Of a stretch of DNA of 64,000 nt, positions 1 to 64,000 are shown one piece after another. The stretch is taken from the IMG/VR virus record IMGVR_UViG_3300028392_000054, positions 1 to 64,000 of that record. One strand, 5' to 3'. Source of the stretch: a virus. The notes below the pieces were generated by a model. It was not told where the DNA came from and did no database searches. It worked only from the letters and a program-made list of their open reading frames with translations. The position numbers and the translations under genes were made by a program. Position 1 is the first letter of the stretch, and each line of letters begins with the position of its first letter.

Positions 1-861
1 AACAACTGGAACGTCAGATTAGAGGATTTGACTATGCCAGAGGGTTACCGCAACACCTCAGAGAACCAACTCGTAGTTCGTGACAACCCTTTTGATTCTG
101 GGGTAGATGTTCTCTCGGTTGTGGGTTCTCGTTACAAGGTAGTTCAGAACGAGGAACTATTCGCTTTTGGTGACGGTATCCTTGACGGTGGCGCAACTTG
201 GGAATCAGCCGGCTCTATCAAGGGCGGTAAGGTTGTCTTTGGTTCGCTAGTTGTTCCTCGTGAGTTCATCATTGACCCAGAGGGCGCAAACGACAAGACC
301 GTAACTTACTTGCTCGTTCACACCTCGCATGACGGTTCAACAGCAGTTCAGGCTAACATTACACCTGTAAGAGTTGTTTGCCAGAACACGCTAAACATGG
401 CAATCAAGGATTCTAAGCAGAGTTTCAAGATTCGCCACACCGCAACCGTCGGTGGCAGAATTGACGAGGCTCGTCGTGTTCTTGGTCTTACTTTTGACCA
501 CATGGACAACTTTGAAATCATGGCAAAAGCGCTTTACGAAACTGCCATGACAGACCAACAGTTCAACGACATCATCAAAGCCACTTATGCAGAGCCAGAA
601 AATGGCTCGGCTAAGGTTGCGCAAACTCGTTGGAACGATAAGGTTGACCTGCTAAACAATCTGTGGGAAAACTCACCTACCAACGCTACAATCAAGAACA
701 CCGCTTGGGGCGCTCTAAACACCATGACCGAACGCATTGACTACTTTAGAACAGGTAGAAAAGGTGGCGAGGCTATGATTGGAGCCGCCTCTGGATTTGA
801 CCCAGTTGTCAATGCCGAAAAGGCTCGCATACTAGGCGCAATCATGGAGTTCGCCAAGTAA
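1..861 (+). CDS. DUF932 family phage protein, 5'-truncated by the window
   Basis: The frame is open to base 1, and codons before the first possible starts (TTG at 28, ATG at 34) encode NNWNVRLEDL. This fits the Trp-x-Val pattern near the N-terminus of DUF932 (TIGR03299, phage/plasmid-like) proteins, so the gene most likely begins outside the window. Downstream, SVVGSRYKVVQNEELFAFGD is the family's most recognisable stretch. DUF932 proteins are common in large phages and plasmids and have no firmly established biochemical role. The gene is followed at once by a strong hairpin terminator. Family call confident, function unknown. Confidence 0.8.
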   Translation, partial: NNWNVRLEDLTMPEGYRNTSENQLVVRDNPFDSGVDVLSVVGSRYKVVQNEELFAFGDGILDGGATWESAGSIKGGKVVFGSLVVPREFIIDPEGANDKTVTYLLVHTSHDGSTAVQANITPVRVVCQNTLNMAIKDSKQSFKIRHTATVGGRIDEARRVLGLTFDHMDNFEIMAKALYETAMTDQQFNDIIKATYAEPENGSAKVAQTRWNDKVDLLNNLWENSPTNATIKNTAWGALNTMTERIDYFRTGRKGGEAMIGAASGFDPVVNAEKARILGAIMEFAK

Positions 862-874
862 CACCAAATAAGTT

Positions 875-910
875 AGATAAGCCCTCTGCCAATCGGCAGG
901 GGGCTTATCT
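875..910 (+). terminator. Hairpin terminator after the DUF932 gene
   Basis: A 16-bp stem (875-890 with 895-910, one G-T wobble) closes a 4-base AATC loop. The outer AGATAAGCCC / GGGCTTATCT arms are almost the same as those of the terminator at 1796-1843, which suggests a copied module. There is no long T-run, but the stem is strong and lies 14 bases after the stop codon. Confidence 0.7.
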
Positions 911-913
911 GCT

Positions 914-990
914 TTGTTAGGTTGGTAACCTATTGCCTATGCCCGCTTGCGAAAAAGGCATATATAGGCAATAGGTTACCAACCCAACAA
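914..990. repeat. Long inverted repeat 1 (27-bp arms)
   Basis: Arms 914-940 and 964-990 are complementary over 27 bases with one mismatch (919/985). The outer 12 bases are TTGTTAGGTTGG; the inner 15 are unique to this copy. The spacer is 23 bases. Similar elements with the same arm length and the same outer 12 bases lie at 1848-1922 and 3320-3401, each between a terminator and a promoter-like block. Confidence 0.9.
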
Positions 991-1024
991 GCCTATTACC
1001 ACAGTTTCTAATCCGACACGCCGT

Positions 1025-1116
1025 TCGTTACCTAATCGTTATGAGAGATTTATAACAGTATCGTTATGACTAAAATGCCTAAAATCCTATTTAGAGAGAG
1101 AGAAACCTATAAACTG
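1025..1116 (+). promoter_or_regulatory. Iteron-like repeats, (AG)5 tract and TATAAACTG box
   Basis: TCGTTACC at 1025 and TCGTTATG at 1036 are spaced 11 bp, with a further TCGTTATG at 1061. An (AG)5 run at 1093-1102 is followed 5 bases later by TATAAACTG (1108-1116), a good -10-like box. The same order of elements recurs at 1930-2007. No standard -35 is seen; the repeats or the AG tract may replace it, as in activator-dependent phage promoters. Promoter function is inferred from position and recurrence. Confidence 0.6.
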
Positions 1117-1159
1117 TAACTACATGGAAATACACAACCAAACAGAAAGCGAGATTACC

Positions 1160-1723
1160 ATGTTAGAGAACCAAGAGAACAACCAAGAACCAGAACTGAC
1201 CGTTGAGCAGAAGTTAGAGCAGATTGTATGTATGCCTCGTAACTTGCTTGAGGTATCAGATGTAACAGTAAAGCCAATCCTAGACATTTTAGGGCTGGAA
1301 GTAAGAGGTGTCGGTTTCTATTCAGAACCAACAGCCGAGCAGGTCACAATCCGTCAGGAACTCGTAAAACTAAACAAGTTAGTTGTAAATACTGAAACAA
1401 CAAGCGAACAGCGTTGGAACGATTTGAGGGATTTTCGTAGCAGGGTTGATAAGTTAGAGGAATACCTTGACGAGAACTGGGACAGCATTGACGAGGAAGT
1501 TCGTGACTTTTTGTGCGAAACTTTCAAAATTGACCAAGAAGTCACCAAAACCGTAAATGTCACAATCACAGGTTCATTAGACATAACAGCACCAAGAGGT
1601 TATGACTGGGACAACATTGAGGAGGACATTGAGATTGACGGTTCTGTTCGTATCACCAACTCTGACCTTGACGAAAGCGGTTACGGTTTCAGCGTTGACG
1701 ACACCGAAGTAGAAGTTGATTAG
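1160..1723 (+). CDS. Acidic hypothetical protein (187 aa)
   Basis: Not recognised. Start chosen at ATG 1160 rather than ATG 1124, because 1124 lies only 8 bases after the TATAAACTG box, while 1160 is preceded by ACAGAAAGCGAG, resembling the leader of the gene at 2036. The protein is rich in Asp and Glu. A central helical part (roughly residues 50-125) precedes a C-terminal part starting VNVTITGSLDITAP that looks beta-rich. It stands alone between its own promoter-like block and terminators, as expected for an independently regulated early gene. Confidence 0.7.
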   Translation: MLENQENNQEPELTVEQKLEQIVCMPRNLLEVSDVTVKPILDILGLEVRGVGFYSEPTAEQVTIRQELVKLNKLVVNTETTSEQRWNDLRDFRSRVDKLEEYLDENWDSIDEEVRDFLCETFKIDQEVTKTVNVTITGSLDITAPRGYDWDNIEEDIEIDGSVRITNSDLDESGYGFSVDDTEVEVD

Positions 1724-1736
1724 AACTAAATAAACT

Positions 1737-1770
1737 TGTTAGGGGCTAGTTTCTAGGCTAGCCCCTAACA
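1737..1770 (+). terminator. Perfect 13-bp hairpin
   Basis: TGTTAGGGGCTAG (1737-1749) pairs perfectly with 1758-1770 around an 8-base loop, 14 bases after the stop codon of the preceding gene. It is the first of two terminator-like hairpins in this 312-base gap. Confidence 0.7.
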
Positions 1771-1795
1771 TACCAAGCCAGATTGGTTCTCTGGC

Positions 1796-1843
1796 GATAA
1801 GCCCACCAGTTATTTTCTTCCAAAGGTCGCTGGTGGGCTTATC
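1796..1843 (+). terminator. Second hairpin of the GATAAGCCC type
   Basis: GATAAGCCCACCAG (1796-1809) pairs perfectly with 1830-1843. The GATAAGCCC/GGGCTTATC arms match the terminator at 875-910, while the inner stem differs. Confidence 0.65.
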
Positions 1844-1847
1844 TATT

Positions 1848-1922
1848 TTGTTAGGTTGGTTGCTTTGTTGCCTACCTGCGTTATTAGCAGATAGATAGGC
1901 AACAAAGCAACCAACCTAACAA
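1848..1922. repeat. Long inverted repeat 2 (27-bp perfect arms)
   Basis: Arms 1848-1874 and 1896-1922 are perfectly complementary over 27 bases. The outer TTGTTAGGTTGG is identical to that of repeats 1 and 3; the inner 15 bases differ completely from the other copies yet keep full pairing. The 21-base spacer itself holds a CTGC/GCAG mini-stem (1876-1879 with 1887-1890). Confidence 0.92.
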
Positions 1923-1929
1923 GTTTGTG

Positions 1930-2007
1930 CTGTTACATAATCGTGACCTAATCGTTACCTGTTCGTTACCATGTATCTTGCGTAAGAGAGAGAGTAGGTA
2001 TAAACTG
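1930..2007 (+). promoter_or_regulatory. Three to four 11-bp-phased repeats, (AG)5 and TATAAACTG
   Basis: TCGTGACC at 1941, TCGTTACC at 1952 and TCGTTACC at 1963 are exactly 11 bp apart, and a degenerate copy (CTGTTACA, 1930) keeps the phase. (AG)5 lies at 1985-1994 and TATAAACTG at 1999-2007, four bases apart. The leader ends with AGAAAGGATTGAGAG just before ATG 2036, a plausible ribosome binding site. Confidence 0.65.
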
Positions 2008-2035
2008 AATACACAATCACAGAAAGGATTGAGAG

Positions 2036-2305
2036 ATGAAAGTCAAAGACCTAATCGCCGAATTACTAAAGCGTAATTCGTTAGAAGATGAAGTAGTAGT
2101 AGCCTATTACGATAGTGGTTATTGTATAGACGAAATACAGATGACAGCCCCAGCCAGAGAGATTATGGAACAGGCTTGGAAAGAGATTGCTGATGAGGCA
2201 CAAGAGATAGTTGAGGGTCACCTTGAGTTCACACAGACAGGTTACGAGATTAGTGACATGTTTGAGGAAAAGATAACAGAACTATTACAGAAAGAGGAAA
2301 ACTAA
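2036..2305 (+). CDS. Acidic hypothetical protein (89 aa)
   Basis: Not recognised. It begins MKVKDLIAELLKRN, a pattern seen in many small phage proteins, followed by two predicted helices rich in Glu. It is the first gene of a chain of six that overlap by TAATG or similar junctions (2305, 2430, 2608, 2697, 3050), so it is probably translated from one transcript starting at the box near 2000. Confidence 0.75.
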   Translation: MKVKDLIAELLKRNSLEDEVVVAYYDSGYCIDEIQMTAPAREIMEQAWKEIADEAQEIVEGHLEFTQTGYEISDMFEEKITELLQKEEN

Positions 2306-2430
2306 TGTACGAAAATGTATTAGGAGAACAATTTGAGTTCTATTGCGAGGTATGTGGTAACTATGCCCATGAGGTATGTGACTGCTGTACCGAGTGTTTA
2401 GAAGTTGCTGACCTATGTGAGTGTAACTAA
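2305..2430 (+). CDS. Cys-rich mini-protein (41 aa), probable zinc binder
   Basis: ATG 2305 overlaps the stop of the previous gene (TAATG), and its own stop overlaps the next ATG at 2430. The 41 residues contain seven cysteines in CEVC, CDCC, C and CEC arrangements, suggesting a small metal-binding fold. Supported by exact translational coupling on both sides and by cysteine spacing. Function unknown. Confidence 0.65.
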   Translation: MYENVLGEQFEFYCEVCGNYAHEVCDCCTECLEVADLCECN

Positions 2431-2615
2431 TGCCTAAATACAGCGTGCCGATTACCTTTTGGGGAACTATTGAGGCTGAGAGTGCCGAACAAGCATGGCA
2501 GATAGTATCTGACGGACTATCTATAAAATGTGGTGTATTTGAGAATACTATGGTAGCAATAGGTATGACCGATACTGAACACCTACACGACGAGGTAGAG
2601 GAACTAGATGAATAA
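2430..2615 (+). CDS. Small acidic hypothetical protein (61 aa)
   Basis: Starts at the TAATG overlap with the preceding gene. MPKYSVPITFWGTIEAESAE and the following AWQIVSDGL resemble small phage proteins with a beta-beta-alpha fold that convert an input sequence pattern of the type 'A-x-s-x-e-e-A'; no named family is claimed. The C-terminus is strongly acidic (DEVEELDE). Confidence 0.65.
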   Translation: MPKYSVPITFWGTIEAESAEQAWQIVSDGLSIKCGVFENTMVAIGMTDTEHLHDEVEELDE

Positions 2616-2697
2616 CTATCTAATAACCCTGCTAAGCCGAATTATTATCCAACTATCCGTATTACACGCCAAACTTATTATGAAAGGTAAAAAATAA
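2608..2697 (+). CDS. Possible 29-aa hydrophobic peptide
   Basis: ATG 2608 lies inside the end of the previous gene, and the stop overlaps the next ATG at 2697. The peptide (MNNYLITLLSRIIIQLSVLH then AKLIMKGKK) is one hydrophobic helix with a basic tail. It may be a real membrane mini-protein or only a translated bridge that keeps ribosomes moving to the next gene. Conservation would decide. Confidence 0.4.
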   Translation: MNNYLITLLSRIIIQLSVLHAKLIMKGKK

Positions 2698-3050
2698 TGG
2701 CTCTATTAGAAATGCCTGTCATTGACAGAGAAACAATGTCGTCTGACCAAATCCACGCTATCTACCAGCAATACTGGCATGATAGACAACTACAAAGCGG
2801 AAATAACCTATTGTTTATGAAAGACAGAATAAAGCAGTTAGGTTATACATCTATGGCTGACTTCCGTAGGCAGAACCCTCGCCTTGTAGTTACTGCTGGA
2901 ACTATAACTAACTACTTTAGAGGCTATAGCACAATGTCGCCCCACACCGTAGTAGAGTTATCCTATGCTTTACGCATGACCCCAAATACATTTCTGTCCA
3001 TAATGGGTTACTACGACCCTAAGAAACAGACGATAGTAGAGGTAATCTAA
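2697..3050 (+). CDS. HTH (XRE-like) DNA-binding protein
   Basis: A 117-aa protein with a helix-turn-helix-like core at about residues 40-105 (LGYTSMADFRRQNP, then TAGTITNYFRGYSTMSPHTV and PNTFLSIMGYYDP). The same layout, including the closing PNT-L hydrophobic helix, occurs in the 79-aa product at 8080-8319, so the two are probably distant paralogues. Such proteins usually regulate transcription in phages. GAAAGG upstream plus the TAATG junction support the start. Confidence 0.6.
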   Translation: MALLEMPVIDRETMSSDQIHAIYQQYWHDRQLQSGNNLLFMKDRIKQLGYTSMADFRRQNPRLVVTAGTITNYFRGYSTMSPHTVVELSYALRMTPNTFLSIMGYYDPKKQTIVEVI

Positions 3051-3208
3051 TGAGTTCTCATGGAACCGATTGCTTATGCGTATTCTGTGGGACATTGTGC
3101 GAAATCTGCCTTCAGCCGTATCCTAGTGCTTGTTCCTGTCCCAATGAGGAAGATTGTAAGGTATGTAATGACCCTGATAGCGTAGAGGACTGTATCTACC
3201 ACCCATAA
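3050..3208 (+). CDS. Cys-rich mini-protein (52 aa), probable zinc binder
   Basis: Starts at a TAATG overlap with the HTH gene. It contains nine cysteines, mostly in C-x-C-x2-C, C-x2-C and C-x-C patterns (CLCVFC, CEIC, CSC, CKVC), and ends DPDSVEDCIYHP. It resembles the 41-aa product at 2305 in style but not in detail. It is the last gene of this operon; three hairpins follow. Confidence 0.65.
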   Translation: MSSHGTDCLCVFCGTLCEICLQPYPSACSCPNEEDCKVCNDPDSVEDCIYHP

Positions 3209-3212
3209 ATGT

Positions 3213-3305
3213 CGTGTAACGCTCATTACACGCTGGAATAGGCTTTTTCCACCTTTCTGTGCCTATTCCACCAACCCCCAGCCACATCTCTCTTGGCTGG
3301 GGGTT
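3213..3305 (+). terminator. Cluster of three hairpins ending the operon
   Basis: CGTGTAA (3213-3219) pairs with 3226-3232; GGAATAGG (3235-3242) pairs with 3262-3269; AACCCCCAGCC (3273-3283) pairs with 3295-3305 and is followed by T-rich sequence. The third is the best intrinsic terminator candidate. Confidence 0.6.
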
Positions 3306-3319
3306 TTGGCTTATCAAGA

Positions 3320-3401
3320 TTGTTAGGTTGGAAGCCTTTAGCCTTAGCCGAGCCGAAGGGTGAAACGGGCTAAATAAGGCTAAAGGCTTCCAACCTAACA
3401 A
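3320..3401. repeat. Long inverted repeat 3 (27-bp perfect arms)
   Basis: Arms 3320-3346 and 3375-3401 are perfectly complementary over 27 bases, with the same outer TTGTTAGGTTGG as repeats 1 and 2 and a third, unrelated inner arm. The spacer is 28 bases. Confidence 0.92.
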
Positions 3402-3403
3402 GA

Positions 3404-3475
3404 TTGTTATGAAATCGTTACCATTTCGTTACCAAAGCCTATTGACTAATAGAGAGAGAGGTGCTATGTATGCGA
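3404..3475 (+). promoter_or_regulatory. 11-bp-phased TCGTTACC repeats and (AG)5 tract
   Basis: TTGTTATG at 3404, TCGTTACC at 3415 and TCGTTACC at 3426 are in exact 11-bp phase. (AG)5 lies at 3451-3460, followed by GTGCTATGTATG, in which TATGTA is a possible -10. The arrangement copies the blocks at 1025 and 1930, except that the TATAAACTG box is replaced. Confidence 0.55.
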
Positions 3476-3898
3476 TTATAACGATTTGGTAACAACCAGC
3501 ATAGAGAGAGAGAAATAGTGTAGGCTACGCCCACCGTTTCGGCTACTGCCTAATAAGCCTATCAAGCGTGCAGGGATACGCCCAGATTGTAGGTTGTTTT
3601 ACTGGTTTTGTGTATCTGATGTATGTGTGAGAGAGAGAGAGAGGGCAGAGGCACGCAGTTACGCTACATCTAACTTATTACTCTCTATGTATTGTTCTCT
3701 CTCTTAGAGGTAGAAACAAAGAAATAAGCAAAGCCCCGATTTTCTTGTCGGGGGGTGGGTTCGCAGGTGACCAAAATCAAATGTTACAATAAGGTAACAA
3801 ATACGGAAATGCTGTATCCGATTGTCACCACTAGGGCTTAGACTACTTATACGAGGTCAGAGAGGCTGACCTCACTAAATCAGAAAGTATCAAATCTT
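3476..3898 (+). promoter_or_regulatory. Gene-free leader with extra AG tracts and hairpins
   Basis: No credible gene. It holds a partial inverted iteron (about 3477-3492, containing GTAAC and CGTTAT-like bases on the minus strand), (AG)5 at 3503-3512, a longer GA run at about 3629-3644, a CTCTCTCT run near 3694, a small CCCCGA/TCGGGG hairpin (3734-3753), and a GAGGTCAG/CTGACCTC hairpin (3853-3873) with a 5-base loop 25 bases before ATG 3899. The last could regulate translation of the AAA+ gene, whose own ribosome binding site is weak. Confidence 0.45.
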
Positions 3899-5284
3899 AT
3901 GAGTATCGCCCTTTTAGTATCAACTGAAATGAAAGACGGTAAAGAACAGACCCTACTTGTTCCTACCGATAATGAAGTCCTAATGTTCCACCGTCTATCT
4001 ACTGGTGGTCGTGGTCGTGGTCAGGCATGGAACAAGGTCACAGATGTAACAACCTTGCCACAGACCCCAGCAACTAATAAGCCTGTCGCAGTTGCTATCA
4101 ACAGCACAGATGTATTTAACGCCAAGTTCGGAAATGTAACAGCCCTATCTAGTCGCCTTACTACCCTTGACGGTGAGTATCACTATGACGAGAGCAAGCG
4201 TATCTCACATCAGGCTTGGGTTACTGATTTGACCGAAAGGCTTATTGCTGGCGAGAGCAACTTGGCTCTCTATGTTCAGGACAAGCGTAGGCAATCCCCA
4301 GTAGTTATCAAGCCTATTACAGCAACAGAACCAGAGCCAGAATTGGAAATGGCTTTCGTGGCTATCAACAGCACAATCAACGAGCCTTTTAGTAATGTCG
4401 TGGCTATGCCACGCCCACAAGTCCAGACCGAAATGGCAACCGTTCCAGATAAGTCATGGGCTAACCGTTACCTCAACCGTAAAAATGTTAATAAGTCTGG
4501 TAAGACCGATTACGAAATGCTAGACATCATCAAGGCTAACAATCAGAACCTACTAATCAGAGGTCACGCTGGGTCAGGTAAGACCATGTGTGTTATCGCT
4601 TGGGCAGGTTCTAGGGAATACCGTTACTACAACATCTCTAGCAACATTGGGCTAGAGCCGAGCCACCTATTCGGTATGTGGATTCCGACAGAACAGGCTG
4701 GCGTATTTAAGTGGCAAGACGGTCCTGTAACAGACTTGGTAAGACATGGTGGCGTGCTGTTGCTCAATGAAATTGACTTCATGCCAGAACGCATTACAAC
4801 AGTTTTATTTGGCTTGCTAGATGATAGACGAGAAATCCAGTTGCTAGAAAATGGTGGCGAGGTAATCAAGGCTCACCCTGACCTAGTTGTAATCGGTGAC
4901 CACAACCCGAACTATCGTGGCTCTCGCCCTATGAACCAAGCGTGGAAAGACCGTTTTGCTCACAAGTGGGATTTTGAGTATGACAAGGCTATTGAGAAAA
5001 AACTTATTGGTAACACAACCCTATTAGAAGTGGCTAATCAGTTGCGAGAACAGCATGAACGAGGCGAGATTGACACGCCTATCTCTACCAGAGGTCTTGA
5101 GGCTTTCGTCAAGAACACTCACAATGTCAATCTTGATTACGCTGTTATTACTTATCTAAATAGTTTTGCTGATGATGAACGAGAGGCTGTCAAATTGGTA
5201 TTTGATACTGCTAAGGCTGGTATCGCTACTGGGTTTGGTATCGCTGTTGATGTAGAACTACAACTAGACGAGGTGGCTAACTAA
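3899..5284 (+). CDS. MoxR-type AAA+ ATPase
   Basis: A 461-aa protein with an AAA+ core in its C-terminal half. Walker A is GHAGSGKT (222-229), Walker B is LLLNEID (about 285-292), and GDHNPNYRGSRPMNQAWKDRF (shown here in part) holds the sensor and arginine region typical of MoxR/CobS/NorQ ATPases. The N-terminal ~200 residues are unlike the family and may bind a partner. It overlaps by one base (TAATG) the VWA gene at 5284. In MoxR systems the ATPase works with a VWA protein to remodel or insert metal into a target, so the two products probably form one chaperone complex. The target is unknown. Confidence 0.85.
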   Translation: MSIALLVSTEMKDGKEQTLLVPTDNEVLMFHRLSTGGRGRGQAWNKVTDVTTLPQTPATNKPVAVAINSTDVFNAKFGNVTALSSRLTTLDGEYHYDESKRISHQAWVTDLTERLIAGESNLALYVQDKRRQSPVVIKPITATEPEPELEMAFVAINSTINEPFSNVVAMPRPQVQTEMATVPDKSWANRYLNRKNVNKSGKTDYEMLDIIKANNQNLLIRGHAGSGKTMCVIAWAGSREYRYYNISSNIGLEPSHLFGMWIPTEQAGVFKWQDGPVTDLVRHGGVLLLNEIDFMPERITTVLFGLLDDRREIQLLENGGEVIKAHPDLVVIGDHNPNYRGSRPMNQAWKDRFAHKWDFEYDKAIEKKLIGNTTLLEVANQLREQHERGEIDTPISTRGLEAFVKNTHNVNLDYAVITYLNSFADDEREAVKLVFDTAKAGIATGFGIAVDVELQLDEVAN

Positions 5285-7377
5285 TGGCTAAGCCTAAAGT
5301 AAGTAGAGTTAGCGTTGATTCCACCCCTATCGGTAAGACATGGTGGGAGTGGCTTGCCGAGCAAGGCGAATCAGATTCCAGCATTTACAATAGCAAGGTA
5401 GATGTAGCCAAAGAAGTAAAAGCAACTGGTAAGACAGAGGCAGAAGTTATCATGCGTAGAAATACCTTGAGGGCAGAATTAGAAAACGAGTATGACTTTT
5501 ACATTGACAACGAAAGGTCTAAGATTGGTAGCGTGTTCCAAATGCGTAACAACACACTTGATAGCGTTGTTTCAGTTTATCAGCGTGCCGACAGGATTCT
5601 TACTGGTCTTAATGTTCTGGTATCCATAAGTGAAAATGAGGTAGCCCCTGCTTACAATGACGGTAAAGACATTGTATTTAGTGGAAAACTAATTAAAGAC
5701 CTTGACGAAAATACAGTATTGTCTTTACAAGGTCTTAATTACCATGAACTTGGTCACCTGCTATTCACGCCAAGAATCGGCACAGCGTTAGGCAAGTGGG
5801 TCATTGAGAAAGGTCTAAAGACTAAACAGACTAGTTATGACTACATGGATAGTGACGGTAAGGTTCAGACACACACTCGGTCATACTCAACAGAGGAACT
5901 GGTAGAACCTGCTCGCAACATGGCGTTTAACATCTTAGAGGATTGCCGAGCCGAGTATTACCTAACGCTTAAGTATCCTAGTATCAGACCTTTCATGGTA
6001 ACCCTATTAGGTGATTACATACTTGATAATAAGTTAGATAAGTTAGGCGAACAGTTTATCCTGCTCGCTGGTCGCAAGTATTTCTCGCTTGAGTTACGCA
6101 AGATGTCTGCCCAGATGTTCATAGCCGAGCATGGCTTAGACAAGGCTAAGGCTCTCTACGACATTTTGACCGAGTATCGCACTCTCGTATTCCCTCGCCA
6201 GTATGACAGGGCTAAAGAACTGATTACAGAGTTCATAGCCCTACTACCTAAAGACGACAATGGCAATCCAAAGCCAGTAGGTCAGAACCCTAATGGCTGT
6301 ATCCATAGAGAACCTATGCGAAATGGCAGACCTACTACCGAGAAAGAACAAGAGGCTCTCGCTGGCAACGCTGGCACAGGTAAAGACCCTCTCGGTGATG
6401 AACTCGGCAAAGGGCTTACTGCTGGCAAAGGTAAGTTTGAGGAAACTGGTGAGATTAATTCCGAAACTGCTGGTTTTAATACCAAAGACGAGGAAGTAAT
6501 TAGGGAATTACAAGAGGTCGTTCAGCGTGCTAAGGCTGATAAGTCTTTACAGAAAAAGGTTAGTGACACGCTTAAGGCTATTCAGAAAGACCGTAGTAGC
6601 AAATCTATCCTAGAGAAAACTAGGGCTGGCAATTACACGCCAGAGATGTCAGAGGTTACTGCTAGTCGCTTGTTCGCACAAGAACTAGAACTGCTAAGAA
6701 TAGAAAGTGACCCTGCTTGGAACAGAGAAAAGCCAAGTGGCAAGTTAAATGTCAAGCGTGCCATGAACGCAGACATTAACAGGATAGATACGCTATTTGA
6801 CCGTTGGCAAGAGGGTAATGATGATTACGACATTGAGGCTAGTATCCTGATTGACAGGTCTGGCTCTATGTATTCCGAGATTGGTTCTGCTTGTCGGTCT
6901 GCTTGGGTAATCAAGCGTGCCATAGAACGAATCAACGGTAAAGTATCTGTATCTGTATTCAGCGATTACGGTAGGGAACTGTTTGACAGAGATACCCTTG
7001 CGAGTGCCACAGATGTTCGTATCGTAGAGGCTGGTGGCGGAACTGACCCTAGCCAATCCCTAGCCGAAACAGCAAGAATAATGGATAATACAACTGCTAA
7101 AACTAAATTAGTATTTATTCTTACTGACGGTGAGTGGTATAAACCTGCTGTTGCTGATAGCAAGATTGAGCAACTAATTAAACAAGGCTGTTATGTAAGC
7201 GTAGTCTGGCTTGGTAGCCATGAATACGCCAAGACTATTATGGCTAACCCTAAGCAAGTTATCCAATACACACATGGGGCTAACTCGTTCAGGACTATCC
7301 AGCAACCTAGCGAACTAGTTAAGGTCGCTAAAGATGTGGTTAAAGCACAGATGAACCGTAGCAAAGTCAGGGGTTAG
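5284..7377 (+). CDS. VWA-domain protein with HExxH metallopeptidase-like region
   Basis: A 697-aa partner of the AAA+ ATPase. The C-terminal VWA domain carries the MIDAS residues DRSGS (D524, S526, S528), a GGGTDPS segment and LTDGEW. About 370 residues earlier lies HELGH (154-158) within a helix, the zinc signature of metallopeptidases, followed by an ILEDCRAEYYL segment that could supply a third ligand. The arrangement recalls cobaltochelatase CobT-like and DUF2201-type proteins. A charged low-complexity linker separates the halves (about 340-400). Whether the peptidase region is active cannot be judged from sequence alone. Confidence 0.8.
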   Translation: MAKPKVSRVSVDSTPIGKTWWEWLAEQGESDSSIYNSKVDVAKEVKATGKTEAEVIMRRNTLRAELENEYDFYIDNERSKIGSVFQMRNNTLDSVVSVYQRADRILTGLNVLVSISENEVAPAYNDGKDIVFSGKLIKDLDENTVLSLQGLNYHELGHLLFTPRIGTALGKWVIEKGLKTKQTSYDYMDSDGKVQTHTRSYSTEELVEPARNMAFNILEDCRAEYYLTLKYPSIRPFMVTLLGDYILDNKLDKLGEQFILLAGRKYFSLELRKMSAQMFIAEHGLDKAKALYDILTEYRTLVFPRQYDRAKELITEFIALLPKDDNGNPKPVGQNPNGCIHREPMRNGRPTTEKEQEALAGNAGTGKDPLGDELGKGLTAGKGKFEETGEINSETAGFNTKDEEVIRELQEVVQRAKADKSLQKKVSDTLKAIQKDRSSKSILEKTRAGNYTPEMSEVTASRLFAQELELLRIESDPAWNREKPSGKLNVKRAMNADINRIDTLFDRWQEGNDDYDIEASILIDRSGSMYSEIGSACRSAWVIKRAIERINGKVSVSVFSDYGRELFDRDTLASATDVRIVEAGGGTDPSQSLAETARIMDNTTAKTKLVFILTDGEWYKPAVADSKIEQLIKQGCYVSVVWLGSHEYAKTIMANPKQVIQYTHGANSFRTIQQPSELVKVAKDVVKAQMNRSKVRG

Positions 7378-7382
7378 GCACT

Positions 7383-7532
7383 ATGATAGAACCTATCCTC
7401 TATGGAGTTGTGTTACCGTTTGGATTGTTCGGGCTGGAAACAATAGTCTTAGCAATCTGGTTACACAGGACAACAGCACCAAAACCAAAACAAAATAAAC
7501 TAATTAAGAAAGGCAAGACAAATGGGCGATAG
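7383..7532 (+). CDS. Small single-pass membrane protein (49 aa)
   Basis: ATG 7383 lies five bases after the VWA stop codon, and the stop overlaps the next gene by 11 bases. Residues 5-28 form a hydrophobic helix (ILYGVVLPFGLFGLETIVLA), followed by a basic Lys-rich tail. Not recognised; position in the coupled chain supports it being real. Confidence 0.55.
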   Translation: MIEPILYGVVLPFGLFGLETIVLAIWLHRTTAPKPKQNKLIKKGKTNGR

Positions 7533-7896
7533 AAGTTCTATCTACATTATCAGCAAGGGCTTACCAAAGCCGATACAGATTTACGGTCACTATGGGTATG
7601 ATGATAACGCCAGAGCCACAGCCATAGTTCTCAGCAACACCAAGAGGCTCGGTGACGCTTGGTATCTAACAGCACAATTGTTCTACCAGTTTGCAATCGT
7701 TCAGGGTGGCTATGTGGGTGTGGATAGTTTCGGTATCGGTTCTGTTGATACCCTTAGCAATTCTGACGAGAATCCACCTATCTATCTAAACGCCGATAAT
7801 GGTGAGGTTGAGTATGGTGGCATGGATTACACAAAGACAGAGTTCGTAGAGGAGTTTGGCAAGTTGGCTGGACTAGATTGGATAAGTAACACATGA
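7522..7896 (+). CDS. Hypothetical protein of the GDRS / LYGHYG type (124 aa)
   Basis: Begins MGDRSSIYIISK and continues IQIYGHYGYDD, the pattern of a group of small phage and actinobacterial proteins beginning GDRx and containing a 'Y-x-H-W/Y-G' motif; their role is unknown. AAGAAAGGCAAGACAA before the ATG offers a fair ribosome binding site. It overlaps the next gene by four bases. Confidence 0.6.
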   Translation: MGDRSSIYIISKGLPKPIQIYGHYGYDDNARATAIVLSNTKRLGDAWYLTAQLFYQFAIVQGGYVGVDSFGIGSVDTLSNSDENPPIYLNADNGEVEYGGMDYTKTEFVEEFGKLAGLDWISNT

Positions 7897-8087
7897 TTAC
7901 AATGAATAAAACAGCGTGGGTCGCTAGTGACGGTTCTTATGGGGCTGGCACAATAATCTTGTTTGACCCTAATGAACTCACAGATTTAGAGTGGGAGATT
8001 GTCGCAGAGGAAACGAGTGACATGGACAGGCTAGATGTAATAAAGCAAATACTAAATAATAAGAAAATAGGAGAAACAAATGATTAA
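7893..8087 (+). CDS. Small acidic hypothetical protein (64 aa)
   Basis: Starts at an ATGATTACAATG cluster overlapping the previous stop; either ATG (7893 or 7902) is possible. It contains NELTDLEWEIVAEETSD, a helix also seen in other small phage proteins, and ends within the HTH gene that follows (8-base overlap). Not recognised. Confidence 0.55.
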   Translation: MITMNKTAWVASDGSYGAGTIILFDPNELTDLEWEIVAEETSDMDRLDVIKQILNNKKIGETND

Positions 8088-8319
8088 AACTAATAAGCAA
8101 GTAGAAACATCTTGGGCTTGGTTCGTAGCACGCTACAAGAAACTCGGCTACAAATCTCTCAACCAGTTCGCAATCGCAACAGGCTTTCAGAAGTCTAGCC
8201 TATCCAGATACTTTCACCTTGAGAGGCAGATACCTAGTGGCATGATGTCGGCTTTATGTAGCACGCTAAAGGTCAGCCCTAATACCCTGATGAAAGTCAT
8301 TGGCGAGGAGTGGAACTAA
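8080..8319 (+). CDS. HTH DNA-binding protein (79 aa)
   Basis: A compact XRE-like helix-turn-helix: YKKLGYKSLNQFAIATGFQ, then SSLSRYFHLERQIPSG, then a closing helix with SPNTLMKVIG. It shares layout and the PNTL-hydrophobic ending with the product at 2697-3050. GGAGAAACAA precedes the ATG. A regulator of phage transcription is the natural guess. Confidence 0.65.
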   Translation: MIKTNKQVETSWAWFVARYKKLGYKSLNQFAIATGFQKSSLSRYFHLERQIPSGMMSALCSTLKVSPNTLMKVIGEEWN

Positions 8320-8510
8320 TGGAAACTTACAGCGTAATACTTACCAGCGACAGCACAACTTTCATCACGACCATAGACTATAAGTATGAGGGTGAGGAAG
8401 AACTAGACGAGGACAAGTTGTATGACTTGGCGATTGCTCGTATTAAAGACGAGGAAGGCATTGACCTTAGTAATAGACGGTTGGACTTTACATACGAGGA
8501 GATTAACTAA
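8319..8510 (+). CDS. Small acidic hypothetical protein (63 aa)
   Basis: ATG 8319 is chosen over the upstream GTG 8310 because it forms the TAATG junction used throughout this operon. The protein starts METYSVILTSDSTTF and is rich in Asp and Glu. Not recognised. Confidence 0.55.
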   Translation: METYSVILTSDSTTFITTIDYKYEGEEELDEDKLYDLAIARIKDEEGIDLSNRRLDFTYEEIN

Positions 8511-8686
8511 TGGCTAGTGTGACCATAGAGGTTCGTCAGGTCTATAAAATTACAGTTACAGGTGACGAGTTCTGGGGTGATGTCTTAGACAAAGCCCTAA
8601 AGACTTATTACACAACTGGCGTAGAGATAGATGAAGTAACCCTATTAAGTGCTGATAACGAGTTTATTGAGAGTGAGGAGAACTAA
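8510..8686 (+). CDS. Small hypothetical protein (58 aa)
   Basis: TAATG junctions at both ends. MASVTIEVRQVYKITVTGDE is beta-rich, and the chain ends in an acidic tail. It resembles its neighbour at 8319 in size and composition (an amphipathic beta start, DEV and acidic end), so the two may be diverged duplicates. Confidence 0.55.
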   Translation: MASVTIEVRQVYKITVTGDEFWGDVLDKALKTYYTTGVEIDEVTLLSADNEFIESEEN

Positions 8687-8808
8687 TGAGCAACTGGGAA
8701 GTTAAAGACGACCAAGATGTTTCGTGGTGGCATTGTGGTCGCCCTGCCTATTGGGAAAATGATGATGTGTATTGTTCTAAATGCCAAGAAAAGTTAGAGG
8801 AGAATTAA
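8686..8808 (+). CDS. Zinc-ribbon-like mini-protein (40 aa)
   Basis: Starts at a TAATG overlap. It contains WWHCGRPAYW and VYCSKCQEKL, i.e. one C and a C-x2-C knuckle with nearby His, giving up to four zinc ligands. Coupled to the next gene, whose ATG (8809) directly follows the stop. Confidence 0.55.
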   Translation: MSNWEVKDDQDVSWWHCGRPAYWENDDVYCSKCQEKLEEN

Positions 8809-9042
8809 ATGTTTAACTATGACGGTTGGCTAGAAAGCCCATACACAGACGAGGGTATGGATTGTTCAGAGAGTTATTGCTCTCTATGCTGGACAGATTG
8901 CGAGGAGTGCGATACGCAAGGCGAACTAGACGGAGTGACTTGCCCTAAGTGTGAGGGCGAGGGGGCTTTTTATTACGACCAAGCCAGCGATTACGAACAC
9001 CGATACGAACATGACGCAAGCCAAACACCAGACGACAAATAA
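8809..9042 (+). CDS. DnaJ-like cysteine-rich zinc protein (77 aa)
   Basis: Contains CSLCWTDCEECDTQGELDG and CPKCEGEGAF, which repeat the C-x2-C-x-G-x-G zinc-knuckle style of the DnaJ central domain, without a J-domain or peptide-binding domain. The spacing C-x2-C, C-x2-C, C-x2-C is compatible with one or two zinc ions. Many phages carry such orphan knuckles; role unknown. Confidence 0.6.
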   Translation: MFNYDGWLESPYTDEGMDCSESYCSLCWTDCEECDTQGELDGVTCPKCEGEGAFYYDQASDYEHRYEHDASQTPDDK

Positions 9043-9051
9043 GGAAAACAA

Positions 9052-9525
9052 ATGACAATACCCGAATTACAATTACTAATAAGCCTGATACCACTAGCCT
9101 ATGTCGGTGGTGCTATGATACCGATTTTTCACTCGGACTACACTCGTAATAAAGTTTCTAATAAGATAGTTGTGCCTTTAATGGTTCTGACCTTGTTGTG
9201 TTGGCTGACCTTAGCAATCTGGCAGGGCGAGTGGCTAAAGTTCGGTATCTCTATCCTATTCTTTATAGGAACTATCCTGTTTGGTTTCTTCATAAACATT
9301 AAGTATGACCTATTAGGTATGGGTGACATAAAACTATTAGCAATCTTGTCTATGATACTGTCGTGGTTTTCATGGGGAGTAGCCCTTGTATTCTTACCAG
9401 TAACAGCAGTTTTATCACTTGTAGTAGGGTTCTTTGTAGTAATGCTCTCTAACGCAAAAGACATGAGGTTATCACCAGTAGTCTTTATAGCCTTCGGATT
9501 CCTAATGGCAGTAGCCATGAATTAA
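9052..9525 (+). CDS. Prepilin peptidase-like GxGD aspartyl protease (A24 family)
   Basis: A 157-aa polytopic membrane protein with about five hydrophobic segments. The two catalytic aspartates of family A24 are visible: D29 in HSDYTRNKVSNKIVVPL, matching the D-x-R-x-x-x-I-x-N motif, and D92 in LLGMGDIKLL, the GxGD motif. Length matches the short TadV/FppA-type enzymes rather than the longer PilD with its N-methylation domain. These cleave the leader of type IV prepilins at the membrane. AAGGAAAACAA precedes the ATG, and it closes the left-arm operon before a terminator. Phage-encoded examples are unusual. Confidence 0.75.
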   Translation: MTIPELQLLISLIPLAYVGGAMIPIFHSDYTRNKVSNKIVVPLMVLTLLCWLTLAIWQGEWLKFGISILFFIGTILFGFFINIKYDLLGMGDIKLLAILSMILSWFSWGVALVFLPVTAVLSLVVGFFVVMLSNAKDMRLSPVVFIAFGFLMAVAMN

Positions 9526-9542
9526 ATAGCAATTAAATAATT

Positions 9543-9568
9543 AAGCCCTCAGAAATGAGGGCTTTTTT
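9543..9568 (+). terminator. Intrinsic terminator of the left-arm operon
   Basis: AAGCCCTCA (9543-9551), loop GAAA, TGAGGGCTT (9556-9564), then a T-run. A textbook rho-independent terminator 18 bases after the prepilin peptidase stop. Confidence 0.9.
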
Positions 9569-9628
9569 ATTGCCCAAAGTTCCTAGGACCAGCTCAGCTC
9601 AGGGCGGGAGAGATGTAGGAGAGGTAAA

Positions 9629-9712
9629 AGAGAGAGAGAGATTTAAATAGCAAAAAAGCCCATAACCGTATTTGGCTATGGGCTTTAATGAGAGAGAGAG
9701 AGAGAGAGAGAG
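9629..9712. repeat. Two AG tracts flanking a bidirectional hairpin at the convergent junction
   Basis: (AG)6 at 9629-9640 and (AG)11 at 9691-9712 flank the hairpin AAGCCCATA (9656-9664) / TATGGGCTT (9677-9685). Read on the minus strand, the hairpin is followed by TTTTTTG and terminates the ribonucleotide reductase gene; on the plus strand it offers a second stop. The AG tracts match those in the promoter-like blocks at 1093, 1985 and 3451. The longer one ends two bases before the reductase stop codon. Confidence 0.7.
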
Positions 9713-9714
9713 AT

Positions 9715-11748
9715 TTACTGGTTGTCTTTAATTAGTTTTATTTCACAAGCGTCAGTAGTACAATAAGCCTCACCGATAGCCTCAATACCTAAGCCCTGAT
9801 ACACGCCAGCAAAGTCAATAGGGAATAGTTCCATAGCATACTGGTCGTATTCCGCTTGAGAGATTTGAGAGTAAGGCATTTGAGGATAGACATGGTTACC
9901 CATTGGCAAGAAAGAGATCGTTTTTAACTGACCGTCGTACATGTGGAGAACTGTACCTACATCTTTAATTTCTTTTTCAGCGTCAAAAGAGATAGTCACA
10001 GACACAGAGTTATCTGACCACCAGCGTTGAGCAGTCGCAGCGAGAGCAACCTTTTCGTAGATAGATACATCTTTTTCAGAACGCTTAGCAAGAGATTTAA
10101 TAGGGAAGAACACCACAGAAGTCTTAGTAGTGTTTTCACTAGCAGGTTCTACTCGGTAATTAGCCATTTTAAAGAGAGAGAGCATAGGGTCATCATTACC
10201 AAAGCGGATGGCACGCAAGAAGTATTCGCCGCCTGGGGTCCAATGTACGCCTGGACTTTCACCAGAGAGAATAGATACAGTACCAGAAGGCTTTATTGTA
10301 GTTGTTTTAATGCTTTCTCGTATTCCAAGCCACTCAGAATAGCTTTTATCGTAATTAACGATAGTCTTGTAGCCTTCATCCATCCACTCACGAAGCACTG
10401 GAAGCCCGTTGATGTCAGCGAAGTTAGCCACACCAGACATAGAAGTTCCAATGCGTCTGTTCCTTTGCATGATAGCGTTAGTTTCTTCCCAGTGAGTAGG
10501 CAAGAGTGTAACAGTCTTAGCATAGAGATAAGCAAACTTGAGAGTACGCTTGTAGTCCTCAAGAGATTCATGTCTATTTAGATAAGTTTCTACCAGAGTA
10601 CAGCACTCAAACGATTCGAGAGATTGCTCGGCACATGGGTTATAGCCCGCAGCACGCCAATCTTTATTGTTAGGTTGGTCGGCTAATCTACCATACTTAC
10701 GAGTTACATCCATCCAAATAACTCCAGGCTCACCATTGAGAGCGATACCATCTACAATTGCAGAGAGGTCTGTACCCACAGCGGTTTCTACAGAGTTATT
10801 AGACATCCAAGCCCAGCCTGGATTTTCTGGGTCATAAGAGTTACGTTCTGGGAAACGCTCAGCATTTTTGAGATTTAAGAAGTTATCGTCATCTATACGC
10901 CCAAGCAACAGCTCAGCAGAACGGCGAACGTTACCTGAAACTACGCAAACACCAATCATATTACCTATATCCGCAATATCAATTCGGGTTATCTTATTTC
11001 CAGCCCTACCAGCAAAGAGTTTTCTAATGTGCGTGTGCAATTTTAGAAGCGGTTCGTGTCCCGCAGCAGTTCCGCCGAAGGTAGCAATAGGTGCGCCAAA
11101 TGGTCTAATGCTGTCGTAATTAAATACCCAAGTAGGCTGGTCTGGCTTTAAATAAGCATTTATTAAAGCAACAGTACTATCTACCCAACCCTCTCGCGTG
11201 TCAGGGATATCGAACACTTGTTCGCCTTTTGGCTCATAGATGTCAAAGCCTTTATCAGCACCTTTGTCATCAAAGCCCACACCCACACCCAGCATCGAGG
11301 CTTCCATCAGGAACGCAAACGGCTTAGCAGGGTTGTTTTTAGACATTTCATTAGTAGAAACAAATGCGCAATTCTGCAAAGCAGCACTATTCTTTTGCTC
11401 ATTTACCAAAGGCGTACCCATTACCCAAAGACCTCGGCCAGGCGGAGTCCACTTGAGATTAAACAGGCGGTCAAACGCTTCTTTAGCGGAAGCCTGTGCC
11501 TTAGCGTCGTTCCAAGGCAAACGGTTAGTCTTAGCGTGGTCTTTCTGAAGCGAGTACATACCGTTGATGACACGCTCACATACATCAGTCCAAGTTTCTT
11601 TAGTACCGTCAGCCTTTAGGCGAGAGTAAGTACGAAGAAAGGTAATCTCTCCAACAGAGTTACCAGCAACATCTTTAAACCCCCAAGGTACTACTTTGTT
11701 CTTGTAGCCTTCTACGAAGTCGTTTGTTAATTTAAATGATAATGACAT
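9715..11748 (-). CDS. nrdJ: Adenosylcobalamin-dependent ribonucleoside-triphosphate reductase (class II)
   Basis: Reduces ribonucleotides to deoxyribonucleotides for phage DNA synthesis, independent of oxygen, using B12. The start at 11748 (677 aa) is preceded by AGGAAATGCT; an upstream ATG at 11799 has no such site. Visible features: C127 in LQNCAFVS, the thiyl/redox segment NPCAEQSLESFECC (about residues 365-385), and a C-terminal CTTDAC with Cys at about 663 and 668. That C-x4-C spacing equals the swinging-arm pair of the monomeric Lactobacillus-type enzyme. GTSMSGVANFADI and KPSGTVSILSG are further family segments. Use of B12 implies the host makes or imports it. Confidence 0.93.
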   Translation of the reverse strand: MSLSFKLTNDFVEGYKNKVVPWGFKDVAGNSVGEITFLRTYSRLKADGTKETWTDVCERVINGMYSLQKDHAKTNRLPWNDAKAQASAKEAFDRLFNLKWTPPGRGLWVMGTPLVNEQKNSAALQNCAFVSTNEMSKNNPAKPFAFLMEASMLGVGVGFDDKGADKGFDIYEPKGEQVFDIPDTREGWVDSTVALINAYLKPDQPTWVFNYDSIRPFGAPIATFGGTAAGHEPLLKLHTHIRKLFAGRAGNKITRIDIADIGNMIGVCVVSGNVRRSAELLLGRIDDDNFLNLKNAERFPERNSYDPENPGWAWMSNNSVETAVGTDLSAIVDGIALNGEPGVIWMDVTRKYGRLADQPNNKDWRAAGYNPCAEQSLESFECCTLVETYLNRHESLEDYKRTLKFAYLYAKTVTLLPTHWEETNAIMQRNRRIGTSMSGVANFADINGLPVLREWMDEGYKTIVNYDKSYSEWLGIRESIKTTTIKPSGTVSILSGESPGVHWTPGGEYFLRAIRFGNDDPMLSLFKMANYRVEPASENTTKTSVVFFPIKSLAKRSEKDVSIYEKVALAATAQRWWSDNSVSVTISFDAEKEIKDVGTVLHMYDGQLKTISFLPMGNHVYPQMPYSQISQAEYDQYAMELFPIDFAGVYQGLGIEAIGEAYCTTDACEIKLIKDNQ

Positions 11749-11896
11749 AGCATTTCCTATTCTTTTATTTGTTTGGGGTAGTGTTCTAGTATAGGTCATC
11801 CCTGTTAGAAGATGATCCGGAAGCGGAAGGTGGGTGTGTTATTTTGAATCAATTTAGGACTATGCCATTTCAGGCGTTTTTTAATACATATATCAG
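11749..11896 (-). promoter_or_regulatory. nrdJ leader with possible -10 box
   Basis: The 148-base gap upstream of nrdJ has TATACT on the minus strand at 11788-11793, 40 bases before the start, a good -10; no clear -35 lies 16-18 bases upstream. No cobalamin-riboswitch B12 box is seen. A short ATATATCAGCTATATGT-like dyad lies at the far end near 11886-11903, just after the stop of the upstream gene. Confidence 0.35.
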
Positions 11897-13342
11897 CTAT
11901 ATGTCAGTCGTGTTTATCTTCTTAATTATCTCGTTTGTCTGGTCTTCATTGTATCCGTTATTAGGTAGTTCAGTCAATTTTTGAGCCCTATCGCCGAATA
12001 AACTGGACAAAACTCCAGCCGAATTTCCACGCTCAACAGAGATTCTCATAGTCTCTTTTGACTCGTCTAATTCTTTAATAGTCTTAAGCATTTTAAAGAA
12101 TCTATCCATCTCTAGACCTGTATTTGGGTCAGGATATCCGCCGTTTAAATCCTCTGCAAACTTGGCAAATGCCACTCGTTGCCCTTGTATTTCAAGGAGT
12201 GAGTTAATTAGACCCTTAAGTTGTTCCTTGGTTTTTACCTCAACTGGTAGGTTAAACGCACAAGGGTTATCCACCTTAAAAGCAGGACAGTTATCCTTGA
12301 CAAAACAAGAATTACACTGGCGTAGGCTAGTGCTATTTGAACGAAGAACAGGTACATCTTTAATTACATCACGACCAGTTTCATCCGTCTCAATGACACG
12401 TGAAACTTCTACTCCAAGAACAGGTAAAGTACGCATTTCGAGTGGATTTCGCTGTAAAAGTTTGACTGATTCAGATGCTGATATATCAGTATTAGAGGGG
12501 GTAGTTTGACTATTTTGAGGGGGTAACATTTCACCACTTATATCTGATATATGTTTAGTGCTATCAGCCCATATTTCTAGCTGTTGATACGACCATACGG
12601 CGAGCCTAGAGACCTCAACAGCGTCATCTGCAAGTATCTTATCGAAGTTTAAGTTAGCCTCTTCATAAGCGGCTTTATAGCGTGAGCGAGCCTGGTCTTT
12701 CATACGTTTAGGGTAACGGTGTAGTTGATTACCAAACCATACGATAGTTTCGCCCCTCATCATAGGAGATAACCAAGCAAGCGTGCTAGTAGTCTCAAAC
12801 GGCGAGTTACGGAACTTATCAGGCTTGATAGACCCTAAAATGTGAAACTTAGTACCATGCTGGGAAGAAAACTTGCGGCACATCGGCTCAAGTGCTTCTG
12901 CTACATTTCCAGCAATAAAAACATTTAAATATCTAGTGGCAAGGCTTTCTAAACTACCTTCGGTATAAACAACACCAAACTTAGTATCATCTACCTCATT
13001 CCACACAGACGCCCGCTGCTGGGTAATAAACTCTTGAGACAGATTTGGGTGGCTTATTTCACTAAAAAGGGTAATTCTATTCAGGTTATCTGAAATAAAC
13101 TCCTCATAGTCGGCACAAAAGTCCTCTAATTCCTCATCCGTTAAGCTGGCTGTAGCCGGTATGCCTGGATACACATATACTTCTACCTCATCTTTAAAAT
13201 AGTTCTCTAATAAATATTTTTTAGTCTTTGGTAAACCACGCTTTACAAGGCCCCAATAACTAACGCCAACCTTTTGAGCGTTTGAGTGGTCTAAGATAGT
13301 GCGGTTGCTAGGTACTTCTGCACCTAAATAAATTATCTTCAT
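11897..13342 (-). CDS. Large protein, possibly TGT/DpdA-like TIM barrel with Cys cluster
   Basis: A 481-aa protein not firmly identified. The N-terminal two thirds look like a TIM barrel: strands such as MKIIYLGAEVPSN, VEVYVYPGIPA and a late segment KFHILGSIKPDKFRNSPFE followed by TTSTLAWLSPMMRGE. The last resembles the region of tRNA-guanine transglycosylases and phage DpdA proteins that precedes the catalytic 'DST-W' motif, although the Asp is not conserved here. Later, QCNSCFVKDNCPAF is a cysteine cluster (C-x2-C-x5-C) able to bind metal. ATGA overlap with the preceding gene (13339). Alternative: an unrelated barrel enzyme of actinophages. Confidence 0.4.
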   Translation of the reverse strand: MKIIYLGAEVPSNRTILDHSNAQKVGVSYWGLVKRGLPKTKKYLLENYFKDEVEVYVYPGIPATASLTDEELEDFCADYEEFISDNLNRITLFSEISHPNLSQEFITQQRASVWNEVDDTKFGVVYTEGSLESLATRYLNVFIAGNVAEALEPMCRKFSSQHGTKFHILGSIKPDKFRNSPFETTSTLAWLSPMMRGETIVWFGNQLHRYPKRMKDQARSRYKAAYEEANLNFDKILADDAVEVSRLAVWSYQQLEIWADSTKHISDISGEMLPPQNSQTTPSNTDISASESVKLLQRNPLEMRTLPVLGVEVSRVIETDETGRDVIKDVPVLRSNSTSLRQCNSCFVKDNCPAFKVDNPCAFNLPVEVKTKEQLKGLINSLLEIQGQRVAFAKFAEDLNGGYPDPNTGLEMDRFFKMLKTIKELDESKETMRISVERGNSAGVLSSLFGDRAQKLTELPNNGYNEDQTNEIIKKINTTDI

Positions 13343-13794
13343 ATGCGGTCATCCTCTGCCTTCATATCTATCTGCCTATCTAGTTCGCTAACTAGGTCAT
13401 CCCAAGTCTTACGACCTACGCGACCATCTGGTCTAAACTTAGCACTTTGATAGACTGGATGTAACCAGAGTAGTGTTTTAATACCATTTTGTACGCATTT
13501 TAACCCTAATTCTACATCAGCCAATATGACCATAAACAATGGTCCCGATGCCTGTTGATGTTGAATCTTTAGGAAGTCTTTGTCTTCATATTCGCCAACT
13601 GTTTTATTAGAAATAAACCCATCTATGTCGTCAAGTTTATGTTCTCTGCACCAACGCTGAGCTTCTTCTTGGTCATCGCAAGCAAGCATGACCGTGCCAT
13701 TTACATTAAGGGATTTATACAGCGCAACACCCTCATAGATAGGGATTTTACTGCTAGACCGCATTACGCCATCCATAAATAATACAATTGCCAC
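13339..13794 (-). CDS. HAD-like protein lacking the first catalytic Asp
   Basis: A 151-aa protein starting GTG 13794 with AGGAAG upstream. MAIVLFMDGVMRSSS aligns with motif I of HAD phosphatases (hhhD-x-D-G-V), but only the second Asp remains; the nucleophile position is Phe. It could be a catalytically dead or divergent HAD-like fold. ILADVELGLKCVQNGIKTLL fits a later Rossmann strand-helix unit. It is coupled (ATGA) to the TGT-like gene and probably works with it. Confidence 0.45.
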   Translation of the reverse strand: MAIVLFMDGVMRSSSKIPIYEGVALYKSLNVNGTVMLACDDQEEAQRWCREHKLDDIDGFISNKTVGEYEDKDFLKIQHQQASGPLFMVILADVELGLKCVQNGIKTLLWLHPVYQSAKFRPDGRVGRKTWDDLVSELDRQIDMKAEDDRI

Positions 13795-13807
13795 GAATTA
13801 ATTCTTC

Positions 13808-14701
13808 CTAAATAAAGCGTCTAGTTGCTGCGCGTCTAATTAACGTGCTTGCGTCTGGTAAATCTACTCCATATGTCTTTTTGTTTAACGCCTCATCTTG
13901 GGCGTCCATTTCGTCTTTCAATGAGCGTAATGCTTGAATAACACCTGACTGTTTACCTGCTTGCCAACGGTAGTTAGCAAAATCGGCATAACCTTCACCA
14001 GTAGGACTAAAGGCTGACGAACGGCCTTGATGCACACTTTCATACAAACCTGAACCCTGTACCATAGCGATACGCATTTCGGATCTCGCATTTGCACGTA
14101 GCGCTTCATTTCCTGCTTGTTCATATCTATCTTTAGCATTTTGGTATTTAGTTAATATATCTATGGCTTGTACTCTATCGCCCTCAATAGCACTATTCCA
14201 GGTAGGGCTTACATCAACACGCAAAGGCGATGGATTAACTGTCCAAGTGTCATCAGTAAGTGAATACGCAGCGTAAGGTTTAATATCTACAATATTGCTA
14301 CGAACGTTTACATAAAATGTTAATTCAAATGCGCCTAAGAACTCACCAGTAATTGGATGCAAGTCTTCCCTGAATCCTTCATTTAACATCTGGGCAATTT
14401 CTTTATCGCTTAGCCCAGTGAATTGAGTGTTTGAACTGCGAAAACTGCGGTAATCTATACCGATTAAACAGTCCAAGTCACCTGGGTCGCGATGCGCAGC
14501 CCACTGGAATGAAACCCCAGAGCCAGCTAACCAAACGTGAGCCCACGCACTACTACTCGTGTAATACTTATCTAAATAGTTAAATAGCAATTGCAAAACA
14601 GCAGAACGTACCATCGGCTGTATTTTATTACTCTTAAACAACCGTGGGTCTAAAATAGCAGCGGGTTCGCTGAAATAAGATGTTTCTGATGGTTCTAGCA
14701 T
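13808..14701 (-). CDS. Nucleotidyltransferase-like protein
   Basis: A 297-aa protein. AWAHVWLAGSGVSFQWAAHR followed by DPGDLDCLIGIDY matches the G-S-x(n)-D-x-D signature of the polymerase beta-like nucleotidyltransferase fold, where the two Asp of DLD hold the metal. FELTFYVNVRSNIVDIKPY would supply the third-strand acidic residue (D of VDI). Substrate unknown; relatives occur next to DNA-metabolism genes in actinophages. The C-terminal third is helical. The next gene upstream ends directly before this ATG, suggesting one transcript. Confidence 0.6.
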   Translation of the reverse strand: MLEPSETSYFSEPAAILDPRLFKSNKIQPMVRSAVLQLLFNYLDKYYTSSSAWAHVWLAGSGVSFQWAAHRDPGDLDCLIGIDYRSFRSSNTQFTGLSDKEIAQMLNEGFREDLHPITGEFLGAFELTFYVNVRSNIVDIKPYAAYSLTDDTWTVNPSPLRVDVSPTWNSAIEGDRVQAIDILTKYQNAKDRYEQAGNEALRANARSEMRIAMVQGSGLYESVHQGRSSAFSPTGEGYADFANYRWQAGKQSGVIQALRSLKDEMDAQDEALNKKTYGVDLPDASTLIRRAATRRFI

Positions 14702-14911
14702 TTAATCCTCGTCGTCATCTTGCGGAACGATTTGTCTGATGTCAAACTCTTTGCGAATAGTGCGGTCTGGCATTTCTTCTTTAACTGGGGTTACGAAACC
14801 ACAACCAGTGTGGGCTTCTAAAAAGCGTATGGTAGTAAACTGAGTAAAACTCTCATTGAACCCGTCAAGTTGAAGTGTAGCTCCGCATTTGCAGGACATT
14901 TCAGTAAACAT
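14702..14911 (-). CDS. Small Cys-containing hypothetical protein (69 aa)
   Basis: Begins MFTEMSCKCGATLQLDGF and has a second C-x-x-G-type element (HTGCGF), so C7, C9 and C37 with His could hold a metal. The tail is acidic. TTTAGGAGAACCC before the ATG is a strong ribosome binding site. Similar short CxCG proteins are frequent in actinophages; role unknown. Confidence 0.6.
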   Translation of the reverse strand: MFTEMSCKCGATLQLDGFNESFTQFTTIRFLEAHTGCGFVTPVKEEMPDRTIRKEFDIRQIVPQDDDED

Positions 14912-14930
14912 GGGTTCTCCTAAAGGTATA

Positions 14931-15188
14931 TTACTCTTCTATTGTACTCTCGCTTTGGGGGGCTAACGCGGTTATAATCAAAGCCGCTAACTGTTGTTGC
15001 CCTAATGAATATGCTACCTCTGAGGAGCCTACACGGACCTCGTTGAGGGTAGTTTCGCGCTGTATGGATAGAGGCGCTGATAGGTCTGTCAGTACATGCC
15101 AAGCACCTGACTTGGCCTTAACGACCAAAAATCCTGTCTCAAACTCTGTAACTTCTGGGGTTAACTCGTTTTGTGTTTCATCTGTCAT
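14931..15188 (-). CDS. Hypothetical protein (85 aa)
   Basis: Overlaps the previous gene by ATGA. It has acidic ends and a central beta-rich part (TGFLVVKAKSGAWHVLTDL). Not recognised. Runs between the two Cys-rich genes of this operon. Confidence 0.55.
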   Translation of the reverse strand: MTDETQNELTPEVTEFETGFLVVKAKSGAWHVLTDLSAPLSIQRETTLNEVRVGSSEVAYSLGQQQLAALIITALAPQSESTIEE

Positions 15189-15682
15189 TTTGATATACCT
15201 TTTTCATCGTGGAATTTAACCATATTAAACGATTTAACTGGGCAAAAATCGCACAGATAAATGGTTGGACCCGCATACTTGTCTAAGTTTTCAGCTTTAC
15301 GCATCTGCTCAGTACCTGCCGAAAGTTTCTTTTTATCTGACTTATAGTCAGGACATTGACCTTTTGGGCGTAGATGTAAACTATAACAGTTCATCGCGTC
15401 ATCTGCAAACTGCATACGAGTATTGTAAAAAGGTAGACCTAAGCCTTCGCCTTCGCCGTTAGACAGCTGTTTAATTACATCTTCTTTAAGGGCTGGGGTA
15501 GACCAAACGGCTTTAGGCACGTTCCATAGACGGCCATAATGCAACTCACCGTGGCGCTCTACCGTAATGTTTAAAAGGGTGTTGCCTGGGTCTTCCTCAG
15601 CAGAAGGCAATTCGTCAATGGTACGACAGTTCTTACACACCAGTAAACGGAAATACGGTTCTTGCTCTTCTTTATTCGACAT
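15185..15682 (-). CDS. Zinc-binding hypothetical protein (165 aa)
   Basis: Carries CKNC near residue 15, an internal C-x3-H (MNCYSLH) and PKGQC, and a C-terminal YLCDFCPVKS knuckle, enough for two metal sites. CAGGAGC upstream of ATG 15682 supports the start. It probably leads the operon that runs down to 13808. Not assigned to a named family. Confidence 0.6.
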   Translation of the reverse strand: MSNKEEQEPYFRLLVCKNCRTIDELPSAEEDPGNTLLNITVERHGELHYGRLWNVPKAVWSTPALKEDVIKQLSNGEGEGLGLPFYNTRMQFADDAMNCYSLHLRPKGQCPDYKSDKKKLSAGTEQMRKAENLDKYAGPTIYLCDFCPVKSFNMVKFHDEKGISK

Positions 15683-15738
15683 ATAGTGCTCCTGTTAGAT
15701 AGGTGATTAGCCTATCACATGATTTGGTTTTGTGTTAC

Positions 15739-15990
15739 TTACACTCCTGGGTCTGTTGCGCCCGGAACCTTGGTATTCTTTACTCTATCATAAGTAGCTT
15801 GAGAAGCTCTGTATGCTGGAGATGAGCCTGGTGCCGCAACTCCTGGAATAGGTCCACCAGTAATCATGGTCTTTGCATCAAGATTTGGGTTAGTTTTCTC
15901 ACCCTTTTTAGCGTTGTGTGCCCCAAAGGACTCTTTACGGCCAAGTTGTACGTCTTTACCTTTGCCACGGCGGTCTCTGAATAATGCCAT
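15739..15990 (-). CDS. Basic hypothetical protein, FRDRRGKGK type (83 aa)
   Basis: MALFRDRRGKGKDVQLGRKE is similar to the start of the next product upstream (MATFHDRRSGELVNLGRDSE), so the two share an N-terminal F-x-D-R-R-x-G ... L-G-R signature and are probably paralogous there. The rest is Gly/Pro-rich and looks disordered. Function unknown. Confidence 0.55.
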   Translation of the reverse strand: MALFRDRRGKGKDVQLGRKESFGAHNAKKGEKTNPNLDAKTMITGGPIPGVAAPGSSPAYRASQATYDRVKNTKVPGATDPGV

Positions 15991-15996
15991 TTTTAT

Positions 15997-16380
15997 CTAC
16001 TTTCCTTGATTTTCTCTACGCAACCTATTACCGGTGCGTTTATTGTGTTTACGAGCACTTTTATCCACAGCTTTGGCGGACATGTCATAACCTTTTGCAA
16101 CTAATGGTGCAATAATTTTACGGGTAATGACGCCTTGACCCTCGTCTTTCATGTGCTTTTGCATTCTTGGGTGCTTAGCTAGTGCAGACATCGAAGGAAA
16201 TACTTGCTCATGTTCTGCGCCTGGAAGTTTTGTAGAAACTTCCGTTGGGTTAGTTTTGGTAGGAAAAAAATCATAAGGCAAAGTATTGCGGCTATCAAGG
16301 CGCATTTTGGATTTAGTGCCTTCGCTATCTCTACCTAAATTAACAAGTTCGCCACTTCTGCGGTCATGAAATGTTGCCAT
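15997..16380 (-). CDS. Basic hypothetical protein, FHDRRSGE type (127 aa)
   Basis: Shares the F-x-D-R-R-x-G ... L-G-R start with the 83-aa product just downstream. The C-terminus is very basic (KSARKHNKRTGNRLRRENQG), suggesting nucleic-acid binding. A helical middle (SMSALAKHPRMQKHMKDEG) separates them. Confidence 0.55.
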   Translation of the reverse strand: MATFHDRRSGELVNLGRDSEGTKSKMRLDSRNTLPYDFFPTKTNPTEVSTKLPGAEHEQVFPSMSALAKHPRMQKHMKDEGQGVITRKIIAPLVAKGYDMSAKAVDKSARKHNKRTGNRLRRENQGK

Positions 16381-16382
16381 GA

Positions 16383-16589
16383 TTACTTTCCTGGGTTTAC
16401 CTTGTTTGGGTCTTCGCTGTTAATGAAACCGTAGTTCATGTAAGGGTGTAGACCAGCACGGTTTTGTGCAACGGTCTGGTCACCCTGTCCCGGGGCTACA
16501 GTTGTGTTTGGGCGACGCTTACGGTACTTACCGTCAGTTGCGCCTTCTTGCATACTCTCGTTCTCTGAACGTGACTTATTTACTGCCAT
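16383..16589 (-). CDS. Basic, disordered hypothetical protein (68 aa)
   Basis: KYRKRRPNTTVAPGQGDQTV is the central part; no domain is seen. It sits in a run of short genes of similar composition with close spacing. Role unknown. Confidence 0.5.
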   Translation of the reverse strand: MAVNKSRSENESMQEGATDGKYRKRRPNTTVAPGQGDQTVAQNRAGLHPYMNYGFINSEDPNKVNPGK

Positions 16590-16599
16590 GATTGTCTCC

Positions 16600-16809
16600 T
16601 TAGACCATCTTGTTTTTAACGCGCTTTACTGCTTGACGTCTTGAACAAGACGGGCAGATGTCCGAGTTAAGGGATTGAACTGGGTTTAAAATAAGCCCAC
16701 AACTAGTGCAGCCTTTATCACCATTATACTGTGTACGGTTAATATCCGCTGGGTATGGTGCAGGAAATGCTGTGCCATCGCCAGAAGGGTCTATCATGCT
16801 TAAATCCAT
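16600..16809 (-). CDS. Zinc-ribbon hypothetical protein (69 aa)
   Basis: Two knuckles, CTSCGLILNPVQ and CPSCSRRQ, form a classical four-cysteine zinc ribbon in the C-terminal half; the N-terminus is Pro/Ala-rich. The short basic tail KRVKNK suggests contact with nucleic acid. Not recognised further. Confidence 0.6.
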   Translation of the reverse strand: MDLSMIDPSGDGTAFPAPYPADINRTQYNGDKGCTSCGLILNPVQSLNSDICPSCSRRQAVKRVKNKMV

Positions 16810-16810
16810 A

Positions 16811-17167
16811 TTAAGTATTTCCTAACGCATTTCGGCTGGTTGATTCTGTGGTTGTAGGTTGCTGTGAGTAATCTACACGAGTCTGTGGTCTACCAGTCAT
16901 TTCTACAATGTCTTTAATGCCGTATTCCGCCACTTCATAGCCAAAACGCTGTGGAAATAGCTGGATTTGTGGCATTGGTGGGCGAACGTACTGCTGAATC
17001 TCTTGAGCGGTCAGGTTACCTATTCTTAGGGCCTGTGTAAGCATACGCTCATTGTTGCTGGCAAAAGGGCCGAGGTACTCCTGTGGAGGCATCGCAGCCT
17101 CTGGTGGTACGCCTACAGGCTTATCCCACGCTCTAAATCCATATTTACCATTTGCGGTATTAGGCAT
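16811..17167 (-). CDS. Hypothetical protein (118 aa)
   Basis: ATG 17167 (MPNTANGKYGFRAWDKPVG) is preferred to the upstream ATG 17182, because GGCAAGGACCACA, a good ribosome binding site, sits directly before it inside the end of the upstream gene. It contains a Pro-rich middle and a Gln/Thr-rich tail. Not recognised. Confidence 0.55.
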   Translation of the reverse strand: MPNTANGKYGFRAWDKPVGVPPEAAMPPQEYLGPFASNNERMLTQALRIGNLTAQEIQQYVRPPMPQIQLFPQRFGYEVAEYGIKDIVEMTGRPQTRVDYSQQPTTTESTSRNALGNT

Positions 17168-17399
17168 TGTGGTCCTTGCCATGGTTAAAGTTGTCTAGCT
17201 TTGCTTTAATTTTTTCCGGTTTTGGCTTTAACCCAAGCTGGTTTGAGCCAAAGTTTACGCCGTGTTTAAATCCGGATTTGTGTTGGTCAATCGCTCTTTG
17301 TATATATGTGTCGTCTACGCCAGGAATAGCGTGTACATCGCTTACAATCTCGTTGCTAGCTGAACAATGTCTGCATTTAATTTTTACGTTTTTAGCCAT
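17160..17399 (-). CDS. Zinc-knuckle paralogue A (79 aa)
   Basis: Start at ATG 17399 (MAKNVKIKCRHCSASNEIV), with GGTAAGGATCACA upstream, rather than the farther ATG 17420. Clearly paralogous to the next product upstream: both read MAK-x-V-x-IKC-x-HC ... AIPGV-x-x-TY ... QH ... HG and end F-x-HGKDHN. The one C-x2-C per chain suggests dimerisation or extra ligands from His. The HGKDHN end is encoded by the ribosome binding site of the following gene. Confidence 0.65.
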   Translation of the reverse strand: MAKNVKIKCRHCSASNEIVSDVHAIPGVDDTYIQRAIDQHKSGFKHGVNFGSNQLGLKPKPEKIKAKLDNFNHGKDHNA

Positions 17400-17661
17400 T
17401 GTGATCCTTACCGTGCCCAAATTCTTCTAGTCGGCCAGTTGCTGACTCTTTAACTTCAGACGGAGTCATACCAGCTTCGCGCAATCCTTTATCAATTGCT
17501 TCTTTTTTCATTACTTCTGCCCCGTGACCAGCACTACCTAGGTGCTGCTCTTCGCCCGCAGATACGTAAGTACTAGGCACACCTGGAATAGCTTTTGAAT
17601 CTTCTACTAATTCTTGGGCTTCACCGCAATGTGCGCATTTAATATTTACTTTTTTAGCCAT
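17392..17661 (-). CDS. Zinc-knuckle paralogue B (89 aa)
   Basis: Tandem duplicate of paralogue A with a 10-residue longer middle (GAEVMKKEAIDKGLREAG). C-x2-C at residues 9-12 (IKCAHCGEAQEL). Its last codons overlap the start of paralogue A (ATGGCTAA), and its own ATG overlaps the stop before it. Confidence 0.65.
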   Translation of the reverse strand: MAKKVNIKCAHCGEAQELVEDSKAIPGVPSTYVSAGEEQHLGSAGHGAEVMKKEAIDKGLREAGMTPSEVKESATGRLEEFGHGKDHNG

Positions 17662-17804
17662 TAATACTCCCCTTTGCCCATGCCCGTTGTAAACGCCTCA
17701 GTGCGGCCTTCCTTCGGCGGAGTAGCAACAGCTGCGCCATCCGCAGCTTCCATTTGACTATCATCTTTACGGTCATTCATAGTACCGACTTGTGGGGTAT
17801 TCAT
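17661..17804 (-). CDS. Short disordered hypothetical protein (47 aa)
   Basis: Starts and ends at TAATG-type overlaps with both neighbours. MNTPQVGTMNDRKDDSQMEA and a Gly-rich tail (FTTGMGKGEY) show no domain. Supported mainly by exact coupling on both sides. Confidence 0.5.
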   Translation of the reverse strand: MNTPQVGTMNDRKDDSQMEAADGAAVATPPKEGRTEAFTTGMGKGEY

Positions 17805-18067
17805 TAGCCCTTTAATTCGTGTTGAGCCGCAGTAGCCATAGCAGCATCCTGCTGACCTACATTAAATGAGCCCATCCTAGATTCGCCACTGTTACTGCGT
17901 TCTGCATAGCCGTGTCCACCGCCAGTAGGCATGAACCCGCCCTTACCTAACTTACTAAGTAAACCGCTTCCGCCTTCAGCGGCTGCGCCGCCTTCAGCTG
18001 CGGCAGCTGCTCCACCAGCGGCTTCTCCTGCTACTAATCCTTCGGCTAAAGGTGCTAAAAATGCCAT
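17804..18067 (-). CDS. Ala/Gly-rich hypothetical protein (87 aa)
   Basis: The N-terminal half is an Ala/Gly repeat (GEAAGGAAAAAEGGAAAEGG) that could form a flexible or membrane-associated helix, followed by a Gly/Ser-rich tail. Not recognised. Sits in the same coupled series. Confidence 0.5.
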   Translation of the reverse strand: MAFLAPLAEGLVAGEAAGGAAAAAEGGAAAEGGSGLLSKLGKGGFMPTGGGHGYAERSNSGESRMGSFNVGQQDAAMATAAQHELKG

Positions 18068-18068
18068 T

Positions 18069-18590
18069 TTATCTCCATTGCGGGCTTAAGCCGCGTAGCT
18101 GTGTGTTGCGGACTTTATTCATTTCTAGTAGGCTACTAGAGCGTGTGTTTGCCTTACCGTCGTTTACTAAGTGAGGCGCTGGTGCCAAAGCAAATGCTGG
18201 AGCAAATCTAGAAGCAGGCTTACCTCTCTTAGCGGCAGCCATCTGCCTTGCAATACCACGGTTTGCAGCAAATCCTGAAGGCAAATAGTAATCACTCGGG
18301 TCAATTCGCTCGCCGCGATGAACGCCGCGCTGATAACCACGTTGCGTTTGGCGTACTTTTAGGCCGTCTAAGACCTGCTCAGATACGCTATTAGGGCGAC
18401 CACGATCATCGCGACGAGTTCGAATTGTTCCAAGATAACCGTCTGGATATTCCGCAGACGGTTCTCGGCCAACACCTAAGCGCAGGAAGTCAAGGTCAGA
18501 GCGGGCAACAGCCACGCCACCGCCACCATAGTTGGTGTAGGTGCCATACATACCATTGGCACCGAGGCTTTGAACGTTTTGACTAGGCAT
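18069..18590 (-). CDS. Basic hypothetical phage protein (173 aa)
   Basis: Contains GVGREPSAEYPDGYLGTIRT, then RGYQRGVHRGERIDPSDYYL, motifs that look well structured, between Gly-rich and Ala-rich ends. High Arg content and position near structural-type genes are compatible with a minor virion protein, but no homology is claimed. Confidence 0.5.
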   Translation of the reverse strand: MPSQNVQSLGANGMYGTYTNYGGGGVAVARSDLDFLRLGVGREPSAEYPDGYLGTIRTRRDDRGRPNSVSEQVLDGLKVRQTQRGYQRGVHRGERIDPSDYYLPSGFAANRGIARQMAAAKRGKPASRFAPAFALAPAPHLVNDGKANTRSSSLLEMNKVRNTQLRGLSPQWR

Positions 18591-18610
18591 ACCTATAGTT
18601 TATACACTAA

Positions 18611-19627
18611 TTAAGCTAAATTAGTTCTAAACTCTTGTCCCATAAATACTGCCCAGTCATCTAGGATTGGAACTGATAGTAGGGTAAATTCGCCTGTGTC
18701 TTTATACCACGCAAAACCTACTCCCTGTTGCCAGTTTTCCCAGTATTTAACTGGTTTCTCATTAGGGGTAATTCCACCCTTGACGCTAGGTACCGAACCA
18801 TCTACACGACATAGACATCCAGGGCTAAACGCAGCATTACGAGCTGGCCCATTACTGGTGTGGTTAGTGTGGTACATCATTTCAATTCGGTGGATGTGCC
18901 CATAAATTACGGAAACATGGTGATTTGAATTAATATACTTCATAGCCGTACTACCGGCCGAATTAACCCGGTCGCCGTGGATACAGCGTAGGTTCTCATT
19001 CAACCAGTATTCGCCCGCTGGGTATCCGCTGGCGTACTTGATGTTTAGTTCATCCATACGTAACAAATGTGGAAGGCTGTTTACTGGCCAATCACTTGGA
19101 GTAGTTCCTGCCTGACGCATATTTGATACGGCTGGTGCGTTCTCTGCCAAATACTTATATATACGGCAATCGTGGTTACCTTCTAGGAATACAATTTCTG
19201 CATCCGGAACTGTAGCGCGCTGGGCAGCCAGATACTCATAGCCACGCTGGATGGCTAGATTAGTCGAGTTCTGGAACGCAATCTCCTGATGGTGACGGCT
19301 CTGTGCTGGTAGGTCTAGGGTATCCCCTAGGTTTACCACAGTATCCACGCCAAACTGTTGATGTGCATAGTTTATAATCTGTAGGGCAATGTCAATTGCT
19401 TTCTCGGAATGAAATTCAATTACTGTCCCATCCTCATAGACACGGTAACCGATTTGGGTATCCGGCAGCAGCGCAGCCAATTTCCAATCGTTCTTTCCCT
19501 TTTTAGGTTTAGTAATAGTTGACGGTTTAATCGTCATTTTTTGAGCCTGTATGATTGGAAATTCTTTTAGCGGGTCTTCTCTCAGAAGTTTCGCTAATTC
19601 TTTGGCTAAGCTGTCGGACAAGTGCAT
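18611..19627 (-). CDS. Calcineurin-like metallophosphoesterase
   Basis: A 338-aa protein with the family's metal motifs in order: LLPDTQIG (D-x-x/H-like first motif), VVNLGDTLD (GD-x-x-D), VFLEGNHDCR (GNHD), IHGDRV and VIYGHIHRIE (GH-x-H). These hold a two-metal site for phosphodiester or phosphomonoester hydrolysis. The substrate is unknown; phage members are often nucleases or phosphatases acting on nucleic acids or nucleotides. The motifs look intact. GCGAGGAGT precedes the ATG. It overlaps by 22 bases the small gene upstream, so both come from the promoter near 19900. Confidence 0.85.
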   Translation of the reverse strand: MHLSDSLAKELAKLLREDPLKEFPIIQAQKMTIKPSTITKPKKGKNDWKLAALLPDTQIGYRVYEDGTVIEFHSEKAIDIALQIINYAHQQFGVDTVVNLGDTLDLPAQSRHHQEIAFQNSTNLAIQRGYEYLAAQRATVPDAEIVFLEGNHDCRIYKYLAENAPAVSNMRQAGTTPSDWPVNSLPHLLRMDELNIKYASGYPAGEYWLNENLRCIHGDRVNSAGSTAMKYINSNHHVSVIYGHIHRIEMMYHTNHTSNGPARNAAFSPGCLCRVDGSVPSVKGGITPNEKPVKYWENWQQGVGFAWYKDTGEFTLLSVPILDDWAVFMGQEFRTNLA

Positions 19628-19848
19628 ACTCCTCGCATGTGGTAGTTAAATGACGTTTGCTTAAATGGGATATCTGGATGGTACTTTTTAATTAACTTTA
19701 ATGCTTCTGACATGTTTAAATTAGGTTTCCCCTGAAGGGTGGCAAAAACTTCTTGGAAATCTTTGTCTTGCGCTTGAACCCAGATGTTTACTACACACCC
19801 TATTGCATCTGACTTAGCTGCCAGTAGCTTCAGTTCATCTATTAACAT
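19606..19848 (-). CDS. Hypothetical protein with His/Cys C-terminus (80 aa)
   Basis: ATG 19848 is chosen over 19881 because GGGAGAGGTTT directly precedes it and 19881 is upstream of or at the predicted transcript start. A helical N-terminus is followed by KQTSFNYHMRGVCTCPTA, which has a possible C-x-C and His. May be a small DNA-binding partner of the phosphoesterase, but this is a guess. Confidence 0.5.
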   Translation of the reverse strand: MLIDELKLLAAKSDAIGCVVNIWVQAQDKDFQEVFATLQGKPNLNMSEALKLIKKYHPDIPFKQTSFNYHMRGVCTCPTA

Positions 19849-19876
19849 AAACCTCTCCCGGTCTCTATATATTATT

Positions 19877-19931
19877 ATCACACAAGAATGTGATGTACGT
19901 TGATTATCGCCGATAATTTTTGGTTTGTCAA
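19877..19931 (-). promoter_or_regulatory. Sigma-70-like promoter with two operator dyads
   Basis: On the minus strand, TTGACA (19926-19931), a 17-base spacer and GATAAT (19903-19908) form a near-consensus promoter. The -10 lies inside a perfect dyad ATTATC-GGC-GATAAT, and a second dyad ATCACA-TTCTTG-TGTGAT lies at about the transcript start (19877-19894). Dyads in these positions are typical repressor sites. The promoter faces the genes 19848 down to 15739. Confidence 0.8.
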
Positions 19932-19936
19932 GACAA

Positions 19937-19966
19937 TAAAAAAGCCCCCATCGCTGGGGGCTTTTC
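19937..19966 (-). terminator. Intrinsic terminator
   Basis: On the minus strand GCCCCCA, loop GCGA, TGGGGGC (19944-19961) followed by TTTTTTATT. It ends the transcript of the 19983-20300 gene and lies only a few bases upstream of the promoter at 19926, so it isolates the two operons. Confidence 0.9.
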
Positions 19967-19982
19967 CTATACCTTGTCGGGG

Positions 19983-20300
19983 TTAGTTATGGTCAGACAT
20001 TCCGTCTGTAAACTGTGCTGATGTGCGGTTAGTAGACGCTGGCAGAATACGACCGTTACCCTGTGTAGGACCAATCTGAGGGTCTACATATGAAGGCATC
20101 TTTGTAGTAATACCGTATTGCTTAGTGCTTGTTGCTTTAATTTTTGTGCGGCTAGGCTTTGCCTGCTTGTAAGGGTCGCCTGATGCTGTGTTCTTCTTCT
20201 TTACAAGCGTTCCTCTTTCAGGTTTTCCTGAAGGATTATTAGCAGTTGAAGCTGCGCTAGTTCCCATTGTAGGGAATTTGCCTTGTGGTTGTTTATCCAT
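19983..20300 (-). CDS. Basic disordered hypothetical protein (105 aa)
   Basis: MDKQPQGKFPTMGTSAASTA and a Lys/Thr/Ser-rich middle show no fold. It is the last gene before a strong terminator, downstream of the SpoVS gene. Unknown. Confidence 0.5.
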   Translation of the reverse strand: MDKQPQGKFPTMGTSAASTANNPSGKPERGTLVKKKNTASGDPYKQAKPSRTKIKATSTKQYGITTKMPSYVDPQIGPTQGNGRILPASTNRTSAQFTDGMSDHN

Positions 20301-20365
20301 GGTTTTTACCTCTTTGGCCTAAGATGGTTGATACTTTAACGATACAGGTAATTGGCTAAATATGC

Positions 20366-20647
20366 TTAATTAACTGAATTTACTTTAAATACGATTGCGC
20401 TGATACTTTCGCCATTAATCTCTACGGACTGAAATCCTGGAATACATACTAGGCTTATTCCGCGTGGCGCGGTATATCCGCTGGCAATGGCAATGGCTTT
20501 TACAGCTTGGTTAACTGGTCCCGCGCCTACAGCGCGAATCTTACAAGTTCCTTTTTCGTAAATAGCGTGTGCAATAGCTGACGCCACTGCTTGGGGGTTA
20601 CTAGACGCGCTTACGCGTAATACATTTTCATCTTGTGATTCAGACAT
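20366..20647 (-). CDS. SpoVS-family protein
   Basis: A 93-aa protein matching stage V sporulation protein S throughout: VLRVSASSNPQAVASAIA, then IRAVGAGPVNQAVKAIAIA and APRGISLVCIPGF, with INGESISAIVFKV at the end. SpoVS is a small Alba-like protein first known from spore formers; its biochemical role is not settled but nucleic-acid binding is suspected. Length equals the family. The presence in a phage of a (probably non-sporulating) host is notable. An 80-residue match with the conserved GAG-x-x-NQA-x-KA-x-AIA motif makes the call firm. Confidence 0.9.
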   Translation of the reverse strand: MSESQDENVLRVSASSNPQAVASAIAHAIYEKGTCKIRAVGAGPVNQAVKAIAIASGYTAPRGISLVCIPGFQSVEINGESISAIVFKVNSVN

Positions 20648-20710
20648 TTAATTACCTTAAATTGTGTTAGTACTCCCGTACTTCTACTATAAAGGTAAAA
20701 TAGGCTTAAT

Positions 20711-21148
20711 TTAGGCCCAATCCAAATTTTCTCTGATGTCTGGCATTACCCCGATTTCACGGTTATCCCAGTTTCCATCAAGTACCATAAGGGCAATAAT
20801 CGAGTAATTGGCCATATCGATAAAGCTATCGCGCAGGCTCTCGTTTTCAGGCTTAGCCCCGCTATCGTACAGGTGATTGATTCTGGCTAACTTATCGTGC
20901 ATACGTACTCTAAGTCCGTTCAAAGGGCCGCCAGGGCTTTCGCTGATGTTCTTTGGTCCATAATCTTTGTGCTTTTTAACCAGCAACTGCTCTGCCTCTA
21001 AAAACTTAGTAGCCAGCATATTTTCAAAGTTTTCTTGAAGTACCTGTGCTTTTAGCTCCTCTGTCGTAGGTCCTGATTTACGGATAAATTCTCTTGCTGC
21101 TTCTGATAGGCCATTGAAATCGCCTGGGTCTCCTGGTTTAAACGCCAT
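20711..21148 (-). CDS. Nucleotide-modification-associated (Nmad1/DUF1599)-like protein
   Basis: A 145-aa protein. ATG 21148 has AAGGAG at a good distance; an upstream ATG (21166) does not. KKHKDYGPKNISESPGG and LNGLRVRMHDKLARINHL, then LRDSFIDMANYSIIALMVL, follow the pattern of the Nmad1/DUF1599 family, which is linked to modified-nucleotide phages and has a MazG-like all-alpha fold. Possible role: handling of (d)NTP pools. Family call moderate. Confidence 0.7.
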   Translation of the reverse strand: MAFKPGDPGDFNGLSEAAREFIRKSGPTTEELKAQVLQENFENMLATKFLEAEQLLVKKHKDYGPKNISESPGGPLNGLRVRMHDKLARINHLYDSGAKPENESLRDSFIDMANYSIIALMVLDGNWDNREIGVMPDIRENLDWA

Positions 21149-21149
21149 G

Positions 21150-21299
21150 TTATTCTCCTTGTTCATTGTGGCAGGAACATCCGCAGATTTTCTCTGAGGC
21201 TGTCCCCATTGATAGTTTTACTACTTTTGGGCAATTATCATGATGCCCAGTTATACACCAACCAGTACGATCGGTTCCTTGTAAATTTTTATTCCTCAT
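21150..21299 (-). CDS. Cys/His-rich mini-protein (49 aa)
   Basis: GWCITGHHDNCPKVV and CGCSCHNEQG give five Cys and three His, a C-x3-HH-x2-C ... C-x-C-x-CH pattern able to bind zinc. The stop lies just before the next start (21148), and its own start overlaps the membrane gene upstream. Short actinobacterial proteins with a similar pattern exist; role unknown. Confidence 0.55.
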   Translation of the reverse strand: MRNKNLQGTDRTGWCITGHHDNCPKVVKLSMGTASEKICGCSCHNEQGE

Positions 21300-21426
21300 C
21301 GTCGTGAAAGTGCTCTAAGTCTATACCTTTTACAACGCCAATTAGTGTCATTATTCCAGCCAATACTAAAGTAACAACTACAGTAATGGATACGAATAAT
21401 ACTACTGCTGCAATAATTTCTACCAT
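21289..21426 (-). CDS. Single-pass membrane protein (45 aa)
   Basis: MVEIIAAVVLFVSITVVVTL plus VLAGIMTLIG form one long hydrophobic helix, followed by an acidic tail (LEHFHDDEE). It overlaps the Cys/His mini-protein by 11 bases. Function unknown. Confidence 0.5.
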   Translation of the reverse strand: MVEIIAAVVLFVSITVVVTLVLAGIMTLIGVVKGIDLEHFHDDEE

Positions 21427-21429
21427 TTA

Positions 21430-21675
21430 TTAATCCTTTAGTTCTCGTATGAATTGTACAATTATATGTGCATCACAGCTATTTCCGCAAGATGCTGATT
21501 TGTGTGGAGCACCGTCTTCTATAAGCTGTGCTACTCTAGCTCGTTCATCAAACTTACTAGTTTTTAACTCTTTATTTTGTCGCTTTATTATTAACCAGTA
21601 TGAGGCCAAGATATACGCAAATATACGGGCAGCAAACCCTGTTCGTTTTTTTGCGTCCTCAAACCCCATAAACAT
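21430..21675 (-). CDS. Hypothetical protein (81 aa)
   Basis: Starts at the TAATG overlap with the RuvC-like gene. A hydrophobic helix (AARIFAYILASYWLI) is followed by a basic region and ASCGNSCDAHIIVQF. Possible membrane-attached protein; not recognised. Confidence 0.5.
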   Translation of the reverse strand: MFMGFEDAKKRTGFAARIFAYILASYWLIIKRQNKELKTSKFDERARVAQLIEDGAPHKSASCGNSCDAHIIVQFIRELKD

Positions 21676-22265
21676 TAAGGTTTTTCCCTAAAATTAGGGC
21701 CTTTAATCTTTTCAAGAATTTCTAATTCATAGGCTAGGTTACCTTTACCGGCAGCTAGCATAGCTAGGGCATATGAGTCCGCGGCGTTATCGTCGTTAAA
21801 CTCTACGCCCCACTTTTTATATACCGCTAAAAGTACCTGATTTTTTTGTACGCCTGTGCCTTTACCTGTGATGTATTTCTTTAAAGTAGTTGGCGGAATA
21901 ATGTATGGGTACTTACCCTCAAATTCATCCAGTTCATTGTAGCAAACCAGTTTTACTATGGCACCTAATTCGCCCAGCATATGGGCCATTGTGGTGCCAA
22001 AGGCATAGCCTTCCATGGCTACAATAATTGACGAAGGCTTATTATAGAAAGTATAGTAGTCCAATATTTCTGTAAGTTTTTCTTGAATCCAAACCAAACG
22101 GTCAATGTGTAGCCCTTCTGCTTTAAACACATTAGTTTTATAATCCGCTACGTCTTCTGCGTCAAGTACGGTTATCCCAAACCCGGAATAAGATTGGTCT
22201 ATACCAATTGCAATACTATTTACATCTCGCCCTAGTCCTGGCCCAAATACCTTATCTTTTGCCAT
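21675..22265 (-). CDS. RuvC-like Holliday junction resolvase
   Basis: A 196-aa RNase H-fold nuclease. IGIDQSYSGFG gives the first catalytic Asp (D23) with the S-x-x-G pattern, VAMEGYAFG the Glu, a Lys/Pro-rich segment follows (IIPPTTLKKYITGKG), and DDNAADSYALAML gives the final Asp pair. Typical of RuvC/phage resolvases that cut branched DNA before packaging. It overlaps neighbours in a recombination operon with a Cas4-like nuclease and RecA. Confidence 0.85.
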   Translation of the reverse strand: MAKDKVFGPGLGRDVNSIAIGIDQSYSGFGITVLDAEDVADYKTNVFKAEGLHIDRLVWIQEKLTEILDYYTFYNKPSSIIVAMEGYAFGTTMAHMLGELGAIVKLVCYNELDEFEGKYPYIIPPTTLKKYITGKGTGVQKNQVLLAVYKKWGVEFNDDNAADSYALAMLAAGKGNLAYELEILEKIKGPNFREKP

Positions 22266-22768
22266 TATGCGGTAAACTTACGACTTCTGGTTTTAAAGTT
22301 ATCGCTTGATGTTCTACGGGTCAGCTCACGGCTACATACCGCGGTGCTACGTTCGTAGTTATTAACCATGGTCTCTAGCATTTTGCGATACGAGTACTTT
22401 ACCAAGGCCTCCTGGCGCACTTCACCGAGTGTAGGGTCGCCATCAACTAAGGCTTTAATAATAGTTACTGTGGTCTTAGCGTTGTTTGTCTGATGACGTA
22501 GCATTGCCTCTGACTCAGCATAATCTCTGTTACGTTCTGCATCTTTTTCATCGATAATGGCACAGGCTAATTGCGTACTTAGAAACTCACTGTAAGCCGA
22601 TAAATGTGTGTATAAACGCATTAGGTCTTCATCATCTAACTCTGTGATATCAGCTGGAAGCTCTGGGCGTGGCATAGACGTTTCACGGTCTACAGTCAAT
22701 CCTTGTTCATCAAGCATATCTAAGATGTACTTGCTGGTGTCATTTGTGATTAATGTTGTCTTACTCAT
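22265..22768 (-). CDS. Helical hypothetical protein (167 aa)
   Basis: Mostly alpha-helical with charged heptads (ELDDEDLMRLYTHLSAYSEF) and a basic C-terminus. It is wedged between RuvC-like and Cas4-like genes with ATGA/short overlaps, which suggests a recombination accessory factor. No family recognised. Confidence 0.55.
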   Translation of the reverse strand: MSKTTLITNDTSKYILDMLDEQGLTVDRETSMPRPELPADITELDDEDLMRLYTHLSAYSEFLSTQLACAIIDEKDAERNRDYAESEAMLRHQTNNAKTTVTIIKALVDGDPTLGEVRQEALVKYSYRKMLETMVNNYERSTAVCSRELTRRTSSDNFKTRSRKFTA

Positions 22769-23636
22769 TGAACCCTCCGCATTGTTTGCATTTTAACGCT
22801 CCGCCAACATTACAGTCTGGGGCGTTGTTCTTGGATAACGAGTCTACCACAATTTGTGCGCCATCAATAATCGGTTGAATTGCCCAATCATCTTTGCGAA
22901 CGATAAACTCTTTAACTTCCTGTGTAGGCTTTGCTTCGTACAATAACACAGCTTCCTGTGGTACATCTGTGCGACCAGATAACTCTAACACTTTCATATA
23001 TAACTGAACCTGGGCTACGTGAGCCTCAAATGGTGACTTAAGGTTTTTCCATGCTTCAGCAAAATCTTGATTTGATGCAAACCAGTTTGACCGGTCGTAC
23101 CACATAAATGTACCGGCACCTACTGACTTAATTTCAAGCATTAGGTCATCGCCAAATCCTTTTAGCCAACCATCTGAATGGCCAGTAATCATCAACTTGT
23201 CATATTCTACGGGAACTTCTTTATAACGCATTGTTCCTTGCGTACTACAGGCGTCACAACCTTCTGGGCTAGTTTCCCAAATTTTAATAAAGCAGCTCTT
23301 ACACTCCCATACACCATACAGCTTACCCATGTCACGAAACCAATTTTGCCAAGTAGCATGAATACCATGGCCTTGTGCAAAAATTAATTCACGTTTAAAT
23401 TGGCGAGCTTCTGGTGTAGGGTGATTACCTTTTAAATGAAAGTAAGACGCACGATGGCACCAATAAGGGCTAACCATGGCGGATGGGTGCAGACCGTTAA
23501 ACGATCTAGAATTATCTATAGGTTGCGATAGTACAAAGCGTTCTACTTTGCTAATCACTCTTGTGGTTGATTTACCGGCATCTACAAAGCTTTTCAATGC
23601 ACCTGCTGGTATTTTTTTTAGTTTTTTCTCTGGCAT
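22761..23636 (-). CDS. Cas4/RecB-like PD-(D/E)XK exonuclease
   Basis: A 291-aa protein. ITGHSDGWLKGFGDDLMLEI followed by KSVG holds the D...E-x-K core of the PD-(D/E)XK nucleases, and HVAQVQLYM is the Q-x-x-x-Y motif. HPSAMVSPYWCHR near the N-terminus, CKSCF and CDAC in the middle and CNVGGALKCKQCGG at the end give several Cys that could hold an iron-sulfur or zinc site as in Cas4/AddB. No CRISPR genes are nearby. Likely processes DNA ends for recombination or replication. Confidence 0.75.
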   Translation of the reverse strand: MPEKKLKKIPAGALKSFVDAGKSTTRVISKVERFVLSQPIDNSRSFNGLHPSAMVSPYWCHRASYFHLKGNHPTPEARQFKRELIFAQGHGIHATWQNWFRDMGKLYGVWECKSCFIKIWETSPEGCDACSTQGTMRYKEVPVEYDKLMITGHSDGWLKGFGDDLMLEIKSVGAGTFMWYDRSNWFASNQDFAEAWKNLKSPFEAHVAQVQLYMKVLELSGRTDVPQEAVLLYEAKPTQEVKEFIVRKDDWAIQPIIDGAQIVVDSLSKNNAPDCNVGGALKCKQCGGFNE

Positions 23637-23673
23637 GTTTTATGTCCTCCACTGAAGAACATAGCACACTTTT

Positions 23674-24048
23674 CTATGGTTGTCTACTAGCTTTTTTAGC
23701 AAGTTCTTCTAAAGTAGTTCCTTGCTTTTTAGCTTTACGTTTTAAGGCGTTTCGTTCACGATGGCTCATGCCGCCCCAGATACCGTGCACTTCATCGTTC
23801 TTATCCGCAAACATAAGGCATTGTAATCTTACTGGGCATTCACCTTTGCCATCACGGCCAAAACAAATTGATTTAGCTTTGTCTGCTATTGGCTTATACA
23901 GGTCTTTATCTCTTGGCGGAAACCAAAGGTCTGGATTATATACGAATACATAATCTTTGGTTTTGTCATCATATTTTCTGGTACCGCACTTGGATTCATA
24001 TTGCCAAGGGTCTGGTTCTGAAAGAAAGCTAGTAAACGGGGTAGACAA
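23674..24048 (-). CDS. WhiB-family transcription factor with an insert in the Fe-S motif
   Basis: A 124-aa protein with four Cys (C21, C62, C71, C77) and GIWGGMSHRER, the hallmark of actinobacterial WhiB iron-sulfur regulators. The last pair keeps C-x5-C (CPVRLQC). The C62-C71 spacing is 8 residues instead of the usual 2, because of an added GRDGKG. Basic C-terminus (ALKRKAKKQG) for DNA contact. WhiB proteins bind the host sigma factor; phage copies probably redirect host transcription. They also mark an actinobacterial host. Confidence 0.88.
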   Translation of the reverse strand: MSTPFTSFLSEPDPWQYESKCGTRKYDDKTKDYVFVYNPDLWFPPRDKDLYKPIADKAKSICFGRDGKGECPVRLQCLMFADKNDEVHGIWGGMSHRERNALKRKAKKQGTTLEELAKKASRQP

Positions 24049-24067
24049 ATAAACTCCAATAGTTGAG

Positions 24068-24412
24068 CTACTTCTCTTCCGTGTGCTCCTCTATACATTG
24101 TAACAGAAATTCTCTCATTGTCAAAAAGTCATTTTCGTCCATAACCACGTAATTAACCTCATTTAAGCTTATGCCCAAAACGGGCGTACGGCTGTCTAGG
24201 AGGGCCTCTGTGGTTATCTTTTCTAATACATCAGACTTCAGGGTAAACGACTTCTTACCGGTCCATTTATGCTCAATTAGAAGGTCTTGTGACCGTACAT
24301 CGCCTTTGCGAAACCAAAAAGCACCGGAGGCAACACTACGTTGACCTCCGACGGCTTTAGCAAGGCGTTTCTCATGCTTAAGGGATTGTTTTTGGCCTTC
24401 TGACTTAGCCAA
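24068..24412 (-). CDS. Hjc-like / PD-(D/E)XK nuclease
   Basis: A 114-aa protein. ASGAFWFRKGDVRSQDLLIE followed by HKWT matches the G-x-x-x-x-x-KGD-x-x-x-x-x-x-E-x-K pattern of phage nucleases related to archaeal Holliday junction resolvases. The C-terminal region gives the strand-helix end. It overlaps RecA by a few bases. May resolve recombination intermediates together with the RuvC-like enzyme, or act in restriction-type cutting. Confidence 0.65.
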   Translation of the reverse strand: MAKSEGQKQSLKHEKRLAKAVGGQRSVASGAFWFRKGDVRSQDLLIEHKWTGKKSFTLKSDVLEKITTEALLDSRTPVLGISLNEVNYVVMDENDFLTMREFLLQCIEEHTEEK

Positions 24413-25424
24413 GCTTTAGGGTACCCATCACATCTTTAGTTAATTGGTCTTGCAAATCAACTTCTTCTCGAATTGAATTAAGCAAGGCATCTGCACCTTG
24501 CCACTGGCGCTCTGAGTAGCGGTAGTATGCACCGGCTCTTACAACAATTTTATTAATAATTGCTAAGGATACGATTTCTTTGGCAAAATCATACTCGCCT
24601 TTATCAATACCAGAACCGTCGTCAAAGTAAAAGTCTACAAATGCAGTCTGTCCCGGAGGTGATGACTTGTTCTTTCTAGTCTGGAATTTAATAGTTTGAC
24701 CTACCTTGCGCTTTTCCTGACCTGTACCAATTTCAATCCATTCATCGCGCTTTACATCAACGCGGGTAAAGAAAAAGTAATTCTTACCTTCGCCACCTGG
24801 AGTAGTGCGTGGGTCTCCATACATTACGCCAATTTTCATACGGAACTGGTTAATAATTAAACCAATAAATGGTCGCTCTTCGCCTAACATACTGCGTTTG
24901 CCAGCTCGTTCCATTTTACGGAAGAATTTACCCATAAGCATTGCGCCACGGCCAACTGTAAATTCTTCCATTTCCTTTTCGTCTTCTGCTGAAGGTACAA
25001 GGGCTGGAAGGGAGTCAATAACTACACAATCAACTTCTTTAGTTTCTACAAATTCTAAGACAGCTGTTAAAGCAATTTCCATGACGTTGCTACTAAACAC
25101 AAACACTCGTGAGGAATCTACTCCGCACATTTCTGCATATTCTGGAACCCATTGCTCAGCAGCAATCCAAATAGTAGTAAAATCAGGGTTAATTTTCTGG
25201 TTAGCTGCAATGGTTTTAAGGGCTAGTGCGGTCTTACCATTACTTGCTTCACCAATAATCTCATGCCATTGGTTAGTTGGCCAACCACCGCCCAAAATCA
25301 TATCCAATGACAATGAGCCCGAGGTAAACCTAGTCATAGGTACAATCTCAGACGCTTTGACAATAGTATTTTCACCAAGTTTTTTATTTAATTTTGCTAC
25401 TACAGCATCTACTACTTTAGACAT
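24405..25424 (-). CDS. RecA/UvsX-like recombinase
   Basis: A 339-aa protein. TSGSLSLDMILGGGWP leads to Walker A GEASNGKT (about residue 58), variant of GPESSGKT; VDCVVIDSLPAL is Walker B; GLIINQFRMKIG and TTPGGEGKNYFF correspond to loops L1/L2 and the DNA-binding part. Acts in strand exchange and replication restart. It sits with the two resolvase-like nucleases. Length equals RecA without the acidic tail. Confidence 0.9.
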   Translation of the reverse strand: MSKVVDAVVAKLNKKLGENTIVKASEIVPMTRFTSGSLSLDMILGGGWPTNQWHEIIGEASNGKTALALKTIAANQKINPDFTTIWIAAEQWVPEYAEMCGVDSSRVFVFSSNVMEIALTAVLEFVETKEVDCVVIDSLPALVPSAEDEKEMEEFTVGRGAMLMGKFFRKMERAGKRSMLGEERPFIGLIINQFRMKIGVMYGDPRTTPGGEGKNYFFFTRVDVKRDEWIEIGTGQEKRKVGQTIKFQTRKNKSSPPGQTAFVDFYFDDGSGIDKGEYDFAKEIVSLAIINKIVVRAGAYYRYSERQWQGADALLNSIREEVDLQDQLTKDVMGTLKLG

Positions 25425-25843
25425 TAACCGATCCTATCTATGATTGTGCCAGGGTTGAAATTGTTTGCGGTGCTAACTTGTTTAGCAGCTTCAGTATTAC
25501 CATTGCTAGGTATTCTAACTCCTGGCATACCTGAACCAGACTGTTGAATTGGATAACCGCAATCATAGCAACGAGGTGCTGTCTCTGGGGTCATTTTTCC
25601 ATAATTACCACTAGAACAGTTTGGACAACGACTTGGGGTCAATGCACTGGCTGGGAGCCTATGTCCGGCTAGTTCTGGGTTGTATGGGGGCTGTTGGGTA
25701 ACCGGAGGATAACCTTGATTAGGAGTATACCCAGGATACTGCGGTGTTATACCAGGCTGGACTACAGGAACTTGTTGTTCAGGTAATCGTGGTTGCTGTG
25801 GTTGTCTTGGGGTGCCTAATTTATCTGCCCACCAATTACTCAT
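25424..25843 (-). CDS. Pro/Gln-rich protein with zinc ribbon (139 aa)
   Basis: The N-terminal half is Pro/Gln/Gly-rich and disordered. A four-cysteine ribbon follows (CPNCSSGNYG and CYDCGYPIQ), then a short tail. The start overlaps the previous stop, and it precedes RecA. Could be a single-stranded-DNA or RecA partner; not identified. Confidence 0.55.
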   Translation of the reverse strand: MSNWWADKLGTPRQPQQPRLPEQQVPVVQPGITPQYPGYTPNQGYPPVTQQPPYNPELAGHRLPASALTPSRCPNCSSGNYGKMTPETAPRCYDCGYPIQQSGSGMPGVRIPSNGNTEAAKQVSTANNFNPGTIIDRIG

Positions 25844-26291
25844 TATCTGTCTCCTTTAATCCGGTATAAGTACCGTGAAGTTTAATTAAATTAAGCTCTA
25901 CAGCAGCTGAGATAGTTGCTAACAATCCATTAAAAGTTAAATTGCTATAGAACTCTTTTAAAGTTGTGGAACTTGATTCTAACATACTTTCATCAACACC
26001 TGGGATTTTTAACATCTCTTTGCGGTGAGCTTCAAAAGAAAACTCAGCATTCATGTTTGCATAGATAGTTAAGAAAGGTAACAGCGCGTCGATATTAAAA
26101 AGTCGGTTATCAGAATCATCTTGTTCTTTTTCATGTCCTTCTTCACTAACGGGTGACAGATTAAAAACTCCAATATTTTTATTAGCATCAGAACCAACGG
26201 TATCGTATAAGTACCACCTAAACAAAGTTGTGACCGGTACTTGATGTATTTCTCCCACACCTTCTGGTTCAGGTATTGGCCAATCGGTCAT
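25836..26291 (-). CDS. Hypothetical protein (151 aa)
   Basis: ATG 26291 overlaps the polymerase stop (ATGA) and has GGGGAGAAGC before it, so it is preferred to 26306. It is mostly helical with acidic patches; no domain recognised. Its fixed place between DNA polymerase and recombination genes suggests a replication role. Confidence 0.55.
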   Translation of the reverse strand: MTDWPIPEPEGVGEIHQVPVTTLFRWYLYDTVGSDANKNIGVFNLSPVSEEGHEKEQDDSDNRLFNIDALLPFLTIYANMNAEFSFEAHRKEMLKIPGVDESMLESSSTTLKEFYSNLTFNGLLATISAAVELNLIKLHGTYTGLKETDNE

Positions 26292-28270
26292 TTTGCTTCT
26301 CCCCACTTATCAACAATTTTAATATCAGCAATTAATGGTACTTTTAACACTTGAATATCCTCCATAGCCTCACGCAGCTTTTCTGCTGTTTCTTCTGCCA
26401 GTTCTGCTGGTGTAGTAACTACCAATTCATCGTGAACAGTAAGTATTATCTTAGCCTCTTTTGGAATCATTGTCCAAGCACGTACCATGGCGATTTTAAT
26501 AATATCTGCGGCACTACCTTGAATCTTTGTGTTAAACGCTTGACGCTCAGCTCCTGCACGAAGTCCATTATCTCTTGACATAATTTCAGGAAGATAGCGA
26601 CGGCGTCCCGTAATAGTTTTGATATGTGCAACTGGTTTACCTGCACGAGTGGCTGAAATAACTTTGGAACGATAAGCAGAAATAGCAGGGAACTCTTTAG
26701 CAAACCTATCTAATAAGTCTTTAGCTTCAGTTTTAGAACAACCAATAGATGCGGCAATCTTATCTGGACCAACACCATATGCCATAGCTAACACAAGTAC
26801 TTTACCCGCTTTACGGTCTACGCCCATAGTGTCACCAATAGTGGTATAGATATCTTTACCCTCTAGATAGTTGTCCATCATAATCGGATCTTCCGAGAAA
26901 GACGCAATAACACGCGGCTCAATCTGTGAGTAGTCAGCCACAACTAATACTTGGCCCGGAGGTGCTGTAAACAAATTACGAATAGCTTTACCGTGTGCGG
27001 TATGAGGTGCTGGTACGTTCTGTAAGTTAGGGTTACGGCTTGAAAAACGGCCTGTCTCAGCTCCGTGCTGTACAAAGTCACCGTGTAATCGCCCGTTAAT
27101 TAAAAGGCTTTCCTTGGTCTCTGTACGAGTTTTTCCAGAAGTTGTGCGTTCAATATCTCCGCCTAAATATGGAATTACGTAAGTTGAAAGAAGCTTATTA
27201 TAGTCAGCGTATTCCAACATAGCTGTGACTAGTGGGTCTTTATCACGGTAAGGTTCTAGTGCCTCGGCTGATACTGAGTAATCTGACTGTGATAGGTCTG
27301 CGCCTTCTTTGTCTTTTTGACTACCTTTAGTCGTAAGAACTTTAGGCTTTAGCCCTCGTCCGCCGTCTTCTTTAGCGCCATACAGTAATACTTGTTTTTC
27401 TTGATTAGAATTAATATTAAACTCGCGACCGGCAGCTTTATAGATATTGGCTCGTGCCTCATCTACTTTAGCTTCTAAATCAATCTTTAATTGTTCTAGG
27501 GATACCGTATCAATAACTGCACCAGTTAATTTCATGTCGCATAAAACACGCAATACATCCATTTCTAATGCAAATACTCGGTTAAGGTCTGCGGCGTCTA
27601 ATTTAGGTACAAGCGACTTCCACAATAAAAAAGTGTACTTAGAGTCTAGATAAGCATATTTAGCTACAGTATTAAAGTCATAAACTTCAACTTCTTTACC
27701 AACACCTTTTTCCATCTCATACCCAAACTCGCGCTTAAGGCAGTCAGCAAGACCACACTTATTTTTATTGCGGTTGTCTGAGATAAATGAAGCAATCATA
27801 GTGTCGAAGTAAGGGCCGGCAGGAACGCGGCCACCGTAATACTTTGCAACTGATGTAAGGTCAAAAACTAAGTTATGGCCAATAGTAAGGACATCTGGGC
27901 TAAACATCAATGGCTCTAATGCCTTAAACACCTCAGCTGGATACAGCTGTTCTGGTGCGGGACCAAAAACTTTAGTGGCTTTCTTCGAGTCACGGCTGTA
28001 GTCGCTAGGTCTAAGGGTTAGCCCCTTTTCTTTGCGAACTTCGCCCTGACCGGTGAGCGGAAAAACTTCTTCAATAAAGTCGCCGTGTGGGTGGCCCATA
28101 GGGATGACGTCACAGCGTCCGTTAGTTGCAAATGTAATCCATAAGACTTCATTTACAGGAGTCATGCCTCGGCGTGGGCCTACGGTTTCAACGTCAAAGG
28201 CAAAGGCATCTTGAGTTAGGTAGTAATCTACCATCTCGGCAAGTTGTTCGGCAGTAGTAATAATATTCAT
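26288..28270 (-). CDS. polA: Family A DNA polymerase with 3'-5' exonuclease
   Basis: A 660-aa protein. The N-terminal DEDD exonuclease starts FDVETVG (about 25-31). The polymerase palm carries motif A VVADYSQIEPRV (about 443), motif B with K-x-x-x-x-x-x-x-Y-G (RKAGKVLVLAMAYGVG) and motif C LTVHDELVV (about 613). TGRFSSRNPNLQNVPA is the conserved primer-grip region. No 5'-3' flap nuclease domain and no intein are present. It is the likely replicase, with the primase, DnaB and SSB-like products. Confidence 0.95.
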   Translation of the reverse strand: MNIITTAEQLAEMVDYYLTQDAFAFDVETVGPRRGMTPVNEVLWITFATNGRCDVIPMGHPHGDFIEEVFPLTGQGEVRKEKGLTLRPSDYSRDSKKATKVFGPAPEQLYPAEVFKALEPLMFSPDVLTIGHNLVFDLTSVAKYYGGRVPAGPYFDTMIASFISDNRNKNKCGLADCLKREFGYEMEKGVGKEVEVYDFNTVAKYAYLDSKYTFLLWKSLVPKLDAADLNRVFALEMDVLRVLCDMKLTGAVIDTVSLEQLKIDLEAKVDEARANIYKAAGREFNINSNQEKQVLLYGAKEDGGRGLKPKVLTTKGSQKDKEGADLSQSDYSVSAEALEPYRDKDPLVTAMLEYADYNKLLSTYVIPYLGGDIERTTSGKTRTETKESLLINGRLHGDFVQHGAETGRFSSRNPNLQNVPAPHTAHGKAIRNLFTAPPGQVLVVADYSQIEPRVIASFSEDPIMMDNYLEGKDIYTTIGDTMGVDRKAGKVLVLAMAYGVGPDKIAASIGCSKTEAKDLLDRFAKEFPAISAYRSKVISATRAGKPVAHIKTITGRRRYLPEIMSRDNGLRAGAERQAFNTKIQGSAADIIKIAMVRAWTMIPKEAKIILTVHDELVVTTPAELAEETAEKLREAMEDIQVLKVPLIADIKIVDKWGEAK

Positions 28271-28289
28271 AATATCTCCACAATAGCGT

Positions 28290-28320
28290 AATAGGCGGGG
28301 ATGTCAAGTCCCCGCCTATT
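28290..28320 (-). terminator. Perfect 12-bp hairpin between SSB-like and polymerase genes
   Basis: AATAGGCGGGGA (28290-28301) pairs perfectly with 28309-28320 around a 7-base loop. There is no T-run on either strand. It may attenuate transcription into the polymerase gene or be an RNA-processing stem. Confidence 0.6.
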
Positions 28321-28330
28321 GCTATTGAAT

Positions 28331-28990
28331 CTAGATTAGCGAATCCGCGATTTCATCGAGCTCTTCAAAGGAGTGCTCTTTGATTAGTCCGCGGGTGTAA
28401 ACCTCTGAAGCACTGACAACTTTAGATGCAGCATCTGCATCTAGTTTCCAGTCTTCCTCTAGGTCGCGTTCCTTGATTGGAGATACGGTGTAAGAAGTCG
28501 ATGGACCCTTACCGATACGCACAATCGCCCAGTATCCCTTTGTAAGAGGACCCTGTGGTGAGTAGTGAGCTGCGTGCAAAGCCTGATATAGGCGTGCACC
28601 TGAAATTAGCATCTGACGCTGCATTCCAATTGGTGAGTTTAATGACACAACTGTAAAAGCGCGCTTGTTCTCCGGGCGGTCCTGGAGCTTGACGCAAAGT
28701 GGGCAATTAGCACCAATACAGACATACGAGCGCTTACCGCTTGTCTTCTGCTTTAGGAAGTGCTGCTTGTAAATAGCAAACGGGCCGTTCTCGTCAAGAA
28801 ACTTGAAGACCTGGTGCTGGTTTTCCTCAAACTTAACTTCCGTTGGAAATTCGCTTGAGACTGCAAGGCTTTCGGCAGCATCCCAACCAGACTGAACTGA
28901 TGTAGATGTTGCTGTGGCCTGTGATGGGCGGGCGTCGATGTCGTCGGCAAGGTAGCTAGCGGCATCTGGGGCATTATTGTTTAGGGGCAT
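28331..28990 (-). CDS. Probable single-stranded DNA-binding protein
   Basis: A 219-aa protein. An acidic C-terminus (ELDEIADSL), a central beta-rich region with a zinc-like CIGANCPLC and conserved NSPIGMQRQMLISGARL, GYWAIVRIGKGPSTSY resemble phage ssDNA-binding proteins, in which a Cys cluster stabilises an OB fold. The gene is directly upstream of DNA polymerase. AAGGAAAAC precedes the start. Assignment by layout and context, not by a firm family match. Confidence 0.5.
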   Translation of the reverse strand: MPLNNNAPDAASYLADDIDARPSQATATSTSVQSGWDAAESLAVSSEFPTEVKFEENQHQVFKFLDENGPFAIYKQHFLKQKTSGKRSYVCIGANCPLCVKLQDRPENKRAFTVVSLNSPIGMQRQMLISGARLYQALHAAHYSPQGPLTKGYWAIVRIGKGPSTSYTVSPIKERDLEEDWKLDADAASKVVSASEVYTRGLIKEHSFEELDEIADSLI

Positions 28991-28997
28991 GTTTTCC

Positions 28998-29468
28998 TTA
29001 GTTGATTATTTTGTTTTCTTCTGCGCGGATTGATTCCCACGCCTCGGCTATCCTACTAGTAAGATTCCGGTGTATATTCCAGTCTATACGATCTGTGCCC
29101 AAAAGTCCAGCTTTTGCAAACAATTCAACTGTAATTTTTACCATTGCCTTACTATAAAGACGCCTTCCCTCATGCATCTTACCGTTCTTATCGGGTTTAG
29201 CCGGTAAGCGATAAGGTGACTGAGGAAGCTTTCCTCTATCCATCCATTGCCTAAGCGTAGGGATGGTTTTATTTAATGCTTTGGCTAATGAGCCTAACAT
29301 ATAAACTTCAATTTCTCTACCATTTGGTAAAGTTTTTAACACAAAATCTTTTTCCCAGTCTGTATCTAATGCAGGCATTTCTGGGGCCTCTTTACGCTTA
29401 CGTTTACTGCCGGGATAATAAACATCAAGCTCGCCAAACATATCGTCAATAAAATCTTTTTCACTCAT
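28998..29468 (-). CDS. MerR/excisionase-like HTH protein (156 aa)
   Basis: VYMLGSLAKALNKTIPTLRQ then WMDRGKLPQSPYR and RRLYSKAMVKI form a winged helix-turn-helix of the MerR/Xis type, including the characteristic arginine-rich turn after G-x-L-P. An acidic and basic N-terminal extension precedes it. Likely regulates transcription or loads on origin DNA. It overlaps the membrane mini-gene upstream. Confidence 0.65.
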   Translation of the reverse strand: MSEKDFIDDMFGELDVYYPGSKRKRKEAPEMPALDTDWEKDFVLKTLPNGREIEVYMLGSLAKALNKTIPTLRQWMDRGKLPQSPYRLPAKPDKNGKMHEGRRLYSKAMVKITVELFAKAGLLGTDRIDWNIHRNLTSRIAEAWESIRAEENKIIN

Positions 29469-29641
29469 TAGTCGTGAACCTCACAGTGCAAAATAGCTTC
29501 ATTCTCAGTTGTATATAAATCCCAACATGATTTAGGTTTATCTTCTTTAATTAAAAAATAGCCGTATAGTAAAGAACCAAGCATAGCTAAAATTATTCCC
29601 GCAATTGCAATAATTTCTTTTTTAGTTATGCGTTGATTCAT
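29468..29641 (-). CDS. Single-pass membrane protein (57 aa)
   Basis: A hydrophobic stretch (IIAIAGIILAMLGSLLYGYF) follows a basic N-terminus, then a short acidic soluble part with two Cys. Stop overlaps the HTH gene start, and the start overlaps the methylase stop. Function unknown. Confidence 0.55.
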   Translation of the reverse strand: MNQRITKKEIIAIAGIILAMLGSLLYGYFLIKEDKPKSCWDLYTTENEAILHCEVHD

Positions 29642-30123
29642 GAGTTAACTCCTTTAAAAATTACTATAGCACTTGGAAAAGGTGCTGAACTATTTTTTAC
29701 AAACCCTGGTTGTTCAAACTTTAGTCTGCCTTTTAAAAACCTTATCTCACCTTTAATAGCATAATCATGCCACCAAGCGGTATCGGTTCTAGCGGGTACT
29801 AAACAAACTACAGTAGCACCTTTTTGAGATTCTTCAAATGCTTTTTTCATCCATTGCCCAATAGTACGACCATAAGGCGGGTTCATCCATACGATGCCCG
29901 CCCAGTCCTGCACTAGCGCATCAATTTTTTCATTAAAATAAACATTTACTTTAAAGTTGTGTGCGCTAGCACAGGCATCCAGGGTAAAACTAAATTCATC
30001 GTTTAACTCGTCAAACAATGCTTGAGGCGTACCCCAATCATCAGTTGCACTAGAGTATAAACCAGAATTTATTTGGCTAATTGGTTTCTCCCTTGATAAG
30101 AGCAATAACTTCATCCACTGCAT
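29638..30123 (-). CDS. Phage DNA N-6-adenine methyltransferase (Dam-like)
   Basis: A 161-aa protein of the phage N6A-methylase family. DDWGTPQALFDELNDEF and FTLDACASAHNFK at the start, then IVWMNPPYGRTIGQWMKKAF, whose NPPY (about residue 78) is the catalytic motif, and RFLKGRLKF near the end. Transfers methyl from AdoMet to adenine in DNA, probably to avoid restriction or to mark replication. The overlap with the upstream gene is 47 bases if the first ATG is used, so the real start may lie nearer ISQINSGLYS, where an AAGGGAG site precedes a non-ATG codon. Confidence 0.85.
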   Translation of the reverse strand: MQWMKLLLLSREKPISQINSGLYSSATDDWGTPQALFDELNDEFSFTLDACASAHNFKVNVYFNEKIDALVQDWAGIVWMNPPYGRTIGQWMKKAFEESQKGATVVCLVPARTDTAWWHDYAIKGEIRFLKGRLKFEQPGFVKNSSAPFPSAIVIFKGVNS

Positions 30124-30313
30124 CTAAAAAGATTTGGTCAAAGTTGTGTTGATTTTCTAGCAGCTTAACGATGCGCTCACGTTCTGCAAAAGCACCTTCT
30201 TCTTGACCTATAGCAAGTCCTTCGGCGCGGCCTCTGTTAAACCCGTGCATAAAGTCTTTAATTTCGTCAGGAAGTTCGTGTAGTTCTGCGTCTAAATCTG
30301 ACATGCGTCCCAT
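30077..30313 (-). CDS. Helical hypothetical protein (78 aa)
   Basis: ATG 30313 overlaps the previous stop (TAATG) with GGAG before it, so it is preferred to 30340. Helical and acidic; contains FMHGFNRGRAEGLAIGQEEG. Not recognised. Lies between a coiled-coil protein and the methylase. Confidence 0.55.
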   Translation of the reverse strand: MGRMSDLDAELHELPDEIKDFMHGFNRGRAEGLAIGQEEGAFAERERIVKLLENQHNFDQIFLDAVDEVIALIKGETN

Positions 30314-30750
30314 TAGTTTTTCTCCAATATTAGTGCCCATGTAACCTTTTCAGGAAACATAGTTTCAATGTCTTCGTCGGTTAGCTTACCATCATAGTAT
30401 GCAGCCATGACAGCATCTTGGTCAAGTACGGTAATTGTTTTAGTTACTGAATCAAACAAACCTTTTTCCTTTAATAAGTTATCGGCCTTGTCTTCATCAA
30501 ACACTTTAGAAACACGGCGTTGTTTTATTACGCTACCCGTGTTGCTGACATGATCGTTAATAGGAAGTACTAGGCTTCCCTTTTCGTTAGTCTCTCCGAT
30601 TTCTTCAATAACAGCAAGAATACGTTTTCTGAGAGTGCCCACGCGGGCTTCAATAGCAGTAACTTCTTCCTTTAGGAATACGTACTGCTGAACTTCTTTA
30701 CGGATTTCTTCCAAACTTGGGTCTGGAATTGAATCATTATTAATTGGCAT
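30313..30750 (-). CDS. Coiled-coil hypothetical protein (145 aa)
   Basis: The N-terminal half is a predicted coiled coil (EEIRKEVQQYVFLKEEVTAI); the C-terminal half has an alpha/beta pattern. Such proteins often occur in phage replication operons, but no family is assigned. Confidence 0.55.
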   Translation of the reverse strand: MPINNDSIPDPSLEEIRKEVQQYVFLKEEVTAIEARVGTLRKRILAVIEEIGETNEKGSLVLPINDHVSNTGSVIKQRRVSKVFDEDKADNLLKEKGLFDSVTKTITVLDQDAVMAAYYDGKLTDEDIETMFPEKVTWALILEKN

Positions 30751-30811
30751 TTATACCTCTTAGTCTAACCCCCGTGGGGGATGCTATGTCTTAGCTGTAT
30801 AAATCTAAACC

Positions 30812-30976
30812 CTACTCAGCGACTTTGTCAAGTCCTTCAGCAATAAATTTTTCCATAGCTTCTAGAAGAATGCTAGTAACGGTTACACCCTGCTTAGCGG
30901 CTTCTTTTTGTACGGCTAGCCATAGGGCGTCAGGCACACGGATAGTGCGTGTTGGGGTTTTAGGTGCGTTAGGCAT
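30812..30976 (-). CDS. Ribbon-helix-helix DNA-binding protein (54 aa)
   Basis: RTIRVPDALWLAVQKEAAKQ then GVTVTSILLEAMEKFI is a full CopG/Arc-type ribbon-helix-helix: one beta strand followed by two helices, dimerising to bind DNA. It lies between a Lys-rich methylase operon and tRNA-Trp and is separated from the next gene by a 61-base gap holding a CCCCCGTGGGGG dyad. A candidate phage repressor. Start supported by AGGTATGCC-type context only. Confidence 0.75.
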   Translation of the reverse strand: MPNAPKTPTRTIRVPDALWLAVQKEAAKQGVTVTSILLEAMEKFIAEGLDKVAE

Positions 30977-30998
30977 ACCTATAGTTTACCATAAAAAG

Positions 30999-31069
30999 CT
31001 GGTTCTGTAGGAGTCGAACCTACGCCTGCGGTGTTGGAGACCGCCGTGCTACCGTAACACTTAGAACCA
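30999..31069 (-). tRNA. tRNA-Trp (CCA anticodon)
   Basis: A full cloverleaf on the minus strand: acceptor TGGTTCT/AGAACCA (7 bp), D-arm GTGT...GCAC, anticodon stem GCGGT/ACCGC with loop CTCCAAC (anticodon CCA), and T-arm GTAGG TTCGACT CCTAC. The discriminator base is G; CCA is not encoded. Downstream TTTTT suggests a terminator-like end. Confidence 0.92.
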
Positions 31070-31082
31070 TAGCCATCATAGT

Positions 31083-31634
31083 TTACTTGATATCAATGAC
31101 TTTTGGCTTCTTTTCATCAGGGATATTCTTAAACAACTTGACTGACAAAAGCCCGTTTTCTACCTTGGCTGATTCTACTTCGTAAAATTCAGCAAGGGCA
31201 AAAGTGAGCTTAAAATCGCGTCCAGCGATACCGTTGTGAACGAGTTCGCCTTCTTGTTCTTTGTCTTTCTTTTTACCTTCAATTTTCAACGCCTGTTCTT
31301 CTACTGTGATTGATAGTTCTTTCTTATCGAAACCAGCAACAGCTACATTGATGACTGTGGTATCGTCTTTGTGGTCAATAATGTCATAAGGCGGATAACT
31401 TGCCTTAGCATTTGACAACTCTTTAAGCTGCTCTAGCAGCGGGGACCAGCCAATAGACCAGCGGTCTAGGCTTGGAAATAGGTCATTGATGGTAATAACC
31501 TTTGGGGCAGGCGGTTTCTGCCATTTCTTATAAATATCCGCAGGGTCATGCGGATTTGGAATTGCTTTACCATATGGGTCATATGGATTGTTGTGTTTAT
31601 CCCACGGGTCTGGGAATTGATCACGTATTTTCAT
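31083..31634 (-). CDS. Hsp20/alpha-crystallin small heat-shock protein
   Basis: A 183-aa protein. VINVAVAGFDKKELSITVEE, then ALKIEGKKKDKE and GIAGRDFKLTFAL with VENGLLSVKL at the end, is the alpha-crystallin domain. The ~80-residue N-terminal extension contains Pro-rich repeats (PWDKHNNPYDPYGKAIPNPH). GGAGACAAC precedes the ATG. Acts as an ATP-independent chaperone, perhaps for head or tail assembly, as in other large phages. Driven by the promoter at 31721-31754. Confidence 0.9.
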   Translation of the reverse strand: MKIRDQFPDPWDKHNNPYDPYGKAIPNPHDPADIYKKWQKPPAPKVITINDLFPSLDRWSIGWSPLLEQLKELSNAKASYPPYDIIDHKDDTTVINVAVAGFDKKELSITVEEQALKIEGKKKDKEQEGELVHNGIAGRDFKLTFALAEFYEVESAKVENGLLSVKLFKNIPDEKKPKVIDIK

Positions 31635-31720
31635 GTTGTCTCCTTAGACGACAACTGTGCCTTGGTACATTTACTGCCCGTAGCACAGTATTTATTTACG
31701 GTACCCAATTGGCGTACCTA

Positions 31721-31754
31721 TATAGATTTTAACAGAATCTATACAAGTTGTCTA
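31721..31754 (-). promoter_or_regulatory. Sigma-70-like promoter with dyad operator for Hsp20
   Basis: On the minus strand TAGACA (31749-31754), 17 bases, TAAAAT (31726-31731). TATAGATT (31721-31728) and AATCTATA (31736-31743) form a perfect 8-bp dyad that covers the -10, a likely repressor site. It lies about 90 bases upstream of the Hsp20 start, so the leader is long. Confidence 0.7.
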
Positions 31755-31768
31755 TACATGTATATAGG

Positions 31769-32011
31769 TTATTTTTTAGGAAAACATTTAGGACATAATT
31801 GGTTATCTAAACCTGGCCCTACTACAGCAGCTGCTTTGTCACGAGTCAATTTACCGCCAGGATGGGAATATTTGGTGGGTTCGTGTACATCACCTAATTT
31901 AGTACATTTAGTAGAGGTATCTCCAGTGACTAGGTGTAAAGACCTTCCTCTACCCATAGGCGCTATACCAAAAGTTTCTCCACCGTGAAAATCTGCATTA
32001 TTTCTAGTCAT
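31769..32011 (-). CDS. Hypothetical protein with Cys pair (80 aa)
   Basis: Contains KYSHPGGKLTRDKAAAVVGP and ends LCPKCFPKK, a C-x2-C knuckle. The start has no strong ribosome binding site, so support is moderate. Lies between the tRNA-Thr and the Hsp20 promoter. Confidence 0.45.
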   Translation of the reverse strand: MTRNNADFHGGETFGIAPMGRGRSLHLVTGDTSTKCTKLGDVHEPTKYSHPGGKLTRDKAAAVVGPGLDNQLCPKCFPKK

Positions 32012-32032
32012 GTGAATATTTTATCAGTTTAG

Positions 32033-32105
32033 AGCCCCCAACAGGACTTGAACCCGTCACCTACGCATTACAAGTGCGTCGCTCTACCAGATGAGCTATA
32101 GGGGC
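32033..32105 (-). tRNA. tRNA-Thr (TGT anticodon)
   Basis: A full cloverleaf on the minus strand: acceptor GCCCCTA/TGGGGGC (one G-T wobble), anticodon stem ACGCA/TGCGT with loop CTTGTAA (anticodon TGT, reading ACA), and a T-arm with GGTTCAAGTCC. Discriminator base T. It lies downstream of the NlpC/P60 gene on the same strand. Confidence 0.92.
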
Positions 32106-32108
32106 AAA

Positions 32109-32142
32109 GTGGGCCGGAGAGTGAGAGGCACATCCGGCCCAC
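32109..32142 (-). terminator. 10-bp hairpin after NlpC/P60 gene
   Basis: GTGGGCCGGA (32109-32118) pairs perfectly with 32133-32142, 8 bases after the lipoprotein stop on the minus strand. No T-run, so it may be a processing stem separating the mRNA from tRNA-Thr. Confidence 0.6.
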
Positions 32143-32149
32143 AATTAGT

Positions 32150-32677
32150 TTACAGTGTTTTTACTATACGGACAAATCGGATTTGCCCGCTTTTGTAATC
32201 TGTAAGCGGTTGAATTATCGTGGCATGAGCTCCACGATGTGCATTAATTATTTTTCCATTTCCAATGTAAATGGCGGCGTGATAGAAGTCTGTGCTGCCA
32301 TTGTAGGCAAACAAGACAATGTCTCCAAGCTTTGGCTTTGAGACTCTAGTTCCAATATGCCCTTGGGCATTTGCCGAGTGCGGTAGTTCTATACCGAATC
32401 GTTCATAGGCCCAGCGTACTAGACCTGAACAGTCCCATCCACGGGGACTGGCACCTGAAAACACATAAGATGTGCGTCCTACGCGAGTTTTCAGATACTT
32501 AACTACATTCCTCATTTGAGCAGTATTGCGGTGTGCTTTAGCTGTCTCAATTAAGGTTAATGGTTTAACTTGGTGTTGCTTTGTTTCTTGTGTAATTTGA
32601 GCTACAGCTGTTGCTGTAGAGGCGGAACAACCAGCAAGTGTTACAAGTATGCTGGCTATAATTACGTACTTTTTCAT
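32150..32677 (-). CDS. NlpC/P60 peptidoglycan endopeptidase with lipoprotein signal
   Basis: A 175-aa protein. An N-terminal signal (MKKYVIIASILVTLAGC) ends in a lipobox LAGC, so it is probably lipidated and anchored outside the membrane. The catalytic domain has GWDCSGLVRWAYE (Cys about 83), FYHAAIYIG (His about 132) and NAHRG, the Cys-His dyad plus polar residue of NlpC/P60 enzymes that cut the stem peptide. GAAAGGTAAGGTCGCCA precedes the ATG. A membrane-anchored phage endopeptidase could remodel the wall or exclude other phages. Confidence 0.88.
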   Translation of the reverse strand: MKKYVIIASILVTLAGCSASTATAVAQITQETKQHQVKPLTLIETAKAHRNTAQMRNVVKYLKTRVGRTSYVFSGASPRGWDCSGLVRWAYERFGIELPHSANAQGHIGTRVSKPKLGDIVLFAYNGSTDFYHAAIYIGNGKIINAHRGAHATIIQPLTDYKSGQIRFVRIVKTL

Positions 32678-32923
32678 TTGGCGACCTTACCTTTCATTGC
32701 TTTAGTACTGGGGTCGTTTATTGTCGAAGTGACACTATATTCAGTTATAGGTAAGACCATAGCATAGAAATACGGAGCCAAACAACGTTTAGCCAAAAAA
32801 ACACACCTGGCTAGTAGATAATGGAATTGACCCTATTTGTCAAATTAATCGCGCAGTTACCTGCTTAAAACACGCGTTTCTATACCTAAACTCCCCTATA
32901 AATCTTTAGTTTAGAAAATTATT

Positions 32924-33220
32924 ATGAAACTTTTTGGCAATGTAATGTTGCGTGTACTTGCAACATTTGTCGCCTCAGCACTGGGCGTAATCGGTGCGGG
33001 TACAGTCGCCGGCTCTATGAGCGGTATCCAAATTCCTATTTGGTTTAGCGCTGTAATGGGCGGTGTAATGGCCGTAGCTAAAGTAGTTGAACTGCTTGCT
33101 TTGGCTTTCTTAGAAGATGGAAAGCTTACCCTAAATGAAATTAATGCTGCTTTCCAGCAAACCGTATCTTTAAAAAATGTCGAAAATGAAAAGGAAAAAA
33201 CCAATGAAAAAAATGCGTAA
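32924..33220 (+). CDS. Holin-like membrane protein (98 aa)
   Basis: Two hydrophobic helices (MLRVLATFVASALGVIGAG and FSAVMGGVMAVAKVVELLAL) linked by a short turn, then an acidic soluble tail. Size and layout are those of class II holins. It shares a layout with the 35668-36036 product. The gene opens the plus-strand lysis cassette, 246 bases from the divergent NlpC/P60 gene. The gap shows no certain promoter. Confidence 0.6.
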   Translation: MKLFGNVMLRVLATFVASALGVIGAGTVAGSMSGIQIPIWFSAVMGGVMAVAKVVELLALAFLEDGKLTLNEINAAFQQTVSLKNVENEKEKTNEKNA

Positions 33221-34670
33221 GTTCTCTACTTTATTTGTAGCCGCAACTTCACTATTTCTTATGTTTGGGTTGTCTAGCCCCGCTATGGCTGATAGCACAA
33301 CTGACTATAACCAAAAAGTTGCTGAGGCACAGGCAAAGGTACAAGACCTTCAGAATCAGTTATCCAACGCACAAGCTAACCTTGATAGTTGGACTAACTC
33401 GTCTAACTCTCAGGCTGACCTTATTAACTCTGCCCAGACTGCCGCTACTGAAGCAAAAGATGCTTTAGAGGCTGCTGTGTCCGATTACAACAGTAAAAAG
33501 TCTGACTATGATGTGGCTTTTGCTGATGTTCAGGCTGCTGAAGTAGTAGTCGCTCAGGCAGTGGCCGCAGTAAATGCTGCTGCTGATGTAGTGGACTCTA
33601 CCTATAATTCTTACGCAGTAACCCAGCAGAACGCTGATAACGCTCAGGCTGTTATGAATCAAGCACAAAATGATTATGACACCAAGTTAATTACCGAGGG
33701 TGGTAGCGTTAAAAATGCCGCTGGTTTGGTTGTTGATGTTTACACAGGCATTAACCGTTACGGAAACCCTCCACAAAAATCAGACACTGCTTACACCAAA
33801 TGTAAGACAACTACTGTAGCCAACATTGACGCCAACTGGGGTGGCGGTGACATTCTAGGTTGTGGTTCTGATTACATCATGCTTCACTACAAGGGTTACA
33901 TTACCTACCCAACAACAACTAAAGTTTACTTCCAGGCCCCTGCTGATGATGGTTTCTATATGCAAATTGGCGGAACTCAGGTAATCAACGACTGGTCGCT
34001 AAAAGGCTGTGGAGCAAACTCTACAGGCATGTTCTCCTTTACAGGTGGAAAGTCTTACGCTATTGACGCTTGGTTCTATGAGTGGGGTGGCGGTGCTTGT
34101 TCTAGTTTAAACTACAAACCTCTAGGCGGTAGTTCTTATGCAGTAGCCCCAGCGTCATTCTTCACACAGGGCGCAGTAGCCAACTTGGTTAAAAACCCAG
34201 CACTGCTTGCTGTACTAAACGCTAAGACCGCTCTTTATGTTCAGGCAGTAGCCGCTGAAGAGCAGGCAAATGTGGTTTACAGCAATGCTTGTGATGATTA
34301 TGACGGCAAACAAGCAGCCTATGGATACGCTGGAAGTTCGTTAGCAAATAAGCACACTATTTTAGTTCCACTAGAGTACGTCATGAGTAACGCCGAATCT
34401 AACTGGCAAAACAGAAGTGATGACAAAGTAGTCGCTGATGCCAACTTGCGTGACCTAAAAGCCGAGTACAGTAGCACATTTGCTGCTATTGAGTCTGCGG
34501 TACAACAGGTAGACGACCTAGAAGCCAAAGTTGTTCAAGCAAAAGTAGACCTAGCAAACATTCCAAAGCCTACTGCTGCTGATAAGCGTAAACCAAAAAA
34601 GAATAACCCAAAGTATTTTGCTGATGGTGCGTACCTTCCTAGGCAAGCGTTTGTAATCAATTTAAAATAA
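33204..34670 (+). CDS. Secreted coiled-coil / PA14-domain protein
   Basis: ATG 33204 has AAGGAAAAAACC upstream, better than an in-frame start at 33177. Signal peptide: basic MKKMRKF, then hydrophobic FVAATSLFLMFGL, and cleavage SPAMA. Next come two Ala/Gln-rich coiled-coil arms (about 35-150 and 340-470) around a PA14-like beta domain with VYFQAPADDGFYMQIGGTQ and DAWFYEWGGGACS. Such domains bind sugars or surfaces. A tail motif TTTAAAA stop follows, directly before a stem-loop. Exported phage adhesin or wall-associated protein is likely; the gene is in the lysis region. Confidence 0.75.
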   Translation: MKKMRKFSTLFVAATSLFLMFGLSSPAMADSTTDYNQKVAEAQAKVQDLQNQLSNAQANLDSWTNSSNSQADLINSAQTAATEAKDALEAAVSDYNSKKSDYDVAFADVQAAEVVVAQAVAAVNAAADVVDSTYNSYAVTQQNADNAQAVMNQAQNDYDTKLITEGGSVKNAAGLVVDVYTGINRYGNPPQKSDTAYTKCKTTTVANIDANWGGGDILGCGSDYIMLHYKGYITYPTTTKVYFQAPADDGFYMQIGGTQVINDWSLKGCGANSTGMFSFTGGKSYAIDAWFYEWGGGACSSLNYKPLGGSSYAVAPASFFTQGAVANLVKNPALLAVLNAKTALYVQAVAAEEQANVVYSNACDDYDGKQAAYGYAGSSLANKHTILVPLEYVMSNAESNWQNRSDDKVVADANLRDLKAEYSSTFAAIESAVQQVDDLEAKVVQAKVDLANIPKPTAADKRKPKKNNPKYFADGAYLPRQAFVINLK

Positions 34671-34727
34671 TACCCCCAAAGGAATTTAACAACAATAATC
34701 CAGTTGCAGATATTCCATTGTTGGGGG
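34661..34727 (+). other. Candidate programmed -1 frameshift signal
   Basis: The last codons TTA AAA form the slippery heptamer T-TTA-AAA (34661-34667) in the reading frame, immediately followed by TAA. Five bases later a stem begins: CCCCCAA (34673-34679) pairs with TTGGGGG (34721-34727), with an inner GGAAT (34681-34685) / ATTCC (34712-34716) stem. The -1 frame is open from 34643 to 34933. All three classical parts (heptamer, 5-base spacer, stem) are present. Confidence 0.65.
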
Positions 34728-34936
34728 CAGCATTTCAAGGATTAGCTGATGCGTTTAACGCTTTAGGCAACATTGGTGCAGATTTACCTCCTGCTGTGCG
34801 AGCAAAAGCACAGAAAGTGGTTATTTCGGCCATTATTGTTACACAAGTAGCAACACAAGCTGCATCTATGGCTGCTCAAAGCGCAGCAAGTGCAGCATCA
34901 AGTTCATCAAGTTCTAGCCGAAGGAAAGAAAAATGA
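34667..34936 (+). CDS. Minus-1 frame extension of the PA14 protein (89 aa)
   Basis: The frame continues from the slippery site through IIPPKEFNNNNPVADIPLLG to an Ala/Ser-rich hydrophobic tail (KVVISAIIVTQVATQAASMA) and SRRKEK. It has no ATG or GTG; the only canonical starts are TTG codons at 34718 and 34721, inside the stem, and the AAAGGA ribosome-site-like sequence at 34678 is not at a usable distance. The product is therefore best explained as an extension of the upstream protein (577 aa in total). An independent TTG-started gene is the alternative. Confidence 0.55.
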   Translation: MIPPKEFNNNNPVADIPLLGAAFQGLADAFNALGNIGADLPPAVRAKAQKVVISAIIVTQVATQAASMAAQSAASAASSSSSSSRRKEK

Positions 34937-35097
34937 AGTTTTTAAATGACCTTATAGGCCAAATATGGACTCTTTTAGGTATGTTTGTAGCCTGGGTTGT
35001 ACTAGAAGGCTCTGCTAAGGCGGTAGTTGGCTGGTGCATCATAGGTTCATTGGTTATATGGATAGCCACGTTCCCCCTGCGAAATAGAGACGAATAA
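34933..35097 (+). CDS. Small two-helix membrane protein (54 aa)
   Basis: Starts at an ATGA overlap with the preceding frame. Two hydrophobic helices (IWTLLGMFVAWVVLEG and VVGWCIIGSLVIWIATF) flank a charged turn. Size and topology fit a holin or antiholin. AAGGAAAGAAAA before the ATG is a good ribosome binding site. Confidence 0.55.
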   Translation: MKFLNDLIGQIWTLLGMFVAWVVLEGSAKAVVGWCIIGSLVIWIATFPLRNRDE

Positions 35098-35143
35098 GAG
35101 ACAATAGAACTGTCCCCTCCAACCCTTCGAAAGGAACCCCACT

Positions 35144-35668
35144 ATGGGTAACTGGATTTTCCCGGTAAAGAAGGTCAAACTCGGATCACTATTTGGCGCA
35201 GTAGACCAGTGGCACAAAGCTCCAGGTCATCGTGGAACCGATTATAACGGTTTCCCTGTTGGCGAGCCTTTGCTTGCTGTAAATGATGGAACAATCGTAC
35301 TTAATAGACCTTTAGCAAAAAGCACCGTTCTTGGTAACGTTGTTGTACTACAGACAGATAACGGCCACTACTTCGGTTACTGCCACATGAATGAACCATC
35401 ACCACTTAAGGTTGGAACAGTCGTGAAGTCAGGCGACGTAGTTGGTAAAGCAGGTAACACAGGCTCAGCGAGTTTTGGTTGTCACCTACACTTCACACTA
35501 AGCGGTTCTGCTGAAGGTGTGTTTGGTGGCAAAGTTTACAACGCTCACGAGTACATTAAAGGCCAAATTGCAAAGCAAAAAGCTGTTAAGCCAGTTGCTA
35601 AGCCAGTGGCTGCCCCGGTCCATGCAGACCCAAAGGTTTGCCCAACTTGTAAGCAAGAGGTTAAATAA
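35144..35668 (+). CDS. M23 (LytM-type) zinc metallopeptidase, endolysin
   Basis: A 174-aa protein. GHRGTDYNG gives H29 and D33 (H-x3-D), and CHLHFTLSG gives the H-x-H pair (about 114 and 116), the full zinc site of M23 peptidoglycan hydrolases. No signal peptide, so export needs a holin, which fits the neighbours. The C-terminus has a VCPTCKQEVK knuckle and a Pro/Ala linker. AAGGAACCCC precedes the ATG. Cuts peptide cross-links in the cell wall at lysis. Confidence 0.9.
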   Translation: MGNWIFPVKKVKLGSLFGAVDQWHKAPGHRGTDYNGFPVGEPLLAVNDGTIVLNRPLAKSTVLGNVVVLQTDNGHYFGYCHMNEPSPLKVGTVVKSGDVVGKAGNTGSASFGCHLHFTLSGSAEGVFGGKVYNAHEYIKGQIAKQKAVKPVAKPVAAPVHADPKVCPTCKQEVK

Positions 35669-36036
35669 TGAAAGCACTTGGTAATTTAATTAAGCGCACT
35701 ATTGGTGTGGTTATGTTTGCTGCAATCCCAGGTATGGCTACTGGTGCTGCATCAGGCATTGGTCCACTACTTGGTGCTTTAAATGGTGTTGCTACTGTAT
35801 TCTCATCAATCATCATTTACTTTGGTGTTCAACTAGCTTGGGATGCAAGTATTTCAAACGAAGACATTGAAAAAGGTTTCCGTGCTGCTGTTGCAAAACA
35901 ATCAGCAAATGACCCTGAAGTTAAACAAGCACTAGAAGAATCAGCTGCTGAAACTCCAGAACTTGCTGACTTTGGTGACCTGACAGAACTAACAGACCAT
36001 GTAGATGCCCCTGAAGAAGAAGAGCCATTGGCTTAA
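35668..36036 (+). CDS. Holin-like membrane protein (122 aa)
   Basis: Starts at a TAATG overlap with the endopeptidase. Hydrophobic helices TIGVVMFAAIPGMATGAASG and NGVATVFSSIIIYFGVQLAW, followed by an acidic soluble tail of about 60 residues. Layout similar to the product at 32924-33220. Coupling to the lysin makes it the leading holin candidate; the acidic tail may control timing. Confidence 0.6.
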   Translation: MKALGNLIKRTIGVVMFAAIPGMATGAASGIGPLLGALNGVATVFSSIIIYFGVQLAWDASISNEDIEKGFRAAVAKQSANDPEVKQALEESAAETPELADFGDLTELTDHVDAPEEEEPLA

Positions 36037-36048
36037 ATCTTAAGTAAA

Positions 36049-36080
36049 AACCCCCTGTTGTTTAGCAGGGGGTTTTTTAT
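36049..36080 (+). terminator. Intrinsic terminator of the lysis cassette
   Basis: AACCCCCTG (36049-36057), loop TTGTTTAG, CAGGGGGTT (36066-36074), then a T-run. Between the convergent lysis and MT-A70 genes. Confidence 0.92.
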
Positions 36081-36097
36081 TAACTACTTTTTAGACT

Positions 36098-36652
36098 TTA
36101 TATCTCATTGCCCCAAACATCCCAACCATCCATCGGCCTACGAGCAAACATTTCAAGCTTTAATTGATTTGGGTACAGACGCTCAATTCTTCGGTGAACT
36201 TCGTCTGGCTTCCTTGAATGCTCCATTTTTGCAGCAAGGACCACGTGGGAAACACCTTCGTCTGCAAGGGGCAGGGGTCGGCCCTTCGTAACGTTTGAGG
36301 CAACAATAACAAACTCGGTTGTCGGTTTTACGATGCTCGGGCGGACGCCCTGCGCGCCTATTGGGGTCAAGCCGTCTTTGCGAGTCTTTACCCATGTAAA
36401 CGCAACTCCTCTATATGTAAACCCCCATGCTCGTAGAAGATCAATAGCAAAGTCCAGGCGAGGCGATGTTACCCACATAAAAATTACGCCAGGTTTGTTT
36501 AGGATACTTTGGATATCCATAGCTATTAAGTCTTCATCCGACATAGTTGGATAAAACTTTGCAGCAGCCCCCATCTTGTCTTGTGCGCCATAGTAAGACC
36601 ATGGCGGGTCCATTAAAATAACGTCGTATTTTTTATTAGGGAGTAATAACAT
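36098..36652 (-). CDS. MT-A70-type adenine N6-methyltransferase
   Basis: A 184-aa protein. VILMDPPWSY has DPPW (15-18), the catalytic motif of the MT-A70/METTL family, followed by LDFAIDLLRAWGFTYRG and a C-terminal EMFARRPMDGWDVWGNE, all standard for bacterial/phage members that methylate adenine in DNA (some in RNA). It is the second adenine methylase of the window, from a different family than the Dam-like product at 29638. AAGAAGTAAAG precedes the start. Confidence 0.88.
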   Translation of the reverse strand: MLLLPNKKYDVILMDPPWSYYGAQDKMGAAAKFYPTMSDEDLIAMDIQSILNKPGVIFMWVTSPRLDFAIDLLRAWGFTYRGVAFTWVKTRKDGLTPIGAQGVRPSIVKPTTEFVIVASNVTKGRPLPLADEGVSHVVLAAKMEHSRKPDEVHRRIERLYPNQLKLEMFARRPMDGWDVWGNEI

Positions 36653-36654
36653 CT

Positions 36655-36783
36655 TTACTTCTTGCGAACTAATTTGCGCTTGATAGCGTCAAAAATCTTT
36701 GGTCGCTTTTTTGGTGCTTTACCGTTATTGCGGCCGTCTCCGGCTTTCTTAACTGGTGCTGGTGCTGGCTTTCCTTTTGCCAT
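36655..36783 (-). CDS. Short very basic protein (42 aa)
   Basis: MAKGKPAPAPVKKAGDGRNN, then Lys-rich KAPKKRPKIFDAIKRKL. Lys-rich and Pro/Ala-rich, like the basic block at 61000-63000. Its stop is next to the MT-A70 start. Nucleic-acid binding is plausible. Confidence 0.5.
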   Translation of the reverse strand: MAKGKPAPAPVKKAGDGRNNGKAPKKRPKIFDAIKRKLVRKK

Positions 36784-36792
36784 TTTATCTCC

Positions 36793-37047
36793 TTATACTT
36801 CATAGCCTGAATTAGTTGCTCGCCACACGCTAGGTGAGTGGTTTTCCTCTACGGCAGCCTTAATTTCTGGGCTGTTGTAAAGTCTTAATATATGAATACA
36901 TGGGTCATCTCCGCTGTCATACTCCTTGTATTCTTCTTCGCTCATAGGTAAGCCATCGTGAGTATGACAGATAGTAGGACCTACCCAACCTTGGGTAAGC
37001 CCAAGCCATAGCCATTTTTCAAAAGTCATCATTTGTCCAAGTGCCAT
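36793..37047 (-). CDS. Actinophage-type hypothetical protein (84 aa)
   Basis: LGLTQGWVGPTICHTHDGLP then SGDDPCIHILRLY has the C-x-THDG-x-P-x-x-x-E-E layout of a small family frequent in actinophages. Two Cys and His may bind metal. Function unknown. Starts at the TAATG overlap with the gene upstream. Confidence 0.6.
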   Translation of the reverse strand: MALGQMMTFEKWLWLGLTQGWVGPTICHTHDGLPMSEEEYKEYDSGDDPCIHILRLYNSPEIKAAVEENHSPSVWRATNSGYEV

Positions 37048-37220
37048 TAGTTTCCTCTTCCCCAGCCGCCGCCTCTAAACTGAACTGCAAGGTTTCCAAA
37101 AACCCTGGTCATCAATTTATTGCAAGCAAGGCATTTAGGTGTCTTTGCTTCTTCGTTTATATTTTGTGTAATCGTGCAAGTAGCTTCACAGTCAGGGCAT
37201 TTATATTGATAGTTAGGCAT
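37047..37220 (-). CDS. FmdB-type zinc-ribbon protein (57 aa)
   Basis: MPNYQYKCPDCEATCTI followed by PKCLACNKLMTRVFGN and FRGGGWGRG is the layout of FmdB-like zinc ribbons: MP-x-Y-x-Y-x-C-x-x-C at the start, a second C-x2-C and a Gly-rich C-terminus. Many phages carry one near their nucleases; function is unclear. Directly follows the SNF2-like gene. Confidence 0.7.
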   Translation of the reverse strand: MPNYQYKCPDCEATCTITQNINEEAKTPKCLACNKLMTRVFGNLAVQFRGGGWGRGN

Positions 37221-37221
37221 G

Positions 37222-38805
37222 TTACACCGACATATCTAATAGGAAACCACGAAGTGTGCCAATTGTCAAATCCACCCCACCGTTATCGTTAATACCCTCA
37301 CCATCAATTACGGCTGAGGCAATTGCGTTCTTTTGCTGAAGAGCTGAATGTTGGCGTACTTCAATTGAGTTAGTAACCAGCACATCTTGAATCACAATGG
37401 TTTTCCACTCAGAAGAAGCCCTACGAATGCGGCCGTTACGCTGAGTAGCCAAACCAGAAGACCAAGGTAAATCATAGTTAATGAGCATGTTCGCCGCCGG
37501 AAGGTCCACGCCATAACCACCGGCGTCAGAACTAACGAACACACGAATAGAAGGGTCGTTATTGAGAGCATTTTTATGTTTTTCCTTTGTCTTAGCGTCA
37601 AGTTGTCCTGTATATGTAACACTGATGTCACGCCCAAGGCGGTCAGCAATGATATCTACCATATCTACATAGGTACAAAATACTACTAGTTTATTATGTT
37701 CATCCTGTTCTAGAAAGTCTTTAGCGTAACTTACAAACGCCTCAAGTTTTGGGCTAGAAAGTCCTTCTAATAACTCTTCTTCATCTAATTGAGCAGCATA
37801 AGCAGAACCTTCACCGTTACCGTTTCTAAATTTTTTTGCGCTTACTTTAAGAAGTTCAGGAGAACAGGTAAGCATTTTAAGACAACCTAATTTAGACATA
37901 ACCTGCCCGCGTAGTTCATCTGCTGGGCCACCCCATGACTTTTCAAAGCCATAATGAGCTAATACGTTAAAAGAGCTTCCAAAAAGCGTTTGAGCGTTAT
38001 CTAAATCCATTAGCAAGTCATCTGAAATACGTTTATATAACTTAGCTGTCTTTCGGTCCATCATTACAAATATTGGATCTTTATGTATTGTGTCCGGTAA
38101 AAATGGAGCAACGTCAGGGTCTTTTTGAGCTTTACGAACAGACGCTGTCTTCATGCGCTCATGCAAGGTAGATAGATTGCGATAGCGGTCTACGCCACCC
38201 CACGCGTTACGAACAATAAATGTCATGTCAAACTTATCAAATCGCCCCAAAACGCTGTCATCAACAAACTGCATGATGCTGAATAGTTCCTCTGGCTTGC
38301 CGTTTTCTACTGGGGTTCCAGTAAGAGCAAACCGATATTCGCAAGTAGCCAGTTTCTTAACAGCCTTGGCACGCTTTGACTTAAACGACTTGATAGCAGT
38401 GGCTTCATCTAAAACAATAAATCCTCTAGGCAACTTGCTTACAGAATCCCAGTCGTTTACTACTTGCTCATAGTTCATGATTACGTAATCGATTTTAGAA
38501 GTTTTCCAGCGCATCGCACGGTCATATTGCTTTTTGCGCTGCTCTGGGTTGCCGTCAATAACGATTGAGTTTGAGCCGTTAGTAAACTTAGTAATAGAAG
38601 ACTGCCATTGGTATTTAAGGCTAGATAGGCAAATTATCAAACCTGGCTCAGTTATATTGCCTTCATCCATTAATTCTTCAATAGCCGCAATCGTCAATAC
38701 GGTTTTACCAAGCCCTAAGTCATAAGCAACAAGCATCTTGCCGCGCTCAATCATCTTATCAACAGCCTCTGGCTGATAAGGAAGCAGCGTTCCTACGAAT
38801 CCCAT
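37222..38805 (-). CDS. SNF2-like superfamily 2 helicase/ATPase
   Basis: A 527-aa protein. LPYQPEAVDKMIERGKMLVA begins the helicase, YDLGLGKT is Walker A (about 30-37), VLDEATAIKS is motif II, and RFALTGTPVENGKPEELFSI is motif III. The C-terminal RecA lobe shows VVFCTYVDMVDII and GYGVDLPAANMLINYDLP. Phage SNF2-like enzymes probably remodel DNA or help replication restart. A short overlap with the primase (38793) places it in the replication operon. TTAGGAGCTTTACA precedes the start. Confidence 0.9.
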   Translation of the reverse strand: MGFVGTLLPYQPEAVDKMIERGKMLVAYDLGLGKTVLTIAAIEELMDEGNITEPGLIICLSSLKYQWQSSITKFTNGSNSIVIDGNPEQRKKQYDRAMRWKTSKIDYVIMNYEQVVNDWDSVSKLPRGFIVLDEATAIKSFKSKRAKAVKKLATCEYRFALTGTPVENGKPEELFSIMQFVDDSVLGRFDKFDMTFIVRNAWGGVDRYRNLSTLHERMKTASVRKAQKDPDVAPFLPDTIHKDPIFVMMDRKTAKLYKRISDDLLMDLDNAQTLFGSSFNVLAHYGFEKSWGGPADELRGQVMSKLGCLKMLTCSPELLKVSAKKFRNGNGEGSAYAAQLDEEELLEGLSSPKLEAFVSYAKDFLEQDEHNKLVVFCTYVDMVDIIADRLGRDISVTYTGQLDAKTKEKHKNALNNDPSIRVFVSSDAGGYGVDLPAANMLINYDLPWSSGLATQRNGRIRRASSEWKTIVIQDVLVTNSIEVRQHSALQQKNAIASAVIDGEGINDNGGVDLTIGTLRGFLLDMSV

Positions 38806-39740
38806 TGTAAAGCTCCTAATCCGTTTACAGAGTGCTTAGCTGTAAGTAGCCCATAAAGAATTTCAGTTCTGCTCATAGCACCTACATCTTTCATATCCGT
38901 CTGGCCGTAGTTAAAATACCAAGCCTCTAGATTTTGCTCTAGCATCTTTTTAGAAGAGTTAATTCCAGATTCGTCATTATCAAATGCAAACACAATCTCA
39001 TCTGCTTCTTTTATTAGTTCTAATTGAGTATTAGAAATCATTGAGCCATAGGTAGACACTCCACCGGGGACCCCGATTGACTCTAATCTTACCACGTCTA
39101 ACGGAGACTCTACGATAATCATGCGTCCACCTGTGTACTTATTAAGGCCGAACAGCGTTGTGGATTTTTCTACACCCTGTGGGTAGTTTCGGAAATAACG
39201 GCGACTAAAGCCTTTCTCCTGCCAACCCAACAATTTATTTGAATGCGGGTCACGGATTACGGAAATCCAATTTGAGTGCGCTGTATCCCAAAGTAACTGA
39301 TGTTTTTCTGCCGCTTGTAAAGTAAACCCGCGGGCAGTTAATGCGTGCTGTGGTGGATATGTGAACAAGGCAAGCCTAGACTCTGTAATAGTCGTAACTT
39401 CTTTAAACACCGACTCTTGTTCTTCTTCTTCATGCGTACCTAGTTGAATGTTATCGAATGATAGGTATAACCAGTCTTTAGCGTCTGCGTAATCTAAGAA
39501 ACCATTAGCATCTCGTAATCCTTGTGCAGTTGCAATAAGAGCCCATAGGTTACCCTTAAACCCGCAAGAAAAACAAATGTGTGCGCCTGTGTCAGAGTTA
39601 ATCCACCAAGATGGGCTACGATCTTCTTTACCCGTAATCTCTTTATGGCCTGGACATAAAGCAAGTATCTCTGAGCCGCGTGCATTAACTGGCTCAATAT
39701 CTAAGCGTCTTAATACGCTTTCCATCTCTTCTAGTCTCAT
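38793..39740 (-). CDS. dnaG: DnaG-type DNA primase
   Basis: A 315-aa protein. An N-terminal CHC2 zinc finger (ALCPGHKE at about 28-35, then ICFSCGFKGN) recognises template start sites. The TOPRIM domain has VESPLDVVRL (Glu) and IVFAFDNDESGINSS (D-x-D), the metal site for primer synthesis. Shorter than host DnaG because the DnaB-interaction tail is reduced. It overlaps the DnaB helicase by ATGA, so the two are made together. Confidence 0.93.
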   Translation of the reverse strand: MRLEEMESVLRRLDIEPVNARGSEILALCPGHKEITGKEDRSPSWWINSDTGAHICFSCGFKGNLWALIATAQGLRDANGFLDYADAKDWLYLSFDNIQLGTHEEEEQESVFKEVTTITESRLALFTYPPQHALTARGFTLQAAEKHQLLWDTAHSNWISVIRDPHSNKLLGWQEKGFSRRYFRNYPQGVEKSTTLFGLNKYTGGRMIIVESPLDVVRLESIGVPGGVSTYGSMISNTQLELIKEADEIVFAFDNDESGINSSKKMLEQNLEAWYFNYGQTDMKDVGAMSRTEILYGLLTAKHSVNGLGALQWDS

Positions 39741-40963
39741 ACGTCGTCGCTTGTCATTTCGCGGAATAAACCGCTAGACCAATCCCACATTAGGGATGCC
39801 TCTACGTTAGCGCTGTTACGAGCAGCCATAACCTTTAGGGTTCTAGTATCATCTACGTTTTCATCTTCGCGCTCAAGACCAAACACGACATCTGCGTCCT
39901 GTAGGAATGAGGATGAGTAACCGATTGAGTCAGTAGATACCTTACCCTTTTTGGTTTTCCAGTTAAGCGCCTGTGTAGTAATAACAATAGGCTTATTAGT
40001 TCTCTGAGCTAGACGTTTCAAAGAACGAGTAATACCAGTCAAAGCTTGTGGGGTGTTTGACTCGCCAGTCTGTTCATCCATCATTAAATACACACCGTCA
40101 ATAAACACGACATCTGGGTTAAGCGTTTGAATTTTGCTTTGGATAGATGACACGGTAATACCGTGAGCGGCATCTACAAGCCAGAAGTTTGTAGGGTCAT
40201 CCGCCATAGTCAATAGGGCATCTTGGAATCGTTTTTCTTCTTCTTTACTTAACGTACCTGAGATAAGGCGGTTATGTGAAACAAGCGCACGCATTGAGTC
40301 ATAACGATTTTGCTGTTCACGGTTAGTCATCTCAAAAGATTGGAACATTGGAGATAGGTTTTGCTTATGTACGTTATTGGCAATCTGCAAAGCCAGTGTT
40401 GACTTACCGGTCTTAGGTGTAGCAACAATTACAATCAGTTGGCCATTCTGCAACCCATTAGTTACGGTGTCAATTGTAGGAAATCCGGTAGCGACTCCCA
40501 ATAGACCTGGGTTATTCTTACGGAATAAATAATCTTCCCAGCGTGACTCTGTGGTTGTAATCAAGTTGATATCGGAGGTTTTGTTCAAACCTTCTTCTTC
40601 AAGCTTTACAAGACCTCCCTGCATCAAAAGTAATGCGGCTTCATGGTCTTTCTCAGTTTGAATTGCTTCTACGGCAAGACGTAGCGTGTTGCTAATAGAA
40701 AGTTTACGACGTTTGTCTACAAGGTCATCAAGTAGAAAATCTATTGAGTCAGTTAGTTCCGCTACACGATATGTAGGAAAGTTTGCTGCAATTACTTCTT
40801 CGCTAGGACTTTCGCCATACTTAGCAAAGTGAGTCCGTAAGTAGGTCCATACACGTTTGTCTTCTTCGTTAGAAAACCACGAGTCTGATACACCGCGCTC
40901 AAATAACGGGGATAGGTCGCGGACACGAATGGCCGCACCAATTAGTTTTGTTTCTGTACTCAT
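39737..40963 (-). CDS. dnaB: DnaB-type replicative helicase
   Basis: Start at ATG 40963 (ATGA overlap with the upstream stop). FPTIDTVTNGLQNGQLIVIV leads to Walker A ATPKTGKST (about 184), MFQSFEMTN is the H2 region, DVVFIDGVYLMM is Walker B. An N-terminal helical domain precedes it. Unwinds DNA at the fork and binds the primase. Motif III and the Arg finger region (LGLEREDENVDDTRTLKV) are present. With polA, SSB-like and primase, it completes the phage replisome. Confidence 0.92.
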   Translation of the reverse strand: MSTETKLIGAAIRVRDLSPLFERGVSDSWFSNEEDKRVWTYLRTHFAKYGESPSEEVIAANFPTYRVAELTDSIDFLLDDLVDKRRKLSISNTLRLAVEAIQTEKDHEAALLLMQGGLVKLEEEGLNKTSDINLITTTESRWEDYLFRKNNPGLLGVATGFPTIDTVTNGLQNGQLIVIVATPKTGKSTLALQIANNVHKQNLSPMFQSFEMTNREQQNRYDSMRALVSHNRLISGTLSKEEEKRFQDALLTMADDPTNFWLVDAAHGITVSSIQSKIQTLNPDVVFIDGVYLMMDEQTGESNTPQALTGITRSLKRLAQRTNKPIVITTQALNWKTKKGKVSTDSIGYSSSFLQDADVVFGLEREDENVDDTRTLKVMAARNSANVEASLMWDWSSGLFREMTSDDV

Positions 40964-41367
40964 AATGAAGGAAAGTCCATCCCCCATCGACCATACCGAA
41001 GTAGTCGCGATGGGATATCAATTACACCGATAACCTCTGGTCGATAAGGAAGTTCTGCAACTAACTTATCTACCGATTTGTAAGACGAGCCGTAACGAAA
41101 TGGGTTCGTTCCAAGCTTGTCTAAGTGAAGCATTAACTCTACCACTTCATCTTCTGAATGAGTAAAGCTAATAAGCTCCATTGTAATACCGCGTTTAAGA
41201 GTAGTCATATACAAGTGGCTAAGCACCATTCTGTTATATTCCTTACGTCTTTTTTTAACTGGTACAAACCCAAGAACTTTTCTATTGTCCTCGTAAACAT
41301 CTACAATTACATCAGCAGTCACTATAACACGTTGCGGTAACGAATTGCTAATGTCATTCCCTTGCAT
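40960..41367 (-). CDS. Hypothetical protein (135 aa)
   Basis: Mixed alpha/beta, basic middle (KKRRKEYNRMVLSHLYMTTL) and a conserved-looking end VIGVIDIPSRLLRYGRWGMD. In replication operons of actinophages a similar VIDIP...YG ending occurs, but its role is not established. Overlaps both neighbours by a few bases. Confidence 0.5.
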   Translation of the reverse strand: MQGNDISNSLPQRVIVTADVIVDVYEDNRKVLGFVPVKKRRKEYNRMVLSHLYMTTLKRGITMELISFTHSEDEVVELMLHLDKLGTNPFRYGSSYKSVDKLVAELPYRPEVIGVIDIPSRLLRYGRWGMDFPSL

Positions 41368-41687
41368 TAGTAAATCTCCACTTTAGCGTGTTTAATTATG
41401 AAGTCTCTAAATGTTTGTTCGGTCCTCATTGCAACTCGTATTTGTTCTGTGTTAACTCTGTCAGAAAAATCAAATGGATACATTCCCCCACCTTCTTCAA
41501 TTCTGCGCTCTACTAACGCTGTGTGTTTGCAACTATCTTTGGCAGCAAACCCTGGACAATTACATGACAAATATTTATCTGGAGTAGTGTTTACTTCAAA
41601 AATTCCTGGACCTGGACTGTCCGACCTATGGCTAAGAAATATTTGTAGCAGTCGTTTGTTTTCTGGTGCGCTTTTTCCTGGGGCCAC
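41367..41687 (-). CDS. SWIM zinc-finger protein (106 aa)
   Basis: YLSCNCPGFAAKDSCKHTAL is a SWIM finger (C-x-C-x-x-F...C-x-H), a zinc fold that binds DNA or proteins. It precedes the DnaC-like loader, and its ATG lies next to the loader's stop. Possible ssDNA-binding or loader accessory factor. Confidence 0.75.
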   Translation of the reverse strand: MAPGKSAPENKRLLQIFLSHRSDSPGPGIFEVNTTPDKYLSCNCPGFAAKDSCKHTALVERRIEEGGGMYPFDFSDRVNTEQIRVAMRTEQTFRDFIIKHAKVEIY

Positions 41688-41688
41688 G

Positions 41689-42381
41689 TTACTTCCTCAA
41701 ATCCGCAGATGAATCCATGTTCACGTAAATAAAAGCCTCGTGAACAAACGACTGAGTAGCAGACCCATAGTGAGCCTCCCAATCGTCCATCTTGATATTG
41801 GTGGTAACTATGGTAGGCAAACCATTATTGAAACGTGTACGAAGAACGTGATGAAGCATATTCTTCTGCCAGCCTGAAGCACTTGCGTGCTCTTTACCTA
41901 CGTCATCCAAAACAAGGACTCGTACGTTATACGCATCATCATAAGCTTCACCAAGAATACCGTTGTAAAGCAACTCGTCATCGCTCTCGTGGTCTTCCAT
42001 GATTGCGCCCTTAAGGTCAAGTAACCCGTTGTAAGTGATGAAATAGCAAGGGCGCGAAACTGTCTTGCCTGGCTCCATACCTAGAATTTCTGGAGCTGCT
42101 TTACGAAGCACTTCTTGAATCAAAGTATTAGCCATTGTGGTCTTACCGCGACCCGGAAGTCCATAAAGCATTAAACCAAGACCACAAGTTTGCTTACCTT
42201 CGGCTCGGATTACCTTATCTGAAGTTACTGCGGAAAACCACTTAGAGACGGCCGTCATTACGTCCGCAGAGACGTCAGAACAGTCCTCAAGGGTCCAACC
42301 AAGCTTGGCTGGGGGTATACTCGCAATCTTCACCCAAGTCCGCCTACGGGCCGGCAAATCGTTTGGCTTATACATTTTCAT
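41689..42381 (-). CDS. DnaC-like AAA+ helicase loader
   Basis: A 230-aa protein. LMLYGLPGRGKTTMANTLIQ (Walker A about residue 80), VLVLDDVGKEHAS (Walker B) and TIVTTNIKMDDW (sensor 1) define the DnaC/IstB group of AAA+ loaders that open DnaB rings. The N-terminal ~60 residues are basic. Two ATGs (42381 and 42375) share the GACGAGG site; the first is kept. Transcribed with DnaB, primase and the initiator-like gene upstream. Confidence 0.85.
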   Translation of the reverse strand: MKMYKPNDLPARRRTWVKIASIPPAKLGWTLEDCSDVSADVMTAVSKWFSAVTSDKVIRAEGKQTCGLGLMLYGLPGRGKTTMANTLIQEVLRKAAPEILGMEPGKTVSRPCYFITYNGLLDLKGAIMEDHESDDELLYNGILGEAYDDAYNVRVLVLDDVGKEHASASGWQKNMLHHVLRTRFNNGLPTIVTTNIKMDDWEAHYGSATQSFVHEAFIYVNMDSSADLRK

Positions 42382-43240
42382 CCTCGTCTAGCAAAGCAAG
42401 CTTACGGTTAGTTAGCTCTTGGTCACGAATAATGTTCGTTTCCAGCTGCTCTACCGTGATGATACTCTCACGAGCCTGCATTAGCAAGCTGGGGGCTTTG
42501 TAGAGGAAGGCTCTCCATAGATGGTTCCCGTCGGTGTACTTCTCGGACTTGAGGGTGCTGAAGAATAGCTCGATAATCTTGAGCTCCACTTCACCGTTCG
42601 TATCATGCTGTTTCCGGAATACCGAGAGTGCCTGTACAAACCGGGACTGAGTGATACTGAAGGGTTTGATGGACCAAATATCGGCCATGCGGTCCCCAAA
42701 TTCGTATGCAACGTCTTTGCATGTCCAGTCTGATGGAGCAATCTTGGAGCGGTGCTGGTCTTTGCGTTTTTGCGCCTTAGCCTCGCGAACCTCCACGTAC
42801 TCGGCTTTCTTCTGCGCCAGATGCTTTGCGCGGTCAACCAGAGTATCGTCATCTGGAGACGACATCTTTTTAAAGTACTCATAACCCACTTCTTTTTCCT
42901 TCCCCTCGACCTCGTCGAGGAATTTATTTGTAGCTATATTAGTAGTACTAGCTGTATTGCTATTAGAAATATGGCTTACTAGCTGTACTGCTATATGGCG
43001 ATAACCTGATATGACCGATTTGGTCACGTCAGACATTACCACTTTAGTTTTAGTACCTGCACCAACTATTCTAGTCATTTTGATGCAATTTGCGTCTCGT
43101 AGCTCTTGTAAAACAACCAAGCTTTTGCGTCTGCTCAAGCCCTTGTGTTCCATCAGGGTACGGTGATTTATTATAAGAGTTGGATTTAGGTATAGGAAAG
43201 CTAGGCAGTCCTGTGCCTGCCGACTAATATTGATAGACAT
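42368..43240 (-). CDS. Probable replication initiator with winged HTH
   Basis: ATG 43240 has AAGGAATAGC before it, so it is used instead of 43288. The N-terminus (SRQAQDCLAFLYLNPTLIIN then HRTLMEHKGLSRRKSLVVLQ) is a helix-turn-helix with a wing; the C-terminal half is helical and basic (REAKAQKRKDQHRSKIAPSD). Layout and place directly upstream of the loader and helicase resemble phage DnaD/O-type initiators. Family not confirmed. Confidence 0.55.
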   Translation of the reverse strand: MSINISRQAQDCLAFLYLNPTLIINHRTLMEHKGLSRRKSLVVLQELRDANCIKMTRIVGAGTKTKVVMSDVTKSVISGYRHIAVQLVSHISNSNTASTTNIATNKFLDEVEGKEKEVGYEYFKKMSSPDDDTLVDRAKHLAQKKAEYVEVREAKAQKRKDQHRSKIAPSDWTCKDVAYEFGDRMADIWSIKPFSITQSRFVQALSVFRKQHDTNGEVELKIIELFFSTLKSEKYTDGNHLWRAFLYKAPSLLMQARESIITVEQLETNIIRDQELTNRKLALLDEDENV

Positions 43241-43241
43241 G

Positions 43242-43850
43242 CTATTCCTTGATGATGCGTTTAAATTCTTTAGCAAATGATCGGGCAAAAATCTTACCCA
43301 TCTCTGACATTAGCACAACCAAATTTTCTTCTAAGTCGTACTCGCTGTCATATGCTTCATCTTCTTCATCATCAGGCAAAGCTTCTTTAATAGCTTTAAT
43401 TGCCTTTTCATCAGGAACAGTCTCCTCAGTTACTTGAGTCTCTACCACAGGCATTACAACTCGTGGGGGACTTGCAATAGTTCCTTGGCTTAAGGGTATT
43501 AACATAAGACCGTTTGTAAGGTCATAGACAGGGATATTGTGTTGCTGAGCTATTGCAGCGGCGGCTTGACATTCTGAGTCGTCATCATCCCATAAGGCAA
43601 AGAATCTAAGTTCTTCCTTAGTATTATCAACCAAAAGTTCTTCATAATTATTCCTAGAATAATCAAGAATTGGTAGTTCTTTATCGATTGCGTATTGATA
43701 AGTCCATTCGACTCCATCAGACTTTTTTTCATTATATACAATAGCGATAGTTGCTTCATCAACTGAATCTACAACATCACTAATAAGGGCCTCTACGTTA
43801 GCCCGGGTTGTTTTACCATTACCCATAACCGCGATGGTTACTCGTCTCAT
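43242..43850 (-). CDS. Rossmann-like hypothetical protein (202 aa)
   Basis: MRRVTIAVMGNGKTTRANVE and ATIAIVYNEKKSDGVEWTYQ show a beta-alpha-beta start; AAAAIAQQHNIPVYDLTNG is a further strand-helix unit, similar in layout to SLOG-type nucleotide-binding folds. The C-terminal quarter is acidic, then helical. GNGKTT resembles a P-loop but lacks the first Gly. It is the first gene after a strong promoter and leads the replication operon. Confidence 0.5.
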   Translation of the reverse strand: MRRVTIAVMGNGKTTRANVEALISDVVDSVDEATIAIVYNEKKSDGVEWTYQYAIDKELPILDYSRNNYEELLVDNTKEELRFFALWDDDDSECQAAAAIAQQHNIPVYDLTNGLMLIPLSQGTIASPPRVVMPVVETQVTEETVPDEKAIKAIKEALPDDEEDEAYDSEYDLEENLVVLMSEMGKIFARSFAKEFKRIIKE

Positions 43851-43876
43851 AATTACCTCCTATGAACGGAAGTATT

Positions 43877-43904
43877 AGTATACAGAAGAATTAAAAAACG
43901 TCAA
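43877..43904 (-). promoter_or_regulatory. Sigma-70-like promoter of the replication operon
   Basis: On the minus strand TTGACG (43899-43904), 16 bases, TATACT (43877-43882), placed 27 bases before the first start of the operon. The -35 lies within the last codons of the fibre gene, so transcripts from the tail region may run through. A strong fit to consensus. Confidence 0.75.
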
Positions 43905-46561
43905 GTAGCGGTAGTACCAATAAATACCGCGTAAGTAGACCCTAGAGGTAGGTAGTCAGCTAGTACAGCGTTTAAACGATTTTGAGTTAAGAATTTGTTA
44001 GGGTAATAAAGGCTTCTACCAGTGCTTGCTGTACCTTTAGTACCGGCAGCATTTTGCTCCCAAACTAAATCATCCGTGTTATTGTACCCAGTACCGCCAT
44101 CGAAATAGGCATTTACAGTAGCACTTGATTCAAACAAAATAGAATCTACATAGTAAATATGAGTGCTAGCTCCAGTAAAAGTTAATGTAATTGTTGCTGT
44201 TGCAGCAGTTGCTGGGGAAATCATTTGTGTAGAACCTGAGATAGGAGTTAACGACAAACGGCTAAAAGTAGCGGTAGGTAAAGTTAAGGCGGCTGAGGTA
44301 TCGGTTTGTAAAGTAGTACCGCCAGAATCTTTCCAAATAACGCTTACAGTAACAGTATCTGCGTTTGAACCTTTTACATAAGCACTAAACGAATATTGTG
44401 TATTTGCAGATATTGCAATAGTACTACTTGGGGTTAATGTAGTAGATGCAGCATTTGCGGTAAGTTTAGCCGACTTTGTGCTATTTGCAGTACCTAAGCC
44501 GATTGAACTAGTTGGATACACATTTCCAGCCGTAGCATCTGTTGCAAAAGCGCTAGTACCAGTAGTAGACCAGTTAGTAGTAGCAAGCTCAAATCCAGGG
44601 TTAATAACCTGGTTAATTCTAGGAGCGTTTAAATAAAGGTCCACGCGTCTAGGATCAGAATATTTTGTAGCAAATGGGGAAGCTTCAAATTGGAAAGCAT
44701 CAAAGTAATATTTATCACCTACCGTAATTAAATTAGCTATACCTATAGTTGTAGTGTTGTAAATCTGTATAAAAGGAACACCATAGGCAGCATAAGTAGG
44801 GGCTGTATTAGTGTATGATTTGTTAGTCCAAATATTTGCATCAATATCGTAAATTGCTGTACTACTACCTAACGCGGTAGAGATGAATGATCCGTATTGG
44901 TCATACCATTTAATTCCGGGACCAATTTCACGTCCGGTTGGAAAATAACCGTAAAAAGAAAATTTATAACTTGTTCCACCGGTTACTGGGATTCCATAAA
45001 GAACTGGGTTATATGAGTTAATTGTTCCAGAACCGCTTGTTGGAGAAACTGTAATTGGACCGCCAGAAACACCAGCGGCTGCAATTGCTGAGTTATAGAA
45101 AGTAAAAGAAGTAGGGCTAGGAACGCTAATTATTTTAATTATGCCGTTTATATAATTCGGGGTCATGCCTTGAAGAACTATAGATTGTCCAACAGAAAAA
45201 CCATGTTCAGCAGTAGTAGTAAGCGTAACAAAACCATAACCATCCACAGCATTAGTGGTTGTAGTTGCCGTTATGCTAAAACTATCTGTAGATATTCCAT
45301 ATGATAACTCCCATGCTGATTGGCCAGCTGTTGAAGTTATAGTAGCTTTTAAATAACCAAGACGACTATTTGCATAACCAGTAGGGGAGTTAGACTCAGA
45401 GTAAGCTGCTGGGCTTCCTCCTTCTAACGCTGGGGTAGTATTTACGGCCGTCATAGCGTTTCCGCTAGTACCCCAATATCCATCAGATGTCTCAAAAGAA
45501 GCACAATCAAGTGTCAAAAATAAGTTTTTAAAAGGGTTAATAGTCGCCGGGTAACCGGTAAATGAAGTAACAAATTGTTTTACGCCTTGGCCAGTTCCTT
45601 TATTAAGGTAGATATAATCAGCGTTATTAAGCATCCTTCTGCTTTGTTGTATGCCCAATCCGCTTTCATATGAAAAGCCCATTTGGTCCATAAGAGCTGG
45701 CAATAACTTGCCGTCTAAATTATTTACATCGTATCTATTTTTAGCGTTCTCTACTTTTGTTTTAATGAGGTCATACTGAACACCAATAACTCTTAATAAG
45801 TTATATAAGTCATTATTTTTATTAGAGCTAGTTGAGGAAGATAAATAAACTTGAGGCAAGGAGTTATACATTACATTAGCGGTATTATAGTCCTTAATAG
45901 ATGTGCCCATGGCAGTTCCAACACGTTGCCAATAACTATTTGTGTAAACAAACGCGGAATAGTAATAGGACTTACCTGGAGTTAAGAACGTTGGAGAAAA
46001 TGTTAAAGTAGTGCCGTCTGGAATATAAGCAGGTTTGCTTAAAGTTAAGGTAGTTCCGTTAATTGCAGCTACAGTAGTGTTTCCTACAACTCCACTACCT
46101 GAGTTGGGGCCGGTTAAATAAATCGTTGGGGTATAAGTAACTAGTTGACCAACTTTAATGTTTGCGTTAGCCGCAGTAAGAGTTACGTAAATGCTAGCGT
46201 CTACTGTGCCCGTAGTGATAGAAGTATAAGTAGTAGTTGCAGAGCCGGTAATAGGATCGTAAAAAGAACCTGTATCTGTAAGCGTACCAGTAGTTCCTAA
46301 AAGGCTTGATAATTCAGATGTAGTAGCTTTATAAATTACATTTCCACCATCAGGCGTAATAGGAAAACCAACTGCGCTTCTTACTATTAAAAACGTTGTT
46401 CCAGATACAGGAAAAGTGCTTGTATTATTTGGATACACCCAAGACAGTTTAATAGTTCCATAGTCTAAAGACTGTGTAGTAAACGGGTATGCGCTTATAT
46501 CGGTAGTGGCTCCAATACCATACCTAAAAACCCCATATACTTTAGAACCATAAGTTGTCAT
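43901..46561 (-). CDS. Tail fibre / baseplate protein with P2 gpI-like and CBM-like domains
   Basis: An 886-aa protein. An N-terminal beta region is followed by a helical part (LLRVIGVQYDLIKTKVENAK then LLPALMDQMGFSYESGLGI) that matches the P2 gpI-type tail protein joining fibre to baseplate, then the 'V-G-Q-S-I-V-L' beta module (about 445-490). The C-terminal part starts NPGFELATTNWSTTG and has jelly-roll features of carbohydrate-binding modules, with a short Gly-rich end. Probably contacts the host surface. Located at the end of the tail operon. Confidence 0.75.
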   Translation of the reverse strand: MTTYGSKVYGVFRYGIGATTDISAYPFTTQSLDYGTIKLSWVYPNNTSTFPVSGTTFLIVRSAVGFPITPDGGNVIYKATTSELSSLLGTTGTLTDTGSFYDPITGSATTTYTSITTGTVDASIYVTLTAANANIKVGQLVTYTPTIYLTGPNSGSGVVGNTTVAAINGTTLTLSKPAYIPDGTTLTFSPTFLTPGKSYYYSAFVYTNSYWQRVGTAMGTSIKDYNTANVMYNSLPQVYLSSSTSSNKNNDLYNLLRVIGVQYDLIKTKVENAKNRYDVNNLDGKLLPALMDQMGFSYESGLGIQQSRRMLNNADYIYLNKGTGQGVKQFVTSFTGYPATINPFKNLFLTLDCASFETSDGYWGTSGNAMTAVNTTPALEGGSPAAYSESNSPTGYANSRLGYLKATITSTAGQSAWELSYGISTDSFSITATTTTNAVDGYGFVTLTTTAEHGFSVGQSIVLQGMTPNYINGIIKIISVPSPTSFTFYNSAIAAAGVSGGPITVSPTSGSGTINSYNPVLYGIPVTGGTSYKFSFYGYFPTGREIGPGIKWYDQYGSFISTALGSSTAIYDIDANIWTNKSYTNTAPTYAAYGVPFIQIYNTTTIGIANLITVGDKYYFDAFQFEASPFATKYSDPRRVDLYLNAPRINQVINPGFELATTNWSTTGTSAFATDATAGNVYPTSSIGLGTANSTKSAKLTANAASTTLTPSSTIAISANTQYSFSAYVKGSNADTVTVSVIWKDSGGTTLQTDTSAALTLPTATFSRLSLTPISGSTQMISPATAATATITLTFTGASTHIYYVDSILFESSATVNAYFDGGTGYNNTDDLVWEQNAAGTKGTASTGRSLYYPNKFLTQNRLNAVLADYLPLGSTYAVFIGTTAT

Positions 46562-46571
46562 TATTTACCTA

Positions 46572-47276
46572 TTACTTAACGCCGTAGATATAATATGTCG
46601 ATGTAGTAGGAGCAGTGGCGTGAGAAAAAGTAATGTTTGTAATTGCTCCAGTAATTGTTCCACCAGAAATATATGAACCAGCTCCCCAACCAAGTGCGTT
46701 TGTCCAGTTAATTGGTTTAGTACCTGATGCGGATGCGTTATAAATTTCTGCTTGCAATGCGTCACCGCTAGCAGGGGCAGCATTATTAGTTATTGGAAGA
46801 CCAGTAGTAGCAGCATTATCTCCTACAACAGTTGGAGAAGCGGCATAGTTAAACCTACCAAATTTTTGTAAAGTAGAGCTATTAACGTTCATATCAACTT
46901 TGCTTCCAGAAGTCATGTTTTGGAAATAAATAATTACAACTACTTTATTATATCCCGTAGTAGTGATTGAAACTGAAGTTGAGGTGCTAGCTAGAGAACC
47001 AGTAGCAAGTTGTGTATATCCGACACGTGTACCGTTAGTACCATCACCTGTAAGTCCGGCTTCTAAGTTATTTAATCTAGCTGCTACAGTAGTGTTTGTT
47101 CCGGATGCGTTATACGTACCACCAGTTGCAATTATAGAAGTCCTTGGAGTAGTACCGAGCTCGCCTTCAATTGCCTGGATTTCTCCTTGAACGCTGTTCA
47201 TATCAGCAGCTAATACTGTGTCAACACCATCTACTTTATTAGTATAGGTTTTTAACGAAGCTGGATAAGTTGCCAT
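46572..47276 (-). CDS. Tail fibre-like protein (234 aa)
   Basis: MATYPASLKTYTNKVDGVDT, then a short coiled-coil (ADMNSVQGEIQAIEGELG) and a beta-rich C-terminus, as in small phage fibre proteins that trimerise by a helical bundle. Between the J-like protein and the long fibre. Receptor contact is inferred. Confidence 0.65.
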   Translation of the reverse strand: MATYPASLKTYTNKVDGVDTVLAADMNSVQGEIQAIEGELGTTPRTSIIATGGTYNASGTNTTVAARLNNLEAGLTGDGTNGTRVGYTQLATGSLASTSTSVSITTTGYNKVVVIIYFQNMTSGSKVDMNVNSSTLQKFGRFNYAASPTVVGDNAATTGLPITNNAAPASGDALQAEIYNASASGTKPINWTNALGWGAGSYISGGTITGAITNITFSHATAPTTSTYYIYGVK

Positions 47277-47290
47277 TTATTTATTCTCCT

Positions 47291-49531
47291 TTATTGAAGT
47301 CCGCCAGTAGCGGCAATAGTGAATGTACCTTTAATAGGAATTTCATTAGCGGCACAAACAATTCCAGATGTAACAACTCCATTTAAAGTAGTTGAATCTA
47401 CCGCTGTTACAGAAGCTAAGTTTAAGTATGTGCTAGGCGGCCAGCTAAACGAAAGGGCTGTACCGCTTGCTGTAACAGAACCAATAATTACTGAAATAGT
47501 AATTGAGGCTGCACTTACTAATGTAACTATAGCTGGGTTATACGATTCAGTAGGTAAGTTAGTTCCAGTAACATACATACCTGCAACAATTCCTTTAGCA
47601 GCTGGAGTTGCAATAGGAATGGTGTAAGCTCCAGGAACCGTCACAGCTGATGATGTGACACCCGTAGGTGTTGCTGTACCCGCAGGTACTGTAATTGTTA
47701 CTGAGTTAGTAGTAACAGAGTTTACAGCGTATGTGCCGTCAAAAGTAGCTACGCCAGAAACTGTTATTATTTGTCCAGCGGTAATGTTGTGGTTATTTGG
47801 AAAAAATAATGTGGCAGTACCAGCAGTACGAGTATAGTAATAAACCCAATAGCGTTGTTCATTAGAGTTTTTACGTAAATGCTCAACAGTGGCATAATCA
47901 ACACCGTCAATATTTGTAATAGAATTTAAAACAAAATGTGGCGGAACCCTATCGGCAAAGAATGAGTTATTGTAAGAAACTAAACTAGATAAAGCATTTT
48001 GAACCTGAGTTACCACCGATGCTTGACTGTATTGTGGAAGCACATGCAAAGTCATATTAAGGTTAACAGGAACATATGTAGGAGGCAATACAGATAAGCT
48101 AACGTTAGGTGCAACTTTATCTGTAAAATAATTAACTACATCTGTTTTAAGTGTGGTAAAAGCACTGGTGTTACTACCAGTAGCAGTAACTACAGCATTA
48201 GGGCCAGCAGCAATTGCTGCTTTATTAGGAAGCGTAGTAATTCCAGAAGGTTTAGCTACAGTAAATTTTGTATTGTCTGCATATGTAACCATGGTAGGGG
48301 TGACTATATCATAAGTAACCCAGGTACATCCTGTAACTGTTACATAACTTTGATTGGTAACAAGGCTTGTAGTTGCAACAGTATAAGTAAGATATCCGGT
48401 ACCAGCAGTGCTATCGCTAGCCGTTTCAGCTACAGCAGTAATATTAGTAAATGGACCATAAGTATTTATGGCACTGCTACTAAAAGGTGCAATGTATAAA
48501 TTAACGTTAGACCAAACAGATGCGTCTGCGTTAGCTTTAGATATCCCAGATACTTGAAGAGCCAGATAACCGTAGTCTTTTAAAGATACCGCACGGCGTA
48601 GGGTTCTCAATGCCCTAGGTGCATTAACTCTAATAGAGTCAGTAGACTCAAGGTCTGCGCCACCAGTACCGGCATTAAGTTGAGTAACAGTTACATTGTA
48701 GCTACCAGTGAGAGTTTTTTGGGCTAAAGAACCTAAAGCAATGTTTCCAGCTGAGCCGACTCCGGTACGATAGGTAGCTGTAATTGTGTAAGTTGCAGGT
48801 GGGATACGACCACCAACTCCGTCACCAAATACAATATAGGTATAGCCATCTGCATCCATGTTTGTTGTAAAGGATGAATCGTAAGGGTTATTGTCTACAA
48901 GAGCAGAGCTGTATGTATATGGAACACCACCAACTTTTACGGTAATGTTGCTTCCAGTGCTGTTAATTACAACACCGGCTTGAGAAATTTTAAATACTTG
49001 ACTTGGTGTTCCATTAGAGGTTCCAAGTGATTCGTCAGTAGTTGTGATACCTTGAGTAGCGGTTGTATTGACCGTAACACCAAATGCTACAGACACATCA
49101 GAGTCAAGCTCAAATACTACTTGAGTGCTTTGCCCATTAACATTAGTTGTAGAAGCAACTTGAGTACCAGCTGGAATTGTTAAAGTTCCGCTAGCGTTAT
49201 TGTTTTTAATGGATAAAGATACTGTAGCTGCGCTGCTTGGGGTAGGAGTATAGCCAAGCATGTTAGCTATTTGCAGAACGCTAGCACGCTGGCTAGCGGT
49301 ACCTAAAAACCCTTCAGAAGCCATACGGTCAGTGTAAAAGCTAAGAATGTCACCAAGGTAAGCAAAGGTTTCAAGAAGGGCTACGCCAATGTCGGTCGGA
49401 TCGCTAACAGCCCAGGTAGGGTTGAATTGCTTAGCGATAGCAGTTAAGTCCGTTAAAATTGCTGTATAGTCACGTGAGACGTAGTCAATTTGCGGAATAT
49501 AGTTTTTAGTAACGCTAACGTTAGTAGCCAT
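47291..49531 (-). CDS. Baseplate J-like (gp47/T4 gp6) wedge protein
   Basis: A 746-aa protein. DYTAILTDLTAIAKQFNPTW, SDPTDIGVALLETFAYLGD and TQASVLQIANMLGYTPTPSS-like text (here ASQRASVLQIANMLGY) are the hallmark start of the J/gp47 family; VKTPRAL-type helix corresponds to DSIRVNAPRALRTL. A 'HNITAGQIITVSGVATFDGT' module interrupts the C-terminal part (about 577-610), shared with the sheath and fibre. Forms the baseplate wedge with gp25. Confidence 0.9.
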   Translation of the reverse strand: MATNVSVTKNYIPQIDYVSRDYTAILTDLTAIAKQFNPTWAVSDPTDIGVALLETFAYLGDILSFYTDRMASEGFLGTASQRASVLQIANMLGYTPTPSSAATVSLSIKNNNASGTLTIPAGTQVASTTNVNGQSTQVVFELDSDVSVAFGVTVNTTATQGITTTDESLGTSNGTPSQVFKISQAGVVINSTGSNITVKVGGVPYTYSSALVDNNPYDSSFTTNMDADGYTYIVFGDGVGGRIPPATYTITATYRTGVGSAGNIALGSLAQKTLTGSYNVTVTQLNAGTGGADLESTDSIRVNAPRALRTLRRAVSLKDYGYLALQVSGISKANADASVWSNVNLYIAPFSSSAINTYGPFTNITAVAETASDSTAGTGYLTYTVATTSLVTNQSYVTVTGCTWVTYDIVTPTMVTYADNTKFTVAKPSGITTLPNKAAIAAGPNAVVTATGSNTSAFTTLKTDVVNYFTDKVAPNVSLSVLPPTYVPVNLNMTLHVLPQYSQASVVTQVQNALSSLVSYNNSFFADRVPPHFVLNSITNIDGVDYATVEHLRKNSNEQRYWVYYYTRTAGTATLFFPNNHNITAGQIITVSGVATFDGTYAVNSVTTNSVTITVPAGTATPTGVTSSAVTVPGAYTIPIATPAAKGIVAGMYVTGTNLPTESYNPAIVTLVSAASITISVIIGSVTASGTALSFSWPPSTYLNLASVTAVDSTTLNGVVTSGIVCAANEIPIKGTFTIAATGGLQ

Positions 49532-49950
49532 TAGTTAATCTCCTGAAGCAAGTCACCAGAACGGTTGAATATTCCAGTATTAATTGTAACACTATCTGCC
49601 TCTCCGTTGGGCAGTCCATAGGTAATACTTACGGTTAAAGTGCCTGTAGCTGGGTCAAATAACGGACTAATTTGACGCAATTCAAGGTTTGGCAACCAAG
49701 CGGTAAAAGTTTGAGTAATGCTGTCTTTGGCTATTTGACCAGCCGTAGCTTCTGGTTCAAATACAACAGTATGCAAATTACTACCAAAATCAGGGCGCAT
49801 TAAGCGTTCTCCTGGCCTAGTTCCTAATACTAACAACACTCGTTGCTGCCATATTTTCTTAGGGTCGGTAGTAGCTGCAACCGTATTAATATAAGTGCCA
49901 GCAATGTTTTTGCTTAAAGAAAATGGGTAATTTATTACATTAATTGCCAT
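49531..49950 (-). CDS. gp25-like (W) baseplate wedge protein
   Basis: ATG 49950 (MAINVINYPF) overlaps the spike gene stop (TAATG); the upstream ATG is not used. NIAGTYINTVAATTDPKKIW, then VLGTRPGERLMRPDFGSNLH is the T4 gp25/phage W signature with the E-R-x-x-x-P-x-F-G core. A 139-aa protein. Acts as the start of the sheath-to-baseplate connection. Confidence 0.92.
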   Translation of the reverse strand: MAINVINYPFSLSKNIAGTYINTVAATTDPKKIWQQRVLLVLGTRPGERLMRPDFGSNLHTVVFEPEATAGQIAKDSITQTFTAWLPNLELRQISPLFDPATGTLTVSITYGLPNGEADSVTINTGIFNRSGDLLQEIN

Positions 49951-50180
49951 TAGAATGTTCCTAACCATAATGGGAAATCGGGGTCTCCGCCTTCAAACAT
50001 AATCCAACATAAATTTTCAGACACTACAGTATCATTTTTTCTAATAGGCCAAGCCCAATTAGTAACTTCAGTACCAAAAACTTGTGGGACTCTTACAGTA
50101 ATTCTGCCTAGGTTTTCAGGGTCATTAGTAGCTACTACTATGCCGCGATAAATTCCTTGGTATTTAATATCAGATTGCAT
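49950..50180 (-). CDS. Baseplate spike/hub OB-fold protein (gp5/gpV-type)
   Basis: A 76-aa protein. YRGIVVATNDPENLGRITVR followed by VPQVFGTEVTNWAWP is the OB domain of phage spike proteins (T4 gp5 N-terminus, P2 gpV). It ends FPLWLGTF without the lysozyme or beta-helix part, so this phage either uses a minimal spike or has the tip elsewhere. Directly follows the hub gene. Confidence 0.8.
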   Translation of the reverse strand: MQSDIKYQGIYRGIVVATNDPENLGRITVRVPQVFGTEVTNWAWPIRKNDTVVSENLCWIMFEGGDPDFPLWLGTF

Positions 50181-51480
50181 TAGACCTCAATTTTGCCCAT
50201 ACAGCTTCGGGCATACGTTCATCTACTATTTTATAATTTAAATCACGGTGAGTGGAGCCCCAACGAGAAGTGGCCACAAAAGGTCCGGTCTGAGCAGCTC
50301 GGTTAATTCTATTTACAAGCTCCGTTTGCTGATAACGTTTAGTAGTAATTGTAGGCAGATTTATAATTGTTTTAGGTTTAACGTTAGTATTTCTTTGATT
50401 TGGGATAAGTCTTCTTGTTGGGTTGACAGAAGGTACTTCAGGTATTCTAATGTCAGATGCCCTACCAAGAGAGTCAGATGCTACCATTAACTCACAAGTA
50501 TACATTTGCTGGTTTAAGTTATCTTCAACAACTTCATGGGTAACACTAAGTACTGTCCAATAGCCAGAGTATTCTGCGCCAACATTTTTAAGGTATACAG
50601 GTAAACATGGGCGCATAGAAGACACACCAATTGTCTGCACTTTAGCGGCGTAAGGAAATCTGCTGTACTCATCAGAAGCTTTTGCTAATTGATTAGCTGT
50701 CTGATAATCATTAGCCACTACACCCGTAGCATGGTCATCAAAAAACTCTTGATTAGAAAATTGGCGACTAGGGTTAAATGAAGTTTGCGTAGTTATCTTA
50801 AATTCTTGACCAGTAACAGGGTTTACACCCGCTACTGAAGTTGCAGCTTTTTTAAACCCAAACTGTCTTAAAGTTTCGCTAATAACAGTTTTAAATGAGT
50901 AAATAGGATTTGTAGGTTTAAACCCACCATCAGCTTTTTGAAAACTTACAGCTTCTGTAATAAGATTAGTAAAGTCCTCAGTAAGTGGTTGAAAATAAAT
51001 TTCAGTGTTTTCAGCTCTTAAAAAGTAACCAGACTGTTTAGCAAGGCGAACCATAAATTCCCAGTCAGTCATTCCAGCTTGAGCTAGTTGGTCATAGATA
51101 CGTGGGTGTGGCGTAACCTTATATGCAAAATTATATTTCTTAGCTATTTCAGCAACTATTTGATCGGCAGACATGTTTTGATAAATTTTTTGGCTAGCCT
51201 GTTTCATAACATATGATGCGCCAATAAAACCTACTTTTGTAAAGCTTTTAGTAGCAGACTGATTGCCTTGTAAATCATGCACATAACCGTGATAGTCTTT
51301 ATCTTTAATGGTAAGTATCATCAAAGAACCAGGTTTAATGTTTAACGGGTCTAAGTTCCAGTCTCTAAATTCAACAGTTGCGTAGTCATGAGCAAAAATT
51401 TCTTGAGTAAGGCTCACTCTATACACCCTTTTAGGTTGTATAGCACTAGTTGGAAAGTTAACGGTAACGTAATTAGACAC
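50170..51480 (-). CDS. Baseplate hub protein (gp27/VgrG-like)
   Basis: A 436-aa protein starting with GTG 51480. YVTVNFPTSAIQPKRVYRVS and AHDYATVEFRDW begin a gpD/gp27-type beta-barrel; ADQIVAEIAKKYNFAYKVT then YDQLAQAGMTDWEFMVRLAK is the typical helical insertion with DWEF-x-x-x-LA. The C-terminus is Arg-rich. Sits on the OB spike in the tail tip. Overlap on both sides supports co-translation. Confidence 0.85.
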   Translation of the reverse strand: MSNYVTVNFPTSAIQPKRVYRVSLTQEIFAHDYATVEFRDWNLDPLNIKPGSLMILTIKDKDYHGYVHDLQGNQSATKSFTKVGFIGASYVMKQASQKIYQNMSADQIVAEIAKKYNFAYKVTPHPRIYDQLAQAGMTDWEFMVRLAKQSGYFLRAENTEIYFQPLTEDFTNLITEAVSFQKADGGFKPTNPIYSFKTVISETLRQFGFKKAATSVAGVNPVTGQEFKITTQTSFNPSRQFSNQEFFDDHATGVVANDYQTANQLAKASDEYSRFPYAAKVQTIGVSSMRPCLPVYLKNVGAEYSGYWTVLSVTHEVVEDNLNQQMYTCELMVASDSLGRASDIRIPEVPSVNPTRRLIPNQRNTNVKPKTIINLPTITTKRYQQTELVNRINRAAQTGPFVATSRWGSTHRDLNYKIVDERMPEAVWAKLRSNAI

Positions 51481-51757
51481 GTGGAATCCTAATGTTTGTG
51501 CCAGCAGGTACGTTTAACCAGTCTGAAATCTTAGGGTTAAACTCAGCAATAATCCACCAACGAGTAGGAAACAAGAAAAACTTAGTGGCTAAGTTATCCA
51601 AGCGGTCACCGTTTTTCCATTCGTAATCAATATAGTTCAGTGCACCAAATTCGCTAAAATCATAGAATAAGACTGGCGCGTTTTCACCAGTAGGTTTTGT
51701 AGCAAAGTAATCTACTGTAGAGTCATAGTATCTTGAATCATTAGATGGTGCTGCCAT
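51473..51757 (-). CDS. gp53/LysM-type tail protein (94 aa)
   Basis: ATG 51757 has GGAGGACTTTAAA before it; an open stretch farther upstream overlaps the next gene and is not used. YIDYEWKNGDRLDNLATKFF then WWIIAEFNPKISDWLNVPAG is a LysM-like fold shared with T4 gp53 and phage baseplate proteins. Holds the wedge to the hub. Confidence 0.75.
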   Translation of the reverse strand: MAAPSNDSRYYDSTVDYFATKPTGENAPVLFYDFSEFGALNYIDYEWKNGDRLDNLATKFFLFPTRWWIIAEFNPKISDWLNVPAGTNIRIPRV

Positions 51758-51758
51758 T

Positions 51759-53171
51759 TTAAAGTCCTCCTCCGCCGCCGCCGCCGCTACCGCCGCCAGA
51801 ATAACCTTGGCCTCCAGAACCACCAGTATTGCTAATATCACTGCTAATACCAGCACTAGCGGTAGTAAGACCAGCAGTAGCCAATAGATTAAACGCAACT
51901 TGCACTGTACTTTGAATTGGAATCATATCTTGAGTAAACATAGTATGTGTAACAGCCATGTTAGTTACATAACCTAAATAAGATAATGGACCTATATCAA
52001 TATTTAATAGTGTAGGCATTAAGAAACCAATGTCAGCAGTAATTATACCACGGCCATTCTTCCAGTAATCTCCTCCAGCTGCGGTGCTTCCAGGACCTGG
52101 GCCATTGATAGCAGTATATAGATATTCAATATCCGCTAAAGTTCCACGTTGAAATAAATCAACAAGCTTTTTTTCAACAGTTTTTAAACGCCCATTTCTA
52201 AGCAAAGATGCAGTAAAACTTCCATTGTTTGAGTAGTAAGGAACAAAATTAGCCACATCAGCTTCTGTAATAAAGTTATTAGTTCCAGGATTACCTAGCG
52301 CACTACCAATATTACTAGGGCGTTTAAATAAAGCGTTTGCACAAGCAAAGTCATTTATACGATTAACTTCAATAGTAAATGATATAGATTCAGTAGCAGG
52401 AAACGCACCTACTTGACCTAGGAAACGGTCATTAACGTTTGGCGTAGCATCCATTTGAACAGATACGCTTGTACCAAAACTTGTAGGGTTCCACAAAAAC
52501 TGAAAGCCATATTTACGGTCAGCATTATCAATTTTTGTAGTTTTACCGTTGCCATCGATAGTGCTCAAAGAATTGTCTGTGGCTCTCCACCAAATACGGC
52601 CTCTGCGATAGCGGTCATCTGAAGCAGGCTTGTGGTTTTCAGGAGGCATGTTATTAGGGTCTGAGCTAGCAAATCTAGGCATACTCCATTTGTGTGGCGG
52701 CAAGTTCCACTGGTATTCCCCAGGATTTGCTGGAGCTACAGGAACCTTAACGTTAAACTTATTGTCAGAGGTAGCATTTACTTTTTGGTCAAATCTAGGG
52801 ATTACTTTTGTAATATCTCCATAAGTTATAGAAGGAGTAATTGACCCATTACCTTTAGTAAGTTTAATAGGCGAACCAATAGTTTGAATAGATGTTCCAT
52901 CTTTAGTAGATAAGCCAGGAGTGACTGAATCAAAAAAGAATTTGCCAGATGCGTTTGGCACAGTCGGAACATACTTATAACTTTTCTTTAATGAAGTAGT
53001 AATTCCAGGGCTAACTTCATAATTAACTGACGCTGGCAAAGTTGTAGAGGTATCCCCTACAACATAAGATGAGCTATCTACATATACGTTTACAATAGTG
53101 TTATTAGCATTAGTGCTTGTAATGTAGCCCATAGACCTTGCGCTTGCTGAGCTGCTAGTATTTCCCGCCAT
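51759..53171 (-). CDS. Tail/baseplate structural protein (470 aa)
   Basis: Beta-rich protein with FSTPMSAQ-like strands (for example VIPRFDQKVNATSDNKFNVK) and a C-terminal IGPLSYLGYVTNMAVTHTMF helix-strand segment, then a Gly/Ser tail (GGSGGQGYSGGGSGG). Place between tape measure and LysM protein suggests a hub-proximal structural protein. No family assigned. Confidence 0.55.
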   Translation of the reverse strand: MAGNTSSSASARSMGYITSTNANNTIVNVYVDSSSYVVGDTSTTLPASVNYEVSPGITTSLKKSYKYVPTVPNASGKFFFDSVTPGLSTKDGTSIQTIGSPIKLTKGNGSITPSITYGDITKVIPRFDQKVNATSDNKFNVKVPVAPANPGEYQWNLPPHKWSMPRFASSDPNNMPPENHKPASDDRYRRGRIWWRATDNSLSTIDGNGKTTKIDNADRKYGFQFLWNPTSFGTSVSVQMDATPNVNDRFLGQVGAFPATESISFTIEVNRINDFACANALFKRPSNIGSALGNPGTNNFITEADVANFVPYYSNNGSFTASLLRNGRLKTVEKKLVDLFQRGTLADIEYLYTAINGPGPGSTAAGGDYWKNGRGIITADIGFLMPTLLNIDIGPLSYLGYVTNMAVTHTMFTQDMIPIQSTVQVAFNLLATAGLTTASAGISSDISNTGGSGGQGYSGGGSGGGGGGGL

Positions 53172-55354
53172 TAGTGTCTTCCTCCTGAGCCTCTAGCCTC
53201 ATCTTTAATTGCTTCATCAGCTAAATATTGTTTAATAGCTTCTACAATTCCTACGGTATCTTGAGCACCATTAACATTAATAGTAATATTTCTAGCAATA
53301 CCTATTTCTTTAGTTCCCCATTCATCAGCTTTTACAGCTACATTTAATGCTTCAAGGCCTTTATCTTTTTTAAGCACAGTAGCAATATCTTTAAAATTAT
53401 CTTGTTGCAAAGTTGCAATAGTCGCCGCAATTCCGGCATCTTCATTAGCAAATTCTTGCACACCGCCATTTGGATTTGATAATGACCAGCCAGCATAATT
53501 TTTAGCAATTGAATTACCGTCAGAACGAGTAGTGTTTAACGGGTTATTCCAACCTTGATAGTTATTACCAGAAGAGCTTTCTGAGGAAGCCCAAGATACC
53601 ATAGCAGCTAAATTTGATTTAGTTACCGGAGCGCCCATGCCTTTTAGTACTTTTCCAGCCCACCCTAAAATGCTGTCGTTAGACTGTTTAAATCCTTTAG
53701 GATGAAGTTTTTGATTTCTTAATTCGGAAGAATCATGAGTTTCTTTTTTAGGTTTAGGAATAATTGTGTTTCCACCGCCACCCCCGCCAGTAGGGCTTCC
53801 TCCAGGAAATCCGTTATTACCCGTACCTGAAGTTCCGTTGGGGGTCATTCCGTTAGTGCCATTCGAGCTGTTGTCGTAGTTTTGATTAAGCATCAAACTA
53901 CCTAAAATTCCTACGTCCCAACCGCTACCTGCCCAAGCAGAAGTTCCGCTATCAGGAGTGCTCTTACCAGACATAATGTCCTTGTACCATTGCTCATCAC
54001 GTTGTTGCGTAACGTTTCTAGATATAGCTCCCACACCTAAAGCAAGAGCTGCGGCTAAAGCAACATATTTAATTGCTTTAATTCCTTCCAGAGAAACATC
54101 AGCAGCGCCTTTAGTTGCATCAATAAGTCCTTTAATAAGGATACCTCCGGTGCCATTACCTGCTCCACCTAGAGTTTGGCTAAACGTGGTTGCTGTAACT
54201 AAACTTTCCATTAAAGGCATCATTGCTGTAGCCATTGTAGTAAAACTTGTAATTAAATCATTAGCGCCTTGAATACCTAAAACACCACCTGTTGTATAGG
54301 CGTTTACGTTTGCACTACCTGCGGCATTTCTACGACCAATACTTTGAGTAATACCCGGGTTAGCGCCGGTAGTAAGAAGTTCTTTTTTACCCGCTTCGGT
54401 TTGATAACCGCCGCCAACTTTTGCACCATTATTTTTAGCAAATTGAAACAAATAAGAAATAACGGATTGTTTAAGAACAGCATCTGTTCCGAAATACTGG
54501 TCAAGCAACATGGCCACTGAGTTACCTGCTTGCAAAGAGTATGATAAATCAGCTTCAGTAATTCGTGCAGTTCCAGATTTACTGCCATTTAGTGAACGCC
54601 AAAGATCGCGTGCAATGTCTTCAACGTTGCGCATAAAACCATTTTGGTCACGTACGTTAATACCAATCATACGAAGCTTATTAATACTTGAGCCTTGGTT
54701 AAGGGCGCTTACCGCGTTCATACCACCTTCAAGACCAATACCCGGCATTACGTTAGAAATACCAGCTGTGCTGTTAATAATGGTGTTATAGTTTTTAAGG
54801 CCAGACATAAGGCCCATAGAGTTACCGGCCATAGTCGCATTAGCGGCGTCCATAGCGCTAATTGGAGTACCACGGCTAGACATAGAGGCAAACGCAAAAC
54901 CTCCACCTATGGTACCAATATTATCATTTTTTCTACTATACGACCCTTGGAAGAAACCAAAACGACGACGGGCTATATCGTTGGTTATATATTGCTCACC
55001 ATCAACACCCGTAGCAAGAGCAGTAAGAGCCGCACCCGCCATTGATTTTACGGCAGAAGAAAAACTACTCGCACTAGAACCAGAAGCGCTAGCGCCTCTT
55101 GGGCCACCCGGTCCACCCGGTCCACCCGGCTCTCCTGGCTCTGGCGGCTCACTAGGTTCCGACATAGAAGAAGCACCGCCACCACGACGTTTTTTACCAG
55201 AGTTTTGTAAATTACCAGCAATGCTTTTAGATAACTTTTCAGTTTCTTTAAGGGTAATATTAAGCTTTTTATATTCGTCGTTAAGATCAGCGACTAGGCG
55301 GGTTTTAGATGTACCTCCGCCTAAACCAAAAGAGCTTTTTACACTCGCCGCCAT
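53171..55354 (-). CDS. Tape measure protein with lysozyme-like domain
   Basis: A 727-aa protein. Long helical parts plus hydrophobic segments (AAALALGVGAISRNVTQ) are typical of tape measures. A Pro/Gly collagen-like stretch occurs near the N-terminus (EPGEPGGPGGPGGPRGASAS). Near residue 610, KSNLAAMVSWASSESSSGNN and PLNTTRSDGNSIAKNYAGWS resemble tail lysozyme-like domains of actinophages that open the wall during injection. Sets tail length. Downstream of the chaperone frameshift. Confidence 0.8.
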   Translation of the reverse strand: MAASVKSSFGLGGGTSKTRLVADLNDEYKKLNITLKETEKLSKSIAGNLQNSGKKRRGGGASSMSEPSEPPEPGEPGGPGGPGGPRGASASGSSASSFSSAVKSMAGAALTALATGVDGEQYITNDIARRRFGFFQGSYSRKNDNIGTIGGGFAFASMSSRGTPISAMDAANATMAGNSMGLMSGLKNYNTIINSTAGISNVMPGIGLEGGMNAVSALNQGSSINKLRMIGINVRDQNGFMRNVEDIARDLWRSLNGSKSGTARITEADLSYSLQAGNSVAMLLDQYFGTDAVLKQSVISYLFQFAKNNGAKVGGGYQTEAGKKELLTTGANPGITQSIGRRNAAGSANVNAYTTGGVLGIQGANDLITSFTTMATAMMPLMESLVTATTFSQTLGGAGNGTGGILIKGLIDATKGAADVSLEGIKAIKYVALAAALALGVGAISRNVTQQRDEQWYKDIMSGKSTPDSGTSAWAGSGWDVGILGSLMLNQNYDNSSNGTNGMTPNGTSGTGNNGFPGGSPTGGGGGGNTIIPKPKKETHDSSELRNQKLHPKGFKQSNDSILGWAGKVLKGMGAPVTKSNLAAMVSWASSESSSGNNYQGWNNPLNTTRSDGNSIAKNYAGWSLSNPNGGVQEFANEDAGIAATIATLQQDNFKDIATVLKKDKGLEALNVAVKADEWGTKEIGIARNITINVNGAQDTVGIVEAIKQYLADEAIKDEARGSGGRH

Positions 55355-55363
55355 GTTCTACCT

Positions 55364-55519
55364 TTATTTACGGGCTGCCCTAGACAGCCAATTTCTACGT
55401 TCTCTTACGGACAAACTTCTGATGTCAGACAGCGTCCAGCCGGGAAATGTTCTAGATAGTGCTTCATATTGGTCGAGTAGTTGTTCGTAATCTTTTTCTT
55501 TATAGACGAAACAAGTCAG
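55364..55519 (-). CDS. Frameshifted C-terminal extension of tail assembly chaperone
   Basis: A short frame without ATG, GTG or TTG starts at the stop of the preceding gene and reads VYKEKDYEQLLDQYEALSRT then DIRSLSVRERRNWLSRAARK. The 'I-R-x-L-S-x-R-E-R-x-N-W' pattern is that of chaperone extensions in myoviruses. It is reached only by +1 (or -2) slippage in the 18-base overlap, for instance TTT-C at the Phe before RL-stop (Phe UUU to UUC). The fusion would replace the last residues of the 266-aa product. Directly precedes the tape measure. Confidence 0.7.
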   Translation of the reverse strand: MTCFVYKEKDYEQLLDQYEALSRTFPGWTLSDIRSLSVRERRNWLSRAARK

Positions 55520-56300
55520 CTAACGACAGTGGAAGAGGGATATCCTCACCACAAGCCTCGCAAGTCGTCTTCACCTCCCCGAGGCGTGGGCCCGGGTTAC
55601 GCTTAATAATCTCATTAATCACACCGTCACGGTCAGCCATACCTAATGTAAGGGCAGTGCTAGCACCTAATGATGGCTCACCGTTTATTGATTTGAGACA
55701 TGAAGCGAGTAAAATGGTGTTGAGCTCTGAGTTTGTCTTATCAGAGTTTTCAACAAGTTTCCTTTGAGCAGCCCCAGTAGGAAGACCTACTACAATTGCT
55801 CCATGCTTTTTAGACATGTATGTAAAAGTTCTGTCATTGATTGGGTCTTCAAGCTCCCTGACAGGGACATCTTTAACCAAATCAACAGCTACTTCTAAAT
55901 CAGTGTTACAGTGTGGGCAAGGGAACTCATAGTCAACGGTATCGCCAAAAGTAACTCGACGAATACCAATCAACAAAGCGTCTCGGTCACCGCTCAATAA
56001 TTGGTCAAGGTCTGCCTTATCTACTGCGTTAGCTCCAATAGAAATTACGCCTCGCTGCAACATTGCAGCAAGTGCTTTACCGGCAGAACCGGCCTTTGAT
56101 ACAGCTTCTTCATCCATGCCGTTTAACTCACGAACTTCACCATATTTAATCAAAGAACCATCCTTAGCCAAGAACCCACCCGGAAGAATTACATTCGAGT
56201 TTGACGGTGCAACGGTTTTAATTTCGGCCTCTGGACCTTTTTCCAAATCCTGTGCGTACTGGGAAATAAGGTTTGGGTCGTTAGAGATATTGTTTGCCAT
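55500..56300 (-). CDS. Tail assembly chaperone / baseplate hub assembly (gpG-like, zinc-binding)
   Basis: A 266-aa protein. FPCPHCNTDL and TTCEACGEDIP are two C-x2-C knuckles, MDEEAVSKAGSAGKALAAML and a helical middle follow. Such proteins in T4-like and actinomyophages (gp26-like) are chaperones for the tape measure and end at a frameshift site, as seen here (last codons overlap the +1 frame). Place between tube and tape measure is canonical. Confidence 0.8.
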   Translation of the reverse strand: MANNISNDPNLISQYAQDLEKGPEAEIKTVAPSNSNVILPGGFLAKDGSLIKYGEVRELNGMDEEAVSKAGSAGKALAAMLQRGVISIGANAVDKADLDQLLSGDRDALLIGIRRVTFGDTVDYEFPCPHCNTDLEVAVDLVKDVPVRELEDPINDRTFTYMSKKHGAIVVGLPTGAAQRKLVENSDKTNSELNTILLASCLKSINGEPSLGASTALTLGMADRDGVINEIIKRNPGPRLGEVKTTCEACGEDIPLPLSLADLFRL

Positions 56301-56350
56301 GTTGTACTCCTAATTAGATATAGCTATTTTATCAGATTTTAAATGTTAAA

Positions 56351-56980
56351 TTACGTTAGTGTAGCTGATACGTTTGAACCAAAGTTAGCTAGCTGAACTG
56401 ATAGACCTTCGTGAACCAAAGTCATAGTTTCATACATCAATGAGTTGTCAGAAGCGCTTAGGTCTGAATAGCTAAGGCCTGAAATCCATGCGTTGTGCAC
56501 AATAAACTTCATCTTGTAAGAAGACTTATTAATGATGTCTGAGGCGCTAATAGCAGGAGCACCAGTAGCTGGGTGGTCTAGTACGTAGATATCCATGTCA
56601 CAGCGGAATGATGAACCATCTACTCCGGCAATACCTTCACCAGAGCTAGCAGCAAACAACTGCTTAAACCAGTTGATACCTTCGCTCTGACCTAGGATTA
56701 CACCACGTGAAAGAGTAATTGGCTGGAAAGTAACACGACCAGGAAGCTGGTGCAAAGATGTATTCATACCACCTTCACGGTAACTAATTCCATCAATAGT
56801 CATACCTAGACCTGATACAGATGTAAACCCGCCCTTGAACTTCAAGAAGCTGTTTACACCGGCAGCAGATGAACCTGGTACACCAGTATCTCCATTTATA
56901 CGGAAATCAACAATGAACCTAAAGTTTCTTAAAGGGTCAGTTTGTAGTTTTGAAAAGCGTGAAATTGCGCTCTGTGCCAT
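56351..56980 (-). CDS. Tail tube protein (gp19-like)
   Basis: A 209-aa protein. DPLRNFRFIVDFRINGDTG and KFKGGFTSVSGLGMTIDGIS and YREGGMNTSLHQLPGRVTF are the T4 gp19 family pattern. Length and position directly after the sheath agree. Forms the inner tube. It has an own good ribosome site GGAGGAAAAAT in the preceding gap. Confidence 0.92.
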   Translation of the reverse strand: MAQSAISRFSKLQTDPLRNFRFIVDFRINGDTGVPGSSAAGVNSFLKFKGGFTSVSGLGMTIDGISYREGGMNTSLHQLPGRVTFQPITLSRGVILGQSEGINWFKQLFAASSGEGIAGVDGSSFRCDMDIYVLDHPATGAPAISASDIINKSSYKMKFIVHNAWISGLSYSDLSASDNSLMYETMTLVHEGLSVQLANFGSNVSATLT

Positions 56981-56992
56981 TTATTTTTCCTC

Positions 56993-59719
56993 CTACAGGA
57001 CTGTTACAACAGAACCACTGTCGTACTGGCTAATACGGATTACCACAAATTCAGCAGGACGCTGAAGTGCTACACCGATTTCTAAGTGAACCTCACCAGC
57101 AGCAATGCTAGATACGGTGTTGATGGAGCTATCGGATTTTACGTAGAAAGCGTCCAATGCTGTAGTTCCTTTTAGACCTCCGGATTGCCAGAAGTTAATT
57201 AGGATTGCTTCACAAGTGGTCTGTAGACGGTTCCATAGGCGCTCGTCGTTTGACTCAAATAAAGCAAAAGCTGTTGAATCTGTCAGGGTCTTACGTAAGT
57301 AAATAAGGCTTCTACGTACTGAAATATAGCGGTTGCTGTATGTGCTGCTAAGTGTACGAGCACCCATTACTACGATTCCAGAACCTGGGATATAACGAAT
57401 AGCGTTCACAGGAGTAGCAGTAGCAAACGTATTAGGATTAGTTGTTCCGTTGTTTAGGTAATCCAATTCGTTGTTTGTCAAAGTAGTAACTGATACAACA
57501 CCAGACAAACGAGCTTCTAGACCAGCAGGTGACTTAAAGACACCACGTGAGCTATCGGTTGTAGCATACTTAGCAGCAATCGCTCCACCAGGATAAGCAG
57601 TAGTAATTGCGCCAGGGCTGCTGGATGTAGGGTTTGGAATTGTTAGGTTGGGATAGTAAACCGCACCATAACCAAGAGCCGCAGAACCAGCAGAACCACC
57701 TGTGTATGAGTTAGCCAAAGTAAGTTGACTTGTCACATCTAGAGTAGCTTGTGTAGGGTCAATTATTACAAAAACATCACCACGGTTATACGCGTATGTA
57801 AGAAGCGCGTTTACGTTAGCTGCTTCAGTAACACCAGAAGCATTTAGCAAAATAGGCTGGTTAATGGCATCCAACTTTGCAGTAGCACTAGTAGCTGCTA
57901 CAGCAGTGTTGGTTACAGTAGAACCATCGCTACCACCGGTAAGGGCGGCATTTGTAAATGTTAAAGAAGTGTTTGCAGGTACCGTCATTGATGCGCTTAA
58001 AACCGCAGTATTAGAAGTAACTGTTCCAAGGGCAGTAATTGCACCTGGGTTTGAGCCCACGTTAATTACCAATGTTGTACCAGTCGTACCGGTTTGAGCT
58101 GTGAAAGTACCGTTGTAACCTGTTGGAGTAACGCCAGAAACAACTACAGTTGCACCTACAGCAATATTGTGATTGCTAGCAGTAGACAATGTAATGTTTG
58201 GAGCAGAATAGCTAACAGTTTGCGCAATAATAACCGCAGCAACACCATAACTAGAAACAGTAGTTCCAGAAGTGATACCATTACCAGCAACGTTCATACC
58301 CGCATTAATGCTAGAGCTAGTGCTAGTTAAGTTAACCAAAGTGCTTGCACCAAGTGCGCCCGTTGAAGTAGCTGTTTGAGATACTAACGCTGTTGTAACA
58401 GGAGTATTTGTAGTAGCAAAGTTAACTGCGGTGTGGTTAGCTGCGTTAGAATCAGTAGCAATTACGTAGTTAGACGAAGCGTTAATAATAGTAGGCGCAT
58501 ATGATGATTCTGTTGCAAGTAATGTAAGATCGCTAAAACGTTCTACAATGTAACCAGCAGAAGTTCCACCTGAATAAATAGCCAAGTTAAAATACTTACC
58601 AGGATATGAAGTGTTTGAGGTAGAATTTGAAATTTCATAATAAAGACCATTAGTCCATAAACCAGGGGTCTTAGCGGTTAGTGTAAGCTCATCTGTACCG
58701 CTTTGTGAAGTAGCCGTGCCCGCAGTAGTAAGAATTGCAGAAGGTGACTGAACATTTGTAACCGTGAATGATGAGGTGGTCGGCACAGCCGTTACTACGA
58801 ATGTACCATTGTAAGTAGAAGGAACAGCACCTGCTACCACAACAGTTTGTCCAACCTTTATATTGTGAGCTGTGTTAACCACAATGTTACCGGCAACAGT
58901 AATCGCACCTAAGTTTGCACCTGTGTTAATTACCAAAGATGTGGTAGTTGTACCAGTCTGTGCGGTCCAAGTACCGTTATAACCGGCTGGAGTAACACCA
59001 GAAATAGTAACTACTGTACCAACAGTTAAACCGGTAATTGCGCTAATTCCAATAGAGCTGTTTGGGGCAGAATATGTAGGAGTAGGGGTACCAGTAGGGT
59101 AACCAGTACCTGTAGTAAGAGTTACGCTAGTTCCGCTGGTTACTGGAGTCTGAAGACCAACAGCAACTGTAGTATTTCCCTTAATCTTTACAGAAGAAGC
59201 TATAGTGCTTGTAACTGTAAGCGGAGTTCCTGCTGGAACAGTAGCATTTTTGCTTAAAGTCAAAGTTGTACCAGCTACCACGGTAATAATAGTTCCTGCT
59301 GAAATACCATTACCAGTAATAGTTGCGCCAACAGCATTTGCAGAAGTAATTGTGCCCGCGGTAGTTCCATCCGATGTAGCAAGGCCAGAAGCAGCGGCAA
59401 TAGTTAACGTAGCGCTATTTGAAGTAGCAGAACCTGAAACAGCAGCTGTAGTAACTACTACACGCTGGATGTAACACTGGCTTCCACCATTAGCAAAAAA
59501 TAGGTAAACAGCAGTCGCAGAATCTGCGTCTGTAGAGTTAGCCAAAATATCACCATACAGAGATGTGAACTGGCTCCATGAAGACACTAGAGTGGCGTCA
59601 AGTGGGCCTTTTGCAAAATAGCCCATAAAAGTAGCTACTGTGGCAGTAGGGGTAGAGGACAGCGCTACAGAAGAAGCGACTTCTTCTAGGTATACTCCGG
59701 GGCGGTTATAAGTCGCCAT
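56993..59719 (-). CDS. Tail sheath protein with inserted beta modules
   Basis: A 908-aa sheath. YNRPGVYLEEVASSVALSS at the start and the C-terminal VNAIRYIPGSGIVVMGARTL then NYISVRRSLIYLRKTLTD-like core (ISVRRSLIYLRKTL) and ALQRPAEFVVIRISQYDSG define the gp18 family. Between about residues 210 and 570 lie repeats of a V-G-x-x-V-V-x-x-G-V-x-P-x-x-Y-N-G-T module and Ig-like strands that thicken the outer surface of the sheath. Contracts to drive the tube through the cell envelope. Confidence 0.92.
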   Translation of the reverse strand: MATYNRPGVYLEEVASSVALSSTPTATVATFMGYFAKGPLDATLVSSWSQFTSLYGDILANSTDADSATAVYLFFANGGSQCYIQRVVVTTAAVSGSATSNSATLTIAAASGLATSDGTTAGTITSANAVGATITGNGISAGTIITVVAGTTLTLSKNATVPAGTPLTVTSTIASSVKIKGNTTVAVGLQTPVTSGTSVTLTTGTGYPTGTPTPTYSAPNSSIGISAITGLTVGTVVTISGVTPAGYNGTWTAQTGTTTTSLVINTGANLGAITVAGNIVVNTAHNIKVGQTVVVAGAVPSTYNGTFVVTAVPTTSSFTVTNVQSPSAILTTAGTATSQSGTDELTLTAKTPGLWTNGLYYEISNSTSNTSYPGKYFNLAIYSGGTSAGYIVERFSDLTLLATESSYAPTIINASSNYVIATDSNAANHTAVNFATTNTPVTTALVSQTATSTGALGASTLVNLTSTSSSINAGMNVAGNGITSGTTVSSYGVAAVIIAQTVSYSAPNITLSTASNHNIAVGATVVVSGVTPTGYNGTFTAQTGTTGTTLVINVGSNPGAITALGTVTSNTAVLSASMTVPANTSLTFTNAALTGGSDGSTVTNTAVAATSATAKLDAINQPILLNASGVTEAANVNALLTYAYNRGDVFVIIDPTQATLDVTSQLTLANSYTGGSAGSAALGYGAVYYPNLTIPNPTSSSPGAITTAYPGGAIAAKYATTDSSRGVFKSPAGLEARLSGVVSVTTLTNNELDYLNNGTTNPNTFATATPVNAIRYIPGSGIVVMGARTLSSTYSNRYISVRRSLIYLRKTLTDSTAFALFESNDERLWNRLQTTCEAILINFWQSGGLKGTTALDAFYVKSDSSINTVSSIAAGEVHLEIGVALQRPAEFVVIRISQYDSGSVVTVL

Positions 59720-59758
59720 AAGATTTTCTCCTTGAGGTTAGTTGAGGGTAAACAAATA

Positions 59759-60376
59759 TTAAACGGGTTGTTGTCCAGATGGGATATCGGTTGTTGTTTT
59801 TGTATTAATATTTACAGTGGATACTGTGTTTGTAGCTGTTGTGTATGTAGCTGCGGTTCCTTCGCTACTCACGGTCACGGTGAATACATTTCGGTATAAC
59901 CGGCGGTTATCTTCAATGGTATCACGTTTTGTGAACTCTTCTAATATCAAATGCCTATAAGATGTCTCGGTCGCTAAGTCATTAGGAACCGATAAATAGC
60001 CGCGTTTTGATATAAAAACCTTATTTAAAAGATGAGCAATAATAGCTCTATCATGCCTAGGATGGCGGGAATAAGTAGTAATCTGGTACATTAAATCCCA
60101 AGCCACAGGAATTTCATAGCTATAAACAGTATTACCGCTAGGAGCAATTGTGCCCTGTAAGTCATTATCTTGGAATACCCCAGAGTGCTGGCGGTAAGTA
60201 GCTGGGTCAAAGTCTAATAACTCAATAGTAATATAAGGGTAACTTTGGGCTCTAGACTCTAAATCTGGGTTAGAAAACCATACACCAACTGAGCGGGTAG
60301 CATTTTTGTCATCCGCTACTACAATCCCAGTAAGCAAGGTTTTAAGGGCAAGGTCTTCACTTAGGATAAAACTCAT
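59759..60376 (-). CDS. Tail terminator-like protein (205 aa)
   Basis: ILSEDLALKTLLTGIVVADD and VGVWFSNPDLESRAQSYPYI then ITIELLDFDPATYRQHSG resemble tail completion/terminator proteins of contractile phages (T4 gp15-like). A Thr-rich C-terminus. Position between sheath and connector genes agrees. Confidence 0.6.
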   Translation of the reverse strand: MSFILSEDLALKTLLTGIVVADDKNATRSVGVWFSNPDLESRAQSYPYITIELLDFDPATYRQHSGVFQDNDLQGTIAPSGNTVYSYEIPVAWDLMYQITTYSRHPRHDRAIIAHLLNKVFISKRGYLSVPNDLATETSYRHLILEEFTKRDTIEDNRRLYRNVFTVTVSSEGTAATYTTATNTVSTVNINTKTTTDIPSGQQPV

Positions 60377-60699
60377 GGAATAATCCCCTGCTCAGCTAAA
60401 TAATCTAGGGATGAACCAGCTAAATCTTTAGCAATGAAGTTCATGTTTTTAGTAACAAATCTTCTAAATATAGGCTTAGGGCTCTCAATACCGTCGCCAT
60501 ACTCTAAGTCATCAATTTGCTGGGTATATCGTTCAGGATAATAAACAATGATTTTTAAATCTTTTATTTCAACTTTAAGTTGAGAAGATATGTTTCTTGG
60601 CCACTCTGCGTTTTCAGCGTCTATCTTTAATAACTTAGTAAGGTCTTTGTTTATTCCCGTAAAAGCCTTTTTTGAATATGCTACAAATTCTACGCTCAT
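60373..60699 (-). CDS. Head-tail connector-like protein (108 aa)
   Basis: MSVEFVAYSKKAFTGINKDL, mixed alpha/beta; sits with ATGA overlaps between the tail terminator and a short gene. Place and size match neck proteins (HK97 gp10-like type), but no family is proven. Confidence 0.45.
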   Translation of the reverse strand: MSVEFVAYSKKAFTGINKDLTKLLKIDAENAEWPRNISSQLKVEIKDLKIIVYYPERYTQQIDDLEYGDGIESPKPIFRRFVTKNMNFIAKDLAGSSLDYLAEQGIIP

Positions 60700-60842
60700 T
60701 TTTTACGCCGCATCGATTTATTTAAAATAAGCGCAATCAATAATTTTTTGTCGTCTGGAAAGCCATCCAAAAAACCTAAAAAGAACTTCTTGTCTGAAGG
60801 TTTAGATACCTTGGACTTAGGGTCCTTGTCAATAGATGACAT
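60696..60842 (-). CDS. Small hypothetical protein (48 aa)
   Basis: MSSIDKDPKSKVSKPSDKKF, then a hydrophobic helix FLGFLDGFPDDKKLLIALIL and a basic end. Starts after a 114-base gap; stop overlaps the next start (ATGA). Perhaps a connector accessory. Confidence 0.5.
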   Translation of the reverse strand: MSSIDKDPKSKVSKPSDKKFFLGFLDGFPDDKKLLIALILNKSMRRKK

Positions 60843-60922
60843 GATAGTCTCCAATGGAGTAGCAATATACAACGCAAATTTGAATCAGCCCCCGCATAGG
60901 GCTACTATTAGGATAAAAGAAA

Positions 60923-60942
60923 AGCCCCGCTTTCGCAGGGCT
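60923..60942 (-). terminator. Terminator hairpin between basic-protein block and tail operon
   Basis: AGCCCCGC/GCAGGGCT with a TTTC loop (one C/A mismatch) followed by T-rich sequence on the minus strand (TTTTCTTTT). It ends the block of basic genes and limits readthrough into the tail operon. Confidence 0.75.
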
Positions 60943-60956
60943 AAACTTTTTAATTA

Positions 60957-61292
60957 TTACGGCTTCTTTTTCTTGAAAGAAGGACCATCTTTCATAGGCT
61001 TATTAACAGGGTTTTTAGCCTTACCCTCAGACCAAACACCGGCAACATTACCTTTTCTTACAGCTTTTTTAGTGCCCTTTAAGTCCTTGTTAATGTTCAA
61101 AGCTTCGTTAACAAGCTTGCCTTTCTTATCGTAAGACGGCCTGTCTGTTCTAGAATAGCTAGTACCTTTAGTTTGAGTCCATTTACTTTTATCATCTTTA
61201 TTACTTTGAACAGTGACTTTAGCACCGCTTGGGGTTCTAACCGTATTGGTAATAATTTTTTTACGAGTTGGTTTTGGATTATTCTTTCCCAT
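60957..61292 (-). CDS. Lys-rich basic protein (111 aa)
   Basis: MGKNNPKPTRKKIITNTVRT and a Lys/Thr/Ser-rich middle with a Pro/Lys end (SFKKKKP). No domain. Part of the basic block, perhaps a DNA-binding head protein. Confidence 0.5.
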   Translation of the reverse strand: MGKNNPKPTRKKIITNTVRTPSGAKVTVQSNKDDKSKWTQTKGTSYSRTDRPSYDKKGKLVNEALNINKDLKGTKKAVRKGNVAGVWSEGKAKNPVNKPMKDGPSFKKKKP

Positions 61293-61294
61293 GG

Positions 61295-61564
61295 TTACTT
61301 TTTCTTTCCTTTACAGGTAGGGCACTTGCCACACTTACCATTAGTACACTTCTTAACCTTAGCGGCTAGAGCTTTGTCCATCTTCATGTCGGCAGACTTA
61401 GACGGGTTCTTAGCATCCATCTTCTTGTCGCCCTTTTTAAAGGCGGTTTTCTGCTTAGGGCTCATGCCCTGCATCATTTTCTTATCAGCTTTTTCGTCAG
61501 CCTTTGAGCCGGTCCAAGGGTTCTTGCCCTTGTTTGCTGCGTTCTTTTTAGCGTGCATCGCCAT
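61295..61564 (-). CDS. Lys-rich protein with Cys cluster (89 aa)
   Basis: Lys/Ala-rich with a C-terminal CTNGKCGKCPTCKGKK, a C-x4-C-x2-C-x2-C metal-binding motif. AAAGGACCC precedes the start. Possible nucleic-acid-binding head protein. Confidence 0.5.
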   Translation of the reverse strand: MAMHAKKNAANKGKNPWTGSKADEKADKKMMQGMSPKQKTAFKKGDKKMDAKNPSKSADMKMDKALAAKVKKCTNGKCGKCPTCKGKKK

Positions 61565-61613
61565 TTGACGGGTCCTTTCGACAGTTACAATTATTACATT
61601 TACACTCTGGCAT
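61548..61613 (-). CDS. 21-residue Cys-rich micro-protein
   Basis: MPECKCNNCNCRKDPSNGDA then R: C-x-C-x2-C-x-C. AAGGAGTAAGACCAATA upstream of ATG 61613 is a strong ribosome binding site, and the reading frame ends inside the next gene. May be a metallothionein-like peptide or a translated leader for that gene. Confidence 0.45.
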   Translation of the reverse strand: MPECKCNNCNCRKDPSNGDAR

Positions 61614-61621
61614 TATTGGTC

Positions 61622-61801
61622 TTACTCCTTAAAATCTTCAACAGCTTTATTCTTAGCCGCCGATCTTGTTCTAGCTCTTTTAGTAGCAGGGTTTTTATGC
61701 CCACCAGTTTTAAATTTGCCCATATTTTCGTGCAATTCAGCAGACGCCGCTTTACGCATAGCCGCCTCAGCTTTATTTAGATTTTGCTTTTTTGGAAACA
61801 T
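61622..61801 (-). CDS. Basic protein (59 aa)
   Basis: MFPKKQNLNKAEAAMRKAAS, then KTGGHKNPATKRARTRSAAK. Lys/Arg/Ala-rich helix, with GAGGGCAAGAAG before the ATG. Overlaps the DUF6321-like gene by 29 bases. Probable nucleic-acid binder. Confidence 0.5.
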   Translation of the reverse strand: MFPKKQNLNKAEAAMRKAASAELHENMGKFKTGGHKNPATKRARTRSAAKNKAVEDFKE

Positions 61802-62105
61802 TCTTCTTGCCCTCTAAACGCTTAGACATAGCCGCAGCCTTCTTCCTAGCATCAGCTTTTGAAGAAGCACCCCAAGCCTGCAACGACAGTAGGAGCCTTG
61901 TAGGCTCGCCATTAGGCTTACGCTCAGGGCCTGGATTACCTGCCATACGAGCCAAGAAAGAAGCCCTACGCGGGTTATCACCGGACTTTACAGGTGCCTT
62001 TAGGTCGGAGCCTGGATTAGCCCTCTCATAGGACTTACGGCCCTTTTCATTAAGGCCGCCTTTAGCGTTTTTACCTGACTTTTTCTGCCATGCTTCACTT
62101 GCCAT
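61773..62105 (-). CDS. DUF6321-like protein (110 aa)
   Basis: AWQKKSGKNAKGGLNEKGRK then NPGSDLKAPVKSGDNPRRAS and FLARMAGNPGPERKP follow the known W-x-x-K-x-G-K-N-P-K-G-G-L-N-x-K-G-R pattern of DUF6321, frequent in phage genomes, role unknown. The C-terminus is Lys-rich and Ala-rich. In the basic block between capsid and tail genes. Confidence 0.75.
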   Translation of the reverse strand: MASEAWQKKSGKNAKGGLNEKGRKSYERANPGSDLKAPVKSGDNPRRASFLARMAGNPGPERKPNGEPTRLLLSLQAWGASSKADARKKAAAMSKRLEGKKNVSKKAKSK

Positions 62106-62269
62106 TATTTCTTCTTCTTCTTAGCAGCTGCCATATTGTCTACAAGATTAGGATAAGGTCTACCAGCAGCTTTAGCACGAGCCTTAGCAGCAGCCTTCTT
62201 AGGCTTAGTTAGTTTCTTATCTTTTTTAGTAGGGTCTGGAGTTTCCCAGACTTTTTTCTCTTTAGCCAT
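62105..62269 (-). CDS. Lys/Ala-rich basic protein (54 aa)
   Basis: MAKEKKVWETPDPTKKDKKL, then KAAAKARAKAAGRPYPNLVD. Exact TAATG junctions at both ends. Resembles histone-H1-like tails. Confidence 0.5.
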   Translation of the reverse strand: MAKEKKVWETPDPTKKDKKLTKPKKAAAKARAKAAGRPYPNLVDNMAAAKKKKK

Positions 62270-62484
62270 TATTTAATCCTTGGGTGTTCTTTGTGAAATT
62301 TCTTAGTAGCCTTTACGCCTTGTTTAACAGTCTTAGAGCCAGCAAGCTTAGTAAGATTCATACGTTGCTTTTTACCAGTCTTACTGTTTTGTTCAACAAT
62401 AATGTCACCTTTTTTACCAGCGCCTTTGTCAACCTTCTTTTTAGTGACTTTATGCGCTTTTCCAGAAGCAGTTACTTTAGTCAT
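62269..62484 (-). CDS. Basic protein (71 aa)
   Basis: Lys/Gly-rich, with IIVEQNSKTGKKQRMNLTKL. Not recognised. Coupled to neighbours by short overlaps. Confidence 0.5.
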   Translation of the reverse strand: MTKVTASGKAHKVTKKKVDKGAGKKGDIIVEQNSKTGKKQRMNLTKLAGSKTVKQGVKATKKFHKEHPRIK

Positions 62485-62596
62485 TTTTCTTCTTCTTTAC
62501 TTCAACAACTGCCTTAGCAATAATTGCTACAACAGACACAATAGTTAATCCAACAATAAGTAGTATTCCGGTGTAATAAGGCAGGTCGATAGTCAT
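62477..62596 (-). CDS. Single-pass membrane protein (39 aa)
   Basis: MTIDLPYYTGILLIVGLTIV then VAIIAKAVV and a Lys-rich end: one transmembrane helix with a basic cytoplasmic tail. It interrupts a block of soluble basic proteins. Role unknown. Confidence 0.5.
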   Translation of the reverse strand: MTIDLPYYTGILLIVGLTIVSVVAIIAKAVVEVKKKKND

Positions 62597-62724
62597 TTCT
62601 TCTTCTTTACGTTTACTTTTTTAGGTAAAGCATTTTGATTAGGGGTTTCTTTAGCCCAACGCTTAGCCATTTCCGGCTTAGTGGCAAACATCCATTTTTC
62701 TTGTTTCTTAGACTTAAAAGGCAT
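62593..62724 (-). CDS. Short basic protein (43 aa)
   Basis: MPFKSKKQEKWMFATKPEMA, then a Lys-rich end. WMFATKPEMAKRW resembles small phage proteins in head-gene blocks; no function known. ATGA overlap with the following gene. Confidence 0.5.
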   Translation of the reverse strand: MPFKSKKQEKWMFATKPEMAKRWAKETPNQNALPKKVNVKKKK

Positions 62725-63077
62725 TATTTAGCCTTCTTAGGTGCTGCCTTCTTTGCAGCTGGCTTAGCGGCTGGTTTAGCAGCAGCTTTTTTAGGTGCTG
62801 GCTTTGCAGCATCTGGAGTACCACTAGTCTTAGGTATTGAAGACTTTTCTGATGCTGCGTATCCAGGCTTACGAATAGCGGCATAACGAAGAGTAGTCTT
62901 ATAACCCTGCTTAGCCAATTCAGCCATGTGGTTAGCAATATCTACGTGAGGAGCACCTCGCATAGCGGTAGTGCCTTTTTCTTTGTCTTTAGCGTGATCT
63001 ACAATAGGCACAATATCGTGGGTCTCATCCGAGTACTCCGGTGTTGATGGTGCCGCTGCGGCTGCTTTCTTAGCCAT
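62724..63077 (-). CDS. Protein with histone-H1-like Lys/Ala/Pro tail (117 aa)
   Basis: A folded N-terminal part (THDIVPIVDHAKDKEKGTTA then MAELAKQGYKTTLRYAAIRK) precedes a tail of KPAAKPAAKKAAPKKAK type. The tail would bind DNA, and the N-terminal part may attach to the capsid. GGAGATATAA precedes the start. Confidence 0.6.
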   Translation of the reverse strand: MAKKAAAAAPSTPEYSDETHDIVPIVDHAKDKEKGTTAMRGAPHVDIANHMAELAKQGYKTTLRYAAIRKPGYAASEKSSIPKTSGTPDAAKPAPKKAAAKPAAKPAAKKAAPKKAK

Positions 63078-63086
63078 TTATATCTC

Positions 63087-63620
63087 CTATGGTTGGGCGT
63101 AACTTAAGAACTGTGAATCATTAACAAGCTCATCTGGAGCTAGTTGTGAAAGGTCCATAACTACTAAAGTATACCTGTTAGCAACTAAACCTGCTGGCTG
63201 AGCTTTAGTAGGTCTAAAAACTTCGCCTTTATAGACAACGCGGTATTTATCCAAGAGGTCTACTGAGGAAGTAATAGCGCCAATATTGGTAAATACTTCT
63301 GGGGCTACTGCCTGAACATCATCTACATTTAGGGTTAAGTGTAGAGTGTCTACGTTGTAGAAACCGCGTTCATTTAGCAAGGAAGAGCCTTGAGTAAGAC
63401 TAGCTCTAATTACAGAAATAGTCTTAGGGCCAATCCAAACACGACCAGTGCCAATAGGCTCAACATCATAAATGGTATCTTTGACAGAACTAGCGGCATC
63501 AAACTTCCACCACTCAGCAGATGTTCCTACTGGGTTAGTGAGGTCAGCTGTAATGCCTTCGCTAATCTGGTCTGATTCGAAATCAGAATCAAACCTACCA
63601 CCTGGTGTGTAGGCTCTCAT
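63087..63620 (-). CDS. Structural protein, probably neck/head completion (177 aa)
   Basis: Beta-rich protein (GTGRVWIGPKTISVIRASLT then ERGFYNVDTLHLTLNVDDVQ) next to the capsid gene. Layout is like a head-completion or adaptor protein; no named family is claimed. Its start is directly behind the capsid stop codon. Confidence 0.4.
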   Translation of the reverse strand: MRAYTPGGRFDSDFESDQISEGITADLTNPVGTSAEWWKFDAASSVKDTIYDVEPIGTGRVWIGPKTISVIRASLTQGSSLLNERGFYNVDTLHLTLNVDDVQAVAPEVFTNIGAITSSVDLLDKYRVVYKGEVFRPTKAQPAGLVANRYTLVVMDLSQLAPDELVNDSQFLSYAQP

Positions 63621-63623
63621 ATA

Positions 63624-64000
63624 TTACGCCTGAGCTTCGGTCCAAGACAAACGCCCTACTACCTGCGCTGCTGCAAGAGAGTTAAGGTTTTGAACCACAA
63701 TTGTAAGAACGTCAGGACCATCAGGGTAAATACCAGTGTTAACCACGGTAGTTCCGCCGCCAAGGATTGAATTACCAAGGTCACGAACAATTGAAAGGTC
63801 GATGCTGTTGGTACCATTAACAAAGAATCCGCCAGTAACTTCACCACCAGTAACCGTAGGAGCCGTAGTTGCTGTTGAATGGTCAGCAATTTGTGCAAGG
63901 CTTGAGGTAGGTGAACTTAGTGCGTTCCATGTTGTTGATACAGTAGGAACACCGTTTAGTACAGCTGTTACAAGCAGGTTACCAAAAGTAGAACCTTGAA
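63624..64000 (-). CDS. Probable major capsid protein, C-terminal part (runs off the window)
   Basis: The minus-strand frame is open from base 64000 to a TAA at 63624-63626. Residues include GGEVTGGFFVNGTNSIDLSI, VRDLGNSILGGGTTVVNTG, YPDGPDVLTIVVQNLNS and end RLSWTEAQA. An 'SWTEAQA' end is, to my knowledge, typical of capsid proteins of actinophages, and the gene sits immediately upstream of connector genes. The N-terminus lies outside, so it cannot be verified. A decoration protein is the alternative. Confidence 0.55.
   Translation of the reverse strand, partial: QGSTFGNLLVTAVLNGVPTVSTTWNALSSPTSSLAQIADHSTATTAPTVTGGEVTGGFFVNGTNSIDLSIVRDLGNSILGGGTTVVNTGIYPDGPDVLTIVVQNLNSLAAAQVVGRLSWTEAQA

Follow-up and report, generated by a model that had tools for sequence, protein, structure and literature searches.

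Perfect DNA hairpins with phage-specific 12-base ends between the early genes of uncultured phages, and signs that the DNA may be cut or exchanged at one fixed bond

Three inverted repeats among small early genes

The window analysed here (64,000 nucleotides, positions 1 to 64,000 of the 81,729-base IMG/VR record IMGVR_UViG_3300028392_000054) begins with a series of small genes, mostly of unknown function, that are separated by three inverted repeats and lead up to an AAA_5 ATPase gene (Table 1). A sequence-only reading had reported these as three repeats with equal 27-base arms, an outer 12 bases identical in all and inner 15 bases that differ completely yet remain complementary, all lying between a terminator and a promoter-like block. 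We confirmed that this observation is real and far beyond chance, with exact coordinates, arm lengths and spacers, although some details required correction. Two repeats are perfect and the single mismatch of the other lies in the outer block, where 979-990 reads TTGTTGGGTTGG on the minus strand; the outer 12-mer is identical in 5 of 6 arms, not 6 of 6. The inner arms do differ, but not completely, as they share a GCC-N4/5-GCC pattern. No other inverted repeat of this kind occurs in the 81,729-base record, including the part beyond the window (L012). When folded as single-stranded DNA the three repeats gave -27.3, -32.8 and -32.2 kcal/mol (z-scores of -9.8, -13.0 and -9.5, respectively, against 200 shuffles each, none of which was as good), and TTGTTNNGTTGG occurs 10 times in the window against 0.25 expected, a count reached by 0 of 100 shuffles.

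Terminators upstream of the repeats are supported, while the promoter-like block is not supported by a scan for the sigma-70 consensus, which identified 8 sites against 6.8 expected; what is there is a set of direct repeats such as ATCGTTACC.

Table 1. Features of the window in and around the inverted repeats, with isolated copies of the 12-mer
Position	Strand	Feature
28..861	+	Gene before repeat 1 (phrog_1221, unknown function; DUF932-like)
874..911	+	Terminator-like hairpin just before repeat 1
914..990	.	Inverted repeat 1 (type 1), arms 27, loop 23, one mismatch at arm position 6
1124..1723	+	Gene cassette between repeats 1 and 2, unknown function (cassette family F0)
1796..1843	+	Terminator-like inverted repeat (14-base arms) just before repeat 2
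1848..1922	.	Inverted repeat 2 (type 1), arms 27, loop 21, perfect
1935..1971	+	Direct repeats of the ATCGTTACC kind after repeat 2 (also 1024-1044 and 3398-3434), about 11-base spacing; possible operator
2036..3050	+	Gene cassette between repeats 2 and 3: small genes of unknown function (F6, 61 aa, F4)
3275..3307	+	Terminator-like stem 3275-3303 followed by TTTT, before repeat 3 (read from the sequence, partly found by the scan)
3320..3401	.	Inverted repeat 3 (type 1), arms 27, loop 28, perfect; orthologues in nine relatives aligned
3899..5284	+	AAA_5 ATPase gene after repeat 3, end of the arrays in the relatives
9193..9204	+	Isolated 12-mer in a coding gene; the homologous 12-mer is where contig L022 ends
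10667..10678	+	Isolated 12-mer (in ribonucleotide reductase gene)
21675..22265	-	RuvC-like Holliday junction resolvase gene; possible but unproven actor, also in hairpin-less relatives
39222..39233	-	Isolated 12-mer
57640..57651	+	Isolated 12-mer (in tail sheath gene)

Arrays in related phages and their pairing

Relatives in IMG/VR carry arrays of up to nine such repeats, and we catalogued 78 distinct repeats (one double detection, at L185:3768, was dropped from an initial 79). The outer 12-mer is nearly constant within a phage and changes between phages, behaving as a phage-specific recognition sequence, and it comes in two polarities: type 1, as in the window, and type 2, with the 12-mer flipped. 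In 8 of 8 arrays holding both types, type 2 lies upstream. The inner arms vary freely (mean identity 0.50 and 0.39), yet 0 of 1182 inner pairs are mismatched and none is G·T, whereas neighbouring terminator stems have 48 G·T in 751 pairs (6.4%), which points to pairing at the level of DNA rather than RNA. For the repeat before the ATPase gene, 10 sequences gave 25 cells changed on both sides, 0 changed on one side and 1 unpaired. A lack of further copies, or decay of pairing in relatives, had been named beforehand as grounds for rejecting the idea that pairing was kept while sequence changed; the outcome was the opposite, and this idea is confirmed far beyond the three original copies. The interpretation offered with the sequence-only reading was nevertheless only partly supported: of the roles it proposed, a site for a phage protein that reads the outer 12 bases is in keeping with the behaviour of the 12-mer and a transcription insulator remains possible (see below), but an RNase III site or small hairpin RNA is not supported, as the inner arms lack G·T pairs and the repeats lie after terminators.

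Cassette families recur in different orders between the repeats, and their genes lie in one orientation apart from small overlapping frames. Homology endpoints fell within 25 bases of a repeat in 36% of 241 cases against 10% at random, although such endpoints may reflect intergenic regions in general. Isolated 12-mers were enriched in four hairpin-bearing records (5, 3, 9 and 7 copies, against about 0.4 for permuted letters), with 0 in the hairpin-less record G011 and in Streptomyces phage BRock.

Searches further afield gave little. In the bacterial genome collection the type 1 pattern had 10 hits, about what chance gives (we estimate 7); in 7 of these the inner arms do not pair, and the other 3 have 12-14 of 15 inner pairs and look like other hairpins; there was no clue to the host. 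Among more distant relatives the design was absent from loci L045-L081 and L083 (14 loci of this ring being rechecked with looser limits) and from BRock, and 75 further loci yielded one unrelated repeat. Streptomyces BE-type phages have a different inverted repeat, beginning AAAATTCACCCCT. Precisely excised forms (8-mer joined to 8-mer) were found for none of the family's 12-mers in the sequences searched, with CCAATTGG only scattered. A DNA inversion switch was also considered; however, loop orientation is fixed at each locus with one exception. A literature search for the 12-mers returned unrelated titles among those inspected.

Contig ends at, and arm mismatches outside, one bond

Two further facts meet at a single bond, TTGTTNNG^TTGG. 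Of 68 contig ends, 11 stop exactly there (0.11 expected): 7 at type 1 repeats (hairpin lost), 3 at type 2 repeats (hairpin kept) and 1 (contig L022) at an isolated 12-mer in a coding gene. The same 8-base side is kept in these 11, while one end (contig G022) keeps the other side. In addition, 15 of 16 arm mismatches lie outside this bond (P = 5e-4 within the 12-mers), although some are at orthologous sites, so there are fewer than 16 independent events. The 68 ends come from 36 records, one of them hairpin-less (G011), and leave out the ends of some near-identical contigs and two ends (L039, L040) that are not at the bond. The end of contig G005, which resembled a cut at a variant 12-mer, was not counted, as its homologue shows no 12-mer there. 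As the bond was first noticed on part of the same contigs that were later counted, the count is not an independent replicate, whereas L022 and the mismatch boundary are. Contig ends are also indirect evidence: about nine further ends lie in or at the edge of a repeat but not at the bond, and the same repeats are passed intact in other assemblies of the same phage. Cleavage is inferred from assemblies only, and an assembly artefact is not excluded.

No recombinase was identified. Profile searches with PF00589 (tyrosine recombinase) found it in 0 of 7 records, against 14 of 14 control genomes, though an enzyme supplied by the host is not excluded; PF01797 (the Y1 transposase of IS200/IS605-type or REP elements) was likewise in 0 of 7 records, and PF00239 was not in the window's record. 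The RuvC-like resolvase is present in phages with and without hairpins, and a comparison of genes present with the arrays and absent without them gave a list but no culprit. Phage proteins found with the arrays include an AAA/VWA pair (3899-7377), a regulator-like protein (8080-8319) and a metallophosphoesterase (18611-19627).

Interpretation and comparison with known systems

We tentatively favor the reading (a probability of roughly 0.45) that these elements are folded-DNA (hairpin or cruciform) sites that bound small early-gene cassettes. In this view a sequence-specific enzyme would read the phage's own 12-mer and cut the strand carrying it at 5'-TTGTTNNG^TTGG-3'; two cuts on opposite strands would free the stretch between them as a hairpin, as a 5' overhang in type 1 and a 3' overhang in type 2, and rejoining or repair there would let cassettes be exchanged. 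The arrays, the DNA-level pairing, the phage-specific 12-mer, the differing cassette orders in relatives, the contig ends at the bond and the halt of perfect pairing at that same bond are all seen directly in our data, while strand interruption in real molecules, the strand polarity, the enzyme, and exchange as the purpose are our inference.

Of the alternatives, the most serious, though unlikely, is that these are regulatory sites that are not cut, with a phage protein binding the 12-mers, the extruded hairpin insulating neighbouring early transcription units (terminator, hairpin, operator-like repeats, promoter) and the contig ends arising as an assembly or sequencing effect of hairpins. The position of the repeats after terminators and before direct repeats, the phage-specific 12-mer, and the contig ends elsewhere in repeats are in keeping with this; however, the ends cluster on one bond that is 8 bases from the end of type 1 and 4 from the end of type 2, one end is at an isolated 12-mer with no hairpin, the mismatches change sides with polarity, and the spacing of the 12-mers varies from 38 to 72. 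Less likely still are site-specific nicks of virion DNA like those of phages T5, phiKF77 and tf, without a role in cassette exchange, in which opposite nicks at the paired motifs would make the DNA fall apart during library preparation. Such phages have motif-bound nicks with a fixed bond, enriched several-fold in the genome (PMC3517423, PMC11780129), and here too the motif is enriched and the ends keep the same side, yet those motifs are not reported as perfect hairpins and in tf lie on one strand, and nicking alone explains neither the perfect inner pairing nor the two polarities.

We consider the remaining explanations improbable. Passive or selfish palindromes, kept perfect by hairpin-templated correction and spread by copying without function, would fit the DNA-level perfection of the arms and a repeat in one phage (L035) with 64-base perfect arms that reach into flanking operator-like repeats, but not the ordered polarity, the same place and same loop orientation at orthologous loci (with one exception), the near-uniform arm length, or the persistence of mismatches outside the bond. 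RNA hairpins (processing sites or small RNAs) have in their favor only the very stable folds; 16 Rfam matches were all below their gathering scores and were to unrelated microRNA precursors, as expected of any perfect hairpin. Packaging or terminal-repeat processing sites could account for contig ends at several sites, for one contig (G002) that closes to a circle with only 14 shared bases at a repeat, and for the two places for the neighbouring gene per record in related Streptomyces phages (at both ends in the records inspected for this), but both left-going and right-going ends occur at both types, and another contig (G001) closes elsewhere, with a 114-base overlap.

On the favored reading the elements would work like integron attC sites or phage nick motifs while being a member of neither. 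attC sites are folded DNA hairpins of 57-141 bp with a variable interior, lying between small genes in one orientation, with a conserved cleavage triplet and outer bases beyond the cleavage that need not pair (PMC5371416). Integron cleavage falls between G and TT. Here, by contrast, 62 of 78 stems are perfect and no inner base is unpaired in 1182 pairs, so the extrahelical bases that choose the strand in attC are lacking; there are two polarities, a conserved 12-mer rather than three bases, and a terminator for each unit. Contig ends and the boundary of pairing fall at G^TTGG and cassette orders differ, but no junction reads were seen. The nick motifs of T5, phiKF77, tf (TACT/RTGMC) and Rembedalsseter (WACTRTGAC) are, like ours, asymmetric with one bond, shared by related phages, enriched in the genome and found also inside coding genes (PMC3517423, PMC11780129), whereas here the motif is mostly arranged as inverted pairs ending perfect hairpins in one region and breaks are inferred from contig ends. 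T4-type PeSL elements (Arbiol 2010; Comeau 2014; PMC4503421) are repeated promoter plus stem-loop blocks between plastic early genes, proposed to mediate their shuffling, and are reportedly promoter-terminator motifs; in our phages, of a different host group, the hairpin is separate from the terminator, perfect and has phage-specific ends, and the promoter scan was no better than shuffles. The ESAS elements of cluster K mycobacteriophages (PMC3203893) are inverted repeats of 17 bp with a variable spacer before non-structural genes and a consensus that differs between subclusters, but they are imperfect, with spacers mostly of 4-13, lack a freely varying paired interior and adjoin a 13-bp sequence at the translation start, while repeats 1 and 2 end 134 and 114 bases before the next start codons.

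Early phage genes of unknown function are among the most plastic parts of phage genomes, and how they are swapped is mostly unknown; here a whole phage group carries what look like dedicated boundary sites, readable from sequence alone, with one predicted bond. A more far-reaching and doubtful possibility, which our data do not rule out, is a phage-borne cassette-exchange system that works like an integron on folded DNA, with a recombinase or nickase of an unrecognised family that co-evolves with each phage's 12-mer and cuts at G^TT, in which the two hairpin polarities divide the early region into two zones and isolated copies of the motif act as break sites elsewhere in the genome; this would tie the long-unexplained nicks of phage genomes to gene-cassette shuffling. 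The function of site-specific interruptions in phage DNA is still open after 50 years (PMC11780129), and hairpin-paired sites in which pairing stops at the same bond would give that question a testable role.

Repeats in the phage and its relatives

The three inverted repeats are exactly as the sequence-only reading had described them, apart from one outer 12-mer, which carries the single mismatch, and they fold with z-scores of -9.5 to -13.0. The window comprises bases 1-64000 of an 81,729-base virus record, and a search of this record, including the stretch beyond the window, identified no other repeat of this kind. The phage has a tail sheath, and by sheath and DNA polymerase its closest isolated relatives are Streptomyces phages such as BRock (about 37-40% identity); BRock has no such repeats. 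Streptomyces phages that have the neighbouring gene carry a different inverted repeat, AAAATTCACCCCT plus a variable inner part, which was found once per locus (e.g., at our loci L084 and L091, among others).

Pattern scans and searches with flanking genes identified relatives in IMG/VR (our designations for these records, contigs and loci begin with G or L), of which about two dozen contigs carry one to nine repeats, grouped in one region of the genome upstream of an AAA ATPase gene. We catalogued 78 distinct repeats (43 type 1 and 35 type 2) from 23 region sequences of 21 records, after removal of one double detection. In type 1, as in the window, the outer block reads TTGTTNNGTTGG into the hairpin, while in type 2 it is flipped; both have GCC-rich inner arms. 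The type cannot reflect reading direction, because a palindrome reads the same on both strands. In 8 of 8 arrays with both types, type 2 lies upstream; however, the point of the switch differs between phages, e.g., between the gene families F0 and F6, G001 and L021 have type 2 where four others have type 1. In most arrays every 12-mer reads the same, and it differs between phages in the NN pair or, in L042 and L082, in the first bases, although L032, L023 and L187 are mixed arrays holding two forms or more. This is the pattern expected of a site read by a factor that changes with it.

Coordinates of features in the window and in related sequences
Sequence	Coordinates	Strand	Feature
Window	3460-3650		Runs of GAGAGAGAG between the third repeat and the ATPase gene
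Window	3899-7377	plus	AAA_5 (MoxR-type) ATPase followed by a VWA-domain protein
Window	8080-8319	plus	79-residue regulator-like protein
Window	9052-9525	plus	Prepilin-peptidase-like gene
Window	11897-13342	minus	Queuine tRNA-ribosyltransferase-like gene
Window	18611-19627	minus	Metallophosphoesterase-like protein
Window	31083-31634	minus	Hsp20-like gene
L031	4572-4653		Repeat with loop inverted relative to its orthologue in L033
L033	4559-4640		Orthologue of the L031 repeat
L035	389-528		Type 2 repeat with 64-base perfect arms
L084	533-596		Different inverted repeat, Streptomyces phage
L091	948-1012		Different inverted repeat, Streptomyces phage

Pairing within the inner arms

Of the 78 repeats, 62 are perfect and 16 have one mismatch; all 16 mismatches lie in the outer 12-mer and none in 1182 inner pairs, and no inner pair is G-T. 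As a yardstick we folded the stretch upstream of 77 repeats, of which 56 have a stem of 8 pairs or more, and these stems hold 48 G-T of 751 pairs. While this yardstick is not fully even, since those stems were found by a program that allows G-T, the search of the inner arms would have shown G-T as a mismatch, as it did in the 12-mers. In an alignment of ten orthologues of the third repeat of the window, 10 of 26 pairs change on both sides, with 25 such cells against 6.0 in shuffles, no one-sided change and one unpaired cell. These counts point to pairing at the DNA level, and the interpretation of the sequence-only reading was partly supported, its proposal that pairing had been kept while sequence changed being a part borne out here. 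The spacing between the 12-mers varies from 38 to 72 bases, which fits a folded form better than a duplex bound by a rigid dimer. In L035 the arms of one type 2 repeat take in the operator-like GTTATCAAA repeats on both sides, and the repeats of L031 and L033 represent the only clear flip of a loop that was found between orthologous repeats of two phages. The runs of GAGAGAGAG downstream of the third repeat are also present in relatives.

Contig ends and arm mismatches relative to one bond

Many contigs stop inside the arrays, and we listed 68 ends of 36 records. Eleven of these begin exactly with the 8-base side of the 12-mer, that is, they stop at TTGTTNNG^TTGG, where 0.11 are expected at the rate of such positions inside arrays. 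Seven are type 1 sites with the hairpin lost, three are type 2 sites with the hairpin kept, and one is contig L022, which ends inside a coding gene at a single 12-mer; at the homologous place L014, L021, the window and L020 read TTGTTATG, TTGTTGTG, TTGTTGTG and TTATTGAG, respectively, each followed by TTGG, without any hairpin. One more end, that of G022, stops at the same bond from the other side. As the bond is 8 bases from the outer end in type 1 and 4 in type 2, the geometry of the hairpin alone does not explain it. However, about nine other ends lie in or at the edge of a repeat but elsewhere, among them both ends of G002, which closes to a circle with 14 shared bases, so hairpins may also stop assemblies without any cut. 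The same repeats are also passed intact elsewhere: L019 starts at the bond but is 100% identical to G001, which runs through.

A second line of evidence meets the same bond. Of the 16 arm mismatches, 15 lie outside it (positions 6 and 7 in type 1, positions 1 and 3 in type 2), while one, at position 9 of a type 1, lies inside; within the 12-mers this is 15 of 484 outside against 1 of 452 inside (P = 5e-4). Some of these mismatches are at orthologous sites, so the events are fewer than 16. The same letters behave oppositely in the two polarities. In integrons, too, the bases beyond the cleavage need not pair (PMC5371416).

Cassettes, candidate enzymes and interpretation

The genes of the arrays point the same way, apart from small overlapping frames, and families F2, F5, F7, F8, F9 and F12 recur in different orders and company between repeats. 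Homology endpoints lie within 25 bases of a repeat in 36% of 241 cases against 10% at random, although part of this may be due to intergenic regions in general. The 12-mers without an opposite partner nearby number 5, 3, 9 and 7 in the hairpin-bearing records G000, G001, G002 and G003, respectively, some of these within arrays or at contig ends, against about 0.4 per record for permuted letters and 0 in the hairpin-less relatives G011 and BRock.

Our searches identified no tyrosine recombinase and no Y1 transposase in seven records, and no serine recombinase in the window's record. A RuvC-like resolvase is present, but it is also found in hairpin-less phages, occurring in 24 of 28 records, the four without it being shorter records of 18-64 kb. 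Genes found in G000, G001 and G002 and not in G011 or BRock include the AAA/VWA pair, which lies at the end of every array, the regulator-like protein (83-85% identical in G001 and G002), and the metallophosphoesterase, which is 96% identical in G001 and G002 and 89% in G003, far more conserved than most of its neighbours. The regulator-like protein has weak matches to phage transcriptional regulators and is a candidate reader of the operator-like repeats; none of these proteins is shown to act here.

Our literature searches, in a collection that covers only part of the literature, found nothing in print on these repeats. The main alternative to a cut site, which we consider less likely, is an uncut regulatory hairpin combined with an assembly effect. 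Based on the arrays, the pairing and the contig ends, which are what the analysis observed, we tentatively favour (with a probability of about 0.45) DNA hairpin sites that are cut at TTGTTNNG^TTGG and used in cassette exchange, both the cutting and the exchange being inferred. By the features tested these sites belong neither to the attC sites nor to the phage nick motifs; in this reading they would work like attC sites in position, folding and boundary of pairing, and like phage nick motifs in having a fixed bond and genome-wide enrichment.

Follow-up and report, generated by a model that had tools for sequence, protein, structure and literature searches.

The −1 frameshift signals of the dnaX/IS type pair an X_XXY_YYZ heptamer with a stem-loop that begins 5–6 bases 3′ of it, the arrangement also seen at the junction described here, and the gpG/gpGT tail assembly chaperone, a cytoplasmic protein, is produced from a gene pair located between the tail tube and tape-measure genes. 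The phage frameshift cases that have been reviewed comprise tail chaperones as well as capsid and tail proteins (PMC5009743). C-terminal extensions produced by frameshifting occur on the T7/T3 gene 10 coat protein, the major head protein of Lactobacillus phage A2, and the coat and tail proteins of Listeria phages, and include Ig-like domains that can be reached via either frameshift direction or in frame (PMC5009743). The training set of PRFect consists almost wholly of tail chaperones (PMC10885494), and a frameshifted reverse transcriptase has been proposed (PMC8008677). Phage frameshifting is known mainly on virion proteins; at the present locus a conserved signal lies on an exported protein near lysis-type genes, and the frameshifted C-terminal extensions of phage proteins are its closest precedent (PMC5009743). 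An earlier note on this DNA, made from the sequence alone, had regarded an exported protein as an unusual frameshift target, in agreement with these three sources, which concern other kinds of proteins. Our literature searches among open-licence papers found no frameshifted exported or PA14 phage protein.

The locus is part of a 64,000-nucleotide stretch of viral DNA (IMG/VR record IMGVR_UViG_3300028392_000054), referred to here as the window. The gene for an exported protein with a PA14 domain ends on a slippery heptamer, beyond which the −1 frame encodes a further domain, the tail. We assign a probability of roughly 0.85 to the reading that −1 programmed ribosomal frameshifting yields both a short secreted and a long membrane-attached form of this PA14 lectin-like protein.

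The locus and its genomic context

The genes that surround the junction (Table 1) recur among its relatives: homologues of the holin-like gene are close to most related loci, an M23 gene is close by in most relatives, and wherever a tail locus has enough sequence, a homologue of the 54-aa protein comes after the tail. At 48 of 50 frameshift loci, the stop codon of the tail is within about 10 bases of the following start, in most cases through an ATGA or TAATG overlap; the stop/start overlap is also present where the tail is fused in frame, and a AAGGAAAG-like ribosome site belongs to the 54-aa gene itself. A tail chaperone identity for the PA14 protein is ruled out by its signal peptide and its position between the holin-like and M23 genes, as well as by the placement of the gene on the strand opposite to the tail genes.

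The genome encodes a contractile tail, and its sheath and DNA polymerase are nearest to those of the Streptomyces myophages BRock, Alone3, and LuckySocke, at ~37–40% identity. This similarity, together with the Micrococcales relatives of the PA14 domain described below, points to an actinobacterium as the probable host. Genes for ribonucleotide reductase, a queuine tRNA-ribosyltransferase-like protein, and Hsp20 are found at 9715–13342 and 31083–31634 of the window.

Table 1. Features of the PA14 locus, in window coordinates
Feature	Coordinates	Strand	Evidence
98-aa holin-like two-TM protein, upstream neighbour	32924..33220	+	Weak PHROG "holin" match, E 0.054; hydrophobicity
Exported PA14 protein, 0-frame ORF	33204..34670	+	ORF opens 33177; likely start ATG 33204; Pfam PA14
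Sec-type signal peptide MKKMRKFSTLFVAATSLFLMFGLSSPAMA, cleavage motif AxA	33204..33290	+	Sequence
PA14 domain, invariant Asp-Asp at 33945–33950	33810..34139	+	Pfam, alignment, fold match
Slippery heptamer T_TTA_AAA (TTTAAAA)	34661..34667	+	Sequence; X_XXY_YYZ in 48/48 distinct related junctions
−1 frame tail domain, 89 codons + TGA, IIPPKEF...NIGADLPPAVRAKAQKVVISAIIVTQVATQAAS...RRKEK	34667..34936	+	Alignment, selection, in-frame fusions
0-frame stop TAA, directly 3′ of slippery site	34668..34670	+	Sequence
Stimulatory hairpin, predicted	34673..34727	+	RNA folding; conserved, compensated in relatives
54-aa two-TM protein	34933..35097	+	ATG overlaps tail TGA (ATGA); strict tail partner
M23 peptidase, probable endolysin	35144..35668	+	Pfam PF01551, E 2.8e-18
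122-aa small membrane protein, end of plus-strand cassette	35668..36036	+	No convincing family match

A slippery heptamer at every junction

The 3′ end of the PA14 ORF (33177–34670) reads AAT TTA AAA TAA, and 89 codons of open −1 frame (34667–34933) precede a TGA at 34934–34936. The earlier note had drawn attention to the T-TTA-AAA-TAA gene end with its heptamer at 34661–34667, to a stem that starts five bases past it (CCCCCAA 34673–34679 with TTGGGGG 34721–34727), and to the 89-codon −1 frame that ends at 34936; all of these elements are present, precisely where it placed them. Across the 48 main ORFs of the window, X_XXY_YYZ sequences with Y = A/T occupy 0.35% of codon positions, a rate at which chance would put one into the last three codons of about 1% of ORFs; of the 48, the PA14 ORF alone combines such an end-proximal heptamer with a long open −1 frame. 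Additional heptamers, A_AAA_AAG and C_CCA_AAG, occur at 34595–34613, where the PA14 ORF is rich in Lys near its end; the −1 frame entered from them is closed by stops before the tail, and they are probably a chance product of the KK/PK-rich stretch.

A search of viral contigs with the PA14 protein as query returned 50 loci, of which 38 include the junction, each with the tail in the −1 frame relative to PA14. A second search, with the tail alignment as query, brought the total to 55 junctions including that of the window, 48 of them distinct. Every one of these 48 carries an X_XXY_YYZ heptamer inside the last three sense codons, always with the tail in the −1 frame, which leaves no doubt that the heptamer did not arise by chance. 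It takes the forms TTTAAAA, CCCAAAA, AAAAAAA (L037), and CCCAAAAAAG (L095), the last being two overlapping heptamers, and is located directly 5′ of the stop or, in a deep lineage (L039, L040, L042, L044, L093, and L095), one codon earlier. In many contigs, the open −1 stretch begins at the heptamer, which gives an overlap of 7 bases and makes it the only place where a slip is possible.

The switch between TTTAAAA and CCCAAAA requires three bases to change together. The wobble base that precedes TTA is T in 17 of 17 cases and the one that precedes CCA is C in 29 of 29, and the codons that carry this matched base encode eight different amino acids (N, D, S, Y, V, I, L, and T). A tree of the PA14 domain implies six or more changes of heptamer state and places all frameshift sequences in one group, separate from the in-frame ones; it is a quick, unrooted tree with some weak forks, and recombination might shift the slip site. 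Related phages retain heptamer, spacer, and stem alongside a conserved tail frame, the comparison that the earlier note had proposed, and the contrary case that it had named, a relative that lacks the heptamer and has an ATG for the tail, is absent among the relatives found.

A conserved, putatively stimulatory hairpin

Within the outer stem of the window hairpin lie a GGAATTT/ATTCC stem and an apical helix formed by CAAC (34690–34693) and GTTG (34703–34706). Folding of 34668–34745 gives −17.7 kcal/mol with a z of −1.79; on its own the window hairpin is only moderately stable, its support being drawn from the relatives. When the 72 bases past the slippery site were folded and compared with a null in which tail-frame codons were resampled synonymously, 46 of 47 sequences had an energy lower than the mean of the null, with a mean z of −2.27. 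The arms of the stem co-vary among lineages (CCCCCAA/TTGGGGG, CCCAGC/GCTGGG, and CCCAAC/GTTGGG), and among sequences of equal length, the apical and inner helices also contain compensatory pairs.

The hairpin starts 5–6 bases past the heptamer, inside the 5–9-base spacing of −1 frameshift signals, with the exception of L037, the sequence with the A7 heptamer, in which no significant hairpin was detected (z +0.38). The RNAalifold consensus across all lineages contains three base pairs only, because the register of the stem shifts between lineages; folding of single sequences and of length groups succeeded where this consensus did not. By eye, no conserved upstream Shine-Dalgarno-like stimulator is seen. 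L074 and L079 (also L073) appear to have rebuilt the stem 3′ of the heptamer with a farther 3′ arm (TAGCCCC/GGGGCTA), and the same loci have about 450 bases inserted between the tail and the 54-aa gene.

The tail as a C-terminal domain

The tail frame has pN/pS values of 0.29–0.39 between the heptamer and the conserved core and 0.12–0.32 in the core, compared with 0.7–2.8 in the other two frames, a pattern that marks the tail frame as being under purifying selection from the junction onward. In L030, L089, and L037, the first ATG, GTG, or TTG of the tail frame lies within or past the conserved GADL core, and a separate start can therefore not explain the conserved sequence; in L019, L031, and L065 it lies only about four codons ahead of the core, and in most other relatives translation from an own start would drop about 20 conserved tail residues.

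A search with the tail profile identified 27 ORFs of more distant relatives that run from PA14 into the tail without a break in frame (L096, L098, L100, L101, L103, L046, L149–L158, L160, L162–L166, L168–L170, L172, and L174; L046 and L154 are on the same contig). In L105–L108, the tail is attached to exported proteins without PA14 and is followed by a distant relative of the 54-aa protein with 34% identity, an arrangement in which the tail and the small membrane protein look like a reusable module. Together, the in-frame fusions and L105–L108 identify the tail as a domain that exported phage proteins carry at their C-terminus and, judged against these relatives, the slip site of the frameshift group splits this domain from the body of the protein. 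In L104 (3150–3420), whose neighbours L101 and L103 have the fused frame, an in-frame TAG takes the place of a Tyr codon in the segment that links PA14 to the tail; this is a point mutation, or perhaps a case of stop-codon readthrough that yields the same two forms.

Along the tail, a conserved N-x-GAD motif is joined by a hydrophobic stretch, a spacer rich in Ser, Gly, and Ala, and basic residues at the end. Its 19-residue hydropathy maximum, borderline for a membrane helix, ranges from 1.63 to 2.18 in frameshift tails (mean 1.74) and from 1.25 to 2.07 in fused tails (mean 1.83). The earlier note had proposed a hydrophobic tail that might act as an anchor: the hydrophobic stretch is borne out, accompanied by the basic C-terminus and the in-frame fusion in distant relatives, and from these traits we infer the anchoring itself. 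A structure model of one fused relative has low confidence across the tail, comparison of the tail profile with solved structures gave no match (best E 0.57), and the tail consensus includes NIGADLPPAVREKAQ but no LPXTG motif. Searches detected no tail in cellular genomes, and in isolated phages no relative of either the tail or the 54-aa protein.

The exported PA14 protein

Translation of the PA14 protein likely begins at ATG 33204, which has AAAGGA eight bases 5′, rather than at 33177, a choice that does not affect the frameshift finding. The AxA positions of the signal peptide, A36 and A38, are invariant in 19 sequences. The window protein matches PF07691 (Pfam PA14) with E 8.8e-5 and 22.8 bits, just under the curated cutoff of 24, and 16 of the 19 members match at E≤0.001, the best at 3e-8. 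Foldseek aligns the domain with solved PA14 domains at E 1e-8 to 1e-7 and probability 1.0, and the head resembles in fold the PA14 lectins of adhesins. Residues D257 and D258 are invariant in the 19 sequences and align with the DDG of RsgI3; the consecutive Asp-Asp (DcisD) of MpPA14 binds calcium and sugar (PMC8092209). Fold and Asp-Asp motif together suggest that the phage PA14 head may bind sugar.

In the structure model (mean pLDDT 81.5), long helices at 41–169 and 341–460 flank the PA14 head, and the two would form an antiparallel coiled-coil stalk with PA14 at the tip; the relative placement of the domains is unsure given a pTM of 0.47. Among isolated phages, a PA14 domain was found in Pelagibacter phage HTVC008M only. 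The cellular PA14 relatives number four, come from Microbacteriaceae/Micrococcales assemblies, and all lack the tail. Actinobacterial MAG contigs (L175, L176, L177, and L178) encode large PA14 proteins with 41–56% identity to the phage domain, two of which (L176 and L178) have hydrophobic C-termini, and they are a possible host source of the phage domain.

Alternative explanations

The tail could instead be a separate small gene with its own start, reached by termination–reinitiation coupled to the PA14 stop. The close overlap of that stop with the tail frame, the TTG codons at 34715 and 34718 of the window, and the AUA codons of the tail frame right after the slip site are all compatible with such coupling, but the first starts come too late in L030, L089, and L037, and nearly so in L019, L031, and L065, and most other relatives would forfeit some 20 conserved residues. 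Because purifying selection acts on residues that precede any start, because the invariant heptamer and its triple-base switches would be left unexplained, and because distant relatives carry the tail as part of an exported protein, we consider reinitiation very unlikely. Stuttering of RNA polymerase on the A run, which would place the tail in frame in some messages, draws on the AAAA at the end of the junction and on the seven and six consecutive A of L037 and L095. Most sites, however, have four A, short for polymerase slippage, and this mechanism needs neither an X-triplet match nor a downstream hairpin, making it scarcely credible.

A lone frame break between two ORFs resembles a sequencing error, which the earlier note had listed as a possible refutation, or else a pseudogene or a recent frame-breaking mutation. 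Yet 48 distinct sequences, drawn from many assemblies, share the break site, and both of its flanks are under selection; its recurrence in dozens of independent contigs excludes a sequencing error, and the probability of this whole class of explanation is negligible. A further proposal accepts the frameshift as real and assigns it the purpose of limiting translation of the 54-aa gene, rather than of making two forms of the PA14 protein. The tight spacing of tail stop and next start at 48 of 50 frameshift loci fits this idea, whereas the ribosome site of the 54-aa gene, the strong conservation of the tail protein sequence, and the identical overlap at in-frame fused loci argue against it. As the sole purpose it is unlikely, and the two functions may coexist.

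A model for two forms of one protein

Under the favoured reading, that of two protein forms made by −1 frameshifting, the majority of ribosomes would end at the TAA at 34668 and yield a Sec-exported product in which a long coiled coil is combined with a PA14 head. A minority would slip one base back on T_TTA_AAA, aided by the hairpin five bases 3′, and append the 89-residue C-terminal tail (..INLK-IIPPKEF..). Through its conserved motif, hydrophobic helix, and basic C-terminus, the tail would most likely retain the protein in the cytoplasmic membrane, probably jointly with the 54-aa membrane protein encoded next. The frameshift rate would thereby set the ratio of released to membrane-attached PA14 protein, and frameshifting would additionally deliver ribosomes to the 54-aa gene. 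The sequences establish the frame break, the conserved signals, the selection on the tail frame, the in-frame fusions, and the pairing of tail and 54-aa gene, and from these we infer frameshifting in cells, its rate, membrane anchoring, sugar binding, and a role in infection. The frameshift is very likely real and functional; that its two products differ as soluble and anchored forms is a somewhat favoured reading.

We lean toward a late-acting lectin on the surface of the infected cell, a role favoured by the position of the gene among lysis-type genes. A surface lectin that is in part free and in part attached could serve in receptor blocking, superinfection exclusion, progeny release, or lysis, and the relatives that produce only the long form from a single frame constitute a natural control. 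The tail and its small membrane partner may represent a general phage anchoring module, whose tail ORFs would be missed in annotation or labelled as orphan genes. In its broadest form, the proposal that a large group of probably actinobacterial phages tunes released versus anchored PA14 lectin by −1 frameshifting, via a previously undescribed two-part anchoring module (the tail and the 54-aa membrane protein dedicated to it) to which further exported passengers are also attached, has in our view an even chance of being correct.

Comparison with known systems

Compared with gpG/gpGT of lambda and its counterparts, the PA14 protein is exported and unrelated in sequence, and its gene is not in the tail tube/tape-measure position. 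Its heptamer is U_UUA_AAA or C_CCA_AAA rather than the A_AAA_AAG of dnaX/IS-type signals (L095 excepted), and its junctions have no visible conserved upstream Shine-Dalgarno-like stimulator. With the PA14 lectins of adhesins (MpPA14, Flo/Epa), it shares the predicted fold and the invariant consecutive Asp pair (PMC8092209), and differs from them in being phage-encoded, in its long flanking coiled-coil helices, and in its two predicted C-terminal forms. LPXTG-type sorting signals resemble the tail in joining a conserved motif, a hydrophobic helix, and a basic C-terminus to varied exported passengers; the tail, however, has no LPXTG and no sortase is seen, its constant partner being the 54-aa two-TM protein. 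In the frameshifted C-terminal extensions of phage proteins, as predicted for the PA14 case, one gene yields a short product together with a less abundant long one that has an additional C-terminal domain, and the Ig-like extension, like the PA14 tail, can be decoded in frame in other phages. Those extensions are carried by virion proteins, whereas the PA14 protein has a Sec signal, holin-like and M23 neighbours, and an extension that resembles an anchor.
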